DNA from: a bacterium | GTDB lineage: Bacteria; Planctomycetota; Planctomycetia; Pirellulales; Pirellulaceae | Reading direction: 5' to 3' | DNA length: 64,000 nucleotides | Assembly: GCA_030430075.1 (NCBI GenBank) | Contig: JAUIGN010000011.1 | Span: 124,001-188,000 of the forward strand | Part shown: positions 1 to 64,000 of the stretch, in pieces | Layout: each line of letters starts with the position of its first letter | Position numbering within the stretch: the stretch's first letter is position 1 | Position numbers and translations under genes: made by a program | Notes under the pieces: model-generated | The model's database searches: none | Seen by the model: only the letters and a program-made list of their open reading frames with translations | What the model was told of the DNA's origin: nothing

Positions 1-1394
1 ACGAGGGCGAGTCGCGCGCCGCGCCACTGGCCGACCTGTCAATCCTCGTCGTCGACGACAATCGTGCCCATCGCGACATGCTGGCGACAGTCCTGGCGCA
101 TTGGCGAATGAAGGTGGCATGCGTTGCCGATTACGGCGCGGCGCTGACCGCGTTGCGAGAGTCGCGGCAACGGAACGCGCCGTTCGATCTCGCACTGGTT
201 GACGCCACGATGCCGGCTCCGGATGGGTTCGCCCTGTGTGAATCGATGAATGCCGAGCCTGAATTGTGCGCGGCCCGCGTGGTGATGTTGACAGCGGGGG
301 ACCAGCGCGGGCAAGTAGCCCGTTGCGAGCAACTCGGGGTAGCTGCCTACGTCATGAAGCCGCTCAAAGTGAATGAACTGCGCGACGCGCTCCTGCTGGC
401 ACGCGATCCACTGGCACAAGCACGACAGTTGGCGGAACGGTCCCAGGGAGCGGACCTGCCCACCGCGGGAGGGCTCGATATCCTGCTGGCGGAAGACAGT
501 CTTGTCAATCAGAAGCTGGCCATCGAATTGCTCAGCCGTCAAGGGCACCGCGTACAAGTCGTCGATAATGGCCTGGAGGCGGTTGCGGCTGCCCGCGAAG
601 GGGCATTTGACGTGATCTTGATGGACATCCAAATGCCGACCATGGATGGCCTGGAAGCGACCCAGCGGATCCGTTCCGGAACTGCGGGATCGGGCAGGCA
701 TGTGCCCATCATTGCCATGACCGCCCATGCCATGAAAGGGGACCGCGAGACGTGTCTTGAAGCGGGCATGGATGGTTACATTGCCAAGCCGATCCGTAGC
801 GCGTTGCTGGCCGAGACCATTAACCAGGTATTGCAGAACTCCGGGGCCCGGGCCGTTCGCGCGGAGGAAGGCGGCCGGTCTGGCGATGCCGGCCAAGCGC
901 CGCTGGCCGACGATCGTCCGGCACGCGGCCTGCACGCCGGCACCGCCGCGGCAGATGAGCTGGCCCGTGGTGGCACAGAGGGAGAGGACGCGTCGGCCAC
1001 CGGGGCCGGGGCTGGAGACCCCACCGCGCCGGTCATCGACCTGGAATCGGTGATTGACTGGAATCATGCGCTGCAGGTCGTCGACCAGGACCGCGACCTG
1101 CTGCAGGATCTGGCCGCCGCGATGCTGGAGGAGACCCCCGTGCATCTGGACCAACTCAGGACGGCGATCTCTTCCGGTGACCAGCGGTCGGTTCACCGTG
1201 CGGCGCATACGATCAAGGGGTCGCTCCGGTGTTTTGGCGCGAATGCCGCGAAAGAGACTGCCTTCGCCCTGGAGCAGGCGGCCAAGGATGGAAGGATGCA
1301 GGAAACCTCGCCGTTGCTGGACGAGTTGTCTGAGCGGCTGGAGACCGTATTCGAAGCGCTCAATCAATTTGTGGCCGCCGACAAGATGAGCTAA
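1..1394 (+). CDS. Hybrid sensor histidine kinase, C-terminal part (REC-REC-HPt), 5' end outside window
   Basis: The reading frame is open from base 3 without a start, so this is the C-terminal part of a longer protein; about 463 residues are visible. It begins in a receiver domain (ILVVDDN near visible residue 15; phospho-acceptor in ALVDATMPAPDGF; Lys in VMKPL). A second, more canonical receiver follows (LLAEDSLVNQK, VILMDIQMPTMDG, AKPI). After an Ala/Gly-rich linker comes an HPt domain whose phosphorylatable His lies in AAHTIKGS. This order is typical of BarA/ArcB-type phosphorelay kinases, so the missing N-terminal part probably holds the sensor, HisKA and HATPase domains. Partner regulator and signal cannot be read. 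The internal ATG at 78 lies inside the first receiver and is not a real start. Confidence 0.9.
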   Translation, partial: EGESRAAPLADLSILVVDDNRAHRDMLATVLAHWRMKVACVADYGAALTALRESRQRNAPFDLALVDATMPAPDGFALCESMNAEPELCAARVVMLTAGDQRGQVARCEQLGVAAYVMKPLKVNELRDALLLARDPLAQARQLAERSQGADLPTAGGLDILLAEDSLVNQKLAIELLSRQGHRVQVVDNGLEAVAAAREGAFDVILMDIQMPTMDGLEATQRIRSGTAGSGRHVPIIAMTAHAMKGDRETCLEAGMDGYIAKPIRSALLAETINQVLQNSGARAVRAEEGGRSGDAGQAPLADDRPARGLHAGTAAADELARGGTEGEDASATGAGAGDPTAPVIDLESVIDWNHALQVVDQDRDLLQDLAAAMLEETPVHLDQLRTAISSGDQRSVHRAAHTIKGSLRCFGANAAKETAFALEQAAKDGRMQETSPLLDELSERLETVFEALNQFVAADKMS

Positions 1395-1517
1395 CATCGC
1401 GGCAGCCGGTCCGGTCGAGGTGCAACGGGGCGGCGTCTTTGCTGGGGCGGCGCCCGGCGACTTCACCCAGATCGGCAATGTCCCTGCGCCTCTGTTTTTT
1501 CTGACTGAGTTTCGCCC

Positions 1518-2630
1518 ATGAAGATTGACCGGATTGACCTGTATCATGTGGCCATGCCATTGATCTATCCGTGGCGGACGGCCTACGGCGAGGATCTTGC
1601 GGTGCATTCGGTTCTGTGCCGGATGTCCAGCGGCGAGGCGGAAGGGTGGGGAGAGAGTTCTCCGCTGGCCGCGCCTTGCTATAGCCCGGAATGGGCGGGG
1701 GGCGTTTTCGCCACCGTCCGCGACTGGCTGGCACCCGCCCTCATCGGCCGGGACGTCCCTTCCGGCGACCGGCTCCAGGAGTTGCTCGCCGTCTACAAAG
1801 GGAATTCCTTTGCCAAGGCGGTCTTGGATACGGCCTGGTGGGGGCTCACGCACGTCATGGAGGAGCGACCTTTACATCAAATCTGGGGCGCGACGCGTGA
1901 CGATGTGCCCGTGGGGGCCGATTTTGGTGTCATGGATTCCATCGACGATCTGCTGGACAGCGTCACCGAGGCGGTGCAGGCTGGATTCGCCCGGATCAAG
2001 CTCAAGTTCCGGCCCGGGTGGGACGTGGAAATGGTGCGGGCGGTCCGAAAGGTCGCCCCCGATCATCCGATCCACATCGATTGCAACAGCGGTTACACCC
2101 TGGCCGATCTACCGATGTTTCAGGCGCTGGACGAGTTTCAAATGGCGATGATCGAGCAACCGCTGGCACATGACGATCTGGTCGATCATGCGACGCTCCA
2201 GCGCCAAATCAAGACGCCCGTTTGCCTGGACGAGAGCATTACCGGGCCTCGCCGGGCAGCCCAGGCAATTGCCCTCAAGAGTGGCCGGCTGCTGAACGTC
2301 AAGCCGGGTCGTGTCGGCGGTTTGACCAATGCCATTCGAATCCACGACTTGGCTCGGGAGGCCGGTGTGCCGTGCTGGGTGGGCGGGATGCTGGAGAGCA
2401 GCACCGGCGCTTCCCACTGCGCCGCACTCGCAATGCTCGATAACTTCACCTATCCCGCCGACATTTTTCCCAGCCGCAGGTTTTACGAACAGGACCTTGC
2501 CGACCCGCCGCTTGAGCTTGTTCACCGTGCGGGGGGGCACCCGAGCGTCGCGGCGCCGGAGAGAATCCCGAGGCCTGTGCCCGAGCGGTTGGCGGCGCGA
2601 ACCGTCCAGCAAGCGACGATTCGGCCGTAG
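1518..2630 (+). CDS. menC: o-Succinylbenzoate synthase (enolase superfamily)
   Basis: A 370-residue enolase-superfamily protein of the MLE/MenC type. MenC dehydrates SHCHC to o-succinylbenzoate in menaquinone biosynthesis. The Lys-x-Lys motif is K161-L-K163; metal ligands fit D188 (HIDCN), E213 (MIEQP) and D238 (LDES); the second catalytic Lys is K262 in VKPGRVGG. Length and the N-terminal capping domain (PLIYPWRTAYG) fit MenC class 2 best. Relatives with N-acylamino-acid racemase or dipeptide epimerase activity share the fold, so the exact substrate is inferred. It stands alone between the kinase gene and a hydrolase gene; no other men genes are in the window. Its stop codon lies inside a 20-bp tandem duplication. 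Confidence 0.8.
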   Translation: MKIDRIDLYHVAMPLIYPWRTAYGEDLAVHSVLCRMSSGEAEGWGESSPLAAPCYSPEWAGGVFATVRDWLAPALIGRDVPSGDRLQELLAVYKGNSFAKAVLDTAWWGLTHVMEERPLHQIWGATRDDVPVGADFGVMDSIDDLLDSVTEAVQAGFARIKLKFRPGWDVEMVRAVRKVAPDHPIHIDCNSGYTLADLPMFQALDEFQMAMIEQPLAHDDLVDHATLQRQIKTPVCLDESITGPRRAAQAIALKSGRLLNVKPGRVGGLTNAIRIHDLAREAGVPCWVGGMLESSTGASHCAALAMLDNFTYPADIFPSRRFYEQDLADPPLELVHRAGGHPSVAAPERIPRPVPERLAARTVQQATIRP

Positions 2631-2660
2631 AGATCGCGGGTCGGCCTTAGAGATCGCGGG
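2621..2660 (+). repeat. 20-bp tandem duplication over the menC stop
   Basis: TCGGCCGTAGAGATCGCGGG is followed directly by the same 20 bases with one change (G to T at position 7). The first unit contains the menC stop codon. This is probably slippage; no function is evident. Confidence 0.8.
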
Positions 2661-2968
2661 AAACACTGCTTGCGGATTTGAATCCGCCGTTCCTTGCGAG
2701 CCCGGTCGCCATTTGGGGCCGACCCTGGTCGCGCCCTTTCAGTGCAGCAGGCGACGAGACCGGGGCGAACGTCGCCCAGCGCGAAACACGGATCAACCGA
2801 ACGGTAAACCAAGCGGTGATCGGCGCGACGTTGAGGAATCTTGTCCCGTGCTTCGCTATAGTGGCGTTTTGCCAGCATGCGTCCCCTGCAGGCTCGATCG
2901 GATGCCCGGCGGGCGAACGATGTGCCGGTTGACTGGGGATGCGGAAATCACATGACGAGGAGTTGACC
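2661..2968. other. Intergenic region, no feature recognised
   Basis: About 310 bases between menC and the hydrolase gene. I see no conserved ORF, strong hairpin or repeat beyond the duplication at its left edge. It presumably contains the promoter of the downstream gene. Confidence 0.5.
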
Positions 2969-3829
2969 ATGCGGAACGAGTTGATGGCGATCGCGATCAT
3001 GGCCGGTACGGTCGTTGCGTGGCTCCTGCCCAACGCGGCCAATGGCGAATTGACGATCACGCCCGACGTCGTCTACGGCCACAAACACGGATTGGCGATG
3101 ACGATGGATGTGTTTACACCCCAGCAGGATGCCAAAGGGGTGGGTGTGATGTTCATGGTCAGTGGAGGCTGGGTTTCTCGCTGGACGCCGCCCGAAAGGA
3201 TGAAGGGCCTGTTTCAGCCATTACTGGACCATGGTTACACGGTCTTTGCGGTGCGCCACGGCAGCAGTCCCAAGTACACGGTTCCGGAGATCGTTCCCGA
3301 CGTCCGGCGCGCGACTCGGTTCGTGCGGGCCAACGCCGAGCGGTTTGGGGTCGATCCCGACCGACTGGGTGTGGCGGGCGGAAGTGCCGGCGGCCACCTC
3401 GCCCTGATGCTGGGGACAACCGGCGACGACGGTGATCCCGACGCTCGGGACCCCGTTCTGCGGGCCAGCAGCCGCGTCGCCGCAGTGGTCGCCTATTTCC
3501 CACCCACGGATCTCCGCGAGTTCGCCAACGACGAGGAACTGACGAAGTCCTTTCCGGCGCTGATTTTCGATGACAAGCTTGCTGAGGGCGTCTCCCCCTT
3601 GCTGCATGTCACCTCGGATGATGCTCCCGTTCTGCTCGTGCATGGCGATCAGGACCGGTTGGTTCCGATCAGCAACAGCACGCGGATGTTGGCGGCGCTC
3701 AAGGAGGCGGATGTGCCTGGTGAACTTGTCACGATCGAAGGTGCGGCGCATGGCTTTTCCGGCGAGGATGCCCAGCGCGCCGTCAAGGCCTGGATCGACT
3801 GGCTCGATCGGCATCTGGCGGACAAGTGA
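2969..3829 (+). CDS. Secreted alpha/beta hydrolase (esterase/lipase family)
   Basis: A 286-residue protein. The start at ATG 2969 is chosen because a GAGGAG ribosome site lies 6 nt upstream and the N-terminus is then a classical signal peptide (hydrophobic stretch MAIAIMAGTVVAWLL, cleavage likely after NAANG). The nucleophile Ser139 sits in GGSAGG, the acid is Asp227 or Asp229 in HGDQDR, and the catalytic His261 is in AAHGF. The fold matches the Abhydrolase_3/BD-FAE-like acetyl-esterase group, so an acyl or carbohydrate ester is a likely substrate; this is inference. It acts outside the cytoplasm. The gene stands alone between menC and an aminotransferase gene. Confidence 0.85.
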   Translation: MRNELMAIAIMAGTVVAWLLPNAANGELTITPDVVYGHKHGLAMTMDVFTPQQDAKGVGVMFMVSGGWVSRWTPPERMKGLFQPLLDHGYTVFAVRHGSSPKYTVPEIVPDVRRATRFVRANAERFGVDPDRLGVAGGSAGGHLALMLGTTGDDGDPDARDPVLRASSRVAAVVAYFPPTDLREFANDEELTKSFPALIFDDKLAEGVSPLLHVTSDDAPVLLVHGDQDRLVPISNSTRMLAALKEADVPGELVTIEGAAHGFSGEDAQRAVKAWIDWLDRHLADK

Positions 3830-4082
3830 CGCTTCTCGCGGCCATGGGGCGCCGGCCCGCGGTGCGGTTGATCGACGAGCAAACCGGACGGGAACGCATT
3901 CCGCGCTGCAATACCCGGTGCCGTGCGTAAGTTCACTGCAAACGATGGCCAGGCAGCGACTTGGACTGCTCCGTTGTTCTTTCACGAGTGATCCAGGCCG
4001 GAAAATGCAGGGCTGGTCGCCGGCCGTTTCCTTTTTCGCCGATCAAGGCTATGGTTGAAGGGCTTCGTATTCTCATTCCCTC

Positions 4083-5396
4083 ATGTCCCCCACCTCGCCG
4101 ATTATGTCCGAGTACGATCTCCCTGAATTGCCCCAAGACCAGCAAACGACGGCAGATGCCGGTCCTCCCCGCATTGAGTTGGCGGCGCGAGTCTATCGGT
4201 TGCCCCCCTACCTGTTCGGGAAAATTAACGCGCAACTGTTGGAGAAACGGCAAGCCGGCAGCGACGTGATCGACCTGGGAATGGGGAATCCCTCGGATCC
4301 GCCGGTCGACCAGGTCGTCGAAAAGCTCTCGGAAGCCGCCCGCGATCCAGCCAACCACGGGTACAGCAAGTCGAACGGGATCCTCAACCTGCGTCGCGAA
4401 GTCGCCAGCAAGTATTTGAAGCGGTACGGCGTGCGGCTCGACCCGGAATCCGAGGTCATTACCTGCCTGGGCTCGAAAGAGGGCTTCAGCCACATGTGCC
4501 TGGCGCTGATGGGGCCCGGAGATACGGCCATCGTGCCGGCTCCTTACTTTCCGGTGCACATGTACGCCGTCGCTCTGGCGGCCGGCAATGTGATCGCTTT
4601 GGAAGTCGCCAACGGCGACCAGTTCCTCTCCAACATCGCCTACACGTGTCAGCATCTCTATCCCAAGCCGAAGCTGCTGGTGCTCAACTACCCCCACAAC
4701 CCATCAACCGTGACGGTCGAGCCTGATTTCTATCGAGAAGTCGTCAAGCTGGCGAAACGCTACGGCTTCATGGTCATCAGCGATTTCGCCTACGCCGATG
4801 TCGCGTTTGACGGCTATCGGCCTCCCAGTTTCCTCGCCGCTCCGGGGGCCGCGGAAGTGGGGGTGGAATTTACGACGATGAGCAAAGGGTACAACATGGC
4901 CGGCTGGCGGGTCGGTTTCTGCTGCGGCAATGCGGAGATGATTCGCGCACTGGGCGTCATCAAGGGGTACTACGACTACGGGATGTTTCAGGCCGTTCAA
5001 ATCGCCGCCATCGTCGCCTTGCGGGATACGGAAGCCGCGGTCGAGTCCCAGTCGGAGATCTACTGCAAACGCCGCAACGTCCTGGCGGAAGGGCTCAGGC
5101 GGATTGGCTGGGATGTCGAACTCCCCAAGGCCGGCATGTTCCTTTGGGCCAAAATTCCCGAGCCGTGGGCGAGCCGGATGAGCACGATGGACTTCGGTTT
5201 GATGCTGCTGGAAAAGGGCGACGTGGCGGTCAGCCCGGGAAGCGGCTTCGGCACCGCTGGCGAGGGGTATCTGAGGCTGGCCCTGGTCGAAAACGAGAAT
5301 CGCCTCCGCCAGGCGGTCCGTCAGATCAGTCGCTGCCTCGATCGGGAAGAGAAGGGGTATGCATCCCAACAGGCATCGGGGGCCCCAACCGGCTGA
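4083..5396 (+). CDS. PLP-dependent class I/II aminotransferase (AlaC/LL-DAP aminotransferase-like)
   Basis: A 437-residue fold-type I aminotransferase. Seen directly: the substrate-binding region [12 protein letters not shown], Asn206 in NYPHNPS, Asp234 and Tyr237 in ISDFAYAD, the PLP Lys268 in [16 protein letters not shown], and the carboxylate-binding Arg near the end (GYLRLALV). The sequence style is closest to AlaC-type alanine transaminase and the DapL/AspC-like group; the amino donor is not decidable. Two starts are possible, 4083 and 4104 (MSEYDLPE), neither with a clear ribosome site; the longer one is given. A hairpin terminator lies about 115 bases downstream, before carA. Confidence 0.85.
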
Positions 5397-5444
5397 CGAT
5401 GACCGCCTTATGGGGGCCATCGTCCGGGTCTTGGCAGCAGGAGG

Positions 5445-5490
5445 TCTGTCGGTCATGCTGTGCATGCGGCGGGACCCGATGCGCCTGACA
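5445..5490 (+). repeat. REP-like palindrome, copy 1 (GTCATGC family)
   Basis: Contains GTCATGC-TGT-GCATG followed by GATGCGCCTGAC. It is a degenerate member of the dispersed hairpin family also present at 8171, 13372, 14951 and 32448. Here the 5' tetranucleotide is GTCG instead of GTAG and the 3' arm is incomplete. It lies downstream of the aminotransferase gene. Confidence 0.6.
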
Positions 5491-5511
5491 ACTGCCGGCA
5501 GCGCAAAGTAA

Positions 5512-5543
5512 AAGGGCCCTTGATCGTCGAATCAAGGACCCTT
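5512..5543 (+). terminator. Hairpin terminator between aminotransferase gene and carA
   Basis: AAGGGCCCTTGAT (5512-5524) and ATCAAGGACCCTT (5531-5543) form a 13-bp stem with one mismatch around a 6-nt loop, followed by a short T-containing run (CCTAGTTTG). The weak T tract makes termination efficiency uncertain. Because it precedes carA it could also act as an attenuator. Confidence 0.6.
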
Positions 5544-5731
5544 CCTAGTTTGACTGACCGCTTGGGAATGAATTCCGTCACGGAGACCCACAGTCAAGCA
5601 GTTCAAGGTATCGGGGCGCCAAGGCAGGCAACTTTAGAATGAGTTGCCATGCGGGTTTTCGCGACCGAAGTTACCGGGTTGGACCGTACCACCAACGGTC
5701 GCTTAGTTTGCCCATTTTTATGAAGAGAACT

Positions 5732-6856
5732 ATGAGCATCGCAAAACTGGCTCTCGAAGATGGTACCGTTTTCGTTGGCGAGTCATTCGGCGCGGAGGGT
5801 GAAGTCGACGGCGAAGTTGTGTTTAACACGTCGATGACCGGCTACCAGGAGATTCTCACCGACCCAAGTTATCGTGGGCAGATTGTCACGATGACCTATC
5901 CGCAGATTGGCAACTACGGCGTCAACCAGGAGGACCTGGAGAGTAGCAAGCCGCATCTGGCAGGATTTATCGTCCGCGAGAACAGCCGGATTGCCAGCAA
6001 CTTTCGTGCGAGCGGCGACCTGCAAGCGTACTTGCGCGAGCATGGCATTGTCGCCCTGGCGGGGATCGACACGCGGGCCCTTGTGCGGCGGATTCGCATC
6101 CATGGTGCCATGAAAGGCGTGCTTTCCTCACGTGACCTGGATGACGCTCGGCTGATCGACAAGGCGGTCGCCAGTCCCGGGCTGGTCGGTCGCGATCTGG
6201 TTCGCGAGGTCCTGCCGGACGCCGATCTCCAATGGGATGAATCGCTGGACGATTGGGCCCAACTGCACAATCGGCCGGTGACCGAGCGTGGATTGCACGT
6301 CGTGGCGCTCGATTTTGGCATGAAATGGAACATTCCCCGCCACCTCCGCAGCCAGGGTTGCCGAGTTACCGTGTTGCCGGGAACGTCGACGGCGGACGAG
6401 GTCCTGGACCGCAAGCCGGACGGTGTGTTCTTGTCGAATGGGCCCGGCGATCCCGAACCGCTGGACTATGCCATCCAGACGATCCAAGGTGTGCTCGACA
6501 AAGTTCCGGTCTTCGGAATTTGCCTCGGCCATCAACTGTTGGCACTCGCGGGCGGCGCGAAGACATTCAAACTGAAATTCGGCCATCGGGGCGCCAATCA
6601 ACCCGTCTTGAATCTGTTGAATGGAAGAGTAGAGATCACGTCCCAGAATCATGGTTTTGCGGTCGAAGAAGCCTCCTTGCCGGAGTGCTTCGAGATCACC
6701 CACCGCAACCTGAACGATGACACGATTGCCGGCTTGCGCCACCGGACGGCACCGGCATTCAGCGTTCAGTATCATCCGGAGGCGTCAGCGGGTCCGCATG
6801 ACAGCCAGTACCTGTTTGGACAATTTGTCGAGTCGATGACTGCTTGCAGCACCTGA
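5732..6856 (+). CDS. carA: Carbamoyl-phosphate synthase small subunit (glutaminase)
   Basis: A 374-residue CarA. It hydrolyses glutamine and passes ammonia to CarB for carbamoyl phosphate, the entry to pyrimidine and arginine synthesis. The N-terminal CPSase_sm domain is evident (LALEDGTVFVGESFGA, VFNTSMTGYQEILTDPSY). The class I amidotransferase domain carries the nucleophile in FGICLGHQLLAL and the His/Glu pair in VQYHPEASAGPHD. The start MSIAKLALEDG at 5732 aligns with the usual CarA N-terminus; MKRTMSIAK at 5720 is an alternative. The frame extends further upstream without homology. carB is not in the window, so the two subunits are unlinked here. Confidence 0.96.
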   Translation: MSIAKLALEDGTVFVGESFGAEGEVDGEVVFNTSMTGYQEILTDPSYRGQIVTMTYPQIGNYGVNQEDLESSKPHLAGFIVRENSRIASNFRASGDLQAYLREHGIVALAGIDTRALVRRIRIHGAMKGVLSSRDLDDARLIDKAVASPGLVGRDLVREVLPDADLQWDESLDDWAQLHNRPVTERGLHVVALDFGMKWNIPRHLRSQGCRVTVLPGTSTADEVLDRKPDGVFLSNGPGDPEPLDYAIQTIQGVLDKVPVFGICLGHQLLALAGGAKTFKLKFGHRGANQPVLNLLNGRVEITSQNHGFAVEEASLPECFEITHRNLNDDTIAGLRHRTAPAFSVQYHPEASAGPHDSQYLFGQFVESMTACST

Positions 6857-6895
6857 CCAACCCTGTCGCCGGGTGTCGTGGAGCTCCGTTTGCTT

Positions 6896-8098
6896 ATGAA
6901 TCCTGATGACGCCGTGTTTCGCCAGCCAGGTGACGACCCGCCTTCGTCCGGCGAGGACAGCATGCCGCAGGTGTCTGCCGGAGCTTCCTCGGATTCCGGC
7001 GGGGATGCGGTGGATGCAGTGGTCGAGCCGGTTCTGGCGGAAGCTGCGGCCGGGCCCGGACTGCCTCAGCCCGGCTTGATTCTGGCTGTCGTGCTGACGT
7101 CCGTTCCACTCATTGTGCAAGTGGTCTTGGGGGCCGTCCTATCGATCCTCATTTTGCTGGCAATGGTCGTCGTCACGGCCCGTCCGCACGAGATCAATCG
7201 ATACGCGGCGAATCTGCAGATTTACATGTTGCCGGCCGGGACACTGATCACCTTGCTGGTTGCCCTGGCCGTTTGCCGGCTCTTTTATGGTCGTTCGATG
7301 GGCCGGAAGTTGGGCTGGCGACGCCTGGCCGGCGGTCAGCTTGCCTGCGTCCTCCTGCTGACTGTGCCGCTCGGGATACTGGCCAGCGAAGTCACGAACT
7401 GTGTGGGCGTGTTGTTGGAGAACCTCGAGATTCCGCTCCTGGAGGCGTTTCGTCAGACGGGAAGCGAGGTCTTCGGGCAGTTCGTGTTGCTACCCGGTTG
7501 GTTGGTATTCGTGGGCGGATGCCTGTTACCCGGTCTGGGAGAAGAGATTTACTGCCGAGGATTGCTGAGCCGCGGGCTGGTGGCCCGCTACGGCGTTATC
7601 GGAGGGACGTTGTTCGCGGCCGGATTGTTTGGCGCGATGCATATCGAACCGGTCCAGGCGACAGGTGCGTTCGCCTTGGGGCTGGGGTTGCAGTTCGTCT
7701 ATCTGTCGACCAAGTCGTTGCTTGCGCCGATCGTCATGCACACGCTCAACAATAGCCTCGCCTTCGTGACGATGCGCTACGCCGAGGCCTTTCCGATCCA
7801 GGGCCTGACGCCGCTGCCCGATGGCCAGGTTGCCCATACGCCGCCGCTGCTGTGGGGCAGCGCCTTGCTTTCCGGCGGCCTATTGCTGGCGGTCATGTAC
7901 CAGAATCGAACCACCTGGCGTCGGGCCGACGGCTCCCCTTGGAGCCCCGGCTATGTGACGGCCGAAACGCCGGCTGCCGAGCTTGCTGCGGTCCCGGTGC
8001 GGCAGTCGGCCAGCCCGGCGCTGATCATCGCGGCCGGTGTCGCCTTCGGGGTGTTGATCGCTGCGATCGTCGCCGCCCATCGGGCGGTCGCGGGCTGA
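6896..8098 (+). CDS. CPBP (CAAX/Abi) family intramembrane metalloprotease
   Basis: About 400 residues. The Rce1/CPBP motifs are visible in order: EEIYCRG (EExxxR, catalytic Glu and Arg), FGAMHIEP (FxxxH) and HTLNNSLAF (HxxxN). Several hydrophobic segments surround them, with an extra C-terminal membrane segment (ALIIAAGVAFGVLIAAIVAA). The N-terminal roughly 60 residues are acidic and probably cytoplasmic. In bacteria such proteins process prenylated proteins or peptides or act in bacteriocin immunity; the role here is unknown. ATG 6896 is preferred to GTG 6878 because GGAG lies about 12 nt ahead. It follows carA by 39 bases and may be co-transcribed. Confidence 0.85.
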   Translation: MNPDDAVFRQPGDDPPSSGEDSMPQVSAGASSDSGGDAVDAVVEPVLAEAAAGPGLPQPGLILAVVLTSVPLIVQVVLGAVLSILILLAMVVVTARPHEINRYAANLQIYMLPAGTLITLLVALAVCRLFYGRSMGRKLGWRRLAGGQLACVLLLTVPLGILASEVTNCVGVLLENLEIPLLEAFRQTGSEVFGQFVLLPGWLVFVGGCLLPGLGEEIYCRGLLSRGLVARYGVIGGTLFAAGLFGAMHIEPVQATGAFALGLGLQFVYLSTKSLLAPIVMHTLNNSLAFVTMRYAEAFPIQGLTPLPDGQVAHTPPLLWGSALLSGGLLLAVMYQNRTTWRRADGSPWSPGYVTAETPAAELAAVPVRQSASPALIIAAGVAFGVLIAAIVAAHRAVAG

Positions 8099-8170
8099 GT
8101 ATTCGGGGACGAGGTTGGACGCAAGCAGGCGGTTCCGCCGCGTCGTCACTCCTCAGAAGACCGGCATCCC

Positions 8171-8204
8171 TTCCGTAGGTCATGCTGTGCATGACATGAT
8201 GCGG
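8171..8204 (+). repeat. REP-like palindrome, copy 2
   Basis: TTCC, then GTAG, then the hairpin GTCATGC-TGT-GCATGAC (perfect 7-bp stem), then ATGATGCGGTCTG. It is the best-formed copy of the family and lies between the convergent protease and selD genes. Confidence 0.75.
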
Positions 8205-8329
8205 TCTGGTTCCTGGCAGGACCGCGTCATCAAGAACCATGCGACGGCAGCTTCGGCGCCGAGGGCCGTTGCGACGAAGGCGTGGGTCTCGTGGAATCCC
8301 AAACCGAATATCGATTCATCCCCCGTTCC

Positions 8330-9385
8330 TCACCCTCGCAGGACGAGCCATTCCGCCTGCTTCTCCGTGACCGATCCCACGATGCAGGCCGCCGCACCGC
8401 CGTCCGCCAGAACCCGCTGGACCACCGTGTCGGCGCGGTCCGCTGCCACGCTAATCAAGAGACCGCCTGAAGTCTGGGCGTCGAACGCCAGTTCCAACGA
8501 CACGGCGGCGGGGCGACCTTCAATTCGCATCAACGTCTCGGCATGTTGTCGATTCGACGCGCTGGCGCGTGTCTTGAAACCTCGCTCGACGAGCTGTTCA
8601 GCTCCCGCCAGGACGGGAACCTTGTCCAATTCCAGGACCACGGTGACGTTACTGGCCTGCGCCATTTCGGCGGCGTGGATGGCCAGGCCGAATCCCGTAA
8701 TGTCAGTGGCGGCACGGGCTTCTGCTTCACGGGCCGCGTCGCGGCCGATCACATTTAACTGAATCATACTGTCGATCGCGGCGGCGAGCGTCGCGTCGGG
8801 ACAGCGGCCTGCTTTGAAGGCGGTGGTGACGAAACCGGTGCCAAGCGGTTTCGTGAGCACGAGCACATCGCCGGGCCGCGCGTTGCGATTCGTCATGAGA
8901 TGCGCGGGAGTCACGATTCCCGTGACCGAGAGACCGTACTTGATCTCCGTGTCACGGACGGTGTGGCCACCAGCGATGACGGCACCGGCCCGCTGAATGC
9001 GGTCCGCACCCCCACGGAGAATCTCGGCCAGCACATCGAGGCCAAGCTGATCATCCGGAAAGCCAACGACGTTGAGCGTCGTGGTCGGGTCGCCACCCAT
9101 GGCATAAACGTCGCTGAGTGAATTTGTGGCGGCAATCTGGCCAAACACGAACGGATCGTCCACCAGCGGTGGAAAGAAGTCGACGGTCTGCACGATCAGC
9201 AGATCGTCACGAAGGCGATAGACGCCGGCATCGCTTGCGCCGTCGGCGCCGACAAGCAGGTTCGGATCGTTGAACTCCGGCAAGCCGCGCACGACCTGCG
9301 CGATCCCATCGACGGGCAGTTTGCCCGCTCAGCCGGCGCAACTTGCGTAATCGACCAGCCGCTTCTTTCGACCAAACAAACTCAT
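8330..9385 (-). CDS. selD: Selenide, water dikinase, a selenoprotein (UGA read as Sec at residue 19)
   Basis: SelD makes selenophosphate from selenide and ATP for Sec-tRNA and selenouridine synthesis. Reading from ATG 9385, the 351-residue protein begins MSLFGRKKRLVDYASCAG, then an in-frame TGA at 9331-9329, then AGKLPVDGIAQV. The TGA aligns with catalytic Cys17 of E. coli SelD (GAGCGCK), and the conserved Lys20 matches the Lys three residues after it. The rest is canonical (PNLLVGADGASDAGVY, TVDFFPP, ATNSLSDVYAMGG, AGGHT). The first canonical in-frame start after the TGA (GTG 9292) would discard the active site. The ATG overlaps the stop of the upstream radical-SAM gene in an ATGA, so translation is coupled. 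Sec decoding is inferred; a SECIS-like fold after the TGA is only tentative. Confidence 0.93.
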
Positions 9386-10581
9386 CTCACACTCTCACCA
9401 ACCTCGATCGTGGGCACCTGACCCGGCTCGTAAACACAATCGGGCTCGCCCGCCAACGGGTTGCCCGTGACGGCGAAGGCCCGGCTGCGGCTGCCACCAC
9501 AAACATAACGATATTCGCAGATGCCGCAATCGTCCTCGAACTGGTCCGGGTCGCGCAAAGCCAGGAAGGTCGGGTGGTTCTGGTAGACATCGACGACCGA
9601 ATCGTCCGGGAAGCGGCCACAATGAAGAGGTAAGAACCCTGCGGGGAAGATTTCGCCCGTGTGCCCGACAAACATGATGCCGTTGCCGTCGCGGACCCCG
9701 AGCGGTGCGCGGTGGCTGCGACTGCGGGCCGCCGCAACTGCAGGTGCTGCCCGCGGGTGGCCGCCTGGGTCGCCCACCCGCGGAGCCGCCAGGGGATCCC
9801 CATCTCGTTGCAGGACAAAGCGACGATAATGAGGCGCCTCGGTCGTCTTCACGCCATACGGTTGCCTGCCGGCCTGCACCCACAACCGCTCAAAGGCCTC
9901 CTCGTACTGGGCGGGTTGGATGCGCTGTTCGTCGCTGCCGCGTCCCACGGGAATCAGGAAAAAGACCGACCACATGGCAATGGCCTGCGTCGACAACTGA
10001 TCGGCCAACGCGTCGATCTGCTCGAAATTTCGAGTCGTGATCGTCGTGTTGATCTGGACCGACAAGCCCAGCTCGCGGGCATCCGCCAGCATCTGCATCG
10101 TTCGCTCGTAGCTCCCCTCCCAGCCACGAAAGGCATCGTGCGTGGCGGCGTCTGCGCCGTCCAGGCTGATCCCCAGGCGACGGATGCCGGCGTCTCGGGC
10201 CGATCGTAACGCGTCCCGAGTCGCCAGGGGAGTTGCCGACGGTGTGAGTGCCACCTCCATCCCGGCGGCGACGGCATATCGAATCAGCTCAAAGATGTCA
10301 GCTCGCTTGAGGGGGTCGCCGCCGGTGAGGACCAGCGTCGGCTTCCGCGGAAAAGTCGCGATCTGGTCAATGAGCGCCTGGGACTGTTCCGTCGTCAATT
10401 CCGCGGGGTGTGAACATTCCTGAGCCGACGCTCTACAATGTTTGCAGACCAGGTCACAGGCTTGGGTGACTTCGTAATAGAACATCAGCGGATTGATTCC
10501 GAAGTCCGCCGGTGAGTATTGTGAATGGAGCATCGTGAGCACCGCCTGCCACGCGGGGTGACGAAATGTGGACCTTGACAT
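9382..10581 (-). CDS. Radical SAM/SPASM protein (TIGR04053-like)
   Basis: A 399-residue radical SAM enzyme. The [4Fe-4S]/SAM motif is CDLVCKHC (CxxxCxxC), followed by LTGGDPLKR (GGE-like motif) and ISLDGADAATHD. The C-terminal SPASM-type cluster site is CGICEYRYVCGGSRSRA. The arrangement resembles the TIGR04053 family, a PqqE/NirJ-like radical SAM group without a settled reaction. Residues about 270-300 (RVGDPGGHPRAAPAVAAARSR) look like a low-complexity insertion. A shorter start exists at 10533 (MLHSQYSPADFG). The stop overlaps the selD start by 4 nt, so the two form one operon. A link to selenium metabolism is suggested only by this coupling. Confidence 0.85.
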   Translation of the reverse strand: MSRSTFRHPAWQAVLTMLHSQYSPADFGINPLMFYYEVTQACDLVCKHCRASAQECSHPAELTTEQSQALIDQIATFPRKPTLVLTGGDPLKRADIFELIRYAVAAGMEVALTPSATPLATRDALRSARDAGIRRLGISLDGADAATHDAFRGWEGSYERTMQMLADARELGLSVQINTTITTRNFEQIDALADQLSTQAIAMWSVFFLIPVGRGSDEQRIQPAQYEEAFERLWVQAGRQPYGVKTTEAPHYRRFVLQRDGDPLAAPRVGDPGGHPRAAPAVAAARSRSHRAPLGVRDGNGIMFVGHTGEIFPAGFLPLHCGRFPDDSVVDVYQNHPTFLALRDPDQFEDDCGICEYRYVCGGSRSRAFAVTGNPLAGEPDCVYEPGQVPTIEVGESVR

Positions 10582-10670
10582 CCATAATTAGGTTGCCTAG
10601 GTTGAACTGTCAAGGGCCGTGCCGGCAGCGGCTGATCAATCGAGGGCTTTGCAGCAGGGGGACTCGCGTC

Positions 10671-13052
10671 GTGAAAGTTGACGGGGGAGTTTTTGTGGGC
10701 GTTTGCCTGTGCCTCCAGTTCGTGGGGTTCGCGGAGGAAGTTGATTTCCGTCGTGATGTGCGGCCGATCCTTGTTCAGAAGTGCTTTTCGTGCCACGGGC
10801 CGGACGAGGAAGAGCGTCAAGCAGACTTGCGACTTGACGTGCAAGCGGGCGTCTTCGGCGATCCTGAGGCGACGACGATTGTGCGGGGGGATCCGGACCA
10901 GAGTGCGCTTTACCAGCGCTTGACGGCGGAAGACGAGGACCTCCGGATGCCGCCCGTCGATTCCGGCAAGACGGTTTCTCAAGAGGAGCGGGACTTGGTG
11001 CGGCGCTGGATCCAGGAGGGTGCCAAGTGGGAGTCCCACTGGTCCCACGCGCCGCCCCGCCGTCATTCCGTTCCAGCGGTTGCGGACTCTGCCTGGCCGG
11101 TGAACTGGATCGACAACTTCGTGTTGTCGCGGCTGGAGGCGCAGGGGCTGGCGCCGGCGCCGGATGCCGATCGGGTGACCTTGATTCGACGGCTCAGTTT
11201 TGATTTGACCGGGCTGCCGCCGACGCCGAGTGAGGTTGAGCAGTTTATCAAGGACGACTCCCCGCGGGCCTACGAGCAACTGGTTGATCGGCTGCTGGCA
11301 TCGGACCGGTACGGCGAGCGGATGGCGATTTACTGGCTGGACCTGGTTCGTTTTGCGGACACGGTCGGCTATCACGGCGACCAGGATCACAACATCTCTC
11401 CGTATCGCGATTATGTGATTGATGCCTTCAACGAAAACCTTCCCTTCGACCAGTTTACGCGGGAGCAACTGGCCGGCGACCTGCTGGCGAACGCGACGGA
11501 GGATCAGAAGATCGCGACGGGCTACAACCGTTTGCTGCAAACGTCGCATGAAGGGGGCGTGCAGGCCAAGGAGTACCTGGCGATCTACGCGGCTGATCGA
11601 GTGCGGAATTTCTCGGCCGTCTGGATGGGCGCGACGATGGGGTGCGCTCAGTGCCACGATCACAAGTACGATCCGTTGTCGATGAAGGACTTTTACTCGC
11701 TGGTCGCCTTTTTCGCCGACATCGACGAAGACCAGCACTTGCGGAAGGCCACCAATGCCTTGCCGACGCAACGGCTGCCGGAGATGAAGGTACTCAGCAA
11801 ACGCCAGCGCCGACGGCTTACGGAAATCGAGGCGCGCCTGGCTGAGCTCGGGGCGACGCTGGAGGAGCCGGAAGCCGAGCAGTCGGATGCCGGGGCGGCC
11901 GTGCAGACGGAGTCCGACGGCTTGCGGGAAGAGGCGCAAGCAATTCGCCAGACCGCCCGCCTGACGATGGTCACGCAAGCCATCGAGCCGCGAACGATCC
12001 GCATCCTGCCTCGCGGCAACTGGCTCGATGACAGCGGTCCCGTGGTCGAGCCGGCGGTGCCGGAGTTTCTGGGGACGCTGCCGGTGGGCGAGTCGCGGTT
12101 GACGCGCCTCGATCTGGCCAATTGGCTGACTCGCCAAGAGGACGGTGTTGGCGGGAACACGGCACGGATTTTTGCCAATCGATTCTGGTACCTGCTCTTC
12201 GGCCGCGGGCTCGTCCCGTCGCTTGACGACTTTGGTGTCCAGAGCGAGCCGCCCTCGCACCCCGCATTGCTCGACCAGTTGGCGATGGAGTTCATCGAGA
12301 GCGGGTGGGACGTCAAGCGGATGATGAAGCGGATCGCCATGAGCCGGACATACCGGCAGGCGTCGACGGTGACGCCGGAACTTGCCAAGCAAGACCCGCA
12401 CAACCGCTGGCTGGCCCGCCAGTCGAGGTTTCGCTTGCCGGCGGAAATGGTCCGCGATAACGCGTTGGCCATCAGTGGACTGCTGGTATTGGACTATGGG
12501 GGAGCGAGCATCAAGCCGTACCAGCCGGCCGGCTATTATCGCCATCTGAATTTTCCCAAGCGGACCTATCAAACGCACACAGACCGCCGCCAATGGCGAC
12601 GCGGGGTCTATATGCACTGGCAACGGCAATTCCTCCACCCGATGCTCAAGTCGCTTGACGCCCCGACACGCGAAGAGTGCACGGCGGAGCGTCCCAGGTC
12701 GAATACGCCCTTGGCCGCGCTGACGTTGTTGAATGATCCGACCTTTGTCGAGGCCGCTCGGGTGTTTGCCGAGCGGATGATGACGGAGGGCGGCGGCGAC
12801 ACATCCTCGCGGATTGATTTTGCGTTTCGGCACGCCGTTTCACGGCCGCCGGATGAGACGGAACGTACGGTGTTGACGGACCTGTTCGAGTCAAGTTTGC
12901 GGGAGTACGAAGCGGCTCCGGAGTCGGCGGCGGCGCTGATTCGCACCGGCCAGGCGCCGCGCCCGGCAGACGGGGAGGCGGCAACGCTGGCGGCCTGGAC
13001 CACGGTCGCTCGCGCGCTGCTCAACCTGAATGAGACCATCACGAGAAACTAG
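10671..13052 (+). CDS. Planctomycete cytochrome-domain protein (PSCyt1-DUF1549-DUF1553)
   Basis: A secreted protein of about 793 residues. GTG 10671 is chosen because a GGGGGA site lies 8 nt upstream and it opens a signal peptide (VFVGVCLCLQFVGFAEE). The PSCyt1 haem motif CFSCH follows within 40 residues of maturity. The DUF1549 domain (WIDNFVLSRLEAQGL, LTGLPPTPSE) contains a second CxxCH (CAQCH), and the C-terminal DUF1553 domain is clear (RIFANRFWYLLFGRGLV, MSRTYRQ). Such proteins are abundant in planctomycetes and are presumed periplasmic c-type haem proteins, often beside sulfatase-like or DUF1501 genes; their reaction is unknown. An upstream in-frame ATG at 10566 would overlap the divergent radical-SAM start and lacks a signal peptide. 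A DUF1501 gene follows. Confidence 0.85.
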   Translation: MKVDGGVFVGVCLCLQFVGFAEEVDFRRDVRPILVQKCFSCHGPDEEERQADLRLDVQAGVFGDPEATTIVRGDPDQSALYQRLTAEDEDLRMPPVDSGKTVSQEERDLVRRWIQEGAKWESHWSHAPPRRHSVPAVADSAWPVNWIDNFVLSRLEAQGLAPAPDADRVTLIRRLSFDLTGLPPTPSEVEQFIKDDSPRAYEQLVDRLLASDRYGERMAIYWLDLVRFADTVGYHGDQDHNISPYRDYVIDAFNENLPFDQFTREQLAGDLLANATEDQKIATGYNRLLQTSHEGGVQAKEYLAIYAADRVRNFSAVWMGATMGCAQCHDHKYDPLSMKDFYSLVAFFADIDEDQHLRKATNALPTQRLPEMKVLSKRQRRRLTEIEARLAELGATLEEPEAEQSDAGAAVQTESDGLREEAQAIRQTARLTMVTQAIEPRTIRILPRGNWLDDSGPVVEPAVPEFLGTLPVGESRLTRLDLANWLTRQEDGVGGNTARIFANRFWYLLFGRGLVPSLDDFGVQSEPPSHPALLDQLAMEFIESGWDVKRMMKRIAMSRTYRQASTVTPELAKQDPHNRWLARQSRFRLPAEMVRDNALAISGLLVLDYGGASIKPYQPAGYYRHLNFPKRTYQTHTDRRQWRRGVYMHWQRQFLHPMLKSLDAPTREECTAERPRSNTPLAALTLLNDPTFVEAARVFAERMMTEGGGDTSSRIDFAFRHAVSRPPDETERTVLTDLFESSLREYEAAPESAAALIRTGQAPRPADGEAATLAAWTTVARALLNLNETITRN

Positions 13053-13371
13053 CCGGGCAGTGCCTCGAACCGATCGCCGGCGAACTCGGCTGAGCCACCA
13101 GCCATTGAACGTTGGCCCGGACGATTCATTAGCCGGTGGGCGTTACCCCGGTTCCGTCGAAGGATGCACAAACCGGACGATAACGCGTTCCAGCTGATAA
13201 GCAGGGCGGATTCGGTAGGTTCACCGTAAATAACAACCGACCCGGTGACGCGTACTGATTCGTTCTCCGTTTGGGACACACCCTGGCTTAGGTAAAAATC
13301 AAGGACATACATTGTCGAGCCAACGATATGGGCCTGCGAAAGGTTGTTGGTCCAGCTTGGTTGGACGATGT
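13053..13371. other. Intergenic region between PSCyt and DUF1501 genes
   Basis: About 320 bases with no supported ORF. It ends in a REP-like hairpin that runs almost to the DUF1501 start. I see no strong terminator. Confidence 0.4.
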
Positions 13372-13410
13372 CAGGCCGCATTGCGTCATGCACAGCATGG
13401 CCTACGGAAA
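13372..13410 (-). repeat. REP-like palindrome, copy 3 (inverted)
   Basis: Read on the minus strand it gives TTCC-GTAG-GCCATGC-TGT-GCATGAC followed by GCAATGCGGCCTGAC. The 3' flank matches copies 1 and 2 (ATGCGG/CCTGAC). It lies just ahead of the DUF1501 start. Confidence 0.75.
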
Positions 13411-13424
13411 GGGCGACGAAAGCG

Positions 13425-14921
13425 ATGAAGGAGCCAATCGATATCTTCACCCGGGTGCCGTCAGGTGCGGGGGAGCAGCAGGCAATCCAGGTGAATCGCC
13501 GGACCTTCCTTGCCCGCTCCGGCGTCGGGCTCGGCTCAACCGCCTTGGCATCGCTGTTGGCGCGGGACGGGAACGCCGAGTTGCCGCGGGCTTCCGCGGC
13601 GGCGGGCGACGCCGTCCAGCATGGCGGGTTGCCGGGCTTCCCCCATTTCGCGCCCCGGGCCAAACGAGTGATCTTCCTCTGCATGGCCGGCGGCCCAACG
13701 CACTTGGAGACGTTCGACTACAAACCGGTGTTGGCGAAAATGGACGGCCAACCCATGCCGGATTCATTCACCAAGGGGCAGCCGATCGCGCAGTTGCAGG
13801 GGCAGGAACTGAAGTGCCTGGGGCCGATGACCAAGTTTCGCAAGTATGGCGAGAACGGACAGGAGATCAGCGACTTTCTGCCCTGGCACAGCAAGCTGGC
13901 GGACGACATCTGCATCATCCGTTCGATGGTCACCGAACAAATCAATCACGACCCGGCCCACACCTTCATGAATACGGGCACGGCGACCAGCGGGCGGCCG
14001 TCGATGGGCGCTTGGATTAACTACGGGCTCGGCAATGCCAGCGAGAACCTGCCTGGTTTCATCGTGATGACCAGCGTCGGTGGACGCAACCCGCAGCCGA
14101 TCGCCTCACGCCAATGGTCTGCCGGTTTCTTGCCCGGCCGTTTTCAGGGGGTCGAATTCAGTTCCAGCGGGGATCCGGTGCACTATGTCCGCAACCCGGC
14201 AGGCGTGTCTCGCGGGCAGCAACGCGAACTGGTGACAGCGATCGAGCGGCTCAATCGGCATCGAAATCAGGACGTCGCGAACCCGGACATTGACACGCGG
14301 ATCGCGTCCTACGAGATGGCATTCCAAATGCAGACCTCGGTGCCGGAACTAATGGATGTTTCCGACGAGCCGGCGGACGTGCTCGAAATGTACGGCGCGC
14401 AGCCGGGCGACGGTTCCTTCGCATCCAACTGCCTCCTGGCCCGACGGCTGGCCGAACGAGACGTGCGGTTCATCCACCTCTACCACCGAGGTTGGGATCA
14501 TCACGGCGGGCTGTTGAAATACATGGATACCTGCTGCGGGTTGACCGACAAACCGACGTGGGCCTTGCTGACCGACCTCAAACAACGGGGCATGCTGGAT
14601 GAGACGCTGGTGATTTGGGGCGGCGAGTTTGGGCGTACTCCCATGTTCCAAGGCAAGGGGGGCGCCGGGCGCGATCACCACATCAAGGGGTTTTCGATGT
14701 GGATGGCCGGCGGCGGGATCAAGGGTGGGATCACGTACGGTGCCACCGACGATCTCGGCTATCACGCCGCCCAAGACGTCGTCCATGTCCGCGACCTGCA
14801 CGCCACCATGTTGCACCTGCTGGGCATCGACCACTCGAAGTTTCACGTCAACTTCCAGGGCCTCGACCTGGGATTGACCGGCGTCTTGCCGGCGCGCGTG
14901 GTCAAACCGATCCTGGCCTAG
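13425..14921 (+). CDS. DUF1501 family Tat-exported protein
   Basis: A 498-residue member of the DUF1501 (alkaline-phosphatase/sulfatase-like fold) family. It starts MKEPIDIFTR, with a twin-arginine signal RRTFLARSGVGLGSTALASLL about 24 residues in. Family landmarks are visible: IFLCMAGGPTHLETFDYKP, the His-rich HIYHRGWDHHGG-like segment (IHLYHRGWDHHGG), WGGEFGRTPM and GRDHH. The likely location is the periplasm after Tat export. DUF1501 genes usually follow PSCyt/DUF1549/DUF1553 genes in planctomycetes, as here, which suggests a joint but uncharacterised function. The longer frame from 13344 runs through the REP-like palindrome and lacks the leader at its N-terminus, so it is rejected. Confidence 0.88.
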   Translation: MKEPIDIFTRVPSGAGEQQAIQVNRRTFLARSGVGLGSTALASLLARDGNAELPRASAAAGDAVQHGGLPGFPHFAPRAKRVIFLCMAGGPTHLETFDYKPVLAKMDGQPMPDSFTKGQPIAQLQGQELKCLGPMTKFRKYGENGQEISDFLPWHSKLADDICIIRSMVTEQINHDPAHTFMNTGTATSGRPSMGAWINYGLGNASENLPGFIVMTSVGGRNPQPIASRQWSAGFLPGRFQGVEFSSSGDPVHYVRNPAGVSRGQQRELVTAIERLNRHRNQDVANPDIDTRIASYEMAFQMQTSVPELMDVSDEPADVLEMYGAQPGDGSFASNCLLARRLAERDVRFIHLYHRGWDHHGGLLKYMDTCCGLTDKPTWALLTDLKQRGMLDETLVIWGGEFGRTPMFQGKGGAGRDHHIKGFSMWMAGGGIKGGITYGATDDLGYHAAQDVVHVRDLHATMLHLLGIDHSKFHVNFQGLDLGLTGVLPARVVKPILA

Positions 14922-14950
14922 CCCGAATGCCATTCAATGGGATTCCGCAT

Positions 14951-14985
14951 TTCCGTAGGTCATGCCTTGCATGATATTCCGGAAT
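14951..14985 (+). repeat. REP-like palindrome, copy 4
   Basis: TTCC-GTAG-GTCATGC-CTT-GCATGAT, followed by ATTCCGGAAT, itself a perfect 10-bp palindrome. It lies between the convergent DUF1501 and DUF1552 genes. Confidence 0.75.
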
Positions 14986-15071
14986 AACGGCGGCGCGCCA
15001 CGGCTGGAAAGCCGAGGTCACGTTGACGCTGCCGGCCCAGCGGCGAGGCCGGACGACAGGTTGGCCCCGGA

Positions 15072-16397
15072 CTACAGGTTGGCCAGCGGGCCGGTGCTGT
15101 CGCCGAGCTGCTTGACGTTGGCTCCCGCCATGCCGCACATCGAAACGAAGAGGTTGTTGAGCGGCGTTTCGTTGGGGTAGTGGCGGAGTTGGCCGGAGGC
15201 AAGTTGACCGCCGCCCTGGCCCGCCAATACGATCGGCAGGTCGTGGTGAGAATGGCGATTGCCATCGGCGATCGCGCTGCCGTAGAGGATCAGGCTGTTG
15301 TCGAGGAGCGTGCCTTCACCTTCTTGCACCGACTTCAGCTTGTCCAGGAAATAGGCAAATTGCGTCACCAGGTACTTATCGATCTTGGAGATGTCATCCA
15401 TCTTCTTCTGATCGTTGCGGTGATGCGACAGGCTGTGATGACCACCATTGACGCCGATCGTCGGGTAGCTGCGGTTACTACCGGCGTTGGCCAGCATGAA
15501 TGTGCTGATCCGCGTCGTGTCGGTTTGAAAAGCGAGCGTCATGACGTCGTACATCAGGCGAATATGGGCATCGATTTCCCGTGGAATGCCTTCCGGCACG
15601 TCGTATTCGGGGACCTCGGTCCGGGTGGTCGCGGACCGCTCGATCCGCAACTCCAGTTCGCGCACGCTGTTGAAGTATTCGTCCAACTTGCGTTGGTCCT
15701 TATTCCCCAACTTCTTGCGGAGGAGGGCGGCGTCTTCGGCCACCAGATCCAGGATACTCTTGCGGTAGAGATCGCGTTCGGCCTGTCCCTTGGCGGCGTC
15801 TGCCGAGCCGAAAAGCCGCTCGAAGGCCAGTTTCGGGTTGATCTCCTTGGCCATGGGAGTCGTTTCGCTCTTCCAGGAGATGTTGGCGGAATAGGCACAA
15901 CTGTATCCCGAGTCGCAGTTGCCGCTGTTCCGACCCCGCTCGACGCCCAACTCCAGCGACGGCAGCCGAGTCTGTCCGCCGATCATCTGGGCGGCCGCCT
16001 GGTCGACGGAGACGCCTAACTTGATGTCCGCTCCGGCCGTCTTCCGCGGTTGGGCCCCGGTCAGGAAGGAACCTGCGTTCCGCGCGTGATCGCCGCCCCC
16101 ATCTCCGTTGGCCCGGCCATGGTGTTGTGTCAGGCCGGTGAAGACGGTGATGTCCTGTTTGTGTTTGGCCAGCGGCTGAAGGGTCGAGGAGAGTTGCCAA
16201 TCCGCGTCCTTGCCTTCCGGCTTCCAGGTGGGGACGATGGCGCCGTTGGGAAAGAAGACGAACGCCATCCGCACCGGCGCTTTCGCCGCCTGCGCACCGC
16301 GTGCCGTTGGCGTCATTGCCTCCAACACCGGCAGGGCCATCGCCGTGCCGATCCCTCGAAGAAACGTGCGTCGTGGTATGTTCGTCAAACTACTCAT
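15072..16397 (-). CDS. DUF1552 family Tat-exported protein
   Basis: A 441-residue DUF1552 protein. It begins with a twin-arginine leader (IPRRTFLRGIGTAMALPVLEAM), so it is probably exported folded. Family features include MAFVFFPNGAIVPTWKPEG, FTGLTQHHGRANGDGGGDHARN and a C-terminal HSHHDLPIVLAGQGGG. Function is unknown; the family is the standard partner of DUF1592-type planctomycete cytochrome proteins. Its start overlaps the end of that gene by 8 nt (ATGAGTAG), so the pair is translationally coupled and probably works together. Confidence 0.88.
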   Translation of the reverse strand: MSSLTNIPRRTFLRGIGTAMALPVLEAMTPTARGAQAAKAPVRMAFVFFPNGAIVPTWKPEGKDADWQLSSTLQPLAKHKQDITVFTGLTQHHGRANGDGGGDHARNAGSFLTGAQPRKTAGADIKLGVSVDQAAAQMIGGQTRLPSLELGVERGRNSGNCDSGYSCAYSANISWKSETTPMAKEINPKLAFERLFGSADAAKGQAERDLYRKSILDLVAEDAALLRKKLGNKDQRKLDEYFNSVRELELRIERSATTRTEVPEYDVPEGIPREIDAHIRLMYDVMTLAFQTDTTRISTFMLANAGSNRSYPTIGVNGGHHSLSHHRNDQKKMDDISKIDKYLVTQFAYFLDKLKSVQEGEGTLLDNSLILYGSAIADGNRHSHHDLPIVLAGQGGGQLASGQLRHYPNETPLNNLFVSMCGMAGANVKQLGDSTGPLANL

Positions 16398-18786
16398 CGG
16401 TTTCCCTCCGCATCAAGAACGGTTTGCTATGCACGATTCCTCGAACCAGGACATTAAAACGATAGTCGTTCTTTTCCAGGTCGGCAACAATCTCTTCGAC
16501 GGCGCAGGAGTCCGGGAGTTCCAGACCGCGGCCCAGCGCGTACGTCAACATCCGCTTCGTGACCAGTTCGGCGAAGTCGTCCTTCCGCGCTGTGAGCAGC
16601 TTGACGAGCTCGGTCGGCCCACGGAAGGTTTCGCCACTGGGGAGCGTTCCCTGGGCGTCCACCGGTTGGCCTTCGGCAGACGTTCGCCAGCGCCCGATCG
16701 GGTCGAAGTTCTCGAAGCCAAATCCCAGGGGGTCAATCGTCTGATGACAAGCGGCGCAGGTCGCCGACTCGCGGTGAATTGCCAGTTGCTCGCGTAACGA
16801 CTTGGCGCCCGACTTCTTGGCACCTTCTTCCAGCGACACGATGTTGGCAGGCGGATCGGGCAGTTCGACGCCCAGGATATTGTCGAGGATCCAGACGCCG
16901 CGCCGAACCAGCGAGGTCCGATCCGGATTCGAGGTGATGGTCAAGATACTGCCGTGCGTCAAGACGCCGGCCCGTTGGTCCTGGGGGAGCGATACACGCT
17001 GCAGCGCGTCGCCCGTGACGCCGCCCAGTCCGTAATGCCTGGCCAGCCGCTCGTTGGCAAACGTATAATCCGCATCCAGGAAATCGAGCAAGCTGCCGTT
17101 GTTGCGAAAGATCTCTCGGACGAACATCTTTGTTTCGGCCACCAGGTCCGCCCGCAACTCCGGCGTGAATTCGGGGAACAGCTTGGGGTCGGGCATGGCT
17201 TCGACGATGTTACTGAGCGTCAGCCACTGGCTGGCAAAGTTGTCGACCAGTGCCTCAGCCCGGGGGTCGGCAAGCATCCGTAGTAGCTGCTGGTCAAGCA
17301 CTTCGGGGTCGCGCAACTTTCCTCGCGCGGCCAGGCTGAGCAACTCATCGTCCGGCATGGAGCTCCACAGGAAATACGATAGCCGCGACGCCAGCTCGAA
17401 CTCGCTGATCGCGTGCTGTCCACCCGCCGAACCGTCTTCGATCCGAAACAAGAAGTGGGGTGAGACGAGGACCGCTTGCAACGCAACTTGAACGCCCCGC
17501 TCGAACGAATCTCCCCGCTCGACGGCATACTCGATCAGCCGAACGTAACGATCAACTTCGGCTTTCTCGACACGGCGCCGAAAAGCTCGCGGTAACAACC
17601 GGGCCAGGATCTCACGGCTGGCCTCGGCGACCGTCTTCGATTCACTCGGAGTCGCGACCACCAGTCGACGGTGGACCTCGGGAGGGGCGGCGTTGGTCGG
17701 CCCCTGCAGTTCGATGAAACGAACGGCCAGGTTGCGGTCCCGATCGCGTGGATTCTTGGCCTGGGGTTGGTAGTAGTCGTTTACAAAGGCGGCTTCGATC
17801 CGACGGCGGCCTTCAGGTAACGTGTGGCGTACTTCATAGACGCCCGGTTTCTTGTGCCCTTTAATATCGTGAACGTGAATCGGCCGGCCGTCGACGCGAA
17901 TCTCCATCCGGGCCGGATCGGGCCCTGCCTGATCGGCGGCGGCTTCGACGCGAATGACAAATTCGCCGGCAACCTTGACTTCTTGTTCGCAGACGGCCGC
18001 ACCCGAGGAGGTCATGCGCACCCAGTCTCCGCCGGGTTGGGCCGCACCCGTCCCCTTCAGTTGCGTTGCATCAAACCGCCGTTTGCGGCGACCACCCTCT
18101 TCGGTCAGCACCACCGCGTGCGCGATCCGCTCAGACGCATCGACGTATTTTTCCAGTAGGAGGGGCGGCAAGGAGAGCACGTCGGCGATATTGCTGAATC
18201 CGTAGCCCACGTCGTCGGACGGAAAGTCTTCGGCAGGGTTGATGTCGACCCCCAGCAGATCGCGAACCGTGTTGTTGTACTCGGTTCGGTTCAAACGATG
18301 GATCGTCACGCGACCGGCGTCATCGACGACGTCGCAGTCGACGTGGAACAGCTTCGCTTCCAGCCATTCGAGAAGAAGCTCGCGTTCCTCCCGCGACGGC
18401 CGTGCGTCGTAGTCCTGCGGCGGCATCCCGTCGATTCCCAATTGACGAAAGGCTTTTTCCCACTGGTTGCGTTCCTGCAAGACCTGGTCCGGGCCGGCCA
18501 ACTTGTGGAACGAGACATCGGCCTCCGGCAGCTCTTCACCGTGACAATCGAGACAATAACGTTCAATCAGCGGTCGCACTTTTGACAGATACACCTCATC
18601 ACTGGCGACCGGGTGGCGTTCACCCTGGTCCGCTTCGTGCGCGACGAGGCCCGCCGGACCCGGAAGCAAGATGAACCCGGTCGCCGCGATGGCCAGGACC
18701 GCCCGAATCTTCCGGCCGGCAGGGCATGTGGGGCCGAATGGGGCGCCGATCGCCGGGAGTCGTGCGAATCGTGATGGTGGGCGCAT
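16390..18786 (-). CDS. Planctomycete cytochrome-domain protein (DUF1587/1592/1588/1585 type)
   Basis: About 798 residues from ATG 18786 (MRPPSRFARLPA), chosen because a signal-peptide-like stretch (RAVLAIAATGFILLPGPAGLVAH) follows; the frame continues upstream to 18897 without homology. The haem motif CLDCHGEE lies early. Then come the PSD2/DUF1587 region (VTIHRLNRTEYNNTVRDLLGV), DUF1592 (FLFRIEDG, ELASRLSYFLWSSMPDDELL), DUF1588 (RAGVLTHGSILTITSNPDRTSLVRRGVWIL) and DUF1585 (CAACHQTIDPLGFGFENFDPIG), which holds a second CxxCH. It is a large periplasmic di-haem-type protein of unknown reaction. It forms a coupled two-gene operon with the DUF1552 gene. Confidence 0.88.
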   Translation of the reverse strand: MRPPSRFARLPAIGAPFGPTCPAGRKIRAVLAIAATGFILLPGPAGLVAHEADQGERHPVASDEVYLSKVRPLIERYCLDCHGEELPEADVSFHKLAGPDQVLQERNQWEKAFRQLGIDGMPPQDYDARPSREERELLLEWLEAKLFHVDCDVVDDAGRVTIHRLNRTEYNNTVRDLLGVDINPAEDFPSDDVGYGFSNIADVLSLPPLLLEKYVDASERIAHAVVLTEEGGRRKRRFDATQLKGTGAAQPGGDWVRMTSSGAAVCEQEVKVAGEFVIRVEAAADQAGPDPARMEIRVDGRPIHVHDIKGHKKPGVYEVRHTLPEGRRRIEAAFVNDYYQPQAKNPRDRDRNLAVRFIELQGPTNAAPPEVHRRLVVATPSESKTVAEASREILARLLPRAFRRRVEKAEVDRYVRLIEYAVERGDSFERGVQVALQAVLVSPHFLFRIEDGSAGGQHAISEFELASRLSYFLWSSMPDDELLSLAARGKLRDPEVLDQQLLRMLADPRAEALVDNFASQWLTLSNIVEAMPDPKLFPEFTPELRADLVAETKMFVREIFRNNGSLLDFLDADYTFANERLARHYGLGGVTGDALQRVSLPQDQRAGVLTHGSILTITSNPDRTSLVRRGVWILDNILGVELPDPPANIVSLEEGAKKSGAKSLREQLAIHRESATCAACHQTIDPLGFGFENFDPIGRWRTSAEGQPVDAQGTLPSGETFRGPTELVKLLTARKDDFAELVTKRMLTYALGRGLELPDSCAVEEIVADLEKNDYRFNVLVRGIVHSKPFLMRRETDE

Positions 18787-19216
18787 GAGCGTGCCTCGAG
18801 GACGAAGGTGGGCCGATCGGTGGCGTGCGTGGGGTGGGCTAGGGGTGCCCGGCAGGAGGGATCGTTCCGAGCTGACCCCCGTACGCTCATTATGCAAATC
18901 GGGTGCAACCGTGTCCAGGTGTGTCTTCCCCCCAACGGGGCTGGTCGGAGGCCCAACCTCCGCTCGTTTGAGGGCCCCAGTGAGACCAGTCGATCGAGGG
19001 GCCGGTTGTGAAAATAGGTAGAGATTGCGGGTCCGTCTGAGTCTATCGGTTGTAGGCGTCGATCTGAATTTGTCGCCGATGCAGGTCGATCAAACGTTAG
19101 GGCCTGCGAGGGTTGTACCGGATCGGACACTTGCGCCGCCGACCGGAATCGCACGGCCCGGGACCGCCGGACCCCATCGGCGTCGCACCTATCACAAGGT
19201 CGAAAGGACTCAGATC
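18787..19216. promoter_or_regulatory. Divergent intergenic region
   Basis: About 430 bases between the minus-strand cytochrome gene and the plus-strand outer-membrane gene. It must hold promoters for both. I cannot define -35/-10 boxes or operators with confidence and see no repeat of note. Confidence 0.4.
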
Positions 19217-20476
19217 GTGACCCATCGCATTTGCTTTGCTGTCGTGGCTGGTTGGATACTCCTGTTGCAGCCGTTGGCGGCCGACGATGGTGTACCGGCA
19301 CTGGGGGTTCGTTGGACGATTTCCGATGACGATGCCGGGCAACTGGTCTCCCACGAAGACTTGGTCGCGGAGACGCTGGACGAACCGGTGGGGGATCCGG
19401 CCGGTGGGGATGACCGGCTGCTGGAGGACCTCGGCGAATCGCTCGACTTCTTCCCAGGCGGCGAAGAACCCTTTTCCGGGGGCGCCGCGATGCTCGTCCC
19501 GAATTCGCTTGGAGATTCCTTCTTTACCGGCGGGCAGATTGTGGGATTCGACGGAACGGTGGTCGTCGCCGACATCCCCGGCAGCCGTCGAGCGAAGATC
19601 GCGGAGAATCACAATGTCATGCCGCAAGACCGTGTCTACTTTATGTACCAAGGGTTCCACAACGCCGGGACCGTCGACAGCGACTTCAGTTCGTTCATCG
19701 GCACGTTCGACTACGGCGTAGACCGGTATACGCTGGGCTGGGAGAAGAAGCTGCTGGGCGGGATCGCCTCTGTTGACCTGCGGCTCCCATTTCGCACCCC
19801 GGTCAACCTCGATCTGGGTGGCTTCTTTGCCGGTAACGGTTCATCCTACCTGGACAATGTGGCGGCGACATTCAAGGTGCTGCTCGCGCAGACGGACGCC
19901 ACGGCGTTGTCGGCCGGAACCTCGCTGACGTTGCCGACGGCGGCGGACGTGACGGGGTTCGTCAACTCATCCGATTTTGTCCTGCAGAACGAGGCGGTGC
20001 ATCTCTCGCCCTTCCTCGGCATGTCGCAAGTTGTCACCGAACGGTTCTTTTGGCAGGGGTTTGCCCAACTGGATATCGACACCAACGGCAATCGTCTGAC
20101 CTCCGAGGACTTTTTTCCGACGGTTCCCCCACACATGCTGCAGGACCAGACGTTGCTCTACTTGGACGCATCGGCCGGCTATTGGCTGCACCGCGATCCG
20201 TGTGCGCCATGGTTGACCGGGTTGGCCGCCATGCTGGAGTTGCACTACACGGGGACGTTGGACGACGCCGACATTGTCTCCGCCCAGGGATTCGGTGATG
20301 CCGTTGTTGTCGGCAACACCGCCAACCGGGTCGACGTGCTCAATTTGACCGCCGGACTGCATGCCGAATTCGGACGCAAACTCGACGCCCGCACGGCAGC
20401 CGTCGTACCGTTGCGCGATGGTACGGATCGGATGTTTGATTTCGAACTGGTGGCACAGGTCAACTACAAGTTCTGA
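19217..20476 (+). CDS. Putative outer-membrane beta-barrel protein
   Basis: A 419-residue protein of no named family I can assign. GTG 19217 is preferred: AAAGGA lies 8 nt upstream, and the N-terminus becomes a signal peptide (ICFAVVAGWILLLQPLAADD). The body has alternating hydrophobic/polar stretches and ends in an aromatic strand (MFDFELVAQVNYKF), a terminal Phe typical of outer-membrane barrels. Local stretches such as RVYFMYQGFHNAG and RYTLGWEKKLLGG resemble planctomycete porin-like hypotheticals. A long acidic region after the leader (residues about 35-80) may be a periplasmic plug or linker. Transport or structural role is not determinable. Confidence 0.7.
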   Translation: MTHRICFAVVAGWILLLQPLAADDGVPALGVRWTISDDDAGQLVSHEDLVAETLDEPVGDPAGGDDRLLEDLGESLDFFPGGEEPFSGGAAMLVPNSLGDSFFTGGQIVGFDGTVVVADIPGSRRAKIAENHNVMPQDRVYFMYQGFHNAGTVDSDFSSFIGTFDYGVDRYTLGWEKKLLGGIASVDLRLPFRTPVNLDLGGFFAGNGSSYLDNVAATFKVLLAQTDATALSAGTSLTLPTAADVTGFVNSSDFVLQNEAVHLSPFLGMSQVVTERFFWQGFAQLDIDTNGNRLTSEDFFPTVPPHMLQDQTLLYLDASAGYWLHRDPCAPWLTGLAAMLELHYTGTLDDADIVSAQGFGDAVVVGNTANRVDVLNLTAGLHAEFGRKLDARTAAVVPLRDGTDRMFDFELVAQVNYKF

Positions 20477-20597
20477 GCCACGCGTCGTGAAAATGGTCCG
20501 GCAGCGTACGCGTTGCCATTCCGTACGTCCATTTTGAAGGGTGGGCACGGCGTTGACGTCCGCACGAATCCACCGTCGGCGCAATGCGCGGACGATC

Positions 20598-21161
20598 TCA
20601 ACGGTTACCGGCTGCTGGGGCACCTGGTCGAATACCGCCGTCAGCCGCGACGGGGCCGGTCGGTGTGATCAGCGGGTTCCAGGGAACGGTTGGTCGGAAG
20701 GTGACGCCTGCGTTAACGGGCGGCGCGACGTACCCGGCGGGGGCCAGGGCCTGCCGTTGGTCGACGGACTGTAACCACGACGCGGGACGGTTGCCGGGCG
20801 TGCCGTGCGAGATCGGAGCGAACCCGTGACCCTGCACTGCCCGCGGCCATGGCGCGCCCGGCCGAGTGGGCTTGGCGACCATGGTAGGGGGTAGCCGTTC
20901 GAAGGCCGGCCCAACCACCGGCGCCGTCCCAACCATCGGAACTGGCCCACACACCGGGGCAGGGCAGCAATGCCGGATCGGCCCAGGGCCGCAGGCGTGG
21001 CTGGTCCAGCCGCCAGGACTGCGAGGCCCGTTGGCGTGGTAGCCGGGACCGACGCCCCAGCCGAGATGGCGTCCCCAGGCCGTGTGCACGCCGGCTTGAC
21101 CGCTCGCCTGGTTGCTTGCCAGGATCACCACGGCCAACATCGTCAGAACAAACCGTCTCAT
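20598..21161 (-). CDS. Small secreted Gly/Pro-rich protein
   Basis: A 187-residue protein with a clear signal peptide (MRRFVLTMLAVVILASNQASG) and a GAGG ribosome site before ATG 21161. The mature part is rich in Gly, Pro and Ala, with HCCPAPVCGPVPM near the middle and no recognised domain. It resembles surface or structural low-complexity proteins of planctomycetes. The opposite strand is also open, but the leader and ribosome site favour this strand. Confidence 0.6.
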   Translation of the reverse strand: MRRFVLTMLAVVILASNQASGQAGVHTAWGRHLGWGVGPGYHANGPRSPGGWTSHACGPGPIRHCCPAPVCGPVPMVGTAPVVGPAFERLPPTMVAKPTRPGAPWPRAVQGHGFAPISHGTPGNRPASWLQSVDQRQALAPAGYVAPPVNAGVTFRPTVPWNPLITPTGPVAADGGIRPGAPAAGNR

Positions 21162-21316
21162 GGCAACCTCGCTCGCGACGCAGAAGGGGCGGTCGTGTCG
21201 TGAACGCACTGGGCGTCAGAGCAGGTATCGAACCGAATGCTGAGGTGTGTCGAGCCGGGCTGGCCGCGGCCGCCTGAATCGAGCGCGGTCCGATCGCGTC
21301 GTCACGAATGTACGGG

Positions 21317-22564
21317 TCATTTGCCTGTGGCGGGTGCCGACAGATCCGTTTTCGGGCCGACCGTCACGGTCGTATTGATCGCGTAGGGGTACGCTTCCAG
21401 CACTCGAGCAACGTCGGCCACGGTGATCGCCTGGTAACGCTCGACCGCCTGGCGGACCGTGATGTATTGCTGGCGCTGCAACCAGCCGGTGCCGATACCG
21501 AACATCCGGCTGGCAGAGCGTTCGGCCTGCAGCACCAGGCTCGAACAGATCTTGCTCTTGGCTCGTTCGAGTTCATCTTCGCGGACGCCGTCGCGCTGGG
21601 CCCGCTCCTGCAATTGATAGATCTTTTCCAGGTTGCTTGCGCAATCGTCCGGCGCGCAGCAGACGAAGGTCATTTGAATCCCGGTCCCCTGGTATTCGTA
21701 GGTACCAATGGATGCGAATTCGGCGTGCCCCGTATCCACCAACTCCCAGAACATGCGGCTGCCGCTATCGTCGCCGAGGACATTGGCGAGCAGGCGGGCG
21801 GCATACCGATCGTCGTCCATCACCGCCGGACCGTTGGCGATCTGAACGACATACTGCTGGACGGCCTGCGGCTTTTCCAGGGCGACGAACGCGGATCGGG
21901 GGGCGGCACGGGGGGCGTCGCGATGGACGGCAAATGGCTGCCAGTTCGCGGAGATTCGGGCCGCCTGGTCCACCAGCGCGGGAAAGTCGAGATTGCCGGC
22001 CGCGGCCAGCACAATGTTGCCGGGGCTGTACCGCTGCTCGAAGTACGCACGCATCTGCTGGACGGTCAATGCCGTGACGCTCTCGGTCGTGCCTAGCACG
22101 CTCTTCCCCAAGGGATGGCCCTCGAAATGGACGGCCATGCACTTCTCCGCCGCGCCAAACGGCGGTTGATCCTCGTACTTGGCGATCTCTTCCAAGATCA
22201 CTTTCTTCTCGACTTCGAAGTCCTCTTCGCGCAGCGACGGCCGCATGATGTCGCCCAGCAGGTCGACTACCTGCGCCTGGTGCTCGGGCAGCACGGCGGC
22301 GTAGTAGACCGTGTGCTCCTCGCTCGTGTAGGCGTTTGATTGTGAGCCGATCTCGTCCAGCTCGCGGTTGACGTCCGCCGCGGTCCGGGTCGGCGTGCCC
22401 TTGAACACCATGTGTTCCAGGAAATGGCTGACTCCGGAGACTTCGTCCGATTCATCCCGTGAACCGGTATTCACGAAGAAGCCGAATGCCGAGGAATAGG
22501 CTTTGGGATTGCATTCGGCGACGATTTGCAGGCCGTTGTCGAACGTGTGCTTAAGAAATTCCAA
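21317..22564 (-). CDS. M16 family zinc peptidase, catalytic subunit
   Basis: About 415 residues. The inverted zinc motif HFLEH (HxxEH, residues 47-51) is present, with downstream acidic residues (FEVEKKVILEEIAKYEDQP) supplying the third ligand. It is a single M16 unit of about 45 kDa, matching M16B-type peptidases that pair with an inactive partner. The start is taken as TTG 22564 with GGAG 7 nt upstream, overlapping the last codons of the preceding gene (stop at 22551); a GTG at 22588 is the alternative. The partner gene lies directly upstream, so the heterodimer is probably made from one transcript. Substrates are likely short peptides or leaders; this is inferred. Confidence 0.88.
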   Translation of the reverse strand: MEFLKHTFDNGLQIVAECNPKAYSSAFGFFVNTGSRDESDEVSGVSHFLEHMVFKGTPTRTAADVNRELDEIGSQSNAYTSEEHTVYYAAVLPEHQAQVVDLLGDIMRPSLREEDFEVEKKVILEEIAKYEDQPPFGAAEKCMAVHFEGHPLGKSVLGTTESVTALTVQQMRAYFEQRYSPGNIVLAAAGNLDFPALVDQAARISANWQPFAVHRDAPRAAPRSAFVALEKPQAVQQYVVQIANGPAVMDDDRYAARLLANVLGDDSGSRMFWELVDTGHAEFASIGTYEYQGTGIQMTFVCCAPDDCASNLEKIYQLQERAQRDGVREDELERAKSKICSSLVLQAERSASRMFGIGTGWLQRQQYITVRQAVERYQAITVADVARVLEAYPYAINTTVTVGPKTDLSAPATGK

Positions 22565-23795
22565 TCGTTGTCTCCAGCGGCTTCTCACCCAGGGTCACGA
22601 CGACCAGGTCTTGCGGCGGATGTTCGGCCAAATAGGCGTTGATACTTTGGCAGGTCAGGCCGTCAATCAGGCCTCCGACTTCCGCCAATGTGCGGACTCG
22701 CCCGAGGTGATACCAGTCGAAGGCGATCGAGCGGCTTCGCGAGTTGCTCGATTCCTGCATCATGATCAAGCCGCTCTTGATACGTGCCTTGAGCCGATTC
22801 AGCTCGTCCTCCGCGATGCCGTCCGCCAGCCGGACCAGTTCGGCGACCAGGACGTCCAGGGTCTCTTGGGCTCGCTCGGTCGTCGTCCCTGCGTAACAGA
22901 CGACGCTGCCGCGGTCCTTGAGCGAATCACAGGAGGCGGAGACGGCGTAGACCAGGCCCCGATTTTCGCGGATTTCGGTGAACAGACGCGAGCTCATGCC
23001 GTCACTCAAGACACCGACCGCGCCGCGGGCCTGCATGTAACCAGGGTCGGAATACGGCACGCTGGGGTAGGCCACCCCAATATGGGTCTGGCTGGAATCC
23101 GATGAAAGATGGTGATAACCGCCCGCCGGCGGCCGGCCTTCGATCGCCGGCGGCTCCGCGCCGCTCCAGTCGCCAAACAGGTTCTCCACGCAGTCACGCA
23201 GCGCGGGCCAGTCGAATTTCCCGGCCACGCTGAGAATCGCCCCGCTGGGACGATAGTGGCGTTCGATCATTTGTTGGATGTCGGCGAGACTTAAAACGCT
23301 GACCGCTTCCACCGAGCCGTGGGGAGGGCGGCCCCAAGGGTCACCATAGTGTCGCTGCCGGAGTTCGGTCATGGCGGATTGAGCCAGGTCATCGGCCGCC
23401 GCATAGATTTCCTGCAGGCAAACCAGCCGAGCGTCATCGAGCTGATCCTCGGGCAGATGGGGACACCGGACGACGTCCGCATAGATCTCCAGCACTGCGG
23501 GCAAACTGTCCGCCGGCATCGCCCCGGCAAACGACGTATGCGCATTCCGAATTCCGCCGGACGTGTCGGCGCCCAGCATCTCCAGATCTTCGATGAACTG
23601 GCGGCTGTCGCGCGACCCGCAGCCCCGCTGGACCATCTCGCAGGTGAGGTTGGCAAGCCCCCATTGGTCGCCCGGATCCCTGGCATAGCCGGCCGGCACC
23701 AACAAGGCGAAAGCTGCCGATTCCAGCCAGGGCATCGGCTCTGCCAAAAGCGTCAGGCCATTTGCCAGCTTGTGAATGTGAATCTCTTGCGGCAC
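22551..23795 (-). CDS. M16 family peptidase-like, non-catalytic subunit
   Basis: A 414-residue M16 protein in which the zinc motif is lost: the position of HxxEH reads GLANLTCEM. The C-terminal Arg/Tyr substrate-binding motif of M16 inactive subunits is kept (SRLFTEIRENRGLVYAVSA). Paired catalytic and non-catalytic single-unit M16 proteins are known in bacteria, resembling the two halves of mitochondrial processing peptidase. It starts MPQEIHIHKL and overlaps the downstream catalytic gene by about 14 nt, implying coupled synthesis. Confidence 0.87.
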   Translation of the reverse strand: MPQEIHIHKLANGLTLLAEPMPWLESAAFALLVPAGYARDPGDQWGLANLTCEMVQRGCGSRDSRQFIEDLEMLGADTSGGIRNAHTSFAGAMPADSLPAVLEIYADVVRCPHLPEDQLDDARLVCLQEIYAAADDLAQSAMTELRQRHYGDPWGRPPHGSVEAVSVLSLADIQQMIERHYRPSGAILSVAGKFDWPALRDCVENLFGDWSGAEPPAIEGRPPAGGYHHLSSDSSQTHIGVAYPSVPYSDPGYMQARGAVGVLSDGMSSRLFTEIRENRGLVYAVSASCDSLKDRGSVVCYAGTTTERAQETLDVLVAELVRLADGIAEDELNRLKARIKSGLIMMQESSNSRSRSIAFDWYHLGRVRTLAEVGGLIDGLTCQSINAYLAEHPPQDLVVVTLGEKPLETTIGIS

Positions 23796-24140
23796 GTAAT
23801 CGGAGCCTCGTTTTCCGGGTCGTCAGGTCGTAACCGCCGGCCGCTCGCAGCGACAGGCGGGAACATCGACCGATGTGGGGGCCAGGCGGGGGGGGACGGA
23901 TGGCGCGATCAACCGCGACCGTCCTCCCTTACGGTGGTCCATCGCCAACGCGCTGGCGTCGCCAAACCGGGATTGTCGGACGGGCTGCCTGATTGGGCTC
24001 GGCGAACTGCGGACAACCGGCCGGCCGGCAAGGGCCGCCCGCCGATCCACAGCAGCCGATCCACAGCAACTGCGACCACTTCCCGAACGTGGCCAGTCGC
24101 GTCGTGCCGTTTCCACGCAAACTAGAGGGTACTGTTCGGC
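23796..24140. other. Intergenic region, no feature recognised
   Basis: About 345 GC-rich bases between the M16 operon start and the GNAT gene end. A short direct repeat (GCCGATCCACAGCA, twice near 24040-24070) is the only structure seen. The M16 promoter should lie in its right half. Confidence 0.4.
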
Positions 24141-24728
24141 CTACGCATACGCAACGTCGGCAGCCTTATAAACCGTCCGGACAATCCGAAATCCGAGCCG
24201 CTGATACAAGCGAACCGCGCCGACGTTTTGGGCCGTCACCTCCAGATAAGCCTGCCGCAGCCCCGCTTCTTCAAAGCCTTGCAGCGCATGAAACAACAGC
24301 GCCGTCCCCAGTCCTCGGCCCCGATGACCGGGGGTGATGCCCAGGTTCTGAATTGCGCCAAAGCCGCGGTGGTCCCGGACCCCTTGGACTGTGCCGCAAA
24401 CCTCCGAGGATCCCACCTTCAATGTCCCGGCGGCAGCAGGCTCCACGCCGCCGGTGCACTCCAACAGCCATGTCGCCCTGGGAAGAAACCCGTCACGTCG
24501 GGATATCTCCGACATCAGCCGATGACAGCCTTCCCGGTTGCCCAGACAGGGGAACACGTTGGCGTCAATCTCGAAACAGAAACTACTGTACTTCGCCTCG
24601 GCGTGGGCGGCCACCAGGTCGCCCGACCACGCGCTCAGCGTGTAAGGCGGAGCAACCGGGGTCGGCAATTGCGGCACGCGCCCCAGGTCGATTTCCATCC
24701 GGTATCGCTTGAAATACGTCAAACCCAT
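24141..24728 (-). CDS. GNAT family N-acetyltransferase
   Basis: A 195-residue protein from MGLTYFKRYRMEIDLG. The acetyl-CoA pyrophosphate-binding motif is present in the C-terminal half (LGITPGHRGRGLGTALLFHAL, an RGxGxG/A type), followed by the typical NxxAxxLYxxLGF signature (QNVGAVRLYQRLGF). The N-terminal half (SGDLVAAHAEAKYSSFCFEIDANVFPCL) is shared by planctomycete GNAT homologues of unknown substrate. The frame runs open upstream to 25001, but that part is unlike a protein. It is divergent from the metal-transport operon. Confidence 0.85.
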   Translation of the reverse strand: MGLTYFKRYRMEIDLGRVPQLPTPVAPPYTLSAWSGDLVAAHAEAKYSSFCFEIDANVFPCLGNREGCHRLMSEISRRDGFLPRATWLLECTGGVEPAAAGTLKVGSSEVCGTVQGVRDHRGFGAIQNLGITPGHRGRGLGTALLFHALQGFEEAGLRQAYLEVTAQNVGAVRLYQRLGFRIVRTVYKAADVAYA

Positions 24729-25457
24729 CGAGGTCGACCCGTTGGAGCCCAAGTCCGCCTGGCCCGCTTCCCAATGGCGGGCCGCCTGGCCGCCCGTTTC
24801 CTTGGCCTGCGACGATCGTTGGCCGGCAATGTACCACCCCAGTTGCCATGGATTCCCCGTTGTGGAGCAATCCGCAGCAACGGTTCCACCGATCGCTGGG
24901 CTCATCGTATCGGCCGATATTCTTACCGTCAACCAATTTGAGGGCGGCTCGAACGGGGCCGTTCGAGCCGCTGATTCTCCGGCCCGGTATTGCGCCGTCA
25001 TCAGCGAAATTCATAGGCATCTTGAGAACCGGTCGAGCGGTCGTGGCGGGCCGCGTTTGCGCAAGCGGAGCGACCAAGGCGGCGGTCGCCAGGTAGCCAG
25101 CTTGAGTGGCCGGCGCGGCGAAGCGGCTTGACGCGTTTTGATCTGCAAAATATAGTTTTTGAGTACTCAAAAACTCGAGTTCCCCCATCCCCGGACGGCG
25201 GTCTGGTGACGCGACGTCGGGCAGCCGGCGAATGTGTGCCAGGTCGTAGGCTGCTGGCGACCCAGGCCGAATGAGGTAATGTCGATCGTGCCGCACCGAT
25301 TTCGTGCTCCGGTCGCTGTCGGTTGCGACGCTTCGGCGTCTCCGCGGACAAGGGACAATGTTCCCAGCCGGGACGGACCTGCGGTTGTTGAGTGGTCCTG
25401 CGGGGGCACTTGTTCCTTGCCAACGCTCTACGTGGTTGTCGTCGGAAGGCGTATTTG
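24729..25457. promoter_or_regulatory. Long divergent gene-free region
   Basis: About 730 bases between the GNAT gene (minus) and the metal-binding lipoprotein gene (plus), with no convincing ORF. It contains one striking element, a perfect 22-bp palindrome at 25154-25175 (separate entry). The rest shows no repeats or hairpins of note. Confidence 0.5.
25154..25175. promoter_or_regulatory. Perfect 22-bp palindrome, candidate metalloregulator operator
   Basis: AGTTTTTGAGT followed directly by ACTCAAAAACT, a gap-free inverted repeat about 280 bases upstream of the metal ABC operon. It is AT-rich in GC-rich surroundings. Size and symmetry fit an operator for a dimeric Fur- or DtxR-type regulator, but no bound protein can be named. 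A bidirectional hairpin is the alternative. Confidence 0.45.
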
Positions 25458-26459
25458 ATGGTCGGAAAGTTGATTCCCAGGTTGGTCCTCGTCGTGGCGG
25501 CATGGATCGTTGTTCACGGCTGTGGACCGGCCGGTCGCGATTCGGCTGAGCCGTCCGGGACGTCAGCGGGCGGGCCGGAGAAGATCGTCACGACGTGCGG
25601 GATGGTGACCGACATTGTCCGTAACGTGGTGGGAGAGCAGGGGGCCCGGGGAATCGTTGGCCTGATGGGGGAGGGCGTCGATCCTCATCTCTACAAGCCA
25701 ACCAGCAACGATGTTCGCCAACTGTTGCAGGCAGACGTCGTGGTATACGCCGGGCTGATGCTGGAAGGCCGGATGGCCGACCAATTGGAGAAGCTCGACC
25801 GGCCGGGCAAACTCGTGTTTGCGGTGACGGACGGCATTGATCGTCAGTACTTACGGGAGCCGCCTGAGTTTGAGGGGCATTATGATCCGCATGTCTGGAT
25901 GGACGTCCAGGCCTGGTTGCGGGGCGTCGACCATGTTGCCGAACGACTCGCAGAGGCCTACCCACATCATGCTGCAGCGTACGTCGAGCACGCGGCCGCT
26001 TATCGCGAAGAACTTCAGCGGCTGGATGACTATGCGCGTGAATCGATTGCCTCGATCCCTCCTGCCCAGCGTATCCTGGTGACGGCGCACGATGCCTTTG
26101 GCTACTTCGGCCGCGCCTACGATATCGAGGTCCGCGCGGTGCAGGGGCTGAGCACCGAGTCGGAAGCGGCGGTCCAGGACATCAACCGGTTGGTCGATCT
26201 GATCGTCGAGCGACGGGTTGCGGCGATTTTTGTCGAATCGAGCGTCTCGGAAAAAAACATCCGAGCGATCGTCGAAGGGGCAGCGCGGCGGAACTGGGAC
26301 GTCAAGATCGGCGGCGAATTGTACTCGGATGCCATGGGCGCTCCGGGCACGTATGAAGGAACCTACGTGGGGATGATTGACCACAACGTCACGGTGATCA
26401 CGCGGGCCCTGGGCGGCACGGCTCCCGCCGCCGGCTTGAATGGGAGCCTGGCACGATGA
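25458..26459 (+). CDS. Zinc/manganese ABC transporter substrate-binding lipoprotein
   Basis: A 333-residue TroA/ZnuA-type binding protein. ATG 25458 has GGAAGG upstream, and the N-terminus is a lipoprotein leader with Cys22 in VVHGC. Metal ligands fit His in EGVDPHLYKP, His in YDPHVWMD, His in VTAHDAFGYF and Asp in GELYSDAMG; four such positions are characteristic of the cluster A-I family. There is no long His-rich loop of the kind common in zinc-specific ZnuA, which leans towards manganese or mixed specificity; this is inference. It is the first gene of a four-gene importer and its stop overlaps the ATPase start (ATGA). Confidence 0.92.
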   Translation: MVGKLIPRLVLVVAAWIVVHGCGPAGRDSAEPSGTSAGGPEKIVTTCGMVTDIVRNVVGEQGARGIVGLMGEGVDPHLYKPTSNDVRQLLQADVVVYAGLMLEGRMADQLEKLDRPGKLVFAVTDGIDRQYLREPPEFEGHYDPHVWMDVQAWLRGVDHVAERLAEAYPHHAAAYVEHAAAYREELQRLDDYARESIASIPPAQRILVTAHDAFGYFGRAYDIEVRAVQGLSTESEAAVQDINRLVDLIVERRVAAIFVESSVSEKNIRAIVEGAARRNWDVKIGGELYSDAMGAPGTYEGTYVGMIDHNVTVITRALGGTAPAAGLNGSLAR

Positions 26460-27277
26460 TTCAATCGCCCTCCGAAGTTCCGGCGGCCCGCGACGCGGCG
26501 GCGGAGCATCCGGCGTCCGCGCCGCTCTCGATCCACGACATGACGGTCGCCTACCATCGCAAACCGGTATTGTGGGACATCGATTATGATGCGCCTGCCG
26601 GCAAGTTGGTCGCGATTATCGGCCCCAACGGCGCCGGCAAGAGCACGCTGATCAATGCCGTGCTCAACCTGGTTCCCAAGGCTTCTGGCGAGGTAAGGAT
26701 ATTCGGCAAGCCCTACACGCGGCAGCGGGGACGAGTCGGCTACGTGCCGCAACGGGAGAGTGTGGATTGGGACTTTCCCGTGAATGCCCTGGACGTGGTG
26801 CTGATGGGCATGTATCGCCGCATCGGGTGGTTTCGTCGCATCACGCGCCGCTACCGACTGTTGGCGATGGAAGCCCTGGATCGCGTGGGAATGGCGGACT
26901 ACGCGAAGCGGCAAATCAGCCAACTCTCCGGCGGCCAACAGCAACGCGTCTTTCTGGCCCGAGCACTCGCTCAGGACGCCGACCTGTACTTAATGGATGA
27001 ACCGTTCGCCGGCGTCGATGCGGCCACCGAACGGGCCATCGTGGAGATCTTGCGCGACTTGCGTTCGCGCGGCAAGACGACACTGGTGGTCCATCACGAT
27101 TTGCAGACGGTGAACGACTATTTCGACCACGTCGTGCTACTCAACATGCGGCTCATCGTGAGCGGTCCGACCGACGAGGTGTTTACGCGTGAAAACTTGC
27201 GCAAGACCTATGGCGGGAAGCTCGCCTTGCTTGATCAAGTTGGGCACAAGATGACCTTGCATGAGAGCGGCCCGTGA
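26456..27277 (+). CDS. Zinc/manganese ABC transporter ATP-binding protein
   Basis: A 273-residue ABC ATPase. Walker A is GPNGAGKST, signature LSGGQQQR, Walker B LYLMDEP, with the switch His in LVVHHDL. It resembles MntB/ZnuC-type ATPases of the ABC-3 family (KPVLWDIDYDAPAGKL, YVPQRESVDWDFPVN). The start overlaps the binding-protein stop by 4 nt, and the stop overlaps the permease start by 4 nt, so the operon is tightly coupled. Confidence 0.93.
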   Translation: MIQSPSEVPAARDAAAEHPASAPLSIHDMTVAYHRKPVLWDIDYDAPAGKLVAIIGPNGAGKSTLINAVLNLVPKASGEVRIFGKPYTRQRGRVGYVPQRESVDWDFPVNALDVVLMGMYRRIGWFRRITRRYRLLAMEALDRVGMADYAKRQISQLSGGQQQRVFLARALAQDADLYLMDEPFAGVDAATERAIVEILRDLRSRGKTTLVVHHDLQTVNDYFDHVVLLNMRLIVSGPTDEVFTRENLRKTYGGKLALLDQVGHKMTLHESGP

Positions 27278-28947
27278 TGCGCGGGACGCAGGTGAACCGG
27301 CAATCGGCCGAGCGGCCGCCCCGCGGCGAGATGACCGCCGAACTCCGGCCGGCGCGACGGCTCCGAGCGGCGGGGAAGGGTCTGGCCGGAACCGTGCCGC
27401 GAGGAGTGCTGCTGGCCGGGGCACTGCTGACTGGCGGATTGCTGACTGGCGGATTGCTGGGGGCCCAATCCCACCCGGCTTGGGCGGCGGATTCGAGCCG
27501 TTCACATGCCGGCGTGGAATCGACCGTCGTTGGGACCGGGACGCCGACCGCCCATCGCTCGCTGGCCGATCTGCGCATCGAGTGGCCCGATCGCGAGCAA
27601 CTGATGCGGGTCCTGCTGCTGCAAGATTACAACACGCGGGTCGTCTTGGCCGGCACGGTCGTGCTGGGGGCCGCAGCCGGATTCGTTGGCGTATTCATGT
27701 TGCTTCGGCGGCGCGCCTTGCTGGGAGATGTTGTCAGCCATGCCTCACTGCCGGGGATCGCCGTGGCCTTCGTCTTGATGGAGGCCGGGGCGCCGGGCAA
27801 CGGCAAGTGGCTGCCGGGGCTGCTCGCCGGGGCCGCCATCGCGGGGATGCTCGGCGTCCTCTGCACCAAGCTGATTCTGCGCTATTCGCGCATCAAGGAA
27901 GACGCCGCGATGGCCATCGTGTTGAGCATCTTCTTCGGGTTCGGCGTCGCCTTGCTGACCACCATTCAGAATATGCCGACGGGGAACTCGGCCGGCCTCA
28001 ACCACTTCATTTTCGGCAAGGCCGCTTCGATGGTTGCTCAGGACGTCTACCTCATCGGCACCGCCGCCTTGCTGCTCGGGCTGATCGTCAGCGCGACCGC
28101 CAAGGAACTCCGGATCTTGAGTTTCGACGAGCGATTCGCGGCGACACAGGGGTATCCGGTCTTTGGCCTGGACACACTGCTCATGGCGCTGGTGACGGGG
28201 GTGACGGTGATCGGCCTTCAGAGCGTCGGTCTGTTACTGGTCGTGGCGATGCTGATCGTGCCGGCTGCTGCCGCCAGATTCTGGACGAACAATCTCAGCC
28301 GCATGACGTACCTGGCCGCCGCGATCGGCGCGTTGAGCGGCGCGTTGGGAGTCGTCGCCAGCGCCTTGTTTCCCCGCCTGGCAGCCGGTGCGGTGATCGT
28401 CTTGACCGGCGCCGTCCTGTTTGCTGCAAGTATGATGGTCGGCACGCGTCGAGGTCTCCTGGTTCGCTGGTTGAACCACTACCGCTTGCAACATCGGGTC
28501 GGCAAGCAGCACGTGTTGAGAGCCTGTTTCGAATTGCTGGAGCATCGATTCGAGCGGGATGCGAACCTGAGCCGCGACCTGACCGAGCACCTGGTTACCG
28601 AGGACGACTTGTTGCCCCTTCGCTGGTGGACCCGCCGGCGGCTGCGTCGCCTGCTGGCGCGCGCCGAACGGGATGATCTCCTGGTAGGCGTGCGTGACGG
28701 TTCCTACCGGCTAACTCGTCACGGTGCCGACGCCGCCCGCAAAGTCGTTCGCAATCATCGCTTGTGGGAGATCTATTTGATCGAGCACGCAGACATCGCC
28801 CCCAGCCGTGTCGACCGCGACGCGGACGATATCGAACACCTGCTGGGAATCGAGGTGGTCCGCGAACTGGAACAGTTGCTGGCAGAACAGCACCCGCAAT
28901 TCCCCGTACCCCCGAGTCCCCACAAAATTGAACCGACGACTTCCTGA
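27274..28947 (+). CDS. ABC-3 metal permease with fused C-terminal DtxR-like domain
   Basis: A 557-residue protein, about twice the normal permease length. After a long GC-rich N-terminal extension (about 85 residues with its own hydrophobic stretch), residues about 110-390 form the membrane permease (DVVSHASLPGIAVAF, EELRILSFDERFA-like segment, IGLQSVGLLLVVAMLIVPAAAARF). The C-terminal 150 residues form a winged-helix plus metal-sensor-like module (RRLRRLLARAERDDLLV, YRLTRHGADAARKVVRNHRLWEIYL, DDIEHLLG). This matches the dimerisation/metal-binding part of DtxR/MntR. Such a fusion suggests direct cytoplasmic metal sensing by the transporter; that is inference. A shorter start cannot be excluded. 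The second permease gene follows after about 500 bases. Confidence 0.88.
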   Translation: MMRGTQVNRQSAERPPRGEMTAELRPARRLRAAGKGLAGTVPRGVLLAGALLTGGLLTGGLLGAQSHPAWAADSSRSHAGVESTVVGTGTPTAHRSLADLRIEWPDREQLMRVLLLQDYNTRVVLAGTVVLGAAAGFVGVFMLLRRRALLGDVVSHASLPGIAVAFVLMEAGAPGNGKWLPGLLAGAAIAGMLGVLCTKLILRYSRIKEDAAMAIVLSIFFGFGVALLTTIQNMPTGNSAGLNHFIFGKAASMVAQDVYLIGTAALLLGLIVSATAKELRILSFDERFAATQGYPVFGLDTLLMALVTGVTVIGLQSVGLLLVVAMLIVPAAAARFWTNNLSRMTYLAAAIGALSGALGVVASALFPRLAAGAVIVLTGAVLFAASMMVGTRRGLLVRWLNHYRLQHRVGKQHVLRACFELLEHRFERDANLSRDLTEHLVTEDDLLPLRWWTRRRLRRLLARAERDDLLVGVRDGSYRLTRHGADAARKVVRNHRLWEIYLIEHADIAPSRVDRDADDIEHLLGIEVVRELEQLLAEQHPQFPVPPSPHKIEPTTS

Positions 28948-28990
28948 CAACGGCCGCCACTGGTGCCCACCGCCCACCGCGGCCCTCTGC

Positions 28991-29158
28991 TCGGCGCGGG
29001 TCCGCAACCACCGTTCGGCGCGGGTTCGCCCCCACGGCTCGGCGCGGGTTCGCCCCCACGGTTCGGCGCGAGTTCGCCCCCACGGTTCGGCGCGGGTTCG
29101 CCCCCACGGTTCGGCGCGGGTTCGCCCACACGGTTCGGCGCGGGTCTCCGACCCCGCC
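28991..29158. repeat. 24-bp tandem repeat array (7 units)
   Basis: Seven consecutive 24-bp units of the form TCGGCGCGGGTTCGCCCCCA plus CGGT. The inner five are nearly identical and the outer two diverged. As 24 is a multiple of three, long frames stay open on both strands, but no start or domain supports coding. It separates the two permease genes of the metal importer. Confidence 0.9.
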
Positions 29159-29184
29159 GAAACCGCCGACCGAAGGTCTCCCCT

Positions 29185-29218
29185 TCCTGCCCTCCCTCCC
29201 TCCCTCCCTCCCTCCCTA
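29185..29218. repeat. CCCT microsatellite
   Basis: About seven consecutive CCCT units, 30 bases downstream of the 24-bp array. This is a simple slippage-prone repeat. Confidence 0.85.
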
Positions 29219-29375
29219 CCAACCGACATGCAGCCCGAAACTCCTCACCTGGCAGCGATCCCGACCATCGAGCCACAAAGCCCCCCCAATCCAATCAAAT
29301 CAACGATCCGCCCGCATGAACTGAAATGGTCCTGCGAGCGGCTTCGCACGCCTGGCCTTGACGCCTTTTGATAAC

Positions 29376-29392
29376 CTGGTTTCGCAAACCAG
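29376..29392. other. Short perfect hairpin between the two permease genes
   Basis: CTGGTTT-CGC-AAACCAG, a 7-bp stem with a 3-nt loop, 54 bases before the second permease start. There is no T tract, so it is unlikely to terminate by itself; it could stabilise or process the transcript. Confidence 0.4.
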
Positions 29393-29445
29393 TAACCGAG
29401 CAACCGCGCCACCCTCAAACCAGCACATCGTCGAGACTCGATCCC

Positions 29446-30879
29446 ATGATCCAAGAAGCATGTGAACTACTGGGACGCTGGGACAGCTACGATTCGTGGA
29501 TCGTGCTGACCGCGGCTTTGGCGGGGATGGCGTGTGCATTGCCCGGCGTCTTCCTGGTGGTCCGCCGGCAGAGCATGATGGGGGATGCACTGAGCCACAC
29601 GACCTTGCCGGGGATCGTGGCTGCGTTTCTCTTCGCGTTCTACCTGAAGAGCCGCGGCTGGATCTCGGCTGAAGTGTATGAAGCCTGGCGGCACGCGGCG
29701 ATGTTTGCGGGCGCCATGGCGATTGGCGTCCTGTCGGCAGTGCTCACCGAATGGGTGCAAAAACGGGGGCGCGTGGAGGCAAACGCGGCACTTGGCGTGG
29801 TCTTCACGACGCTGTTTGCAGCCGGCTTGCTCTCAATTCGGCTGGCGGCCGACAGCGTCCATATTGACCCCGATTGTGTGCTCTACGGCAACATCGAGAC
29901 CGTGGTGATCGACCTCTGGCCCGGCACCGGCATCCCCCGCGCCGTGGTTGTCAATGGCGGCGTGCTGGTCGTCAATCTGCTGTTGGTGTTTGTGCTCTTG
30001 AAGGAGCTGAGGATCTCTGCTTTCGATCCGGCGCTGGCCACGACGATGGGGATCAATGCACGTTGGATGCACTACGGGCTGATGGCGGTCACGGCGGCGA
30101 CACTTGTGGCGGCGTTCGAAACTGTGGGGAGTATTCTGGTGATCGCAATGCTGATCGTGCCGGCTGCGACGGCGCACCTGTTGACGGATCGGCTGGGGGG
30201 ACTGATCGGGCTCAGCCTTGCGGTGGCGGCCGTTAGCGCCGTCTGCGGGCATGCGCTGGCGATTGTCGCGCCCCCGATCGCCTTTCGTCGGTTGGGCTTC
30301 GCCACGGTGGTCGATGCGAGTACGGCGGGGATGGTCGCCGTGGCCGGTGGCCTGCTCTTCATCCTGGCCATGTTCTGCGGTCCTCGCTACGGACTGATCA
30401 GCAAGTGGGTGCACCGCTTTCGCCTGCAAATCCGCATCGCTTCGGAAGATGTCCTGGGCCTGTTTTACCGGCTCGGCGAAAAGGACGACGCCCCCGCGGT
30501 CGTCCCCGCCGCCCGCTTGCAATCGACGGCCGTCGGAGCCCTGATGTCGAAAGTGGCCCTCTGGCAGCTTGCCCGCGCAGGGGAAGTAACCAGCGCTGCC
30601 GCCGGCTATCGGCTGACCCCTGCCGGCCAGCTCCGGGCCGAACGGCTGGTCCGCTCCCATCGGCTCTGGGAAACCTACGTGGCGAAGCACTTCGAACTGC
30701 CCGACGATCACCTGCACGAGTCCGCGCATTGGGTCGAACACTTCATTGATCCGGAGCTGCGCGACGAGTTGTTTGCCGAACTCAGCGAGCCGACCAAGGA
30801 CCCGCATGGTGCCGTGATCCCGTTCGCTGCGGAAGGCGAACCCGGCACGGATGACCGCCCGGAGACGAGACCTTCTTGA
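29446..30879 (+). CDS. ABC-3 metal permease with fused C-terminal DtxR-like domain (second)
   Basis: A 477-residue protein from MIQEACELLGRWD. Residues about 15-300 are the permease (MMGDALSHTTLPGIVAAF, VEANAALGVVFTTLFAAGLL, AFETVGSILVIAMLIVPAATAHL). The C-terminus repeats the design of the first permease: a winged-helix-like segment (GEVTSAAAGYRLTPAGQLRAERLVRSHRLWETYV) and a DtxR-type metal/dimer segment (HLHESAHWVEHFI). The HLHESAH motif is close to the ligand region of true DtxR/MntR proteins. The two permeases probably form a heterodimeric channel with the ATPase and binding protein upstream. Two fused regulators in one transporter may pair with each other. Confidence 0.88.
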   Translation: MIQEACELLGRWDSYDSWIVLTAALAGMACALPGVFLVVRRQSMMGDALSHTTLPGIVAAFLFAFYLKSRGWISAEVYEAWRHAAMFAGAMAIGVLSAVLTEWVQKRGRVEANAALGVVFTTLFAAGLLSIRLAADSVHIDPDCVLYGNIETVVIDLWPGTGIPRAVVVNGGVLVVNLLLVFVLLKELRISAFDPALATTMGINARWMHYGLMAVTAATLVAAFETVGSILVIAMLIVPAATAHLLTDRLGGLIGLSLAVAAVSAVCGHALAIVAPPIAFRRLGFATVVDASTAGMVAVAGGLLFILAMFCGPRYGLISKWVHRFRLQIRIASEDVLGLFYRLGEKDDAPAVVPAARLQSTAVGALMSKVALWQLARAGEVTSAAAGYRLTPAGQLRAERLVRSHRLWETYVAKHFELPDDHLHESAHWVEHFIDPELRDELFAELSEPTKDPHGAVIPFAAEGEPGTDDRPETRPS

Positions 30880-30999
30880 AGCCCGGTCGATATCAAGATA
30901 GAGCAAGCGTGTCACGGGGACGCACCACCAGTTGGGCGAAGCGTGCGCCGCACCGCCGCCGAGTCACCGGCGGGCAGGCCGAGACGCGACGTCGGTGAC

Positions 31000-31079
31000 G
31001 GGCCTCGGGTGATGGGTCTCCGGCGATGGGTCTCTCTGGTGATGGGCCTCCGGTGATGGGCCTCTCTGGTGATGGGCCT
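31000..31079. repeat. GATGGG(T/C)CTC tandem repeat
   Basis: Five degenerate units of 14-18 bp built around GGTGATGGGYCTC. They lie between the convergent second permease and DUF1559 genes and end at the DUF1559 stop. It is probably non-coding slippage. Confidence 0.8.
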
Positions 31080-32067
31080 ACGGTTGTACGACTTCGCCGC
31101 CGTCTCGAGTCGACATGGCCCGCCAGGCCGCCAAATCGATCGTTTCGCTGAAGAGTCGAACCGATCCATCGGCAAGGCAGGAGTTGACTCCGCCCGGGTG
31201 ATAGCTGCGCGATGTGACGGCCGCATAGGTCAGTTGGTTGATCGACTTTCCCTCACGGTACGAGTTGAAGTCCACGTCGTAGTTCACGCCACCGTCGGTG
31301 TAGGGAACGACCGTGTTGGGCACGAACGTTCCCGTAAAGCCCGTCTGGTGGACGCGCCCGTCGACCCATTCGGTGTGGCCGCTATTGGTCTTGAAATTGC
31401 CACCGTAGGCCGTGACGTCGGCGGGGAGTGCGGGAATCGGAGCACCGGCCGCGGCCGGATTCCCGCCGTCACGCAAGTAGGGGTTGTACGCCTTGACCTC
31501 GGAAAACGCCAACGTGTTGCTTGTCCCGTCCGTAATGCTGGCGAAGCGGGTATGGCTGTTGGGGTGCACCAGCCCATTGCCGCCGCTACGGACCAGAGGG
31601 TTGTAGACGAACCAGGTCCCGAAGTTGGCGCCGTAATTCAGTGGATAGTGGGTCAACGCTCCGTCAGGCCGCTCTTTGTCTTGCACCTCGCTGGGGCACA
31701 TATAGACCGGGACTCGAGTTTGCGTCACCAGCGGCTGGCTCTTGTAGTTGTAGTTCCAGTCGATCAGGTCCTCCAGGTTCGCCTTCTCCAGAAACGGAAG
31801 CAGTCTGGCTTGCATCGACCAACTGTCATACGTCGCCCCGATCGGCAATGTCGCGGAAGGTGGAAAACACTTGTAGGTGTCGTGGTAGTTGTGGAGTGCC
31901 AGCCCTAACTGTTTGAGGTTATTCGAGCACGACATTCTGCGAGCAGCCTCGCGGGCCGCCTGCACGGCCGGCAACAGCAGAGCGACGAGAATCCCGATAA
32001 TGGCAATGACGACTAGCAGTTCGACGAGCGTGAACCCGGATTTTCGGACAGAAGTGGGGCGGTGCAT
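31078..32067 (-). CDS. DUF1559 family pseudopilin-like protein
   Basis: A 329-residue protein with a type IV prepilin N-terminus: a short basic leader, then [23 protein letters not shown], with Glu at +5 after the expected cleavage Gly. It continues with [29 protein letters not shown], the hallmark of the DUF1559 family expanded in planctomycetes. The C-terminal H-x9-DG-like end ([14 protein letters not shown]) is kept. It should be processed by a prepilin peptidase and be anchored or assembled in the envelope; specific function is unknown. The gene stands alone. Confidence 0.93.
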
Positions 32068-32447
32068 GAATCTGATCCTGAGGCGTGACAGTCACTGAAA
32101 GGGGTGGGCCAACTTGGGCAGCATTCGATATTGATACTCTGTATCAATAAGGCGAGTCTAGGTGGGTGTTGGTCGCATGTCAAGCGGCAGGAGGCCGTTT
32201 TCTTCCGCCGGGACGGGCTCGCCGTGAGAACGAGTCCCAGGATCAAGTCGAATCGGAGGAGGTCGAGCCCAGCGATTGGGGCCTGCCGGCGATCCGACGC
32301 CATGGGACCATCACGTGCACTTTCGGCCTGCGCCGCAAGGACTGCGGCTCGGCCACAGGACGCCGACCGCTGGGCCCCGGTTGCCCACCGGCACCAGGTG
32401 GCGGATCCGGCTTGCCGGCTTGCATTTCGGCTGCGGCTGCGGGAATG
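32068..32447. other. Intergenic region upstream of the DUF1559 gene
   Basis: About 380 bases between the DUF1559 start and a REP-like palindrome near the nfo end. A local AT-rich stretch with direct repeats (ATTGATACTCTGTATCAATA, 32129-32148, itself an inverted repeat) sits about 60 bases upstream of the DUF1559 start. It is a plausible promoter or operator region. Confidence 0.45.
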
Positions 32448-32490
32448 GGGAATTCCGGCGTGTCATGCAAAGCATGGCCAGCGGAAGTCC
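32448..32490 (-). repeat. REP-like palindrome, copy 5 (inverted)
   Basis: On the minus strand TTCC-GCTG-GCCATGC-TTT-GCATGAC, then ACGCCGGAATTCC. The stem has 7 pairs including one G-T. It lies downstream of the nfo gene. Confidence 0.65.
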
Positions 32491-32515
32491 GAATGCCGGT
32501 TGAACGGTATTGGCT

Positions 32516-33373
32516 CTAGGCAACTAGCGACCGCAGCGTCACCAGATTCACTGCGTCCCAGTCTTCCCCGGCATCGGTGTCACCCTTCGGGGTCTCCAGA
32601 TACATGGGCACCTGCTGAAAACGGCGATCGTTGAGCAAGTACCGGAACGGCTCCAGGCCGAGCTGGCCGTGGCCAATATTCTCGTGGCGGTCGACCCGGC
32701 TTCCCAACTCTCTCTTGCTGTCATTCAAGTGGAACGCGCGAACTCGTTCCAGACCGACCGCGCGGTCCAATTCCGCGAAGGTGGCGTCGTACTCGTCCTG
32801 CGTCGCCATCCGATACCCGGCGGCAAAGGCATGGCAGGTATCAAAGCAGATTCCCAGCCGCTTCTTTTCTCGCACCGCTGCGATGATGGCGCCGAGCTGC
32901 TCGAACTGCCAGCCAAGGTTGGTTCCCTGCCCGGCCGTATTCTCCAGCAAGCATTCCGCGCCGAGCTGGGATGTTTGGCGGTGGATTTCGTCGAGTGCTT
33001 CGGCAATCCGTTGTATGCCCGCCGCTTCGTCCGAAGTTGTATAGGATCCTGGATGCAGCACGACGAATGGAATTCCCAAGTGATCCGCACGCTCTAATTC
33101 GACCACCATCGCGTCCAGCGATTTCTTCCACAGCCCGTCATCGGGGCTTGCCAGGTTGATCAGATACGAGGCGTGCGACAGCGGGTGCGAGATCCGGGAC
33201 CGGTCAAGTGCATCCTGGAATCTGGCGGCGTCATCCGCCACGAACTCCTTGGCACGCCATTGATTGTTGTTTTTGGTAAAGACCTGGACGCAGTCGCAAC
33301 CAACCTGCGCAGCACGCTCGACAGCCTTGTAATAGCCGCCGGCAATCGACATGTGGGCACCCAAGATCACCAT
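32516..33373 (-). CDS. nfo: Endonuclease IV (AP endonuclease)
   Basis: A 285-residue Xyl/AP-endonuclease TIM barrel starting MVILGAHMSIAGG. The zinc-site motifs are in order: HASYLINLASP, VLHPGSY, LENTAGQG, ICFDTCHAFAAGY, HLNDSK, RHENIGHGQ and ETPKGD. It cleaves 5' to abasic sites in base-excision repair. Length and motifs are standard. The open frame extending upstream to 33736 has no homology. Confidence 0.95.
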   Translation of the reverse strand: MVILGAHMSIAGGYYKAVERAAQVGCDCVQVFTKNNNQWRAKEFVADDAARFQDALDRSRISHPLSHASYLINLASPDDGLWKKSLDAMVVELERADHLGIPFVVLHPGSYTTSDEAAGIQRIAEALDEIHRQTSQLGAECLLENTAGQGTNLGWQFEQLGAIIAAVREKKRLGICFDTCHAFAAGYRMATQDEYDATFAELDRAVGLERVRAFHLNDSKRELGSRVDRHENIGHGQLGLEPFRYLLNDRRFQQVPMYLETPKGDTDAGEDWDAVNLVTLRSLVA

Positions 33374-33552
33374 GTCAGCTATCTGTAGCAGATTTCGCAC
33401 CGCTTGGCGATGTGACGGAACGCGCACACGGGAAGCCCGTCTTGCCGCATCTGGCTGGCTCAGCCAGGGGCGGATCAAGGTCCGCACTCCGTGGCCCAGT
33501 GGGTGGACTCGGCAAGGATCGCAGCGACCGCCTGCGCCGGTGACGACCGGGG

Positions 33553-34227
33553 TCAACCAGCCAGGGCACCGATCACGCCGAAGATAATCTGCGCGGCCAG
33601 GATCACCGTGCCGATAATTCCCAGGACCATACCCGCCTGCGTCAGGCCGCGGCCGGCAGGGTCCATTACACCGCTGCGGATTTCCCGCATGTCGGTTTGC
33701 CCCATGGCCCACGCGATCGGTGCGCAAACGACGCAACAGGCAATCCCGATGATTCCCAGCGTGAGAATCAAGCCGCCCCGGTGTGGACGATGGCGGCGCG
33801 GGCGCATGGTCGGGCCAACCGAAGTCGGCGCCGAGTACGGATTGGCATTGTCCCCTGAGACATCGGAGAACGGATTCGGGCTGGCCTGAACCGCCTGTTT
33901 GGTCGGAGCATTCAGGGCCGGAAAAACGACTGCAGCGCCCACCCAGTCGGTCGTGCCTTCACGTTGCAGCGACGAATTGGCCGTGATCCGCCCCTCGGTG
34001 AACCAGGCGTCCAGGTCCGGTTTGCTGACCGGGCCGTAGACATTGCCGTCTTCGGTCCGAAGGCGCCAAGCCTCACCGGCGGTCGATGAATCGACCGCAT
34101 CCCGCTCGGACGACTGGGGAACGGTATAGACGTGCTTGCAGTGCGGACAACGGGCCTTGCGGCCGGCGAACTGGTCTTCGACGCGCAGCTTGCGTGCACA
34201 GCTCTGACAAATTGTCTCGATGGACAT
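33553..34227 (-). CDS. Zinc-ribbon/GYF_2/DUF4190-type membrane protein
   Basis: A 224-residue protein. The N-terminal zinc ribbon is CQSCARKLRV...CPHCKHVY. A GYF_2 domain follows (WRLRTEDGNVYGPVSKPDLDAWFTEGRITANS), then a low-complexity linker and two membrane segments with the DUF4190 signature (GGLILTLGIIGIACCVVCAPIAWAMGQ, and GLTQAGMVLGIIGTVI). The ribbon and GYF_2 parts face the cytoplasm. GYF_2 domains bind proline-rich partners; the role here is unknown. It is a tandem paralogue of the gene 20 bases upstream. Confidence 0.85.
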   Translation of the reverse strand: MSIETICQSCARKLRVEDQFAGRKARCPHCKHVYTVPQSSERDAVDSSTAGEAWRLRTEDGNVYGPVSKPDLDAWFTEGRITANSSLQREGTTDWVGAAVVFPALNAPTKQAVQASPNPFSDVSGDNANPYSAPTSVGPTMRPRRHRPHRGGLILTLGIIGIACCVVCAPIAWAMGQTDMREIRSGVMDPAGRGLTQAGMVLGIIGTVILAAQIIFGVIGALAG

Positions 34228-34247
34228 GCCCGTGAGGTCCTTCCCAG

Positions 34248-34937
34248 CTAACTTACGCCAACTGCCAACAGCATGATAAAGACGCCGATCACCAGGGCGA
34301 CGAGGCACAGAATGGCGTGGATCATCCCGATGATCTGTCCGGCTTGCGTGAGTCCCATTCCGCTGGGGTCCATCCGACCCAGCCGCATTTCGCGCAGATC
34401 GGCGCTGCCCATTGTCCAGGCAAAAAGGCCGAACACGGGGCAGCCGACCACCCAACTGACAACGCCAAGTGCGAGGATCAGTCCACCTCGATGCGCCGCG
34501 GTGTACCGGTAGCGAGTCTGACCGCCGCCGGCGGCTGCCTGTCCGCGTGGATTACCCGCCGCTCCGCCGAATCCCGCTGCGGCGGAGCCGGCAAGGGGCG
34601 ACGTGCGGACCGCCACCGGAGTCGGCTTGAGCACGGGGTAAACGGCTTCCGCCCGATTCCATGTCGACTCGTCCGGGGCGACGTAACAATCGGCCGTTAC
34701 GCGCCCGTCGGTTACCCATTGATCCAATTCCTGTTTCGATACCGGCCCGTAGATCTGCCCCTCCGGCGTCTTCAACCGCCACGTCTTGTCTTCCGGGGGT
34801 TGCTCGGCGGGATTCGAAGCGACGCCGGAGACGGTGTAGATCTCATTGCAAACGGGGCAGCGGGCCTGCTTGCCTGCAAACTCATCGCCGACACGCAACT
34901 TGCGATTGCAACCTGGGCAAATGGTCTCGATGGGCAT
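34248..34937 (-). CDS. Zinc-ribbon/GYF_2/DUF4190-type membrane protein (paralogue)
   Basis: A 229-residue paralogue of the following gene with the same architecture: zinc ribbon CPGCNRKLRV...CPVCNEIY, GYF_2 (WRLKTPEGQIYGPVSKQELDQWVTDGRVTADC), a Gly/Ala-rich linker and two membrane helices (GGLILALGVVSWVVGCPVFGLFAWTMG; IIGMIHAILCLVALVIGVFIML). The two are about 20 bases apart and probably co-transcribed; they arose by tandem duplication. Confidence 0.85.
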   Translation of the reverse strand: MPIETICPGCNRKLRVGDEFAGKQARCPVCNEIYTVSGVASNPAEQPPEDKTWRLKTPEGQIYGPVSKQELDQWVTDGRVTADCYVAPDESTWNRAEAVYPVLKPTPVAVRTSPLAGSAAAGFGGAAGNPRGQAAAGGGQTRYRYTAAHRGGLILALGVVSWVVGCPVFGLFAWTMGSADLREMRLGRMDPSGMGLTQAGQIIGMIHAILCLVALVIGVFIMLLAVGVS

Positions 34938-35306
34938 GAGATTCGGTCGATCGCAACAGGAGTGGATTAAAAAACATCAGGGGACTCGAATCACTCGCCT
35001 TATCGTGTCCAGGCGAAGTGTACTCGAAGCCCAAAACCGGTTCAACGATGCCGCATTTCGCTCGACAGCACCCCCTCCGCTGCGCTCGCGCAGGAGCCAG
35101 CCGATGCCAGCAGCTTGCGATGCGCCGCGACCCGCGCAGGAGCCGCCGCCATGCGACGGTCCCCTTCCCGGCACCCGCACTGCGTGCTCCTCAAACTCCT
35201 TGCCCAGCCGCCCGGCAGGGCCCTACAATGCTGGCAACTCTTCGACAATGATCGGAAGCACCAATTCGAATTGACCGAGCGTTAGCAGAGATTCGGGAGC
35301 GGCACA
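34938..35306. other. Intergenic region, no feature recognised
   Basis: About 370 bases between divergent genes. It must contain promoters for the zinc-ribbon pair and the small membrane protein. No repeat or hairpin of note was seen. Confidence 0.4.
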
Positions 35307-35789
35307 ATGGGGGACATTTGGTGGGTATTCGCCGTCGGCGGCGCGATCTTGGTCGCAATCTTTGCGGTGATTGTGTATGAGAGATCGCCTGGACGTCGGA
35401 AGCAGCGGGCCGCCGCGCTGCTCGACGAAGCGCGCCAGTCGTTTCAACATCGCCGCGAGTGGCTGGAAGCCCGCTTTCTCACGCTGGCCCAGCAACGGGG
35501 TCTGCCGCGCGGCCTCCGCTGGTCCAACTGTGAGTTCGAAGACGACGTTGCTTTCGCTCGCAACCGCAAGTCGGGTTTGCCCCGCGCCCTGGTCGGGGTC
35601 ACCATCTCCTTCGAGGCGATCCCCGGTGGGGGGATGGAGGAGGTCGAGGCGGTCAGCAATCTGCGGGCTGCCACGGTCGTCTTCCGATTTGACGGCCAGA
35701 CGTGGGAAACCGATGGCATCGCCTGCTTCAACCTCAGCCCGACCGAAGCGATCGACTACTACAAGCACGAACTGGAAACGGCCGACTGA
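35307..35789 (+). CDS. Hypothetical protein with N-terminal membrane anchor
   Basis: A 160-residue protein. One membrane helix near the N-terminus (WWVFAVGGAILVAIFAVIVY) is followed by a basic stretch (RSPGRRKQRAAALLDEARQSFQHRREWLEARF), consistent with the soluble part in the cytoplasm. The remainder (GLRWSNCEFEDDVAFARNR, ALVGVTISFEAIPGGGMEEVEAV) resembles planctomycete hypotheticals of unknown function. An upstream frame from about 35230 is not needed. Confidence 0.7.
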   Translation: MGDIWWVFAVGGAILVAIFAVIVYERSPGRRKQRAAALLDEARQSFQHRREWLEARFLTLAQQRGLPRGLRWSNCEFEDDVAFARNRKSGLPRALVGVTISFEAIPGGGMEEVEAVSNLRAATVVFRFDGQTWETDGIACFNLSPTEAIDYYKHELETAD

Positions 35790-35937
35790 GGGACGGGCAA
35801 AGAGCGATTTCGGAACGTCAGCGGCACGGAGGCGACGCACGGTGATTGACGTATTGGCGGCCCGTTCCTGAAGACCGGCGCAGGTTGGCAAGGCCCGGGT
35901 CGTCGCCGCTTGTCGACTGCTTGGTTCGACTTCTCGA

Positions 35938-38688
<2,751 letters not shown>

Positions 38689-39100
38689 CGGCGGACCAAC
38701 TCCTACTCAGGCCGGAAAATTCGAGATATTTCGTCGATCGATGGTCGATCGATCCGCCCGATTCTAGCGTATCTCCCCGGCAGTGCGGTAGGTGCCGCAA
38801 TGAACGCGATAATGAGCGCAGGCCATGATCCGCGTCGGCCACGTTGCCGGAATGCGGTTCGACCACCTTCGGGGCGACATGCCCTGCCGCCAACCGGTAG
38901 CGGACCCGTGCCCGCGCGATCCCGCGCGCCGCTGGACGCAGCGCCATGCATGTCGATGAATACTCGATCTCACGACCGCTCGATGGATTCCCCCGCGCGA
39001 AGGGCAACAGCCCGGCAGGAAATCGAAGGGCTTGATCTGGGACCGACCAACTTGATAAGGTCCACACGCCGCATCCGGAACTTTCTCCCCCGAGCATCCC
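38689..39100. promoter_or_regulatory. Divergent intergenic region acnA / Usp-like gene
   Basis: About 410 bases that should contain both promoters. Short direct repeats of TCGATCGATGGTCGATCGA type occur at about 38733-38756, close to acnA, and could form a small hairpin or operator. Nothing else stands out. Confidence 0.4.
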
Positions 39101-39964
39101 ATGACGAACATCGATCAATTCGAGAGCGTCTTCAAGGCGGCCGACAAGCCCCAATTCAAGCTGGAGCAACTGGCGCTAAAGTCCGTTTTCGTGGTAACCG
39201 ATCTGCGCGGCGACGAGGCGCAGGCGTACGATACCGCCGTCCGCGGATTCCTCGATTTGTTGACCAGGGAGGGCGACGTGACCACCTGGCGGCTGATTAC
39301 GGCAGATGAATATGAAGACGTCGCGGAACTAACGCGGTTGGTCGAGTCCGAGTCGCCGGATCTGATTTGCACGTATCGCAATCTCCAGTTGGCGATCCCC
39401 GATTTTCCTCACAGCCTGGGCGTTTTTGTCGACGTGCTGACCCAGGTGGTGACGATGCCGGTCCTGTTGTTGCCGTCCCCGCGGATGATTCGCGAGGGCA
39501 AGGTGCGATTGGGTACGCCGGATGTCGTGATGGCGGTCACGGACCACTTGACGGGCGATCACCGCCTGGTCAGTCGGGCTGCCTGCTTCGCCAACCCCAC
39601 GGGCCAGTTGTTCCTGACGCACGTCGAAGACGAGGCCACCTTCAATCGGTATCTCCAAACGATCGGCAAGATTCCCGAGTTGGACACCGATTTTGCCCGC
39701 GTGGCCATCCTCGAACAATTGCTTAAGGAGCCGCACGACTACATTCGATCCTGTCGTGATGTCCTGCAGGAAGTGGCGCCCCAACTGCGGGTGGAAGAAC
39801 TGGTGACGGCCGGACATCGGTTGAGCGACTACAAACGGCTGGTCGACGAACACAGCGTGTCGTTGCTGGTGATGAATACCAAGGACGCCGACCAGTTGGC
39901 AATGCATGGGTTGGCCTATCCGTTGGCCGTTGAGCTGCGGGAAACCCCCCTGCTGTTACTGTGA
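39101..39964 (+). CDS. Universal stress protein-like protein
   Basis: A 287-residue protein that appears to hold two Usp-like halves (LKSVFVVTDLRGDEAQAYD...; PDVVMAVTDHLTGDHRLVSRAACFANPTG...). The C-terminus has a VSLLVMNTKDADQLAMHGLAYPLAVELRETPLLLL ending like the nucleotide-binding end of Usp domains, but the classical G-2x-G-9x-G-S/T motif is not obvious, so ATP binding is doubtful. It is 154 bases upstream of an anion/proton-type permease gene on the same strand, a pairing seen with transporter-linked Usp proteins. Confidence 0.6.
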   Translation: MTNIDQFESVFKAADKPQFKLEQLALKSVFVVTDLRGDEAQAYDTAVRGFLDLLTREGDVTTWRLITADEYEDVAELTRLVESESPDLICTYRNLQLAIPDFPHSLGVFVDVLTQVVTMPVLLLPSPRMIREGKVRLGTPDVVMAVTDHLTGDHRLVSRAACFANPTGQLFLTHVEDEATFNRYLQTIGKIPELDTDFARVAILEQLLKEPHDYIRSCRDVLQEVAPQLRVEELVTAGHRLSDYKRLVDEHSVSLLVMNTKDADQLAMHGLAYPLAVELRETPLLLL

Positions 39965-39969
39965 CCGCG

Positions 39970-39996
39970 CCGCATTCCGGGCAAGGCATGATCCCC
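39970..39996 (-). repeat. Possible degenerate REP-like element
   Basis: On the minus strand, GATCATGCCTTGC followed by CCGGAATGCGGC resembles copy 4 of the dispersed family (CATGCCTTGC, CCGGAAT), but the 3' arm of the hairpin is missing. Confidence 0.3.
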
Positions 39997-40118
39997 GGCC
40001 TCCTGCACCATCACCGGTGTCGACGGCCCGATGATTCCCGCCAAGTCCACCGGCACGTTGCCGGTCCCCGGCGGGGCAGACTCCCTTTGAACGACCCTTC
40101 GTAGCAAGGAACTCCGCG

Positions 40119-41651
40119 GTGTATTCGCTCTTCGCTAGCTCGGATGCTCATGTCGCCGGCGGCATCACGGCCATGTTCGCAGTCTTATTGGTCGCGCTGA
40201 TCCTCTGCCTCGCCCTGGAAGAGAAGCTGCACGCCAAGAAGTCGGTGATTGCCGGCATCTTCGCCATTGTCTGTCTGCTGCTGGGCGCCGTCTGCGGCAT
40301 CCTGCCGTTCGACGATATTGTGGTGGGCAGCCACGAGATGACGAAGGTTGAAGAGTTGGCGGGCGAGTATGTCCTCGATGTCGACAACAACCACGAACCC
40401 CATCCAATTGACGAGCAGGAGGCGGACACGGTCCACGTGGACGGCCATCGCTTGGAAATGCCGGTCTACATCCCCGGCATCAATTGGGCCGTGATCGCGA
40501 TCATCCTCGGATCCAGCCTGTTTGTGGACGTGACGAGCCGTTCCGGATTGTTCACCTGGTTGGCACTCCGAGTAACGAAACTCTCCGGTGGCGATCCGCT
40601 CAAGTTGCTGTATTGCTATGGCATCACGACGGTCGTGTTTTCGGCCGTCTTGAACAACGTAACGGCGATGATCATTGTCGGTTCGTTGACCGCTGTCTCC
40701 CTGGAAAAGCTGGGACGCCGGCAGCAACTGCTGGCGTTCTTGCTGATCGAGGGCCTCTTGACCAATATTGGCGGCCTGCTAACCCTGATCAGTTCGGTAC
40801 CGAACATTATCGTCGGCACGACGGCCGGCATCAGCTTCTTGAGTTTCTTTCTCAAGGCGGCCCCATTTGTGGTGGTGGCGACCGCGCTGACGCTCTGGCT
40901 GGGGGCCCGGTTCTTCCGCATCCGCATGCTGGCGACGGAGGAAGAGCGATCGGCGGCGCGCGAACTGGTGGCGGGCTTTGACGAGAACGACGGCGTGCAG
41001 AGCTGGGGATTCTTTTTCTTCAGCACGGCGATGTTGATTCTGTTCATCGTCTTGATTGCCACCGCGTCGGTCTTGCCGGCCAACATCAATCACCTGGGCA
41101 TGGGTTTCATCGCGTTATCATTTGCCGGCGTCATGCTGCTGCGCTACAAGAGTGATGTTGATACGTTCTACAAGTCGGTCGACTGGGATCTGCTCGGCTT
41201 CTTCATGGCACTGTTCGTCGTGATCTACGTGATGGAGCATGCCCACGTCTTGGCAACCATGGGCACGGTACTGGAATCGGTCATGATCGATATCAAGCAG
41301 GAGTCGGCTCATTGGCGGGACACGGTGGTCCTGTTGTGGGGATCGGCGATTTGCAGCAGTGTCACCGACAATATCCCGCTGGCCGCGATGCTTTCGAGCA
41401 TCCTCGCTGAGCTGGGCGCGCCGACCGCAATTGGCGGATCCGAGTCGGGGCTCTGGTGGGCGGTCGTCTTCGGGGCGAATCTGGGCGGCAACCTGACCCC
41501 GATCGGATCGGCATCAACGTTGGTGGCCGTCACCATCATGCACAAGCACGACCTGCCGATGTCCTTTCTGGCCTTCGTCAAAGCGGCGCTGCCTTATGCG
41601 GCCGTGCAACTCGTGCTCGCAACGTTTTACGTGCTACTTTTCATGCGGTAG
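40119..41651 (+). CDS. SLC13/ArsB/CitMHS-type membrane permease
   Basis: A 510-residue multi-spanning protein of the ion-transporter superfamily (ArsB/NhaD/SLC13). It starts at GTG 40119 with AAGGA 8 nt ahead. Two inverted halves are visible: VFSAVLNNVTAMIIVGSL with LIEGLLTNIGGLLTLISSVPNIIVG, and SSVTDNIPLAAMLSSIL with GANLGGNLTPIGSASTLVAV. These helix-hairpin motifs (NNVTA / TDNIP and SxPNxIxG / PIGSAS) are diagnostic of the superfamily. An insert after the second helix (residues about 70-115, acidic with His) is unusual. The substrate could be Na+/H+, arsenite or a dicarboxylate; this is not decidable. Confidence 0.85.
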   Translation: MYSLFASSDAHVAGGITAMFAVLLVALILCLALEEKLHAKKSVIAGIFAIVCLLLGAVCGILPFDDIVVGSHEMTKVEELAGEYVLDVDNNHEPHPIDEQEADTVHVDGHRLEMPVYIPGINWAVIAIILGSSLFVDVTSRSGLFTWLALRVTKLSGGDPLKLLYCYGITTVVFSAVLNNVTAMIIVGSLTAVSLEKLGRRQQLLAFLLIEGLLTNIGGLLTLISSVPNIIVGTTAGISFLSFFLKAAPFVVVATALTLWLGARFFRIRMLATEEERSAARELVAGFDENDGVQSWGFFFFSTAMLILFIVLIATASVLPANINHLGMGFIALSFAGVMLLRYKSDVDTFYKSVDWDLLGFFMALFVVIYVMEHAHVLATMGTVLESVMIDIKQESAHWRDTVVLLWGSAICSSVTDNIPLAAMLSSILAELGAPTAIGGSESGLWWAVVFGANLGGNLTPIGSASTLVAVTIMHKHDLPMSFLAFVKAALPYAAVQLVLATFYVLLFMR

Positions 41652-41833
41652 CAGCGGCGCGGCCTGCCTGCTGCGCCGGGAGTGGGCAGGGCCGGACCGG
41701 TTGCCCTCGTACGTGCAGGCGCCTCTCCGACCAGGCAAGGCAGCCGCAGCCGAGTCGCCTTTCGCACCGCGAACGTGGCGTGCTTCCGTGGACCGCAGGC
41801 CCCTGAGCACCGAAGCGGTTGTTCCCCAAGCCC

Positions 41834-43159
41834 TCAACGTCGCTCCTCAGACGCATCGACGCGCGCGCGACGATGAAACAGGACAACAACCACTCCCGCA
41901 GCCGCCACCATCGCGGCGGCCGTCGCAAGGGACCGCCACGGCACGAAGCCGATCAACAGAATGCAACTCGCCGCCCCGAGCAGCGGAATCATGATCGGCA
42001 CAACAAACGTCGCATTGCCTGCTCGCCCCTGCCGCTTCAGGACAACCAAGGAAAGGTTGACGGTCGCGAAGACGGCCAGCAATAAGACGTTCGCCGTGCC
42101 GGCCAGGTGGGCCAGCGACCCGGACAATGCCAGCGCGACGGCAAGCAGGAAGACCAGGCCAATCGTGCGATGCGGAGTTTCCGTTTTGGGATGGACCGCG
42201 TACAGCCAGCCTGGCAGCAACCCTTCACCCGCCATCCCGTACAGCAGCCGTGACCCCATGATGAAGTTCAAGAGGCCAGTGTTGGCGACCGCAAATAGCG
42301 CGATGACCGTAAACCACCACGTCGAAACATCTGGTAAGCCGCGCCGGATGACTTCCAGCAAGGGGGCTTCGGATCGGGCAAGTTCATGCGGCGGAACGAT
42401 CGCCGTAGCGACCAAAACGACAGCGACGTACAAGGTGGTCGCCACGCCGAGCGAGACGAGAATCGCAATCGGCAGGTTGCGTTCCGGTCGCCTGACTTCT
42501 TCTGACACGTTGACCATGTCTTCGAATCCGATGAAGGCGAAGAACGCGAGCGCACTGCCTTGCATGACACCACCCCACGCAATCGGCTCGCAGACCAATG
42601 GTGGCGGAGCGACCGCCTGTTCTTGCATGAGGTAGGCGGCTCCCACAACAACTACGGTCAACAGCCCGGCAGCTTCGACCACCGTGCAGACGATGTTCAC
42701 GGTCGAAGACTGGCGAATGCCCCACAAGTTGATGCCGCCAAGCACGGCGACAAAGCCGATGAGGAGACTGCCTTTAAAGAGCGGCGAAGCTGCTTGGACC
42801 GGCGCGGCCTCCAGCAGATAGCCGACGAATGCCCAAGAGACCGTCGCCAAGGATGCGACGCCGGAACAAAGGACCAGGAAGCCTACGAGCGTCGCCAGCC
42901 AATTCCATCCAATCGTCTTGCGACAGAACGAGGCTTCACCGCCGCTCTGGGGGAAGCGGCTGCCGAGCTCGGCGTAGCTGAGCGCCGTAAATCCAGCCAG
43001 AACGATGGTGACCACAAATGAAAGCCAAGCGTAGCGTCCCGCCCGGCCGGCGACTTCTCCGACCAAGGCATAGATACCGGCTCCGAGAATGTCACCGACT
43101 CCATACGCGATCAGCGACCACAGCCCCAGCTCGCGCCGCAATGATGACCGGTTCGGCAC
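41834..43159 (-). CDS. APC family amino acid permease
   Basis: A 441-residue, about 12-helix transporter. The APC landmarks are the N-terminal YGVGDILGAGIYALVG (unwound helix 1 with GAGIY), SYAELGSRFPQSGGEASF at helix 2, and AFFAFIGFEDMVNVSEEVRRPERNLP at helix 6. It probably imports an amino acid or polyamine; the substrate is not readable. The gene is convergent with the SLC13-type permease gene. Confidence 0.9.
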   Translation of the reverse strand: MPNRSSLRRELGLWSLIAYGVGDILGAGIYALVGEVAGRAGRYAWLSFVVTIVLAGFTALSYAELGSRFPQSGGEASFCRKTIGWNWLATLVGFLVLCSGVASLATVSWAFVGYLLEAAPVQAASPLFKGSLLIGFVAVLGGINLWGIRQSSTVNIVCTVVEAAGLLTVVVVGAAYLMQEQAVAPPPLVCEPIAWGGVMQGSALAFFAFIGFEDMVNVSEEVRRPERNLPIAILVSLGVATTLYVAVVLVATAIVPPHELARSEAPLLEVIRRGLPDVSTWWFTVIALFAVANTGLLNFIMGSRLLYGMAGEGLLPGWLYAVHPKTETPHRTIGLVFLLAVALALSGSLAHLAGTANVLLLAVFATVNLSLVVLKRQGRAGNATFVVPIMIPLLGAASCILLIGFVPWRSLATAAAMVAAAGVVVVLFHRRARVDASEERR

Positions 43160-43326
43160 AGCACACCTCCTTGGAGTCGTTGGCGAGCATGGACGACAGT
43201 GGAATCAAGGCAGGCAGTGTCTAAGTCTATCGCCCGCCTTCCAGGCAATTCTCGCGTCGTTTCCTGCAGCCAAATCAATGCTACCGGCAAGAGCATTCGG
43301 AAGGAATCCATATGCTGGCCGACACG

Positions 43327-43361
43327 CCGCCACCTTTTGCACCGCCACCTTTTGCACCGCC
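43327..43361. repeat. Short tandem repeat
   Basis: Two and a half units of CCGCCACCTTTTGCA between the APC permease gene and the GGGGACATCC array. Confidence 0.75.
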
Positions 43362-43430
43362 AACCACGCCGCTCCCGAACCTTGCTGCGGATTGGACACG
43401 GGACGGGAGCTGGGAAAGCTAGGGCGCGAA

Positions 43431-43707
43431 GGGGACATCCAGACTCGGCGCGAAGGGGGCGCGAAGCGCGCGCGAAGGGGACATCCAGACTCCAACGGGG
43501 CGCGAGTCCGCGAAGGGGACATCCAGACTCGGGCGCGAAGGGGACATCCAGACTCGGCGCAAAGGGGACATCCAGACTCCCGCGCATCGGCGCAAAGGGG
43601 ACATCCAGACTCCAACGGGGCGCGAAGGGGGCGCGCGAAGGACGCGAAGGGGACATCCAGACTCCTGGCACGCTGGACGGCATTTCGGGAGCATTATGGG
43701 TGGCCCC
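43431..43707 (+). repeat. GGGGACATCC repeat array, left of the transposase
   Basis: Exact GGGGACATCC decamers start at 43431, 43477, 43515, 43540, 43564, 43597 and 43649, mostly as GCGAAGGGGACATCCAGACT. The last unit runs into a full element (43649-43707) that ends in GGGTGGCCCC, which pairs imperfectly with GGGGACATCC. Spacing is irregular (24-52 bp), unlike CRISPR. An eighth decamer lies at 43858. Translated frames across the array (AKGTSRL repeats) are artefacts. Confidence 0.9.
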
Positions 43708-44108
43708 TTTCGCCGTGGCCCCTTTCGCCGCCCCTTTCGCCGAAAGCACTCCGACGTTGTTGACGGCAGATTTCCATGATGGCGAGCATGGTCTCAACGA
43801 AGCGACTATGAGCGAAGATGGCGTGAGAAGATAGGCACATCCAACATCCGAGAAGATGGGGACATCCAACATCGACGATGTCATCGATCGAAGGAGACAT
43901 TAATATCCATCATGCGTGGGGACGTTCTGCTTGCGCAGTTACGTGTAAGTGCGTGTGCTCGGTATTTTGCTTGTCAATCGCCTTCGCTAGATTGTTGCGA
44001 TAGTCCGGTTACCAGGTGCGTTAGCGAAGCCGTTCGGCCACTTTGGCGGTGCAGATGAACTTCTTCCCGCCTGGGCCTCTAGCGTGTTGCCAGCTAAGGA
44101 GTACCGAA
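43708..44108. other. Gene-free region between left array and transposase gene
   Basis: About 400 bases with no supported ORF. It holds GGGGACATCC at 43858-43867, a degenerate GGCACATCC at 43834-43842, and several CCCCTTTCGCC units at 43703-43741. It presumably contains the transposase promoter. Confidence 0.6.
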
Positions 44109-45227
44109 ATGCCACGCCAGGCACGCAGTGAGTATCTCGACCCGAACACGGTTCAGGTGATCCATGGGGTTCAACGGTGCGTCCGAAGAGCATTCTTGTG
44201 TGGAAGCGACAATGCCTCCGGAAACTCGTTCGAGCACCGTCGCGGCTGGGTCCGCCAACGGTTGGAATTTCTCGCATCAGTATTCGGGATCGACTGCCTG
44301 ACCTATACCGTGTTGTCCAACCATCTGCATCTGATTCTCCGCACTAGGCCCGATGTGGTGGCCACCTGGAGCGACGACGACGTGGCCCGCCGTTGGTTGC
44401 GACTCTTCCCCGTGCGACGACTCGAAGATGGTTCGGCCGCCGAGCCGGCTGGCTCGGAGATCGCGACCGTTACGGGCAACCCAGGGCGACTTGCGGAAGT
44501 GCGGCGGCGGCTGTCAGACGTCAGCTGGTGGATGCGCTGCCTGGCAGAGAACATCGCCCGCAGGGCCAATCGGGAGGACCAGTGCAGCGGCCGATTCTGG
44601 GAGGGCCGATTCAAGGCTCAGTTGCTGCTGGACGAAGCTTCACTGCTGGCCTGTGCCGCGTACGTTGACCTGAATCCCGTTCGCGCGGCGTTGGCCAACT
44701 CGCTAGAGGAGTCCGAGTATACCGGCGCCAAAGACCGGATTGACGACTTGCTTGACCAGCAGCCTCAAGCGTCGGGCACCAAGGACAAAAATGTTCGACA
44801 GCGAAAAGAGTGGCAGGCAACTCGTGCCTGGGAGCGGAGCCGCCGGCCGAGGAAAAGTGGTTGGATGAGTCCGCTGGAGATTCAGGAAACAGCCGGTTCC
44901 CCAGGACCGGACGCCAGCCCATGCGGTAGGCGAGCCAGCTTGAGGGGCTTCATGTCGATGTCGCTGCCGCAGTACCTGGAGCTTCTGGACTGGACCGGGC
45001 GGCAACTCCACTCACGAGGACGAGGCAGTATCCCAGCAGAACTGGCACCAATCCTGGAAAGGCTGGGCCTGGAAGTCGGCGGCTGGTGTGACCTGGTAAA
45101 GAAATTCGGCAAACTCTTCAAGCGGGCGGCCGGCAATGCGGAGCAGCTGGCGACCGAAGCCGCCCGGCGGGGGCAGAGCTACTTGCAGGCACCCGGCGCG
45201 AAGTTACTCGCTGTAACCACAAACTGA
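44109..45227 (+). CDS. REP-associated tyrosine transposase (RAYT, HUH/Y1 family)
   Basis: A 372-residue protein starting MPRQARSEYLDPNTVQ, preceded by AAGGAGTACCGAA. It carries the HUH motif in LSNHLHLIL (His72 and His74) and the catalytic tyrosine in AAYVDLNPVRAAL (Tyr185), the pattern of IS200/IS605-like TnpA relatives called RAYTs. RAYTs cut and join single-stranded DNA at REP hairpins and are usually single-copy and domesticated. The C-terminal half (about 150 residues, basic) is an extension of unknown role seen in planctomycete versions. The gene sits between oppositely oriented GGGGACATCC arrays, its likely substrates. Confidence 0.88.
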   Translation: MPRQARSEYLDPNTVQVIHGVQRCVRRAFLCGSDNASGNSFEHRRGWVRQRLEFLASVFGIDCLTYTVLSNHLHLILRTRPDVVATWSDDDVARRWLRLFPVRRLEDGSAAEPAGSEIATVTGNPGRLAEVRRRLSDVSWWMRCLAENIARRANREDQCSGRFWEGRFKAQLLLDEASLLACAAYVDLNPVRAALANSLEESEYTGAKDRIDDLLDQQPQASGTKDKNVRQRKEWQATRAWERSRRPRKSGWMSPLEIQETAGSPGPDASPCGRRASLRGFMSMSLPQYLELLDWTGRQLHSRGRGSIPAELAPILERLGLEVGGWCDLVKKFGKLFKRAAGNAEQLATEAARRGQSYLQAPGAKLLAVTTN

Positions 45228-45421
45228 CTGCCCCTTTCCGGCGGTTGGGGGAAGTGGCGTCGACCGGCAACAGCGCTTTCCGCAGATGGTCTGTACCTCG
45301 CGTACGATACGGCCAGTCTCCACTCGGCGTAACGGCCGTTCTTGCCCCTTCTGGGCAGCACACCTTTTCCCCTGCGTGTGAGCTCGGCTGTGCGGGCAAC
45401 TCGTCGTTCGTCCCCGACCTT

Positions 45422-45612
45422 CGATGTCCCCGTTCGTCGCCCGTCGTTCGTCCCGGACGTTGGATGTCCCCGTTGGCCCCCGTTGGCCCCCGTTGGATGT
45501 CCCCGTCGGTCCTCCCCGTTGGCCCCCGTTGGCCGACGTTGGATGTCCCCGTCGGTCCCCGTCGGTCCTCCCCGTCGGTCCCCCCCATCCCTCACAGACG
45601 TTGGATGTCCCC
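45422..45612 (-). repeat. GGGGACATCC repeat array, right of the transposase (inverted)
   Basis: The reverse complement GGATGTCCCC occurs at 45462, 45495, 45541 and 45603, with a one-base variant at 45422, embedded in GTTGGATGTCCCCGT units and short GTTGGCCCCC blocks. The orientation is opposite to the left array, so the transposase lies between inverted arrays. The remainder of 45228-45767 holds no ORF I can support. Confidence 0.88.
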
Positions 45613-45767
45613 GTTGGCCCATCCCCGTTGGCCCAACGTCCCTTACCCCCCCTGACCCCCATAGACAACCTGTCTTGGGGCGATTCTAATTGCAGTTTGC
45701 CTAGTTTGCCAACTGGGGCGGCCCGTTGGTTGTCCCATCGACTCATCTCATCTACCGGAGGCAAAGC

Positions 45768-47375
45768 ATGCGGTCTCTTACTTCAGCTTGGCGATTAATG
45801 ATTGTCGCGGCGGCCATTCAATTGCTCGTCGCTCCCCACCAGGCTACTGCGCAGAGCCCAAAGCGGCCAAACATTGTCATCATCTGGGGCGACGACGTTG
45901 GGCAATCAAACGTTAGCGCATACTCGATGGGCCTGATGGGATATCGCACGCCTAACATCGATAGCATTGCCAAACAGGGGATGATCTTTACTGATTACTA
46001 CGCCGAACAAAGTTGTACCGCCGGCCGGTCGTCGTTCATTACCGGACAACACGGCCTGCGGACTGGCCTGACCAAAGTCGGCTTGCCAGGCGCAACGCTC
46101 GGTCTGCAAAAGGAAGACCCGACGATCGCCACGCTGCTCAAGTCCCTGGGATACTCCACTGCCCAGTTCGGCAAAAACCACTTGGGCGACCGCAATGAGT
46201 TCCTGCCGACGGTTCACGGCTTCGACGAGTTCTTCGGCAATCTGTATCACTTGAACGCCGAAGAGGAGCCGGAGCTGCCGGACTATCCGAAAGACCCAGC
46301 GTTCCGGGCAAAGTACGGACCTCGCGGTGTGCTGGAATGCAAAGCCACGGAAGAAGATGACCCCAAGATCGACCCTCGCTTCGGCCGTGTCGGTAAACAA
46401 ACGATCCACGACACCGGTGCGCTAACCAAGGAGCGGATGGAAACGATCGACGACGACATCGCGAAGCGGGCTTCCAAGTACATCAAAGCGCACGCAGATG
46501 AACCGTTTTTTGTATGGGTGAACTTTACCCACATGCACTTCCGGACGCATCCCAAGCCGACGTCCGTCGGCCAGTCGGGCCGCTGGCAGAGTCCCTACCA
46601 CGACGTGATGATCGATCACGACAAGAACGTCGGCACTGTCCTGCAAGCCATTGACGATGCCAAGATTGCGGATAACACCTTCGTTATGTACAGCACCGAC
46701 AACGGCCCGCACATGAATTCATGGCCTGACGCCGCCATGACGCCTTTCCGCAACGAAAAGAACTCCAACTGGGAAGGCGCGTATCGCGTACCTTGCATGG
46801 TCCGGTGGCCGGGGAAGATCAAACCGGGCAGCGTCTCGAATGAGATCGTTGGGCATCACGACTGGTTTCCCACACTGCTGGCGATGGCCGGCGATGCCGA
46901 CGTCAAAGAAAAGCTGATGGAGGGACATAGGGTCGGTGACATGACTTACAAGGTTCATCTAGATGGTTACAACTTGGTTCCGTATCTCACCGGCGAAACG
47001 GACAAGAGCCCTCGCGAATCCTTCATTTACTGCAACGACGACCAACAAGTCACCGGGCTGCGTTACGACAATTGGAAGCTGGTTTTCATGGAGCAGCGCG
47101 TCCGCGGGACGCTGCAGATCTGGTCTGAGCCGTTCGTCTCCCTTCGCATTCCGAAGATCTTCAATCTACGGACCGATCCTTACGAACGGGCCGATGTTAC
47201 CTCGAACACTTACTATGACTGGTTGCTGGACCATGTCTTCCTGTTGGTCCCGGCGCAGGAATATGTTGGGCAATTCCTGCAAACGTTCAAGGAGTTTCCG
47301 CAGCGGCAGAAGGCAGCAAGCTTCAACTTGGACGAAGTCATGGAGAAGCTAAAGACGAGCGGCGGAAGCAAATAG
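45768..47375 (+). CDS. Secreted arylsulfatase (formylglycine-dependent)
   Basis: A 535-residue sulfatase. ATG 45768 has GGAGG 6 nt upstream and opens a signal peptide (MIVAAAIQLLVAPHQATAQ). The metal Asp pair is in IIWGDDVGQ (residues about 42-43). The sulfatase signature C83-T-A-G-R87 (CxAxR) marks the Cys converted to formylglycine. Other landmarks are FGKNHLGDRNEFLPTVHGFDEFFG and STDNGPHMNSWPD. Planctomycetes carry many sulfatases for sulfated algal polysaccharides; the substrate here is unknown. The protein needs a formylglycine-generating enzyme, not in the window. Both sides are bordered by GGGGACATCC-type repeats. Confidence 0.93.
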   Translation: MRSLTSAWRLMIVAAAIQLLVAPHQATAQSPKRPNIVIIWGDDVGQSNVSAYSMGLMGYRTPNIDSIAKQGMIFTDYYAEQSCTAGRSSFITGQHGLRTGLTKVGLPGATLGLQKEDPTIATLLKSLGYSTAQFGKNHLGDRNEFLPTVHGFDEFFGNLYHLNAEEEPELPDYPKDPAFRAKYGPRGVLECKATEEDDPKIDPRFGRVGKQTIHDTGALTKERMETIDDDIAKRASKYIKAHADEPFFVWVNFTHMHFRTHPKPTSVGQSGRWQSPYHDVMIDHDKNVGTVLQAIDDAKIADNTFVMYSTDNGPHMNSWPDAAMTPFRNEKNSNWEGAYRVPCMVRWPGKIKPGSVSNEIVGHHDWFPTLLAMAGDADVKEKLMEGHRVGDMTYKVHLDGYNLVPYLTGETDKSPRESFIYCNDDQQVTGLRYDNWKLVFMEQRVRGTLQIWSEPFVSLRIPKIFNLRTDPYERADVTSNTYYDWLLDHVFLLVPAQEYVGQFLQTFKEFPQRQKAASFNLDEVMEKLKTSGGSK

Positions 47376-47443
47376 CTGGTGAAGTTGTTGTTCTCTATGC
47401 GAGACCGGAGGCAGAAAGCCAAAAGGGACCAAGAAAGCAAGAA

Positions 47444-47600
47444 AGGGACATCCAGAAACGGGAAAACAAGGGAAAGGGGACATCCAGAATCCGGGCACGA
47501 TGGGCGAAAGTCGGTAAGGATTGTGGGTGGCCCGCTTCGGTTCCCTCTTGGGCCTCTGATTTTGGATGTCCCTCTTGGGCCTCTGAAATGACAGAAACGC
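47444..47600. repeat. GGGGACATCC element pair downstream of the sulfatase gene
   Basis: AGGGACATCC (47444), GGGGACATCC (47476), the element end GGGTGGCCCG (47525) and the inverted GGATGTCCCT (47564). The stretch 47476-47534 aligns along its whole length with 43649-43707, so it is the same element, diverged. Confidence 0.8.
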
Positions 47601-47680
47601 GATTGATCGCATTGACCGCCTGGAGCGATCGACTGACGCTGACTATCGTCACCTTCGCAGGGCAAGCTGCGAAAAACGGT

Positions 47681-48613
47681 TTAGTGGCAGGAATCGGCGT
47701 GACGGTTTGACGCCACCGGGGTGGCCGGAGCTATGTCGACGTCGGCGAGACTTCCTGCGTCGTCCTGATAATATTCCGGGTGCGTTTCCGAGAAGGGGAC
47801 TCGGTCGGGGCGTGGGCCTGGCCATTTGCGACGCACGGCTTTCGGTTCGGCAAAGTTCCCATGTCGAAATTGCAGCGTCCAACGGGTCTGATCGCTCTGG
47901 TTTTGTACGCTCCGATGCAATGCGAGCGTCTGCACCACGAGGACCTCTCCAGGATGCACAGAGATAATCCTCTGCGGGAATCGGTCGGGGAACGAGGGGT
48001 CGGCGATCCCCATCATTTGCCCATCCCTTTCCTGCAAGCGCTGTACGCCCGGTTTGTGAGAACCGATCGCGACCGACAAGGCCGCGTTGCCCTCGGGCAA
48101 GTCACGGATCGGCAGCCAATACACGATGGCATCTTCAGAATCCTGAACCCACGGGTAGTCCTGATGCCACGGTAGCAAATGCGATGCTTCGCGCGGCAGA
48201 CTCACATGCATCGATTGTAGATCACTGGCAATTACAGCCTGAGTGTTCATCAGGTGCTCGGACAACGTAGAGAGACGTTCGCAACAGCCAAACTGAAGGA
48301 GCGGCATGGCGAACATCGACGTCATCTGCATCAGACGACGACTGTCTGGATCGGTACGAATCAACTCCAGATAGCCCTTGTCGAATTCGTTGGGCGACCT
48401 GCGATCAACGGCGGGAAGCCCCAACTGACGTCGACGAAGATCAATGATGCGGGCGAAGGCATCGCGAATCGAGTCCAGTTCTGCAGGGGCGAACAGCCCG
48501 CGAACAAGGCAACAACCGTGTTCCAACAAGACGCGACGCGCCTTCCGCCCCGCCTTATCTGAAACTGAGCCATCAAGCGTTACGACGATTTCATCCGAGG
48601 ACTTGGGAAACAT
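47681..48613 (-). CDS. Phytanoyl-CoA dioxygenase (PhyH)-like Fe(II)/2-oxoglutarate oxygenase
   Basis: A 310-residue protein; ATG 48613 (MFPKSSDE) has AAGGAG 7 nt upstream. The facial triad is the HxD in LPWHQDYPW plus the distal His in LALHRSVQNQSDQTRW, and the following Arg fits 2-oxoglutarate binding. It is the last gene of the lasso-peptide cluster, 83 bases after the cyclase stop on the same strand. 2OG oxygenases act as tailoring enzymes in some lasso pathways (Asp hydroxylation in canucin), so hydroxylation of the peptide is a reasonable inference. A primary-metabolic role is the alternative. Confidence 0.82.
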   Translation of the reverse strand: MFPKSSDEIVVTLDGSVSDKAGRKARRVLLEHGCCLVRGLFAPAELDSIRDAFARIIDLRRRQLGLPAVDRRSPNEFDKGYLELIRTDPDSRRLMQMTSMFAMPLLQFGCCERLSTLSEHLMNTQAVIASDLQSMHVSLPREASHLLPWHQDYPWVQDSEDAIVYWLPIRDLPEGNAALSVAIGSHKPGVQRLQERDGQMMGIADPSFPDRFPQRIISVHPGEVLVVQTLALHRSVQNQSDQTRWTLQFRHGNFAEPKAVRRKWPGPRPDRVPFSETHPEYYQDDAGSLADVDIAPATPVASNRHADSCH

Positions 48614-48696
48614 CTTCGAATCTCCTTGATTGACAGAGACTGCGACCGGCCGCAGTTCGTGGCGGGTTGCTCCCCGACGTGACAACGACAATTTCT

Positions 48697-50535
48697 TCAG
48701 GTCGCCGAGGTTGCTTCTTCACTGGCCAACCAACAATCGAGGCACAGCGACAGAATGAACGGCATCAACTGGCGGACGTTTTGGCCGCCCAGCGATGCCA
48801 CTTCGAGTGTGGATGCCAGCTTGTGCGCATCGATGACTCCCAGCTTCTCGAGCGTGGACTCGCTCAGTAGAACCTCAAGTTCCGGCAGATGGCGAGACAA
48901 CCCCTGATAAAAGACCTCGTCAAAATGCCCTTTTGCCCGGCGCCGCCGAATCGATGCCGGCAGTAAGTCGCCCACTGCCAAGGCAAGCAAAGGCTTGTGC
49001 GGCGTCGGCTCGGGGCGAACGCGACTTGCGGTCCCCAGCGCCAAACACTGCACTCGACGATCCTGAAATGGATGCGAATACTGGATTCCATGAGGAATCG
49101 CCACAGACCAACGAACAACTTCGCCAGGCTGGTCAGTCAGAGTGCCTACGCACTGCGAAAGAAATGTCGTCTGGCAATCCGTCTTGGCCTTCCCCGCAGC
49201 GGGTCGGAGTCGATCGGCGAGAACGTGCTGGCGGACAAACTCGCGGGATATCCAAGCGGACTTCTGCGACGCCGCCAGGCCGTCGCGGCCCGCTCGCCTG
49301 TTGCACCAGGTGCTGCCAAGCCAGCTTCGCAGACGCGCCCGAAGCGGATCAAGTCCGAATGGACATAGAACATTCCAGGCGTTGCAGCCGCGAGCCCTCG
49401 CCCACCGTGCGGCCTCTCTCCAGGCCGATCGCCAATGCCCGCCGCTTAGCAAATCGGACAAGTAGTATGGCTTCGCATCGACCAGCTCATCGGCTCCACA
49501 TCCCGTTAAGACGCTTTTCGCTCCCAGATCACGCGCTGCATTGAGAAGGCAGCGATCCATCGACATTCGCCAGAGGGCCGAGTAAGGCTCTTCGTGCGGA
49601 GGGGGATCGAGAAACGCACCAAAGTCGAGTGCCTGATCGCCGTCAAGGAAATGCGAGTTGCATGCTTCAGCAACTGATATCGCAGACTCAATATACGGCC
49701 GTTCCGTAGCAAGTTTGGGAAGCCTGCGATAAACCATCGTGAGTAAATCCAAGGAATGGGCGGCGCTGCGGGATCGCCGGATCTCGGACGCAAGCAGGGC
49801 CACAGACGTTGAATCCATTCCGCCGGAGAAATGTGCTGCACATCGTCCATCCATGCGCTGCTCAATTGCAGCAGCAAGACGCTGCCTGTAGAGAGGAGCA
49901 ATGTCGCCGAGTCGATCCGTACCAGGATCCGCCATCTGATCTAGCCAATTCCAATACCTTCGCGCCTTCATGACGCCTTCGCCGTCAAGTTCAATCACAT
50001 GCGCCGGTTTTACACGTCGAATCTTGTTGTAAACGCAATCTTCACTCAGAACCTCTTGCCTTGGATCTTCGAGAGTGAGGAATTTGGCAAAGTACGCTCG
50101 ATTCAGTTCTACACTGGGCAACATCTGTGTTAGCGCAAAGACGCTGGTACTGACGGCCACATCGTGGGACGCCTTCGTCCAGAATAGCGGGTACCCTCCC
50201 TGAGGATCGCGGCCGGCAATCAACTTCGAATTACGGCGACTCCAGAACGCAACGGAGAAGTCGCCTTCGAGTTGCACCAACGCATCATCGTCCCACTTGC
50301 GAAATGCCTCTAGCGCTAGCGCGGCATCACGAACATTCCCGCCAAGCCCCAGACGGGCTGCAAGTTCTTTTTGATAATGCAATCGTCCGAATAGCGCGAC
50401 GGCGCCGGTCGCGGATTCGTGGAAAGTGAGCAGTCCTGAGCAGTCACCTTTCGGACGATATAGGTGAAAGTCCGCACCCTGCTCCCTGATGACGACAGTA
50501 AAACCACGATTCATCGCGCAAAGACTCCGCTTCAT
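48697..50535 (-). CDS. Lasso-peptide cyclase (asparagine-synthetase-like, LarC/McjC type)
   Basis: About 612 residues. The N-terminal half resembles the glutaminase fold (ALFGRLHYQ, LEGDFSVAFWSRRNSKLIAGRDPQGGYPLFW) but lacks the nucleophilic Cys at position 2, as in lasso cyclases. The synthetase half has the ATP-pyrophosphatase loop AAHFSGGMDSTSVALLA and LTGCGADEL. It activates a side-chain carboxylate of the precursor as an AMP ester and forms the macrolactam. ATG 50535 overlaps the stop of the protease gene (ATGA); ATG 50514 (MNRGFTVV) is a later alternative with a GGAG ahead. The order A-B-C plus the precursor upstream makes the assignment firm in kind, if not in product. Confidence 0.88.
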   Translation of the reverse strand: MKRSLCAMNRGFTVVIREQGADFHLYRPKGDCSGLLTFHESATGAVALFGRLHYQKELAARLGLGGNVRDAALALEAFRKWDDDALVQLEGDFSVAFWSRRNSKLIAGRDPQGGYPLFWTKASHDVAVSTSVFALTQMLPSVELNRAYFAKFLTLEDPRQEVLSEDCVYNKIRRVKPAHVIELDGEGVMKARRYWNWLDQMADPGTDRLGDIAPLYRQRLAAAIEQRMDGRCAAHFSGGMDSTSVALLASEIRRSRSAAHSLDLLTMVYRRLPKLATERPYIESAISVAEACNSHFLDGDQALDFGAFLDPPPHEEPYSALWRMSMDRCLLNAARDLGAKSVLTGCGADELVDAKPYYLSDLLSGGHWRSAWREAARWARARGCNAWNVLCPFGLDPLRARLRSWLGSTWCNRRAGRDGLAASQKSAWISREFVRQHVLADRLRPAAGKAKTDCQTTFLSQCVGTLTDQPGEVVRWSVAIPHGIQYSHPFQDRRVQCLALGTASRVRPEPTPHKPLLALAVGDLLPASIRRRRAKGHFDEVFYQGLSRHLPELEVLLSESTLEKLGVIDAHKLASTLEVASLGGQNVRQLMPFILSLCLDCWLASEEATSAT

Positions 50536-51266
50536 TCGTAAGAGAAAACCGGCCGATACTTTTGACAACGATCTGCGAAGTCCCCAACGACCTGTCCATC
50601 GACCTCGCACCAACAGTGGCTGGCGAAAGGAAAAAAGTCGACACCCACGACAAGACGTGCCGGCACGCCACTTGTCCGCAGCAAAGACCAGCAAGTGAGG
50701 CTCCGTTCCTTGCACTCCACGGGCAGCAGATGCCCAGCGGTGACTTCCGCGACGCAACCGGGAATGGTTGCCGTCTGCCCCTGCTGCGTTGCCGCGCCAT
50801 CAAGAGACCGGTGAGCCATCTTCCAGGTCGCCAGAGTTCTTGGCCAGTTGATCAAGCGTATTGCAACATAGGCACACGCCAGCATCAGCCAGCACTGAAT
50901 CCGCCCCCGCGGAACCAGGCGATGCAACGCCCACACTAGAACCAAGAGCGGACGCGAACACTGCGCGACAGGCAAATGGCCAGGGCCGCCATCTCGAACA
51001 ACCAATTGGGCTCGCGCCAGACCGTTCAGAAATTCACGCATGTCCATTTCCAAGTCCTGCCGATCGTGCCTGAATCGGACGGCCATCCGTGCCGCCGCGT
51101 GTACGATTCCATGTTCCAGCGTGCCTTGCAGCATCGTGGCTGCGGTGGCAGATAGCCCGTAAAAGCGACCATCCAGGTCAAGTAGTCTGCCACTGCCGTC
51201 TTCGAGGATCACCAGTGCAGTGTCCGCCTTGAGCTGAAAGTCAGGACCGGAATTTCGCGTGTTCAT
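50532..51266 (-). CDS. Lasso-peptide maturation protein: fused RRE (B1) and transglutaminase-like protease (B2)
   Basis: A 244-residue protein. Residues about 10-95 form a PqqD-like RiPP recognition element (ALVILEDGSGRLLDLDGRFYGLSATAATML), which binds the leader. Residues about 105-244 form the B2 transglutaminase-like protease, with Cys185 (VECKERSLTCW), His217 (PFASHCWCEVDG) and Asp229 (VVGD) as the triad. In many clusters B1 and B2 are separate genes; here one polypeptide does both. The stop overlaps the cyclase start by 4 nt. The start MNTRNSGPDF lacks an obvious ribosome site. It lies 149 bases after the precursor stop, behind a strong hairpin. Confidence 0.87.
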   Translation of the reverse strand: MNTRNSGPDFQLKADTALVILEDGSGRLLDLDGRFYGLSATAATMLQGTLEHGIVHAAARMAVRFRHDRQDLEMDMREFLNGLARAQLVVRDGGPGHLPVAQCSRPLLVLVWALHRLVPRGRIQCWLMLACAYVAIRLINWPRTLATWKMAHRSLDGAATQQGQTATIPGCVAEVTAGHLLPVECKERSLTCWSLLRTSGVPARLVVGVDFFPFASHCWCEVDGQVVGDFADRCQKYRPVFSYE

Positions 51267-51311
51267 CGATTAGAGATTTCGGAATGTTGAGTGACATCGT
51301 GATTCGGAGTT

Positions 51312-51341
51312 CCAGCCGGCGCCGGCAGTGGCGCCGGCTGG
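51312..51341 (-). other. Strong hairpin between precursor and protease genes
   Basis: CCAGCCGGCGCC and GGCGCCGGCTGG form a perfect 12-bp GC stem with a 6-nt loop. There is no T tract, so it is more likely an attenuator or mRNA 3'-end stabiliser. Such hairpins between the precursor and processing genes of lasso clusters are known and raise precursor levels relative to the enzymes. Confidence 0.75.
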
Positions 51342-51415
51342 CCTCCGCATTTCAGGCTCCGCATATCAATGGGCCGCAAGATTTCGAGTGTCAGGTTTGA
51401 GCCACATTCATGGCA

Positions 51416-51607
51416 CTACGAGCCCCAGACCCACCAACCACCTGTGCCATCAATCAGGTGCCCGGAGCCATCGCGACGCATCAGCTGGGACGCCGTTCCA
51501 AAAGACACGACTCGCGGGGCGCGATAATCCTCCGGCGGATCTACGATCGCAGGTTTGGCAGCTGCGATCCTGTCTTTCCCAGAACGATTGTCAGATTCGA
51601 CATTCAT
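51416..51607 (-). CDS. Lasso-peptide precursor
   Basis: A 63-residue peptide starting MNVESDNRSGK, with AAAGG 8 nt upstream of ATG 51607. The leader holds the lasso recognition motif YxxPxxxxxG (Tyr28, Pro31, Gly37) and TASQLM, close to the SASQLT of microcin J25. The C-terminal end reads GSGHLIDGTGGWWVWGS (residues 47-63). If Gly47 is the first core residue, Asp53 closes a 7-residue ring; starting at Asp46 or Arg45 would give 8 or 9. The residue expected to be Thr at -2 is not Thr in any register, so the cleavage site is uncertain. The tail Trp-Trp-Val-Trp could provide the steric plug. The gene is followed by the hairpin and the B and C genes. Confidence 0.85.
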   Translation of the reverse strand: MNVESDNRSGKDRIAAAKPAIVDPPEDYRAPRVVSFGTASQLMRRDGSGHLIDGTGGWWVWGS

Positions 51608-51784
51608 TTCAAAGCCTTTCACAAAGAAGTAATCGGAAACCGGGCGACACACGTCTCGCCGCAAACCTCTCGCGCGAATTTTTCAGCGATCGGACGCTAA
51701 TGCCGCGACGACTCCACCGCCCACGGAGGGCCCGGGCCTGGCGTTGTCTACGAAGTGGTGACCGCCAGGCAACGCTGCCAAACG

Positions 51785-52153
51785 TCACCCCTGTAAATGG
51801 CGCATCACGTTCAGGGCACTCAATCGAGCCTGATCGTGTTTCGGCAAGGTTTTGAAGGTTGCGTGCGTGAGGCCGCCGCCAATTGAACTGGCAGCACTGA
51901 CGGTTGGCAGCGCGGTACTTGCACCAACTGCGTCGAGCGTCGCCGCGTGACATGCTGCTTTTGCCGCGTAGGAAGTGGCAGCGTGGCCCACGGCCGTCCC
52001 GACGAACTTGCATACATCGCGGGTCGCCCGATTCTTGACTCCAGCGGCATTCAATAGGCACTTCGTAGCGGAACGCCCCGCGGCCCCCCCCATCGTCCCA
52101 CTGATCGGCCCAACGACCTCGCCGGCGGCCGTCCCCAAAAAAGGAATCGCCAT
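51785..52153 (-). CDS. Small Gly/Ala-rich hypothetical protein
   Basis: A 122-residue protein from ATG 52153 with a good ribosome site (AAGGAG, 8 nt). It starts MAIPFLGTAAGEVVGPISG and is rich in Gly and Ala with GxxxG-like spacing (GGAAGRSATKCLLNAAG, VGTAVGHAATSYAAKAAC), and has three Cys. It has no signal peptide or recognised domain. It lies 177 bases upstream of the lasso precursor on the same strand, so it may be part of that locus, for example in immunity or as a second peptide; this is speculative. Confidence 0.6.
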   Translation of the reverse strand: MAIPFLGTAAGEVVGPISGTMGGAAGRSATKCLLNAAGVKNRATRDVCKFVGTAVGHAATSYAAKAACHAATLDAVGASTALPTVSAASSIGGGLTHATFKTLPKHDQARLSALNVMRHLQG

Positions 52154-52344
52154 CACTATTCTCCTTGAAAATTGAAACGAAACTTCGAACATCTGCTTCC
52201 ATTGCAATCCAGGCCACTGCTCCAGCCGCTCGCAGCTGCAAGTCAGTCGATTAATTCGTCTTTTGCCGACGCCGAGCGACTTTCGCCCTTTCCTTGCTTC
52301 CTTCTCCTTCGCCTTTTGGTACTCGAGTGCTGACGTTGTACCCT

Positions 52345-52581
52345 TTAACGGAAGCTAAAGGCGCCGCACTGGCCGCAACACCACGAGCTGTATTGAGTCG
52401 TGAGCGACTGCCCCACCGTGCAGGTGCCGCACGTGGTGCATGTAATCGTTCCACACTTCGAACAAGAGTGCGTGCGAACTGCGGGCGGACGAGGGTCGTG
52501 CACCAAATCAGCACCACGTAAGAATGGGCTTTTCTTGCGACAGGTTTGACACCGTTTTCGCTTAGCCATGAGACGAACCAT
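52345..52581 (-). CDS. Small multi-CxxC zinc-ribbon protein
   Basis: A 78-residue protein from ATG 52581 (MVRLMAKRKRC) with GGAGAAG upstream. It carries four CxxC pairs (CQTC, CSKC, CTTC, CGQC), consistent with two zinc ribbons. The basic N-terminus may bind nucleic acid. It lies downstream of the kinase gene and upstream of the Gly/Ala-rich gene on the same strand; no function can be assigned. Confidence 0.6.
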   Translation of the reverse strand: MVRLMAKRKRCQTCRKKSPFLRGADLVHDPRPPAVRTHSCSKCGTITCTTCGTCTVGQSLTTQYSSWCCGQCGAFSFR

Positions 52582-52799
52582 CGGTCTTCTCCACGAATTA
52601 AGACAGTGAGATCGGAATGAAACGCGGCTGTCTGGGCAGTGACGCCCGCATTCCGGCAAGCCGACTTCATGAGGAAAGGCAACAATTGCCGTAGCCACTT
52701 CCGAAGGTGGCGACGTCCGGCGTTCGGTTAATTACCTATACCGGGCTGCGGTCCGGTGTGACAGAAATTCTCAGAGATTCTGCCAGCAACCAACTCAAC

Positions 52800-55700
52800 T
52801 CAGGGAAGAATTGGTTCGAAACCGGCAACGACGTCCTGAAGGACAATGCCGAGCAAACCTCGGCGAACCTCGAAAACTTGCGGCTCGCCATTTCGAATGA
52901 CGCGTAGTTCGACCATGCTTTCCGGATCAACATCGCCGGGTAGCGGGCGACCGGTGATGTTGATGATCGTTGCCATCGTCTCCACCGGGATTCCGTCGTA
53001 GGCGGCCAACACGTCTCCCTGGGCGATACCGGCCGTGGACGCATTCGACTCCGGCAGAATTCGAACAGCAAACGTTCGAACTTGAAGCGGCTCGTCCTGC
53101 AGACCGAGATACTCGCGCGTCGCAACTACGCCGTCAACGAAGGTGCTCTTGAATGAAGCGTAACCTTGGTTGTGTACAGCACGATTCCCGTGGGCATCAT
53201 AAAACGATTGCTGCGTGGTGCCGGAGGCGGAATCGGTTTCGATCTTCCAGCCGGCGATCCCTTCCAATGTATGGAGCATCAGGTCACCTTCGGAATCGAG
53301 GTACCATTCCTCGACAACATCCTGCTTGTCGTTCAAAACGTGCTTCTTCGTAAAGTAACCGGTCTTCGCCACATCGTACCCGGTCCAAAGTTTCTCGACC
53401 TCCGCCTCGCCATCGGTAACGACGACACGCTCTCGGTTTCCGTCGGCGTGTGCTGTGAAGTCGCCATTGCAGTCAACGTACTTCCACGTGGTCGTGCGGC
53501 CGTCATCCGAATACTCGAGGTCCCAGCCGGCGACTCCTTCTTTCGTGCTTTCTACAAGATCACCGGCCGCGTCGAGGTACCGGACGTACTGCGGCGTGTA
53601 TGTCTCGTCGTTTGTCTCATCGAGCGCAACACGATAGCTCACCACTCCGTCATCGCGATCGAGTCCGGACGCAACTGCGATGATGTGGGTTCCGTTCGTC
53701 GTGTGCGTAAGTCGTCGATAGCCACCAACTGGAAAAGGTGTTTCCGCTCCTTGGTCGTCAAAAAAAACAACAGTCTCAGACATTCCGTCCTCGGAATACT
53801 CTACACGTCTTGCCGCGTACCCCTTTGTCTCGATGTCGTAACCTCGAGGCGTCCGACTCACGACCCTTCCGTCTGCTGTAACGATGACAATGTCAACGTT
53901 GCCGTCCTTGTGCCGCGTCGCCTCCCAGTCAACATCGCGATTGGTCCGTGTTTCAGTCAGTCCGTCCGGGCTGAACTGAGCGGTCCAGCCGGCCGTATCG
54001 TCGTCAGTGCTCACGGCGCGGTCGTCGGACGTATCCAAGTACTCCACAGACGCGACACGATTCCTGTCGTCGTAGACGGTTCGGATCGCACTGACCCTAT
54101 TGGCTCCGGCAACTCGTTTTCCCTGCTGGTCGCGAAATATCTGCGTTTCGGATCGCGGCGCCTCGCGGTACTCGAAGGTCCAGCCGGCTATCTTGGCGAC
54201 CTTGTGCTGAACTGGGCTTAGGTCACTGTCGAGATACCGAGTCTCGACGACGCGCCCGCGATCATCCAGCGATTCATGCATTGCAGCCACGCCATCGACG
54301 CTGTCATCGTAGCCGGTGTAGGTTCGGCCTACGGGACTTCCATCAAGATATGCCGTAACGAACCGACTGTTTCCGTCGGCATGCTGCGTTTCGGACCAAT
54401 TCGTATCGCGATAAATCAGTGTTTCTGTATTTCTGTCGGCAGAGTATTCAACCGTCCAGCCGGCGACGTCGGATTCGCTGTGGACAGCCGGATTTCCAAT
54501 TGAATCAAGATTCCGTACCTCCCGAATGCGCCCTGCCTCGTCATACGTGGTGCGCATCGCATGAACGTTGTCTTCTGAAGCATCGAACCCGCCATGGGTG
54601 ATGGAAGAGAGGCGACCAGACGCGTCATCGACTTGGTATTCAACGTATGCCGCCGTCTCCTTCAGATGCAATGGCTGGCCGTCGCGGTCGCGCCACTCGA
54701 CCCGGCGGAGTCGCCGGCCGGAAAAGGTAAACCGAGTTATCGCGAAATGATTAGCCGCATGATTTGCGACCTTCGCATCGCTATCCAGTAATCTTGTCCC
54801 TGTAGGAAACCCGTCATTGTCGAATTCGACTACCTCGACTGCGTATCCATCCTCGTTGTCCGTCAGTTGGCTGTCTGGTCCGTAGTACTGAGTGGCAGTC
54901 GTGTACCGCGTCACTGGGTCTCGACATACGGTGATTCTCATCACACCATCCGACCTGGGTGCGGGGGCACCGTCACTGTCCAAGAGCCATCTTTCGTCGC
55001 CGAGCAAGTCCCCGTCCACGTCAACCTGCAGTTCACCAAATGCTCCATCGTCCCGCCGCGCTGGACGCCCGGCGGCGTTGAGAAACAGGAACTTTCGCGT
55101 GATCCCCATCTCATCACACTCGAAGGAAAAGTCGGTGACTCCCGTTGCTGACTGAACGGAGGGTACGACTGAAACGGACCTGCGGTTTCGCATCGTGCCT
55201 CTCTGCCCCTTTGCCCCCACGGCTGCCGCACGCAGCTCACCTGCGGCTCGCTTTCCAAGGAAAGCTGTTACTGGTCCGCCCCCAGCGTCGGCGTCCGGCG
55301 GAGAACCGACGAACTTCCCTTCGGCTGCTTGGATACGTTGTGGATCATTCATCGGATCACCAGCAGGTCGCGAAATCAACTTCTGAAAACTCGCGAAGTG
55401 AAGCCGACTGCCCAGAAGTTCCTGGTGCGTGTATTGAAGTCGCCAACAGGTAGTTCCATCAAATGCCGAGGCGGTTTCCTGGTTAATCCACCCGTTGTCG
55501 TCGTACTCATAAGAAAAGCGGACGGCATCTTGTTCGCGATCGGCGAGCTTTATGATCGGCTCAATGTGGCTCGCGTAGTGCAGGTTGAGCGATGCATCAA
55601 TCAGGGCCAATTTCCTGGGATTGCCATACCAACCATTGCGACTGATGCGAAGCGATTGATAACGCTGTCGCGCCTCCCTTTCCGACAAGCGTCCTACGCC

Positions 55701-56954
55701 GATCGGACCATACAGACTTTCGACATAGTCGGCATAATATTCAACGCGAGGGTGATGGTATGCGAACCACCAGAAGGCAGCCCCTCCGCAGGCCAGAATC
55801 AGGACGAGCAGCAGCGACAACGCAACCGAAGCACGGAGTGGTTTCTGACAAATGGGCCGGAGGATACTTGCCTGAAACAGTCGCCGAAGCCCACCAACTG
55901 CGTGCGGATCAGGTTCCCCGTCGAGCCAGGCGTCCAGAGACTCTCGCAACTGTTCTGCGTCGGCATAACGAATCCGGGGATCCGGATCGAGGCAGCGGAG
56001 GCAGATTTGCTGCAGCCTCCGGTTGGCGGCCCGGACCTTGCTTGATGGTTGCGGCGGCAATGAATGCAAGTTCGACAGAATCCGATCTTGCTCGCGATCA
56101 TCTCGTGGGCCTTCCTGCCAGGGCCGCAGGCCGCATAGTACCTCGTAAATAATGATCCCCACGGCGTACAAATCGGATTGCGGCGTCACTTTCCTCGGAT
56201 CGAGAATCTGCTCGGGAGCGCAGTAGGGCAAGGTTCCTACCATCTGGCCGGTTGCGGTCAGGTTGTCGCGTGCCTCGCGGGCGAGAAAGGCGGCCAGACC
56301 GAAATCGCCAAGCTTCGCCTCGCCTGCCGCATCAAGGAGGATGTTTTCCGGCTTGATGTCCCGGTGGACGACACCGGCAGCATGAATCGCTGCGAGCCCG
56401 CGGCAGGCGGCGACGATCTTTTCAACAGCTGCTCGGGTTCCCTCGACGGTGTTGAGCGGGGTCTTGCCGAGCCAACACCGCAGGTCGCCGCCCACAAGGA
56501 ATTCCGTGACCACGTACCTGCAATCCTGAAATGGAGCTGTCAGGCATGTTCCCGTTGAAAGAACCTGCACCACGTGACTGTGCCGATTCTGGTGCGCCGT
56601 CTGGACTTCACGCTCAAACCGCCGGACCGCTTCCAAGTCGGCGCTGAAGCGAGGTTTAAGAATCTTGATGGCCACCTCGCCGCCGAGCGCCGTTGCGGTC
56701 GCTTTGTAGACATGACCAAACCCCCCTCCGCCAAGGTAAGCACTGATCACCAGGCCTTCGATCTCAGGCCAGTTGCTAGGGTCCAAAGGATCGAATGCCG
56801 GGTGTCTCTCCGAGGCAAACGCGGAGCCAGCGTCGCTTGCTCGCCGTCCTGGCAGGGCGTCGTGTGACGAAGCCACGGAAGGATCGACGGATCCATCCGG
56901 GCTGGGCATCCTATCTCCGTTCTGGGCCGGATCGCCGCTACGATTGCTTGCCAT
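52800..56954 (-). CDS. Membrane Ser/Thr protein kinase with repetitive extracytoplasmic region and PDZ domain
   Basis: A 1384-residue protein. Residues about 65-330 are a Hanks-type kinase: glycine loop LGGGGFGHVYKA, Lys in VAIKILK, VVHRDIKPENILL, LGDFGLAAF and CAPEQIL. A single membrane helix follows (VALSLLLVLILACGGAAFWWF). The outer part is about 900 residues of degenerate repeats, each near 95 residues, with signatures like YLDSD...H...AGW.FEYS; they resemble YD/RHS-type beta repeats. The last about 90 residues look like a PDZ domain (GIAQGDVLAAYDGIPVETM). It is probably a signal receptor for an external ligand or cell-wall material. The adjacent sigma gene suggests a kinase-sigma pair, as in planctomycete ECF-STK groups. 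Confidence 0.88.
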   Translation of the reverse strand: MASNRSGDPAQNGDRMPSPDGSVDPSVASSHDALPGRRASDAGSAFASERHPAFDPLDPSNWPEIEGLVISAYLGGGGFGHVYKATATALGGEVAIKILKPRFSADLEAVRRFEREVQTAHQNRHSHVVQVLSTGTCLTAPFQDCRYVVTEFLVGGDLRCWLGKTPLNTVEGTRAAVEKIVAACRGLAAIHAAGVVHRDIKPENILLDAAGEAKLGDFGLAAFLAREARDNLTATGQMVGTLPYCAPEQILDPRKVTPQSDLYAVGIIIYEVLCGLRPWQEGPRDDREQDRILSNLHSLPPQPSSKVRAANRRLQQICLRCLDPDPRIRYADAEQLRESLDAWLDGEPDPHAVGGLRRLFQASILRPICQKPLRASVALSLLLVLILACGGAAFWWFAYHHPRVEYYADYVESLYGPIGVGRLSEREARQRYQSLRISRNGWYGNPRKLALIDASLNLHYASHIEPIIKLADREQDAVRFSYEYDDNGWINQETASAFDGTTCWRLQYTHQELLGSRLHFASFQKLISRPAGDPMNDPQRIQAAEGKFVGSPPDADAGGGPVTAFLGKRAAGELRAAAVGAKGQRGTMRNRRSVSVVPSVQSATGVTDFSFECDEMGITRKFLFLNAAGRPARRDDGAFGELQVDVDGDLLGDERWLLDSDGAPAPRSDGVMRITVCRDPVTRYTTATQYYGPDSQLTDNEDGYAVEVVEFDNDGFPTGTRLLDSDAKVANHAANHFAITRFTFSGRRLRRVEWRDRDGQPLHLKETAAYVEYQVDDASGRLSSITHGGFDASEDNVHAMRTTYDEAGRIREVRNLDSIGNPAVHSESDVAGWTVEYSADRNTETLIYRDTNWSETQHADGNSRFVTAYLDGSPVGRTYTGYDDSVDGVAAMHESLDDRGRVVETRYLDSDLSPVQHKVAKIAGWTFEYREAPRSETQIFRDQQGKRVAGANRVSAIRTVYDDRNRVASVEYLDTSDDRAVSTDDDTAGWTAQFSPDGLTETRTNRDVDWEATRHKDGNVDIVIVTADGRVVSRTPRGYDIETKGYAARRVEYSEDGMSETVVFFDDQGAETPFPVGGYRRLTHTTNGTHIIAVASGLDRDDGVVSYRVALDETNDETYTPQYVRYLDAAGDLVESTKEGVAGWDLEYSDDGRTTTWKYVDCNGDFTAHADGNRERVVVTDGEAEVEKLWTGYDVAKTGYFTKKHVLNDKQDVVEEWYLDSEGDLMLHTLEGIAGWKIETDSASGTTQQSFYDAHGNRAVHNQGYASFKSTFVDGVVATREYLGLQDEPLQVRTFAVRILPESNASTAGIAQGDVLAAYDGIPVETMATIINITGRPLPGDVDPESMVELRVIRNGEPQVFEVRRGLLGIVLQDVVAGFEPILP

Positions 56955-57002
56955 TCTCTTTATTCTGAAGTCTCAATTCTGATTCGTACGCCGGTCGTTC
57001 GC

Positions 57003-57830
57003 TTAGCCTCTCATCTTCCTGAGACTCCTTTCGCAGTATGGAAGCAAATTCAGGTCAATCAACGACTGTTCGATCTCACCCAGATCATCCGTCGCGATAA
57101 GCTGTCCGACCTGCTCAATGATCTTTCTTGCCAATACCTCCCGTGCACGTTTCGTGATCTGGCGAGCATTGTCGGCGGAAATCGTCGAGCCTCGCAACTT
57201 GCTTAAGGACTCGGCAACTTCGGATGACGTAGGTTTCTTCTGATCCGAGGCGACTGCATTCATGAGTGGCTTCAGCGCTTCGAAATAGAGCGTGTCGTCA
57301 GCCCGAAGCGATTCGACGGCTCGCCTGATCAGATTTTGACCGAGCTCCCGATCAAACGCGTTGCTCGCGGTTGTTTCCTGAGGACCCGCTGGATCGAAGT
57401 TCGAATCCAGTTGCAGGGTTGCATTCTCGCGCGACTTAGCCTGATTTGCCCAGTACACATACACCGAATTCCTCAGGACCGTCTTAAGGTATGTGCGAAA
57501 AGACCGGCTTTCATCGTAGCCATTCAAGGCTCCGGATAGCCACTTCTCGACAACCGCCTCCCAGACCTCTGACACGGCATTCGAGTCTCGCAGGTACGCG
57601 CCAAGGTAGGCCATGCTGGCTACCTGATAACGTTTGATCTGTCGTTCCCGATCTCGACGTTGATTCGCTCGCAATGCGTCCTTTTTCCGACGAGACTCCG
57701 CGTCATCGAGTGCACCAGGCGGCGCAACTGGCTTTCCGATCGATCGCTTTAGCGCCGACTTTTCTGTTGGAATCTGGTCGATAACCCGTTCTTCCGATCG
57801 ACTGTCATGAAGTTCTACGTCACGTTCCAT
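57003..57830 (-). CDS. ECF-like sigma factor
   Basis: About 275 residues from ATG 57830 (MERDVELHD; AGAGG upstream); a start at 57869 is also open. The middle matches sigma region 2 (DSNAVSEVWEAVVEKWLSGALNGYDESRSFRTYLKTVLRNSVYVYWANQ) and the C-terminal part fits a divergent region 4 (SSEVAESLSKLRGSTISADNARQITKRAREVLARKI). The N-terminal about 90 residues are a charged extension. It lies 48 bases ahead of the large kinase gene on the same strand. Planctomycetes have ECF groups linked to Ser/Thr kinases instead of anti-sigma factors; phosphorylation control is inferred from this context. Confidence 0.8.
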   Translation of the reverse strand: MERDVELHDSRSEERVIDQIPTEKSALKRSIGKPVAPPGALDDAESRRKKDALRANQRRDRERQIKRYQVASMAYLGAYLRDSNAVSEVWEAVVEKWLSGALNGYDESRSFRTYLKTVLRNSVYVYWANQAKSRENATLQLDSNFDPAGPQETTASNAFDRELGQNLIRRAVESLRADDTLYFEALKPLMNAVASDQKKPTSSEVAESLSKLRGSTISADNARQITKRAREVLARKIIEQVGQLIATDDLGEIEQSLIDLNLLPYCERSLRKMRG

Positions 57831-58691
57831 GACGGAATACCTCTGGAATCTTGTATCGGCTGGCTGCATTCAACCGCGGAGATCGAATGGCATACTTACA
57901 TGTATCCCTGAACGTCATCACTGTGACAGCTTTTTTTACCCAGAAACAGCTCGCCTCGAGGCTTTCCGCCACGGATTAGCGCCCCAACACATCGTCGATC
58001 ATCACTACCCGTTCGCTGCATTGCAAGGACCACTGCAACCAACGCCTGCCGGCAACCTAACGCTTTGGCATGGGCTGCACCCCATTCGACAACTCGAACG
58101 AATCGAGTAACGAGAGAACGCGAGGACTATCAAAGGAGGACGAACAGGGGCATCGAGCCACGGTTCTGGCGAAATGTTTCATTCCTGACTACTGTTGACG
58201 ACTACGGTGTAATTGGCGGTGTAATTGGGGCGGCGGTGTAATTGGGGCCACCCAACTTTCACGACGCGCGTTTTTTGAGGGGTTGGTAACGATTTAGATC
58301 GGCGAACTTAGAGCAGGCTGATTTTCGCCCTTGTTGCGGCGCGGAACTTTCTCAATATTGCGTTTCGTTCGTTCCGAACGGGGGGCCGTAGGCCACGCCG
58401 CCGCCGCAGTGACGGACCTTGAGCGTAATCGGCGTGAGATGGCGCACGCGTTCGCGCGTACTTTGCCTTACGTGAAGGCTTCGCGGGCGTGGAAGGTGCC
58501 GTGCAGCCAGCGGCAGCCCCGGCGTTCGCGTTCCGCTTCCATACTCGGCGGGCGTTCCACGCAGCGACGGAACCAGCGCCCAAAACCTGCAACCGCGCGA
58601 AGGGGACATCCAACCGCGCGAAGGGGACATCCAGCTCCTGGCACGCTGGACGGCATTTCGTGAGCATTATGGGTGGCCCCTTTCGCGCCCC
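57831..58691. other. Gene-poor region with transposon debris
   Basis: About 860 bases. It holds three GGTGTAATTGG units at 58206-58245; the last runs into GGGGCCACCC (58244-58253), the reverse complement of the GGGTGGCCCC at 58672. A stretch at 58320-58600 is open in several frames but matches nothing I recognise. GGGGACATCC occurs at 58603 and 58624. The sigma-gene promoter should lie at the left end. Confidence 0.6.
58603..58681 (+). repeat. GGGGACATCC element at the truncated transposase
   Basis: GGGGACATCC at 58603 and 58624. The second begins a full element ending in GGGTGGCCCC at 58672-58681, nearly identical over about 58 bp to the element at 43649-43707. It lies at the breakpoint of the IS1634-type transposase fragment. 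Confidence 0.9.
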
Positions 58692-59144
58692 CTGCAGACC
58701 GACGTCGAACTCCTGCACGACGTGGGTCACGACGTCCATGATCAGGTTGGTCTCAAGGGCCATAAAGACGCACTCCGTACAACGGCCCACTCGGTCGTCG
58801 TTGAGGAATTTGAGATCATCGGGCCAGAGGTCGAACAGTTCCGGCCCGAAGTTGCAAGCCCATTCGGCCACACCATACATGGGCTCGCGAGAAACGAGCA
58901 GATTCCGCAACAGCAAGAGCACGACGCGCGGCGTATCAACTTTGGTGCGGTTGTCCTCCGGCGGCAAATGTCGCTCGAGAAACTTCTCTAACCGCATCCG
59001 CTTCAACAGGCGGTTGATGATCGGCAACGCACCGATGGAGTGCGTCAGAATCGTCTTGCCGTGTTGCGGATTGGTCCGCTGTCCGGCGGGAAGGTCTTTG
59101 GGGCGACGTGCCTCGGGTTGGGACTTGTGTTTTCGTTTGGCCAT
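58692..59144 (-). pseudogene. IS1634-type (DUF4277) transposase, N-terminal fragment
   Basis: About 151 residues from MAKRKHKSQPEARRPKD. The region SIGALPIINRLLKRMRLEKFLERHLPP and FNDDRVGRC-like LKFLNDDRVGRCTECVF match the N-terminal DUF4277 domain of IS1634-family DDE transposases. Similarity stops at EFDVGLQ, where the GGGGACATCC element begins; the catalytic domain is absent. The gene is a remnant, truncated by or fused to the repeat element. No matching terminal repeats were identified. Confidence 0.8.
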
Positions 59145-59724
59145 CTTGATCCTCCTGATTTTCTGTTTGGCAAGGAGCGGATGCGTCCTTTCATTGCCTA
59201 AGAAATAGGACCAACCAAGTGTCCAGACCAGCGTGCGCGGCAAGAAAGTTTCTTCGCGCGAGGAGCCCATTGACGTAAGTCGAGCGGCACTCAACTTCCG
59301 TCAATGGAACTTTTTTCAAAACCTTTTCAGATGTCGCGCGTGATGTTGGACACTCTTGGCTGCCATGCCGTGACGGCGAAGATTTGCAACAACCGCCGAG
59401 CGACAATCGCTTGGCCAAACGCCGACCATGTTCGCCACTCGAGTGTCCAGGTGCCCTCCGCGCATGTCGGACCGGCGTTCTTGAATGTCGTCTTCAGGCC
59501 CCGACCGAAAGTCGCAGAAATTCAGAATGAGAAGTGCGGAAAAGGCGCTTGACCGCTTGCTCGATGCTTACGGTACTTCGGAACGGAATTGGTGAGGCGT
59601 GGCATGTGCGAGAACTCCCGTTTTCTGGCGCCAAAGCGGTAGGTACCGTTTTAGCACGCTGGAAACAGGCCGCACTGCCGACCACCGGCAGGTATCAGAA
59701 GCTGTTGATTCGGCAGGGTTTAGA
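59145..59724. other. Gene-free region
   Basis: About 580 bases between the transposase remnant and the direct repeat at 59726. I see no supported ORF; it is probably degraded insertion-sequence DNA. Confidence 0.4.
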
Positions 59725-60060
59725 TTAAGTCGGGGCGACTGTCGTATCTTTGAACCGTTTGCCACCCTCCTCGACCGCTTCGTACAAGGCTATCCGGTGC
59801 CGGCGGCCGGTTATCTCCAAACGGCGGCTCAACTTGGCCACCGACGCGTCTGAAAACGACCGCTGTTCAGTTGCGGGATCATCGTCGAGGCGATTTACGG
59901 GGTCACTTTCGGGATCATTGGTGTCATTTGCAGAATCATCAACCGGTTGTGCAGTGTTAGTGTTACCGGCGTTGTTTGCGGTATCATCGATCCGATTTGC
60001 AGGATCATCTACTTTCTGGACGCCGCCAACGTTTTTCGTATGCTGGGATCGCAATGACAT
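59725..60060 (-). CDS. Low-complexity acidic hypothetical protein
   Basis: A possible 111-residue protein divergent from, and overlapping the first bases of, the TOTE-type gene. The middle is an Asp/Asn-rich run of degenerate units (DDPAN, DDTAN, DDSAN); the C-terminal part (LSRRLEITGRRHRIALYEAVEEGGKRF) looks protein-like and ends KDTTVAPT, nearly the same as the end of the small protein at 63815. Whether it is translated is uncertain. The overlap of divergent starts argues for caution. Confidence 0.4.
   Translation of the reverse strand: MSLRSQHTKNVGGVQKVDDPANRIDDTANNAGNTNTAQPVDDSANDTNDPESDPVNRLDDDPATEQRSFSDASVAKLSRRLEITGRRHRIALYEAVEEGGKRFKDTTVAPT
59726..59756 (+). repeat. 31-bp direct repeat, left copy
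   Basis: Matches 63825-63855 at 28 of 31 positions, with shared core GTCGTATC and flanking AGTCGGGGC and TTGAACC. The two copies enclose the TOTE-type gene and the toxin-antitoxin module. It could be an attachment or target-site duplication, or a duplicated gene end. Confidence 0.75.
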
Positions 60061-62870
60061 CGCATTCAAGGGCCGTACATCACAGTTCGCCGCCCAGACA
60101 AAAGATCGCACTCTTTCGCGCGCTCTTTCGAGGGCGAGAGGATGTCTATCCGCGCCGCTTTGAGAGTCGTTCGACCGGAAAGAGCGGTTACTCGCCGGTC
60201 TGCGCGAACGAGTGGGTGACCGGCATTTGCGAAAAGCCGCGAGTCAAATGCGCAACCTGTCACCATCGGCAATTCCTGCCCGTGACCGACGAAGTAATCC
60301 ACCAACATCTCGTGGGGACGGACGAACGGGGCAACGATTTTGTCGCCGGCGTCTATCCGATGCTGCTGGATGAGACATGCTTCTTTTTGGCAATCGATCT
60401 CGACAAGTCCGGCTGGCGGGAAGATGCGGTCGCGGTGCTGGATACGTGTCGTCGGATAAAGGTTCCCGCGGCGCTCGAGCGGTCACGGTCCGGCAACGGT
60501 GGCCACATCTGGGTCTTCTTTGAAACGGCCGTTCCAGCTTCCGTAGCACGGCAACTCGGTTCGCATGTGCTGACGGAGACGATGGAGCGGCGGCCGGATA
60601 TCGGACTCGATTCGTATGATCGCTTCTTCCCAAATCAAGACACGTTGCCGCAGGGCGGATTCGGAAACCTGATTGCCTTGCCGCTGCAGGCGAAACCGCG
60701 CGTAGCCGGCAACAGCGTGTTCATTGATGCATCCTGGGAGCCGTACCAAGATCAATGGGAAGCCCTCTCTTCCATTCAGCGCATGCCGCGTGCAATGGTT
60801 GACGAGATCGTGCGTAACGCCGGACAGACAGGACGCATCATCGGTGTTCGAGTGGCCAGCAGCGACGATGACGTCGAGCCCTGGAAGTTGCCACCGTCAC
60901 GTCGCCGCACTGATCCCGACATCTCCGGAGAGTTGCCGGCGCGACTGGACCTGACGTTGAGCGATCAGGTTTACGTATCAAAGGAGAATGTGCCCCCGGC
61001 GCTGCGCAACCGCTTGATACGGCTGGCGGCATTTCAGAATCCAGAGTTCTACAAAGCCCAGTCAATGCGTCTTTCCACCTGGGGAAAGCCGCGAATCATC
61101 AGTTGCGCCGAGGACCACCCACGGTATCTCGCACTACCGCGGGGATGTTACGAGGACGTCACAACTCTGTTGGGCGATCTGAAGATCGAAGTCACTACGC
61201 ATGACGAACGTGTCAGCGGTGAACCGATCGAAATGTCGTTCCAGGGAGAACTCAGACCTGAACAAAGGACCGCGGTTCGCAAGCTGCTCGAACACGACAA
61301 CGGTGTCCTTGCGGCAACAACGGCGTTCGGCAAGACGGTGGTTGCCGCCTGGATGATCGCTCAGCGCGGTGTCAATACACTGGTCCTTGTGCATCGGCGG
61401 CTGTTACTCGATCAGTGGGTCGAGCGGTTGTCGGAGTTCCTCGGAGTTTCGCCAAAAGAGATTGGCCGGATTGGCGGCGGCCGCAAGAAGCGGATGGGTC
61501 GAGTCGATGTCGCCATCATTCAGAGCCTCGTGCGAAAGGGCACGGTGAAAGACTATGTCGCCGATTACGGTCATGTGATTGTCGACGAATGCCATCACCT
61601 GTCGGCGCTCAGCTTTGAACTTGTTGCGCGACGGGCAAAGGCGAGATATGTTCTGGGGTTATCAGCAACGGTGGCTCGCAAAGACGGGCATCATCCAATC
61701 ATCTTCATGCAGTGTGGGCCGGTCCGTCATTTTGTCGATGCTAAGGCCGAGGCAAACGCCCGCCCGTTTCAGCATTCAGTCATTGTACGGCCGACGGGAT
61801 TTCGCCCCGTGTCCGAAGCCGATCCCGATCCGCGATTGCAGTTTCAGGACCTCTATCGCGAACTGATCGCCGACAGCGATCGCAACCGGACGATCTGCGA
61901 GGACGTTCTTCGGAGCATCCGTGAAGGTCGATCCCCACTTGTACTCACCGAACGCCGAGAGCACCTCGAGTTGCTTGCGGCGATCTTAGCACCAGATGTG
62001 GAGCATGTCGTCGTCTTGCAGGGCGGTACGGGCATTAAGGAGTCCAGGGAAATCGCGGATCGCCTTGCCGCGATCCAGCCTGACCAGCCGCGCGTGTTGC
62101 TGGCGACCGGCCGCTACATCGGCGAGGGCTTCGATGACGCGCGGCTGGATACGCTGCTGCTGACGCTACCCGTTTCGTGGCATGGCACCATCGCCCAGTA
62201 TGTTGGACGACTGCACCGATTGCACGAGGGAAAGACGGAAGTCCGCGTTTACGACTATGCGGATCTGAACGTGCCGATGCTCGCTCGGATGTTCGACCGG
62301 CGATGCCGGGGGTATGAGGCGGGCGGCTACACCGTCCTGTTGCCAGGCAGTGCGGTTCCGGGTTGGCCGGCAGAAGTCCCGTTACCTGTCGATCCGCAAT
62401 GGAAGCACGACTATGCGGCGACCGTGAGACGACTCGTTCAAGACGGAGTCGACGCGCCGTTGGCCAAGCTATTCGTGCATGTCGCTCGAAAGTTCGACTC
62501 CGATGCCGAGGGAGCCCGACGAGCGCGAAGTGCCACCGAGGCGTTCCTCTATCGCCGCCTCGAATCTCTCCCGGAAACCGCGGGCCGATTCGATTTGAAC
62601 CTCGAGTTGCCGATTCCATTTGATGGCTGGGGCAACATGGAAGTTGACCTGCTCGATTCAAGATCCCGCCTTGCCATTGAACTCGACGGCGGCCAGCACC
62701 TCGCCAGTGCCGACGCCTATCGCCGCGATCGCCGAAAGGATGCCCTGCTTCAGGAACACGGTTACTTCGTTTTGCGGTTCCTGGCAGAAGATGTCGGCAA
62801 GCAACTCGACAAAGTGCTGGACGCGATCCTGCGAGTGATCGCAAAGCGTGGCGCCAAACCACCGGATTGA
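60054..62870 (+). CDS. TOTE-type conflict protein: primase (AEP), superfamily 2 helicase and DUF559 nuclease
   Basis: A 938-residue fusion. Residues 1-290 fit the TOTE archaeo-eukaryotic primase domain: FRGREDVYPRRFE, GYSPVCANEW with the Cys cluster KCATC, the metal motif FLAIDLDKSGW and the SGNGGHIWVFF motif. Residues about 400-720 form an SF2 helicase (Walker A-like AATTAFGKTV, DECHH box, LSATVARKDG, QYVGRLHRLHEGK). Residues about 830-930 are a DUF559/Vsr-like nuclease (EVDLLDSRSRLAIELDGGQH, GYFVLRFL). TOTE systems are proposed transposon-linked conflict systems. ATG 60054 with GGGA upstream is the likely start. Confidence 0.9.
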   Translation: MTSHSRAVHHSSPPRQKIALFRALFRGREDVYPRRFESRSTGKSGYSPVCANEWVTGICEKPRVKCATCHHRQFLPVTDEVIHQHLVGTDERGNDFVAGVYPMLLDETCFFLAIDLDKSGWREDAVAVLDTCRRIKVPAALERSRSGNGGHIWVFFETAVPASVARQLGSHVLTETMERRPDIGLDSYDRFFPNQDTLPQGGFGNLIALPLQAKPRVAGNSVFIDASWEPYQDQWEALSSIQRMPRAMVDEIVRNAGQTGRIIGVRVASSDDDVEPWKLPPSRRRTDPDISGELPARLDLTLSDQVYVSKENVPPALRNRLIRLAAFQNPEFYKAQSMRLSTWGKPRIISCAEDHPRYLALPRGCYEDVTTLLGDLKIEVTTHDERVSGEPIEMSFQGELRPEQRTAVRKLLEHDNGVLAATTAFGKTVVAAWMIAQRGVNTLVLVHRRLLLDQWVERLSEFLGVSPKEIGRIGGGRKKRMGRVDVAIIQSLVRKGTVKDYVADYGHVIVDECHHLSALSFELVARRAKARYVLGLSATVARKDGHHPIIFMQCGPVRHFVDAKAEANARPFQHSVIVRPTGFRPVSEADPDPRLQFQDLYRELIADSDRNRTICEDVLRSIREGRSPLVLTERREHLELLAAILAPDVEHVVVLQGGTGIKESREIADRLAAIQPDQPRVLLATGRYIGEGFDDARLDTLLLTLPVSWHGTIAQYVGRLHRLHEGKTEVRVYDYADLNVPMLARMFDRRCRGYEAGGYTVLLPGSAVPGWPAEVPLPVDPQWKHDYAATVRRLVQDGVDAPLAKLFVHVARKFDSDAEGARRARSATEAFLYRRLESLPETAGRFDLNLELPIPFDGWGNMEVDLLDSRSRLAIELDGGQHLASADAYRRDRRKDALLQEHGYFVLRFLAEDVGKQLDKVLDAILRVIAKRGAKPPD

Positions 62871-62904
62871 AACCGTCATTCACGTGGGGCTTGGCCGGAT
62901 GATG

Positions 62905-63204
62905 CTAAGCCGCGAACTCGATCCGTAGACGTTTTCCCAAAGCTTGAGCCGCATGCTCCAATGTTTGCAAAGTCACGGAATCATTCTCAGGATCAAGCAG
63001 ACGTTCCAAAGCCGAACGGCTCGTCTTCATGCGCCGCGCCATCTCCGTCTTCGAGATTCCTTCATCTTCCATAAGCTTGGAAATCTGAAACGCAATCACA
63101 CGCTTAATCGCTACCGACTCAACGTCCGCGAGCATGCCTTCTTCGGCCAGGAAGTCGTCAAAGCTGCTACCGACATGGGGATTCTTTTTGTGTTTGCGGG
63201 TCAT
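62905..63204 (-). CDS. XRE-family antitoxin (HigA-like)
   Basis: A 99-residue protein with a helix-turn-helix (ISKTEMARRMKTSRSALERLLD) and an N-terminal segment (SSFDDFLAEEGMLADVESVAIKRV) of the kind seen in HigA antitoxins for RelE/Gp49-type toxins. It lies 2 bases downstream of the toxin frame on the same strand, toxin first, as usual for HigBA. It should repress the module by binding an inverted repeat upstream. Confidence 0.85.
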   Translation of the reverse strand: MTRKHKKNPHVGSSFDDFLAEEGMLADVESVAIKRVIAFQISKLMEDEGISKTEMARRMKTSRSALERLLDPENDSVTLQTLEHAAQALGKRLRIEFAA

Positions 63205-63206
63205 GA

Positions 63207-63547
63207 CTAGCGTTCCTTTAGCTCCGCCAAACGTCTGCGCGCCGTGTTCAAATCAGAAGCAGGGGTCTTCTGCGCCTTTTTGATGAATCCGTGCAGCAGA
63301 ATCATCGAGTTGTCGTGAACGGTGAAAACAACACGTGCAATCCGGTCTTGAAGGTTTGAACGAACTTCCCACAGATTCGCCTCCAACTTCCGCACCAGTG
63401 GCATCCCCAACGGCCAGCCGAATTGAACCGTCTTGATGTCTTCGCCAATCGATTTGCGATCAGCTTGCTCCAACGACTTGAGCCAATCACGGACAGGCTC
63501 CGTGCCGGTCGTCGTCCGGAAGAAACGAACCTCAAGGCGAAATCCAT
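63207..63547 (-). pseudogene. HigB/Gp49-like toxin with unclear or damaged start
   Basis: The phage-derived Gp49-like/HigB domain is clear: EVRFFRTTTGTEPVRDWLKSLEQADRKS, then GWPLGMPLVRKLEANLWEVRSNL and ARVVFTVHDN. In this frame there is no ATG, GTG or TTG before the domain back to a stop near 63610; the first canonical start is TTG 63473, inside it. ATG 63547 (MDFALRF) is one frame off, and adding one T in its GGATTTCG would join it to RLEVRFF. So either a rare ATT start (63560) is used or a single-base deletion has inactivated it. The antitoxin is intact. Confidence 0.6.
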
Positions 63548-63561
63548 TCGTCCGCTCAATA

Positions 63562-63577
63562 GTACCACTTGTGGTAC
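63562..63577. promoter_or_regulatory. Inverted repeat, candidate HigA operator
   Basis: GTACCAC-TT-GTGGTAC: two perfect 7-bp arms around 2 bases, 15 bases ahead of the toxin region, where a HigA-type autoregulatory operator is expected. Confidence 0.65.
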
Positions 63578-63786
63578 ACCTGTCAAACCGGCCCTTTTCC
63601 GACTATCGCTACGGAGCGGAAACGAACTGCGTTCAAATCCAGTTTGGGTCGACAACTAGAACAAGTGCCGAGTTTTTGCGCATTCGCAGTGCTTGCAACA
63701 CGTTACGTCAGGCCGTGCTGACTTTCAGATTGCTCCGGGCTTTGAACCAATCGCCTCGTCGTAACTCCAAGCGGCGCAATAGAAAA

Positions 63787-63812
63787 GCCCTTCCGTCACA
63801 CAACAGAAGGGC
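63787..63812 (-). terminator. Intrinsic terminator (minus strand)
   Basis: On the minus strand a 7-bp stem GCCCTTC/GAAGGGC with a 12-nt loop is followed by TTTTCT. It lies just after the stop of the small CxC protein gene. Confidence 0.75.
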
Positions 63813-63814
63813 CG

Positions 63815-63910
63815 TTAATCCAGTTGAGTCGGGGCAACTGTCGTATCGTTGAACCAAACAAGTTCGACGGATTCGTAACCGCATTTGCACGAGCCATCGC
63901 GACAGCGCAT
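63815..63910 (-). CDS. Tiny Cys-rich protein
   Basis: A 31-residue frame, MRCRDGSCKCGYESVELVWF and on to the end NDTTVAPTQLD, starting 5 bases after the stop of the partial gene at the window edge and ending directly before an intrinsic terminator. It has three Cys (C-x4-C-x-C). Too short for a family assignment. The C-terminus repeats the KDTTVAPT end of the frame at 59725, because both contain the 31-bp direct repeat. Confidence 0.4.
   Translation of the reverse strand: MRCRDGSCKCGYESVELVWFNDTTVAPTQLD
63825..63855 (+). repeat. 31-bp direct repeat, right copy
   Basis: The right copy of the repeat at 59726-59756 (28 of 31 identical). It lies inside the 3' end of the tiny Cys-rich frame. Confidence 0.75.
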
Positions 63911-63915
63911 CCGAA

Positions 63916-64000
63916 TCAGTTGCTATTCTGCAGAAGGTTCGCGTAGTCCTTTCCAGCCGTCGAAGGCGGAAGAGGACGCTGTTCATTCCGGTACAGTTCA
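63916..64000 (-). CDS. C-terminal end of an unidentified protein (5' end outside window)
   Basis: The last 27 residues of a minus-strand frame that enters from the window edge and ends NEQRPLPPSTAGKDYANLLQ then NSN-stop. Too little is visible for identification. The tiny Cys-rich frame starts 5 bases downstream, suggesting a shared transcript ending at the terminator at 63787. Confidence 0.35.
   Translation of the reverse strand, partial: ELYRNEQRPLPPSTAGKDYANLLQNSN

Follow-up and report, generated by a model that had tools for sequence, protein, structure and literature searches.

A likely lasso-peptide gene cluster of a planctomycete with methionine at the penultimate leader position

Thr at the penultimate leader position, Thr(-2), has been regarded as the key residue recognised when the leader is removed from lasso-peptide precursors. 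The analysed window, a stretch of 64,000 nucleotides of planctomycete DNA, holds four adjacent genes (A to D) that look like a lasso-peptide cluster and a precursor with Met at this position. The locus raises the question of whether such a cluster makes a lasso peptide and, if it does, where the leader is cut and what the product is. The question matters for genome mining, because the tools rely on Thr(-2) and on Gly, Ala, Ser or Cys as first core residue (+1), and a clade without Thr(-2) would be missed or mis-cut under such rules. Thr(-2) was found in all precursors reported before BsfA, which works with Ile(-2); Ile, Val and Ala are known or predicted at this position (PMC10368454). Asn1 works as first residue in metanodin and is reported as a new addition to Gly, Cys, Ser and Ala (PMC12670498). 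Arg1 is missing from the experimentally observed first residues listed there, and the literature searched, which did not cover most subscription journals, contained no case of Arg1 or of Met or Lys at -2.

The four genes are found in the order A, B, C and D on the minus strand, as had been read from the sequence alone (hereafter the sequence-only reading), and all four frames are open and intact (Table 1). The same reading described several ATGA overlaps; there is one, at the B/C junction (50535-50532). The gap between A and B is 149 bp and contains a strong hairpin (region z-score -3.5), present as one copy in the genome, which probably sets the A:B expression ratio or protects the A transcript. 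C and D are separated by 83 bp, and the likely start codon of D is preceded by an AAGGAG ribosome-binding site. The gene past D is sulfatase-like and convergent. No second copy of the precursor was found in the genome. A Gly/Ala-rich ORF of 122 amino acids lies just upstream of A on the same strand (51785-52153); because it has no match in Pfam or NCBIfam and no relative in 147 genomes, it was left out of the cluster. Another small ORF on the minus strand (52345-52698) has many CxxC pairs, zinc-ribbon-like, and no Pfam match.

Table 1. Location of the cluster features in the window
Feature	Position	Strand	Properties
A, lasso precursor	51416..51607	minus	63 aa; ATG start behind AAAGG
A-B hairpin, GC-rich	51306..51346	minus	main stem 12 bp
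B, fused leader-binding protein and leader peptidase	50532..51266	minus	244 aa; PqqD + Transglut_core3
C, macrolactam cyclase	48697..50535	minus	Asn_synthase; asparagine-synthase fold
D, PhyH-type Fe(II)/2-oxoglutarate oxygenase	47681..48613	minus	310 aa from the likely start ATG 48613

Protein B has both parts expected of the leader-processing proteins in a lasso cluster, a PqqD-like leader-binding domain (RRE, about residues 10-91) and a transglutaminase-like B2 peptidase with Cys and His (about residues 120-244). It matches Pfam PqqD with 24 bits, just above the cut-off of 23.4, and the NCBIfam model lasso_biosyn_B2 (NF033537) with 60 bits at a cut-off of 33. With phmmer the leader-binding half weakly matched TbiB1 and TfuB1, both with solved structures. 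The invariant protease residues Cys185, His217 and Trp219 are retained. In the structure model, with pLDDT above 90 across most of the protease half, three strands and helices are followed by a helix starting at Cys185 and a strand carrying His217; a Foldseek search with this model gave weak matches to cysteine proteases only (best E 7e-3).

Protein C is an asparagine-synthase-like cyclase with an intact ATP motif (SGGxDS, read SGGMDS). Its best NCBIfam match is the albusnodin/ikarugamycin macrolactam cyclase model NF033561, with 188 bits, under the cut-off of 300, which places C outside that family; unlike the albusnodin/ikarugamycin type, the window cluster also has no acetyltransferase. C keeps 32 of 48 near-invariant columns and departs at 16, and the substitution R521A alters the otherwise conserved LR after a catalytic-type Lys. 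Two phylogenetic trees group C among cyclases adjoining lasso B2 genes, with the caveat that in the second tree the window's own asparagine synthases fall inside as well. The position of C in the first tree was rejected as long-branch joining and replaced by that in the second, built with relatives and a mixture model.

Of 392 genomes sampled from the phylum, 30 have a lasso B2 protein above the family cut-off. The comparison loci comprised the regions around these B2 genes and 80 loci from many phyla, nearly all with B2; an alignment-based scan contributed relatives at 24-28% identity only. Precursor candidates were gathered on the leader pattern alone, with Thr not required. Of the 60 distinct candidates, 52 have Thr at exactly Tyr+15. 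The other eight consist of four that resemble chance ORFs (L137, L146 and two in L150), two in L066 with Ala and two in L107 (Bacillota) with a different motif. In all 52 Thr(-2) precursors Tyr(-17) lies at the same distance from the cut. Judged by the first Asp or Glu, the ring has 9 residues in 26 of them, 8 in 18 and 7 in 8. The first core residue, some cases of which are perhaps mis-registered, is Gly in 23, Ala, Lys and Gln in 6 each and Ser in 4, with others found singly and Arg in none. In two planctomycete lasso clusters a PRMT-like methyltransferase directly follows the precursor (L050, 6673-7854 minus; L055, 2657-3769 plus), and L066 (863-2563 minus) has tandem small ORFs with a leader-like YxxPxLxxRERLAKVAE beside a B2-like gene.

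Because the spacing from Tyr to the cut is invariant, a fixed-register profile is a fairer test of A than a gapped leader HMM, which ranked A second only (6.5 bits) and was dropped. The profile was made from the 52 foreign precursors, similarity-weighted, from Tyr(-17) to core residue 13. Every register site in any of the six frames of the window was scored, provided that 10-40 residues followed the cut. A, which has the YxxP(x)[LV]-type leader expected of a precursor beside B and C, came first among 29,266 sites with 16.7 bits, compared with 4.6 for the runner-up. The true precursors scored 18.0-58.6 bits when left out one at a time, so that A lies below the lowest of them; about 3 bits each are lost at Met(-2), Arg(+1) and Asp(+2). 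Judged by this score, A is a real lasso precursor but an outlier. No NCBIfam or Pfam model matches A. The two leader motifs named in the sequence-only reading, YxxP...G and TASQLM, are both present, but TASQLM is no standard motif: at the same register other precursors have LT-x where A has LM-R. The assignment to a planctomycete lasso cluster itself stands, with B and C matching lasso profiles, C placed among B2-linked cyclases and A as the top leader site.

The first search, a scan of genome contigs with C alone, gave no close relatives. A search with C of 398 genomes in the class gave two genomes with cyclases of 38-40% identity, L193 (G641:C47) and L194 (G683:C546). Both loci have A, B and C in this order, the precursor being directly upstream of a fused B that is 42% identical in L193 and 33% in L194. 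The cyclases of the window and of both loci group as one clade (support 100/100). Retention of the precursor wherever B and C are, set beforehand as a test, is seen in both related B-C pairs, in the same place and with the same YxxP leader register. The fixed-register profile ranks the precursor first in the L193, L194 and L040 loci, although in L193 with only -0.8 bits. L193 reads YRSPRLVAGAKAVDVIL cut GGSYGAYEDSYSGYKWNR, with Ile(-2), Gly1 and Glu8, and L194 reads YQPPELHEVGTLAKLKR cut VGFNFRDGIRYQNNPY, with Lys(-2), Val1 and Asp7. The residues at -2 are Met, Ile and Lys in the three members and Thr in nearly all other precursors, and the window cluster belongs to a small planctomycete clade that lost Thr(-2). 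The two relatives differ from the window in that their cores are unrelated to that of A and PhyH is absent; L193 in addition has a protein after C that from its sequence gives the impression of an ABC membrane domain. L040, the precursor of which has Val(-2), is sister to the clade (99/93; the long branch makes this unsure). Searches of 45 genomes from the relatives' family and of 317 from the window's order gave no further members, and the same-genus genome G001 gave no match to B. In one genome of the relatives' family, G032 (L198), the lasso cluster is of the ordinary kind: its precursor has Thr(-2), and B1 and B2 are separate proteins.

Alternatively, the cluster could be decaying and make no lasso, with relaxed selection as the source of the unusual residues in A and C, which would agree with the long cyclase branch and the 16 changed columns. 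All four frames are open, however, with good ribosome-binding sites and intact ATP and protease catalytic residues, and the odd features of C and B are common to two intact relatives at 38-40% identity and are therefore old and kept. Decay is considered quite improbable.

The most unusual traits, which the sequence-only reading had missed, are the lack of Thr(-2), Arg(+1) and a Lys beside the protease nucleophile; the first and the last are common to the two relatives. Directly after the catalytic Cys, 89 of 94 other B2 proteins have Leu and none has Lys, whereas all three proteases of the clade have C-K-E-R at the nucleophile (Lys186 in B). The catalytic His is followed by Ala in 92 of the 94; a Cys in this position is found in the window B (Cys218), in L193 and elsewhere only in L066, the leaders of which also lack Thr(-2). 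Because papain-like folds normally read P2 by residues close to the active site, a changed P2 pocket is plausible, and since all three members lack Thr(-2) and have Lys after the protease Cys, the protease of the clade probably has an altered P2 preference. The link between Lys186 and the loss of Thr(-2) is a correlation among few members, and Lys186 is not put forward as the sole cause because of two counter-examples: the usual Cys-Leu goes with Val(-2) in L040, and Cys-Trp goes with Thr(-2) in L134. As protease and substrate have changed together, residue swaps could test directly what reads -2, and the clade would offer natural peptidases that cut leaders at other residues. The Bsf cluster of Bradymonas sediminis (PMC10368454) is similar in its lasso A, B and C and in having a residue other than Thr at -2, but differs in having separate B1 and B2, a kinase rather than an oxygenase, Ile rather than Met, and Gly1 and Asp8.

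In the fixed register the leader of A comprises residues 1-44, with Met43 at -2, and the predicted core residues 45-63 (51475-51419), RDGSGHLIDGTGGWWVWGS. The acceptor, for which Asp or Glu is expected at core 7-9, would be Asp53 (core Asp9), closing a predicted ring of core residues 1-9 and leaving a tail of 10 residues that ends in Ser63. The ungapped register with the L055 precursor (GGGSIPHIDGNSGMTMPTK) also gives Asp at core 9 and the common motif D-G-x-[SG]-G, with which the second half of A matches cores from other clades. The same enzymes might cut at another site. A cut after Asp46 would give the core GSGHLIDGTGGWWVWGS with ring Gly1-Asp7, and one after Arg45 the core DGSGHLID... with ring Asp1-Asp8; alternatively, a later peptidase might trim Arg45/Asp46. 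The Arg-Arg-Asp stretch is odd as a core start, Gly is the commonest first residue (23/52) and rings of 7 and 8 occur in the set, but this reading, which we regard as unlikely, would break the single spacing shared by 52 of 52 Thr(-2) precursors, and the fixed register also yields Gly1 and Glu8 in L193. A cut after Ala39 would restore a canonical Thr (Thr38 at -2) and begin the core, SQLMRRDGSGHLIDGTGGWWVWGS with ring Ser1-Asp7, with a known first residue. It would, however, move Tyr from -17 to -12, as seen in no other precursor, and put the common D-G-x-G-G motif outside the ring, and both L193 and L194 lack Thr there too; such a cut is hardly to be expected.

The preferred reading, with the cut after Arg44, is that of a functional but divergent lasso-peptide cluster, and the mechanism as a whole is considered likely. 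The N-terminal RRE of B would bind the leader via Y(-17), P(-14), V(-12) and G(-8), and D would probably hydroxylate one residue of the core while the precursor is still linear. Leader removal by the transglutaminase-like half of B would follow, after Arg44 and with Met in place of Thr at -2, and C would then, in an ATP-dependent step, link the liberated amino group of Arg1 to the Asp9 side chain. The product would be a nine-residue ring around the threaded tail GTGGWWVWGS, with Trp residues as plugs, exported by a transporter presumably encoded elsewhere. That the fused peptidase of a planctomycete clade switched from Thr to Met, Ile or Lys at -2, marked by the Lys, and that the member in the window makes a PhyH-oxygenated Arg1 macrolactam, is put forward tentatively, at somewhat under an even chance. 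If true, a ring that begins with Arg and a lasso modified by PhyH would each widen the known lasso chemistry. Metanodin (PMC12670498) likewise has a first ring residue outside Gly, Ala, Ser and Cys, but combines Asn1 with the canonical Thr(-2), compared with Arg1 and Met(-2) here.

Protein D matches PhyH with 65 bits and keeps HxD...H and Arg (H179, D181, H262 and R273), with which the catalytic residues are in place in all three enzymes, as originally read. The model is a double-stranded helix, the closest solved folds being PtlH, GriE and KanJ, natural-product oxygenases/hydroxylases; among sequences of solved structures there was a weak match to PtlH. Asp181 of the HxD motif argues for hydroxylation over halogenation. 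Possible target residues are all present in the core of A (Asp, Trp, Leu, Ile, His and Val). D could also be an unrelated neighbour with no action on the peptide. A PhyH oxygenase is found only in the window cluster among the lasso loci examined, with none in L193, L194 or about 110 others, and PhyH as a general lasso partner was rejected. Since both relatives lack it, D may be a recent or unrelated neighbour. No PhyH relative above E 1e-20 was found in 196 relatives, and the closest homologue in the phylum sample (L187, 30% identity) has no lasso genes nearby and lies among sugar- or cell-surface-looking genes. Against this, D is on the same strand, 83 bp past C, with its own strong ribosome-binding site and a convergent gene downstream, its nearest solved folds are natural-product hydroxylases, and the L040 lasso locus holds a 2OG oxygenase of another family; an unrelated D is rather doubtful.

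No literature joining 'lasso peptide' and 'PhyH' was found. The canucin A cluster (PMC9266682, PMC8498205) resembles that of the window in combining a lasso with an Fe/2OG oxygenase, CanE, which hydroxylates linear CanA with the assistance of B1 (PMC9266682). Because of this precedent D is placed before cyclisation, on linear A, in the proposed order. D has the HxD...H and Arg of a canucin-type oxygenase, but CanE acts on a C-terminal Asp and the C-terminus of A is Ser, and B1 and B2 are separate in canucin. The L040 locus (9574-13469 plus) has, besides the Val(-2)-type precursor, an HPr-kinase-like gene, a nucleotidyltransferase, a PF13640 2OG-Fe(II) oxygenase and a methyltransferase.

The absence of an adjacent exporter or isopeptidase gene, which had been called unusual, was confirmed, but it is not unusual. 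A rough motif regex (Walker-A/signature) applied to the 48 comparison loci with long flanks detected an ABC ATPase no more than 8 kb from B2 in 6 of them (2 of 16 planctomycete loci), leaving 42 without one, and the isopeptidase gene occurs chiefly in alpha-proteobacteria (PMC13352647).

A short element, GGGACATCC/GGATGTCCC, occurs elsewhere in the window in 17 copies grouped at 43400-43860, 45460-45610, 47440-47570 (just beyond D) and 58600-58630. The groups flank a REP-associated tyrosine transposase gene (44043-45227 plus), and the element looks like a REP/RAYT-type repeat family. The window also contains a TOTE conflict-system protein (59976-62870 plus), in which an archaeo-eukaryotic primase, a helicase and a DUF559 nuclease are joined in one frame of 964 amino acids.
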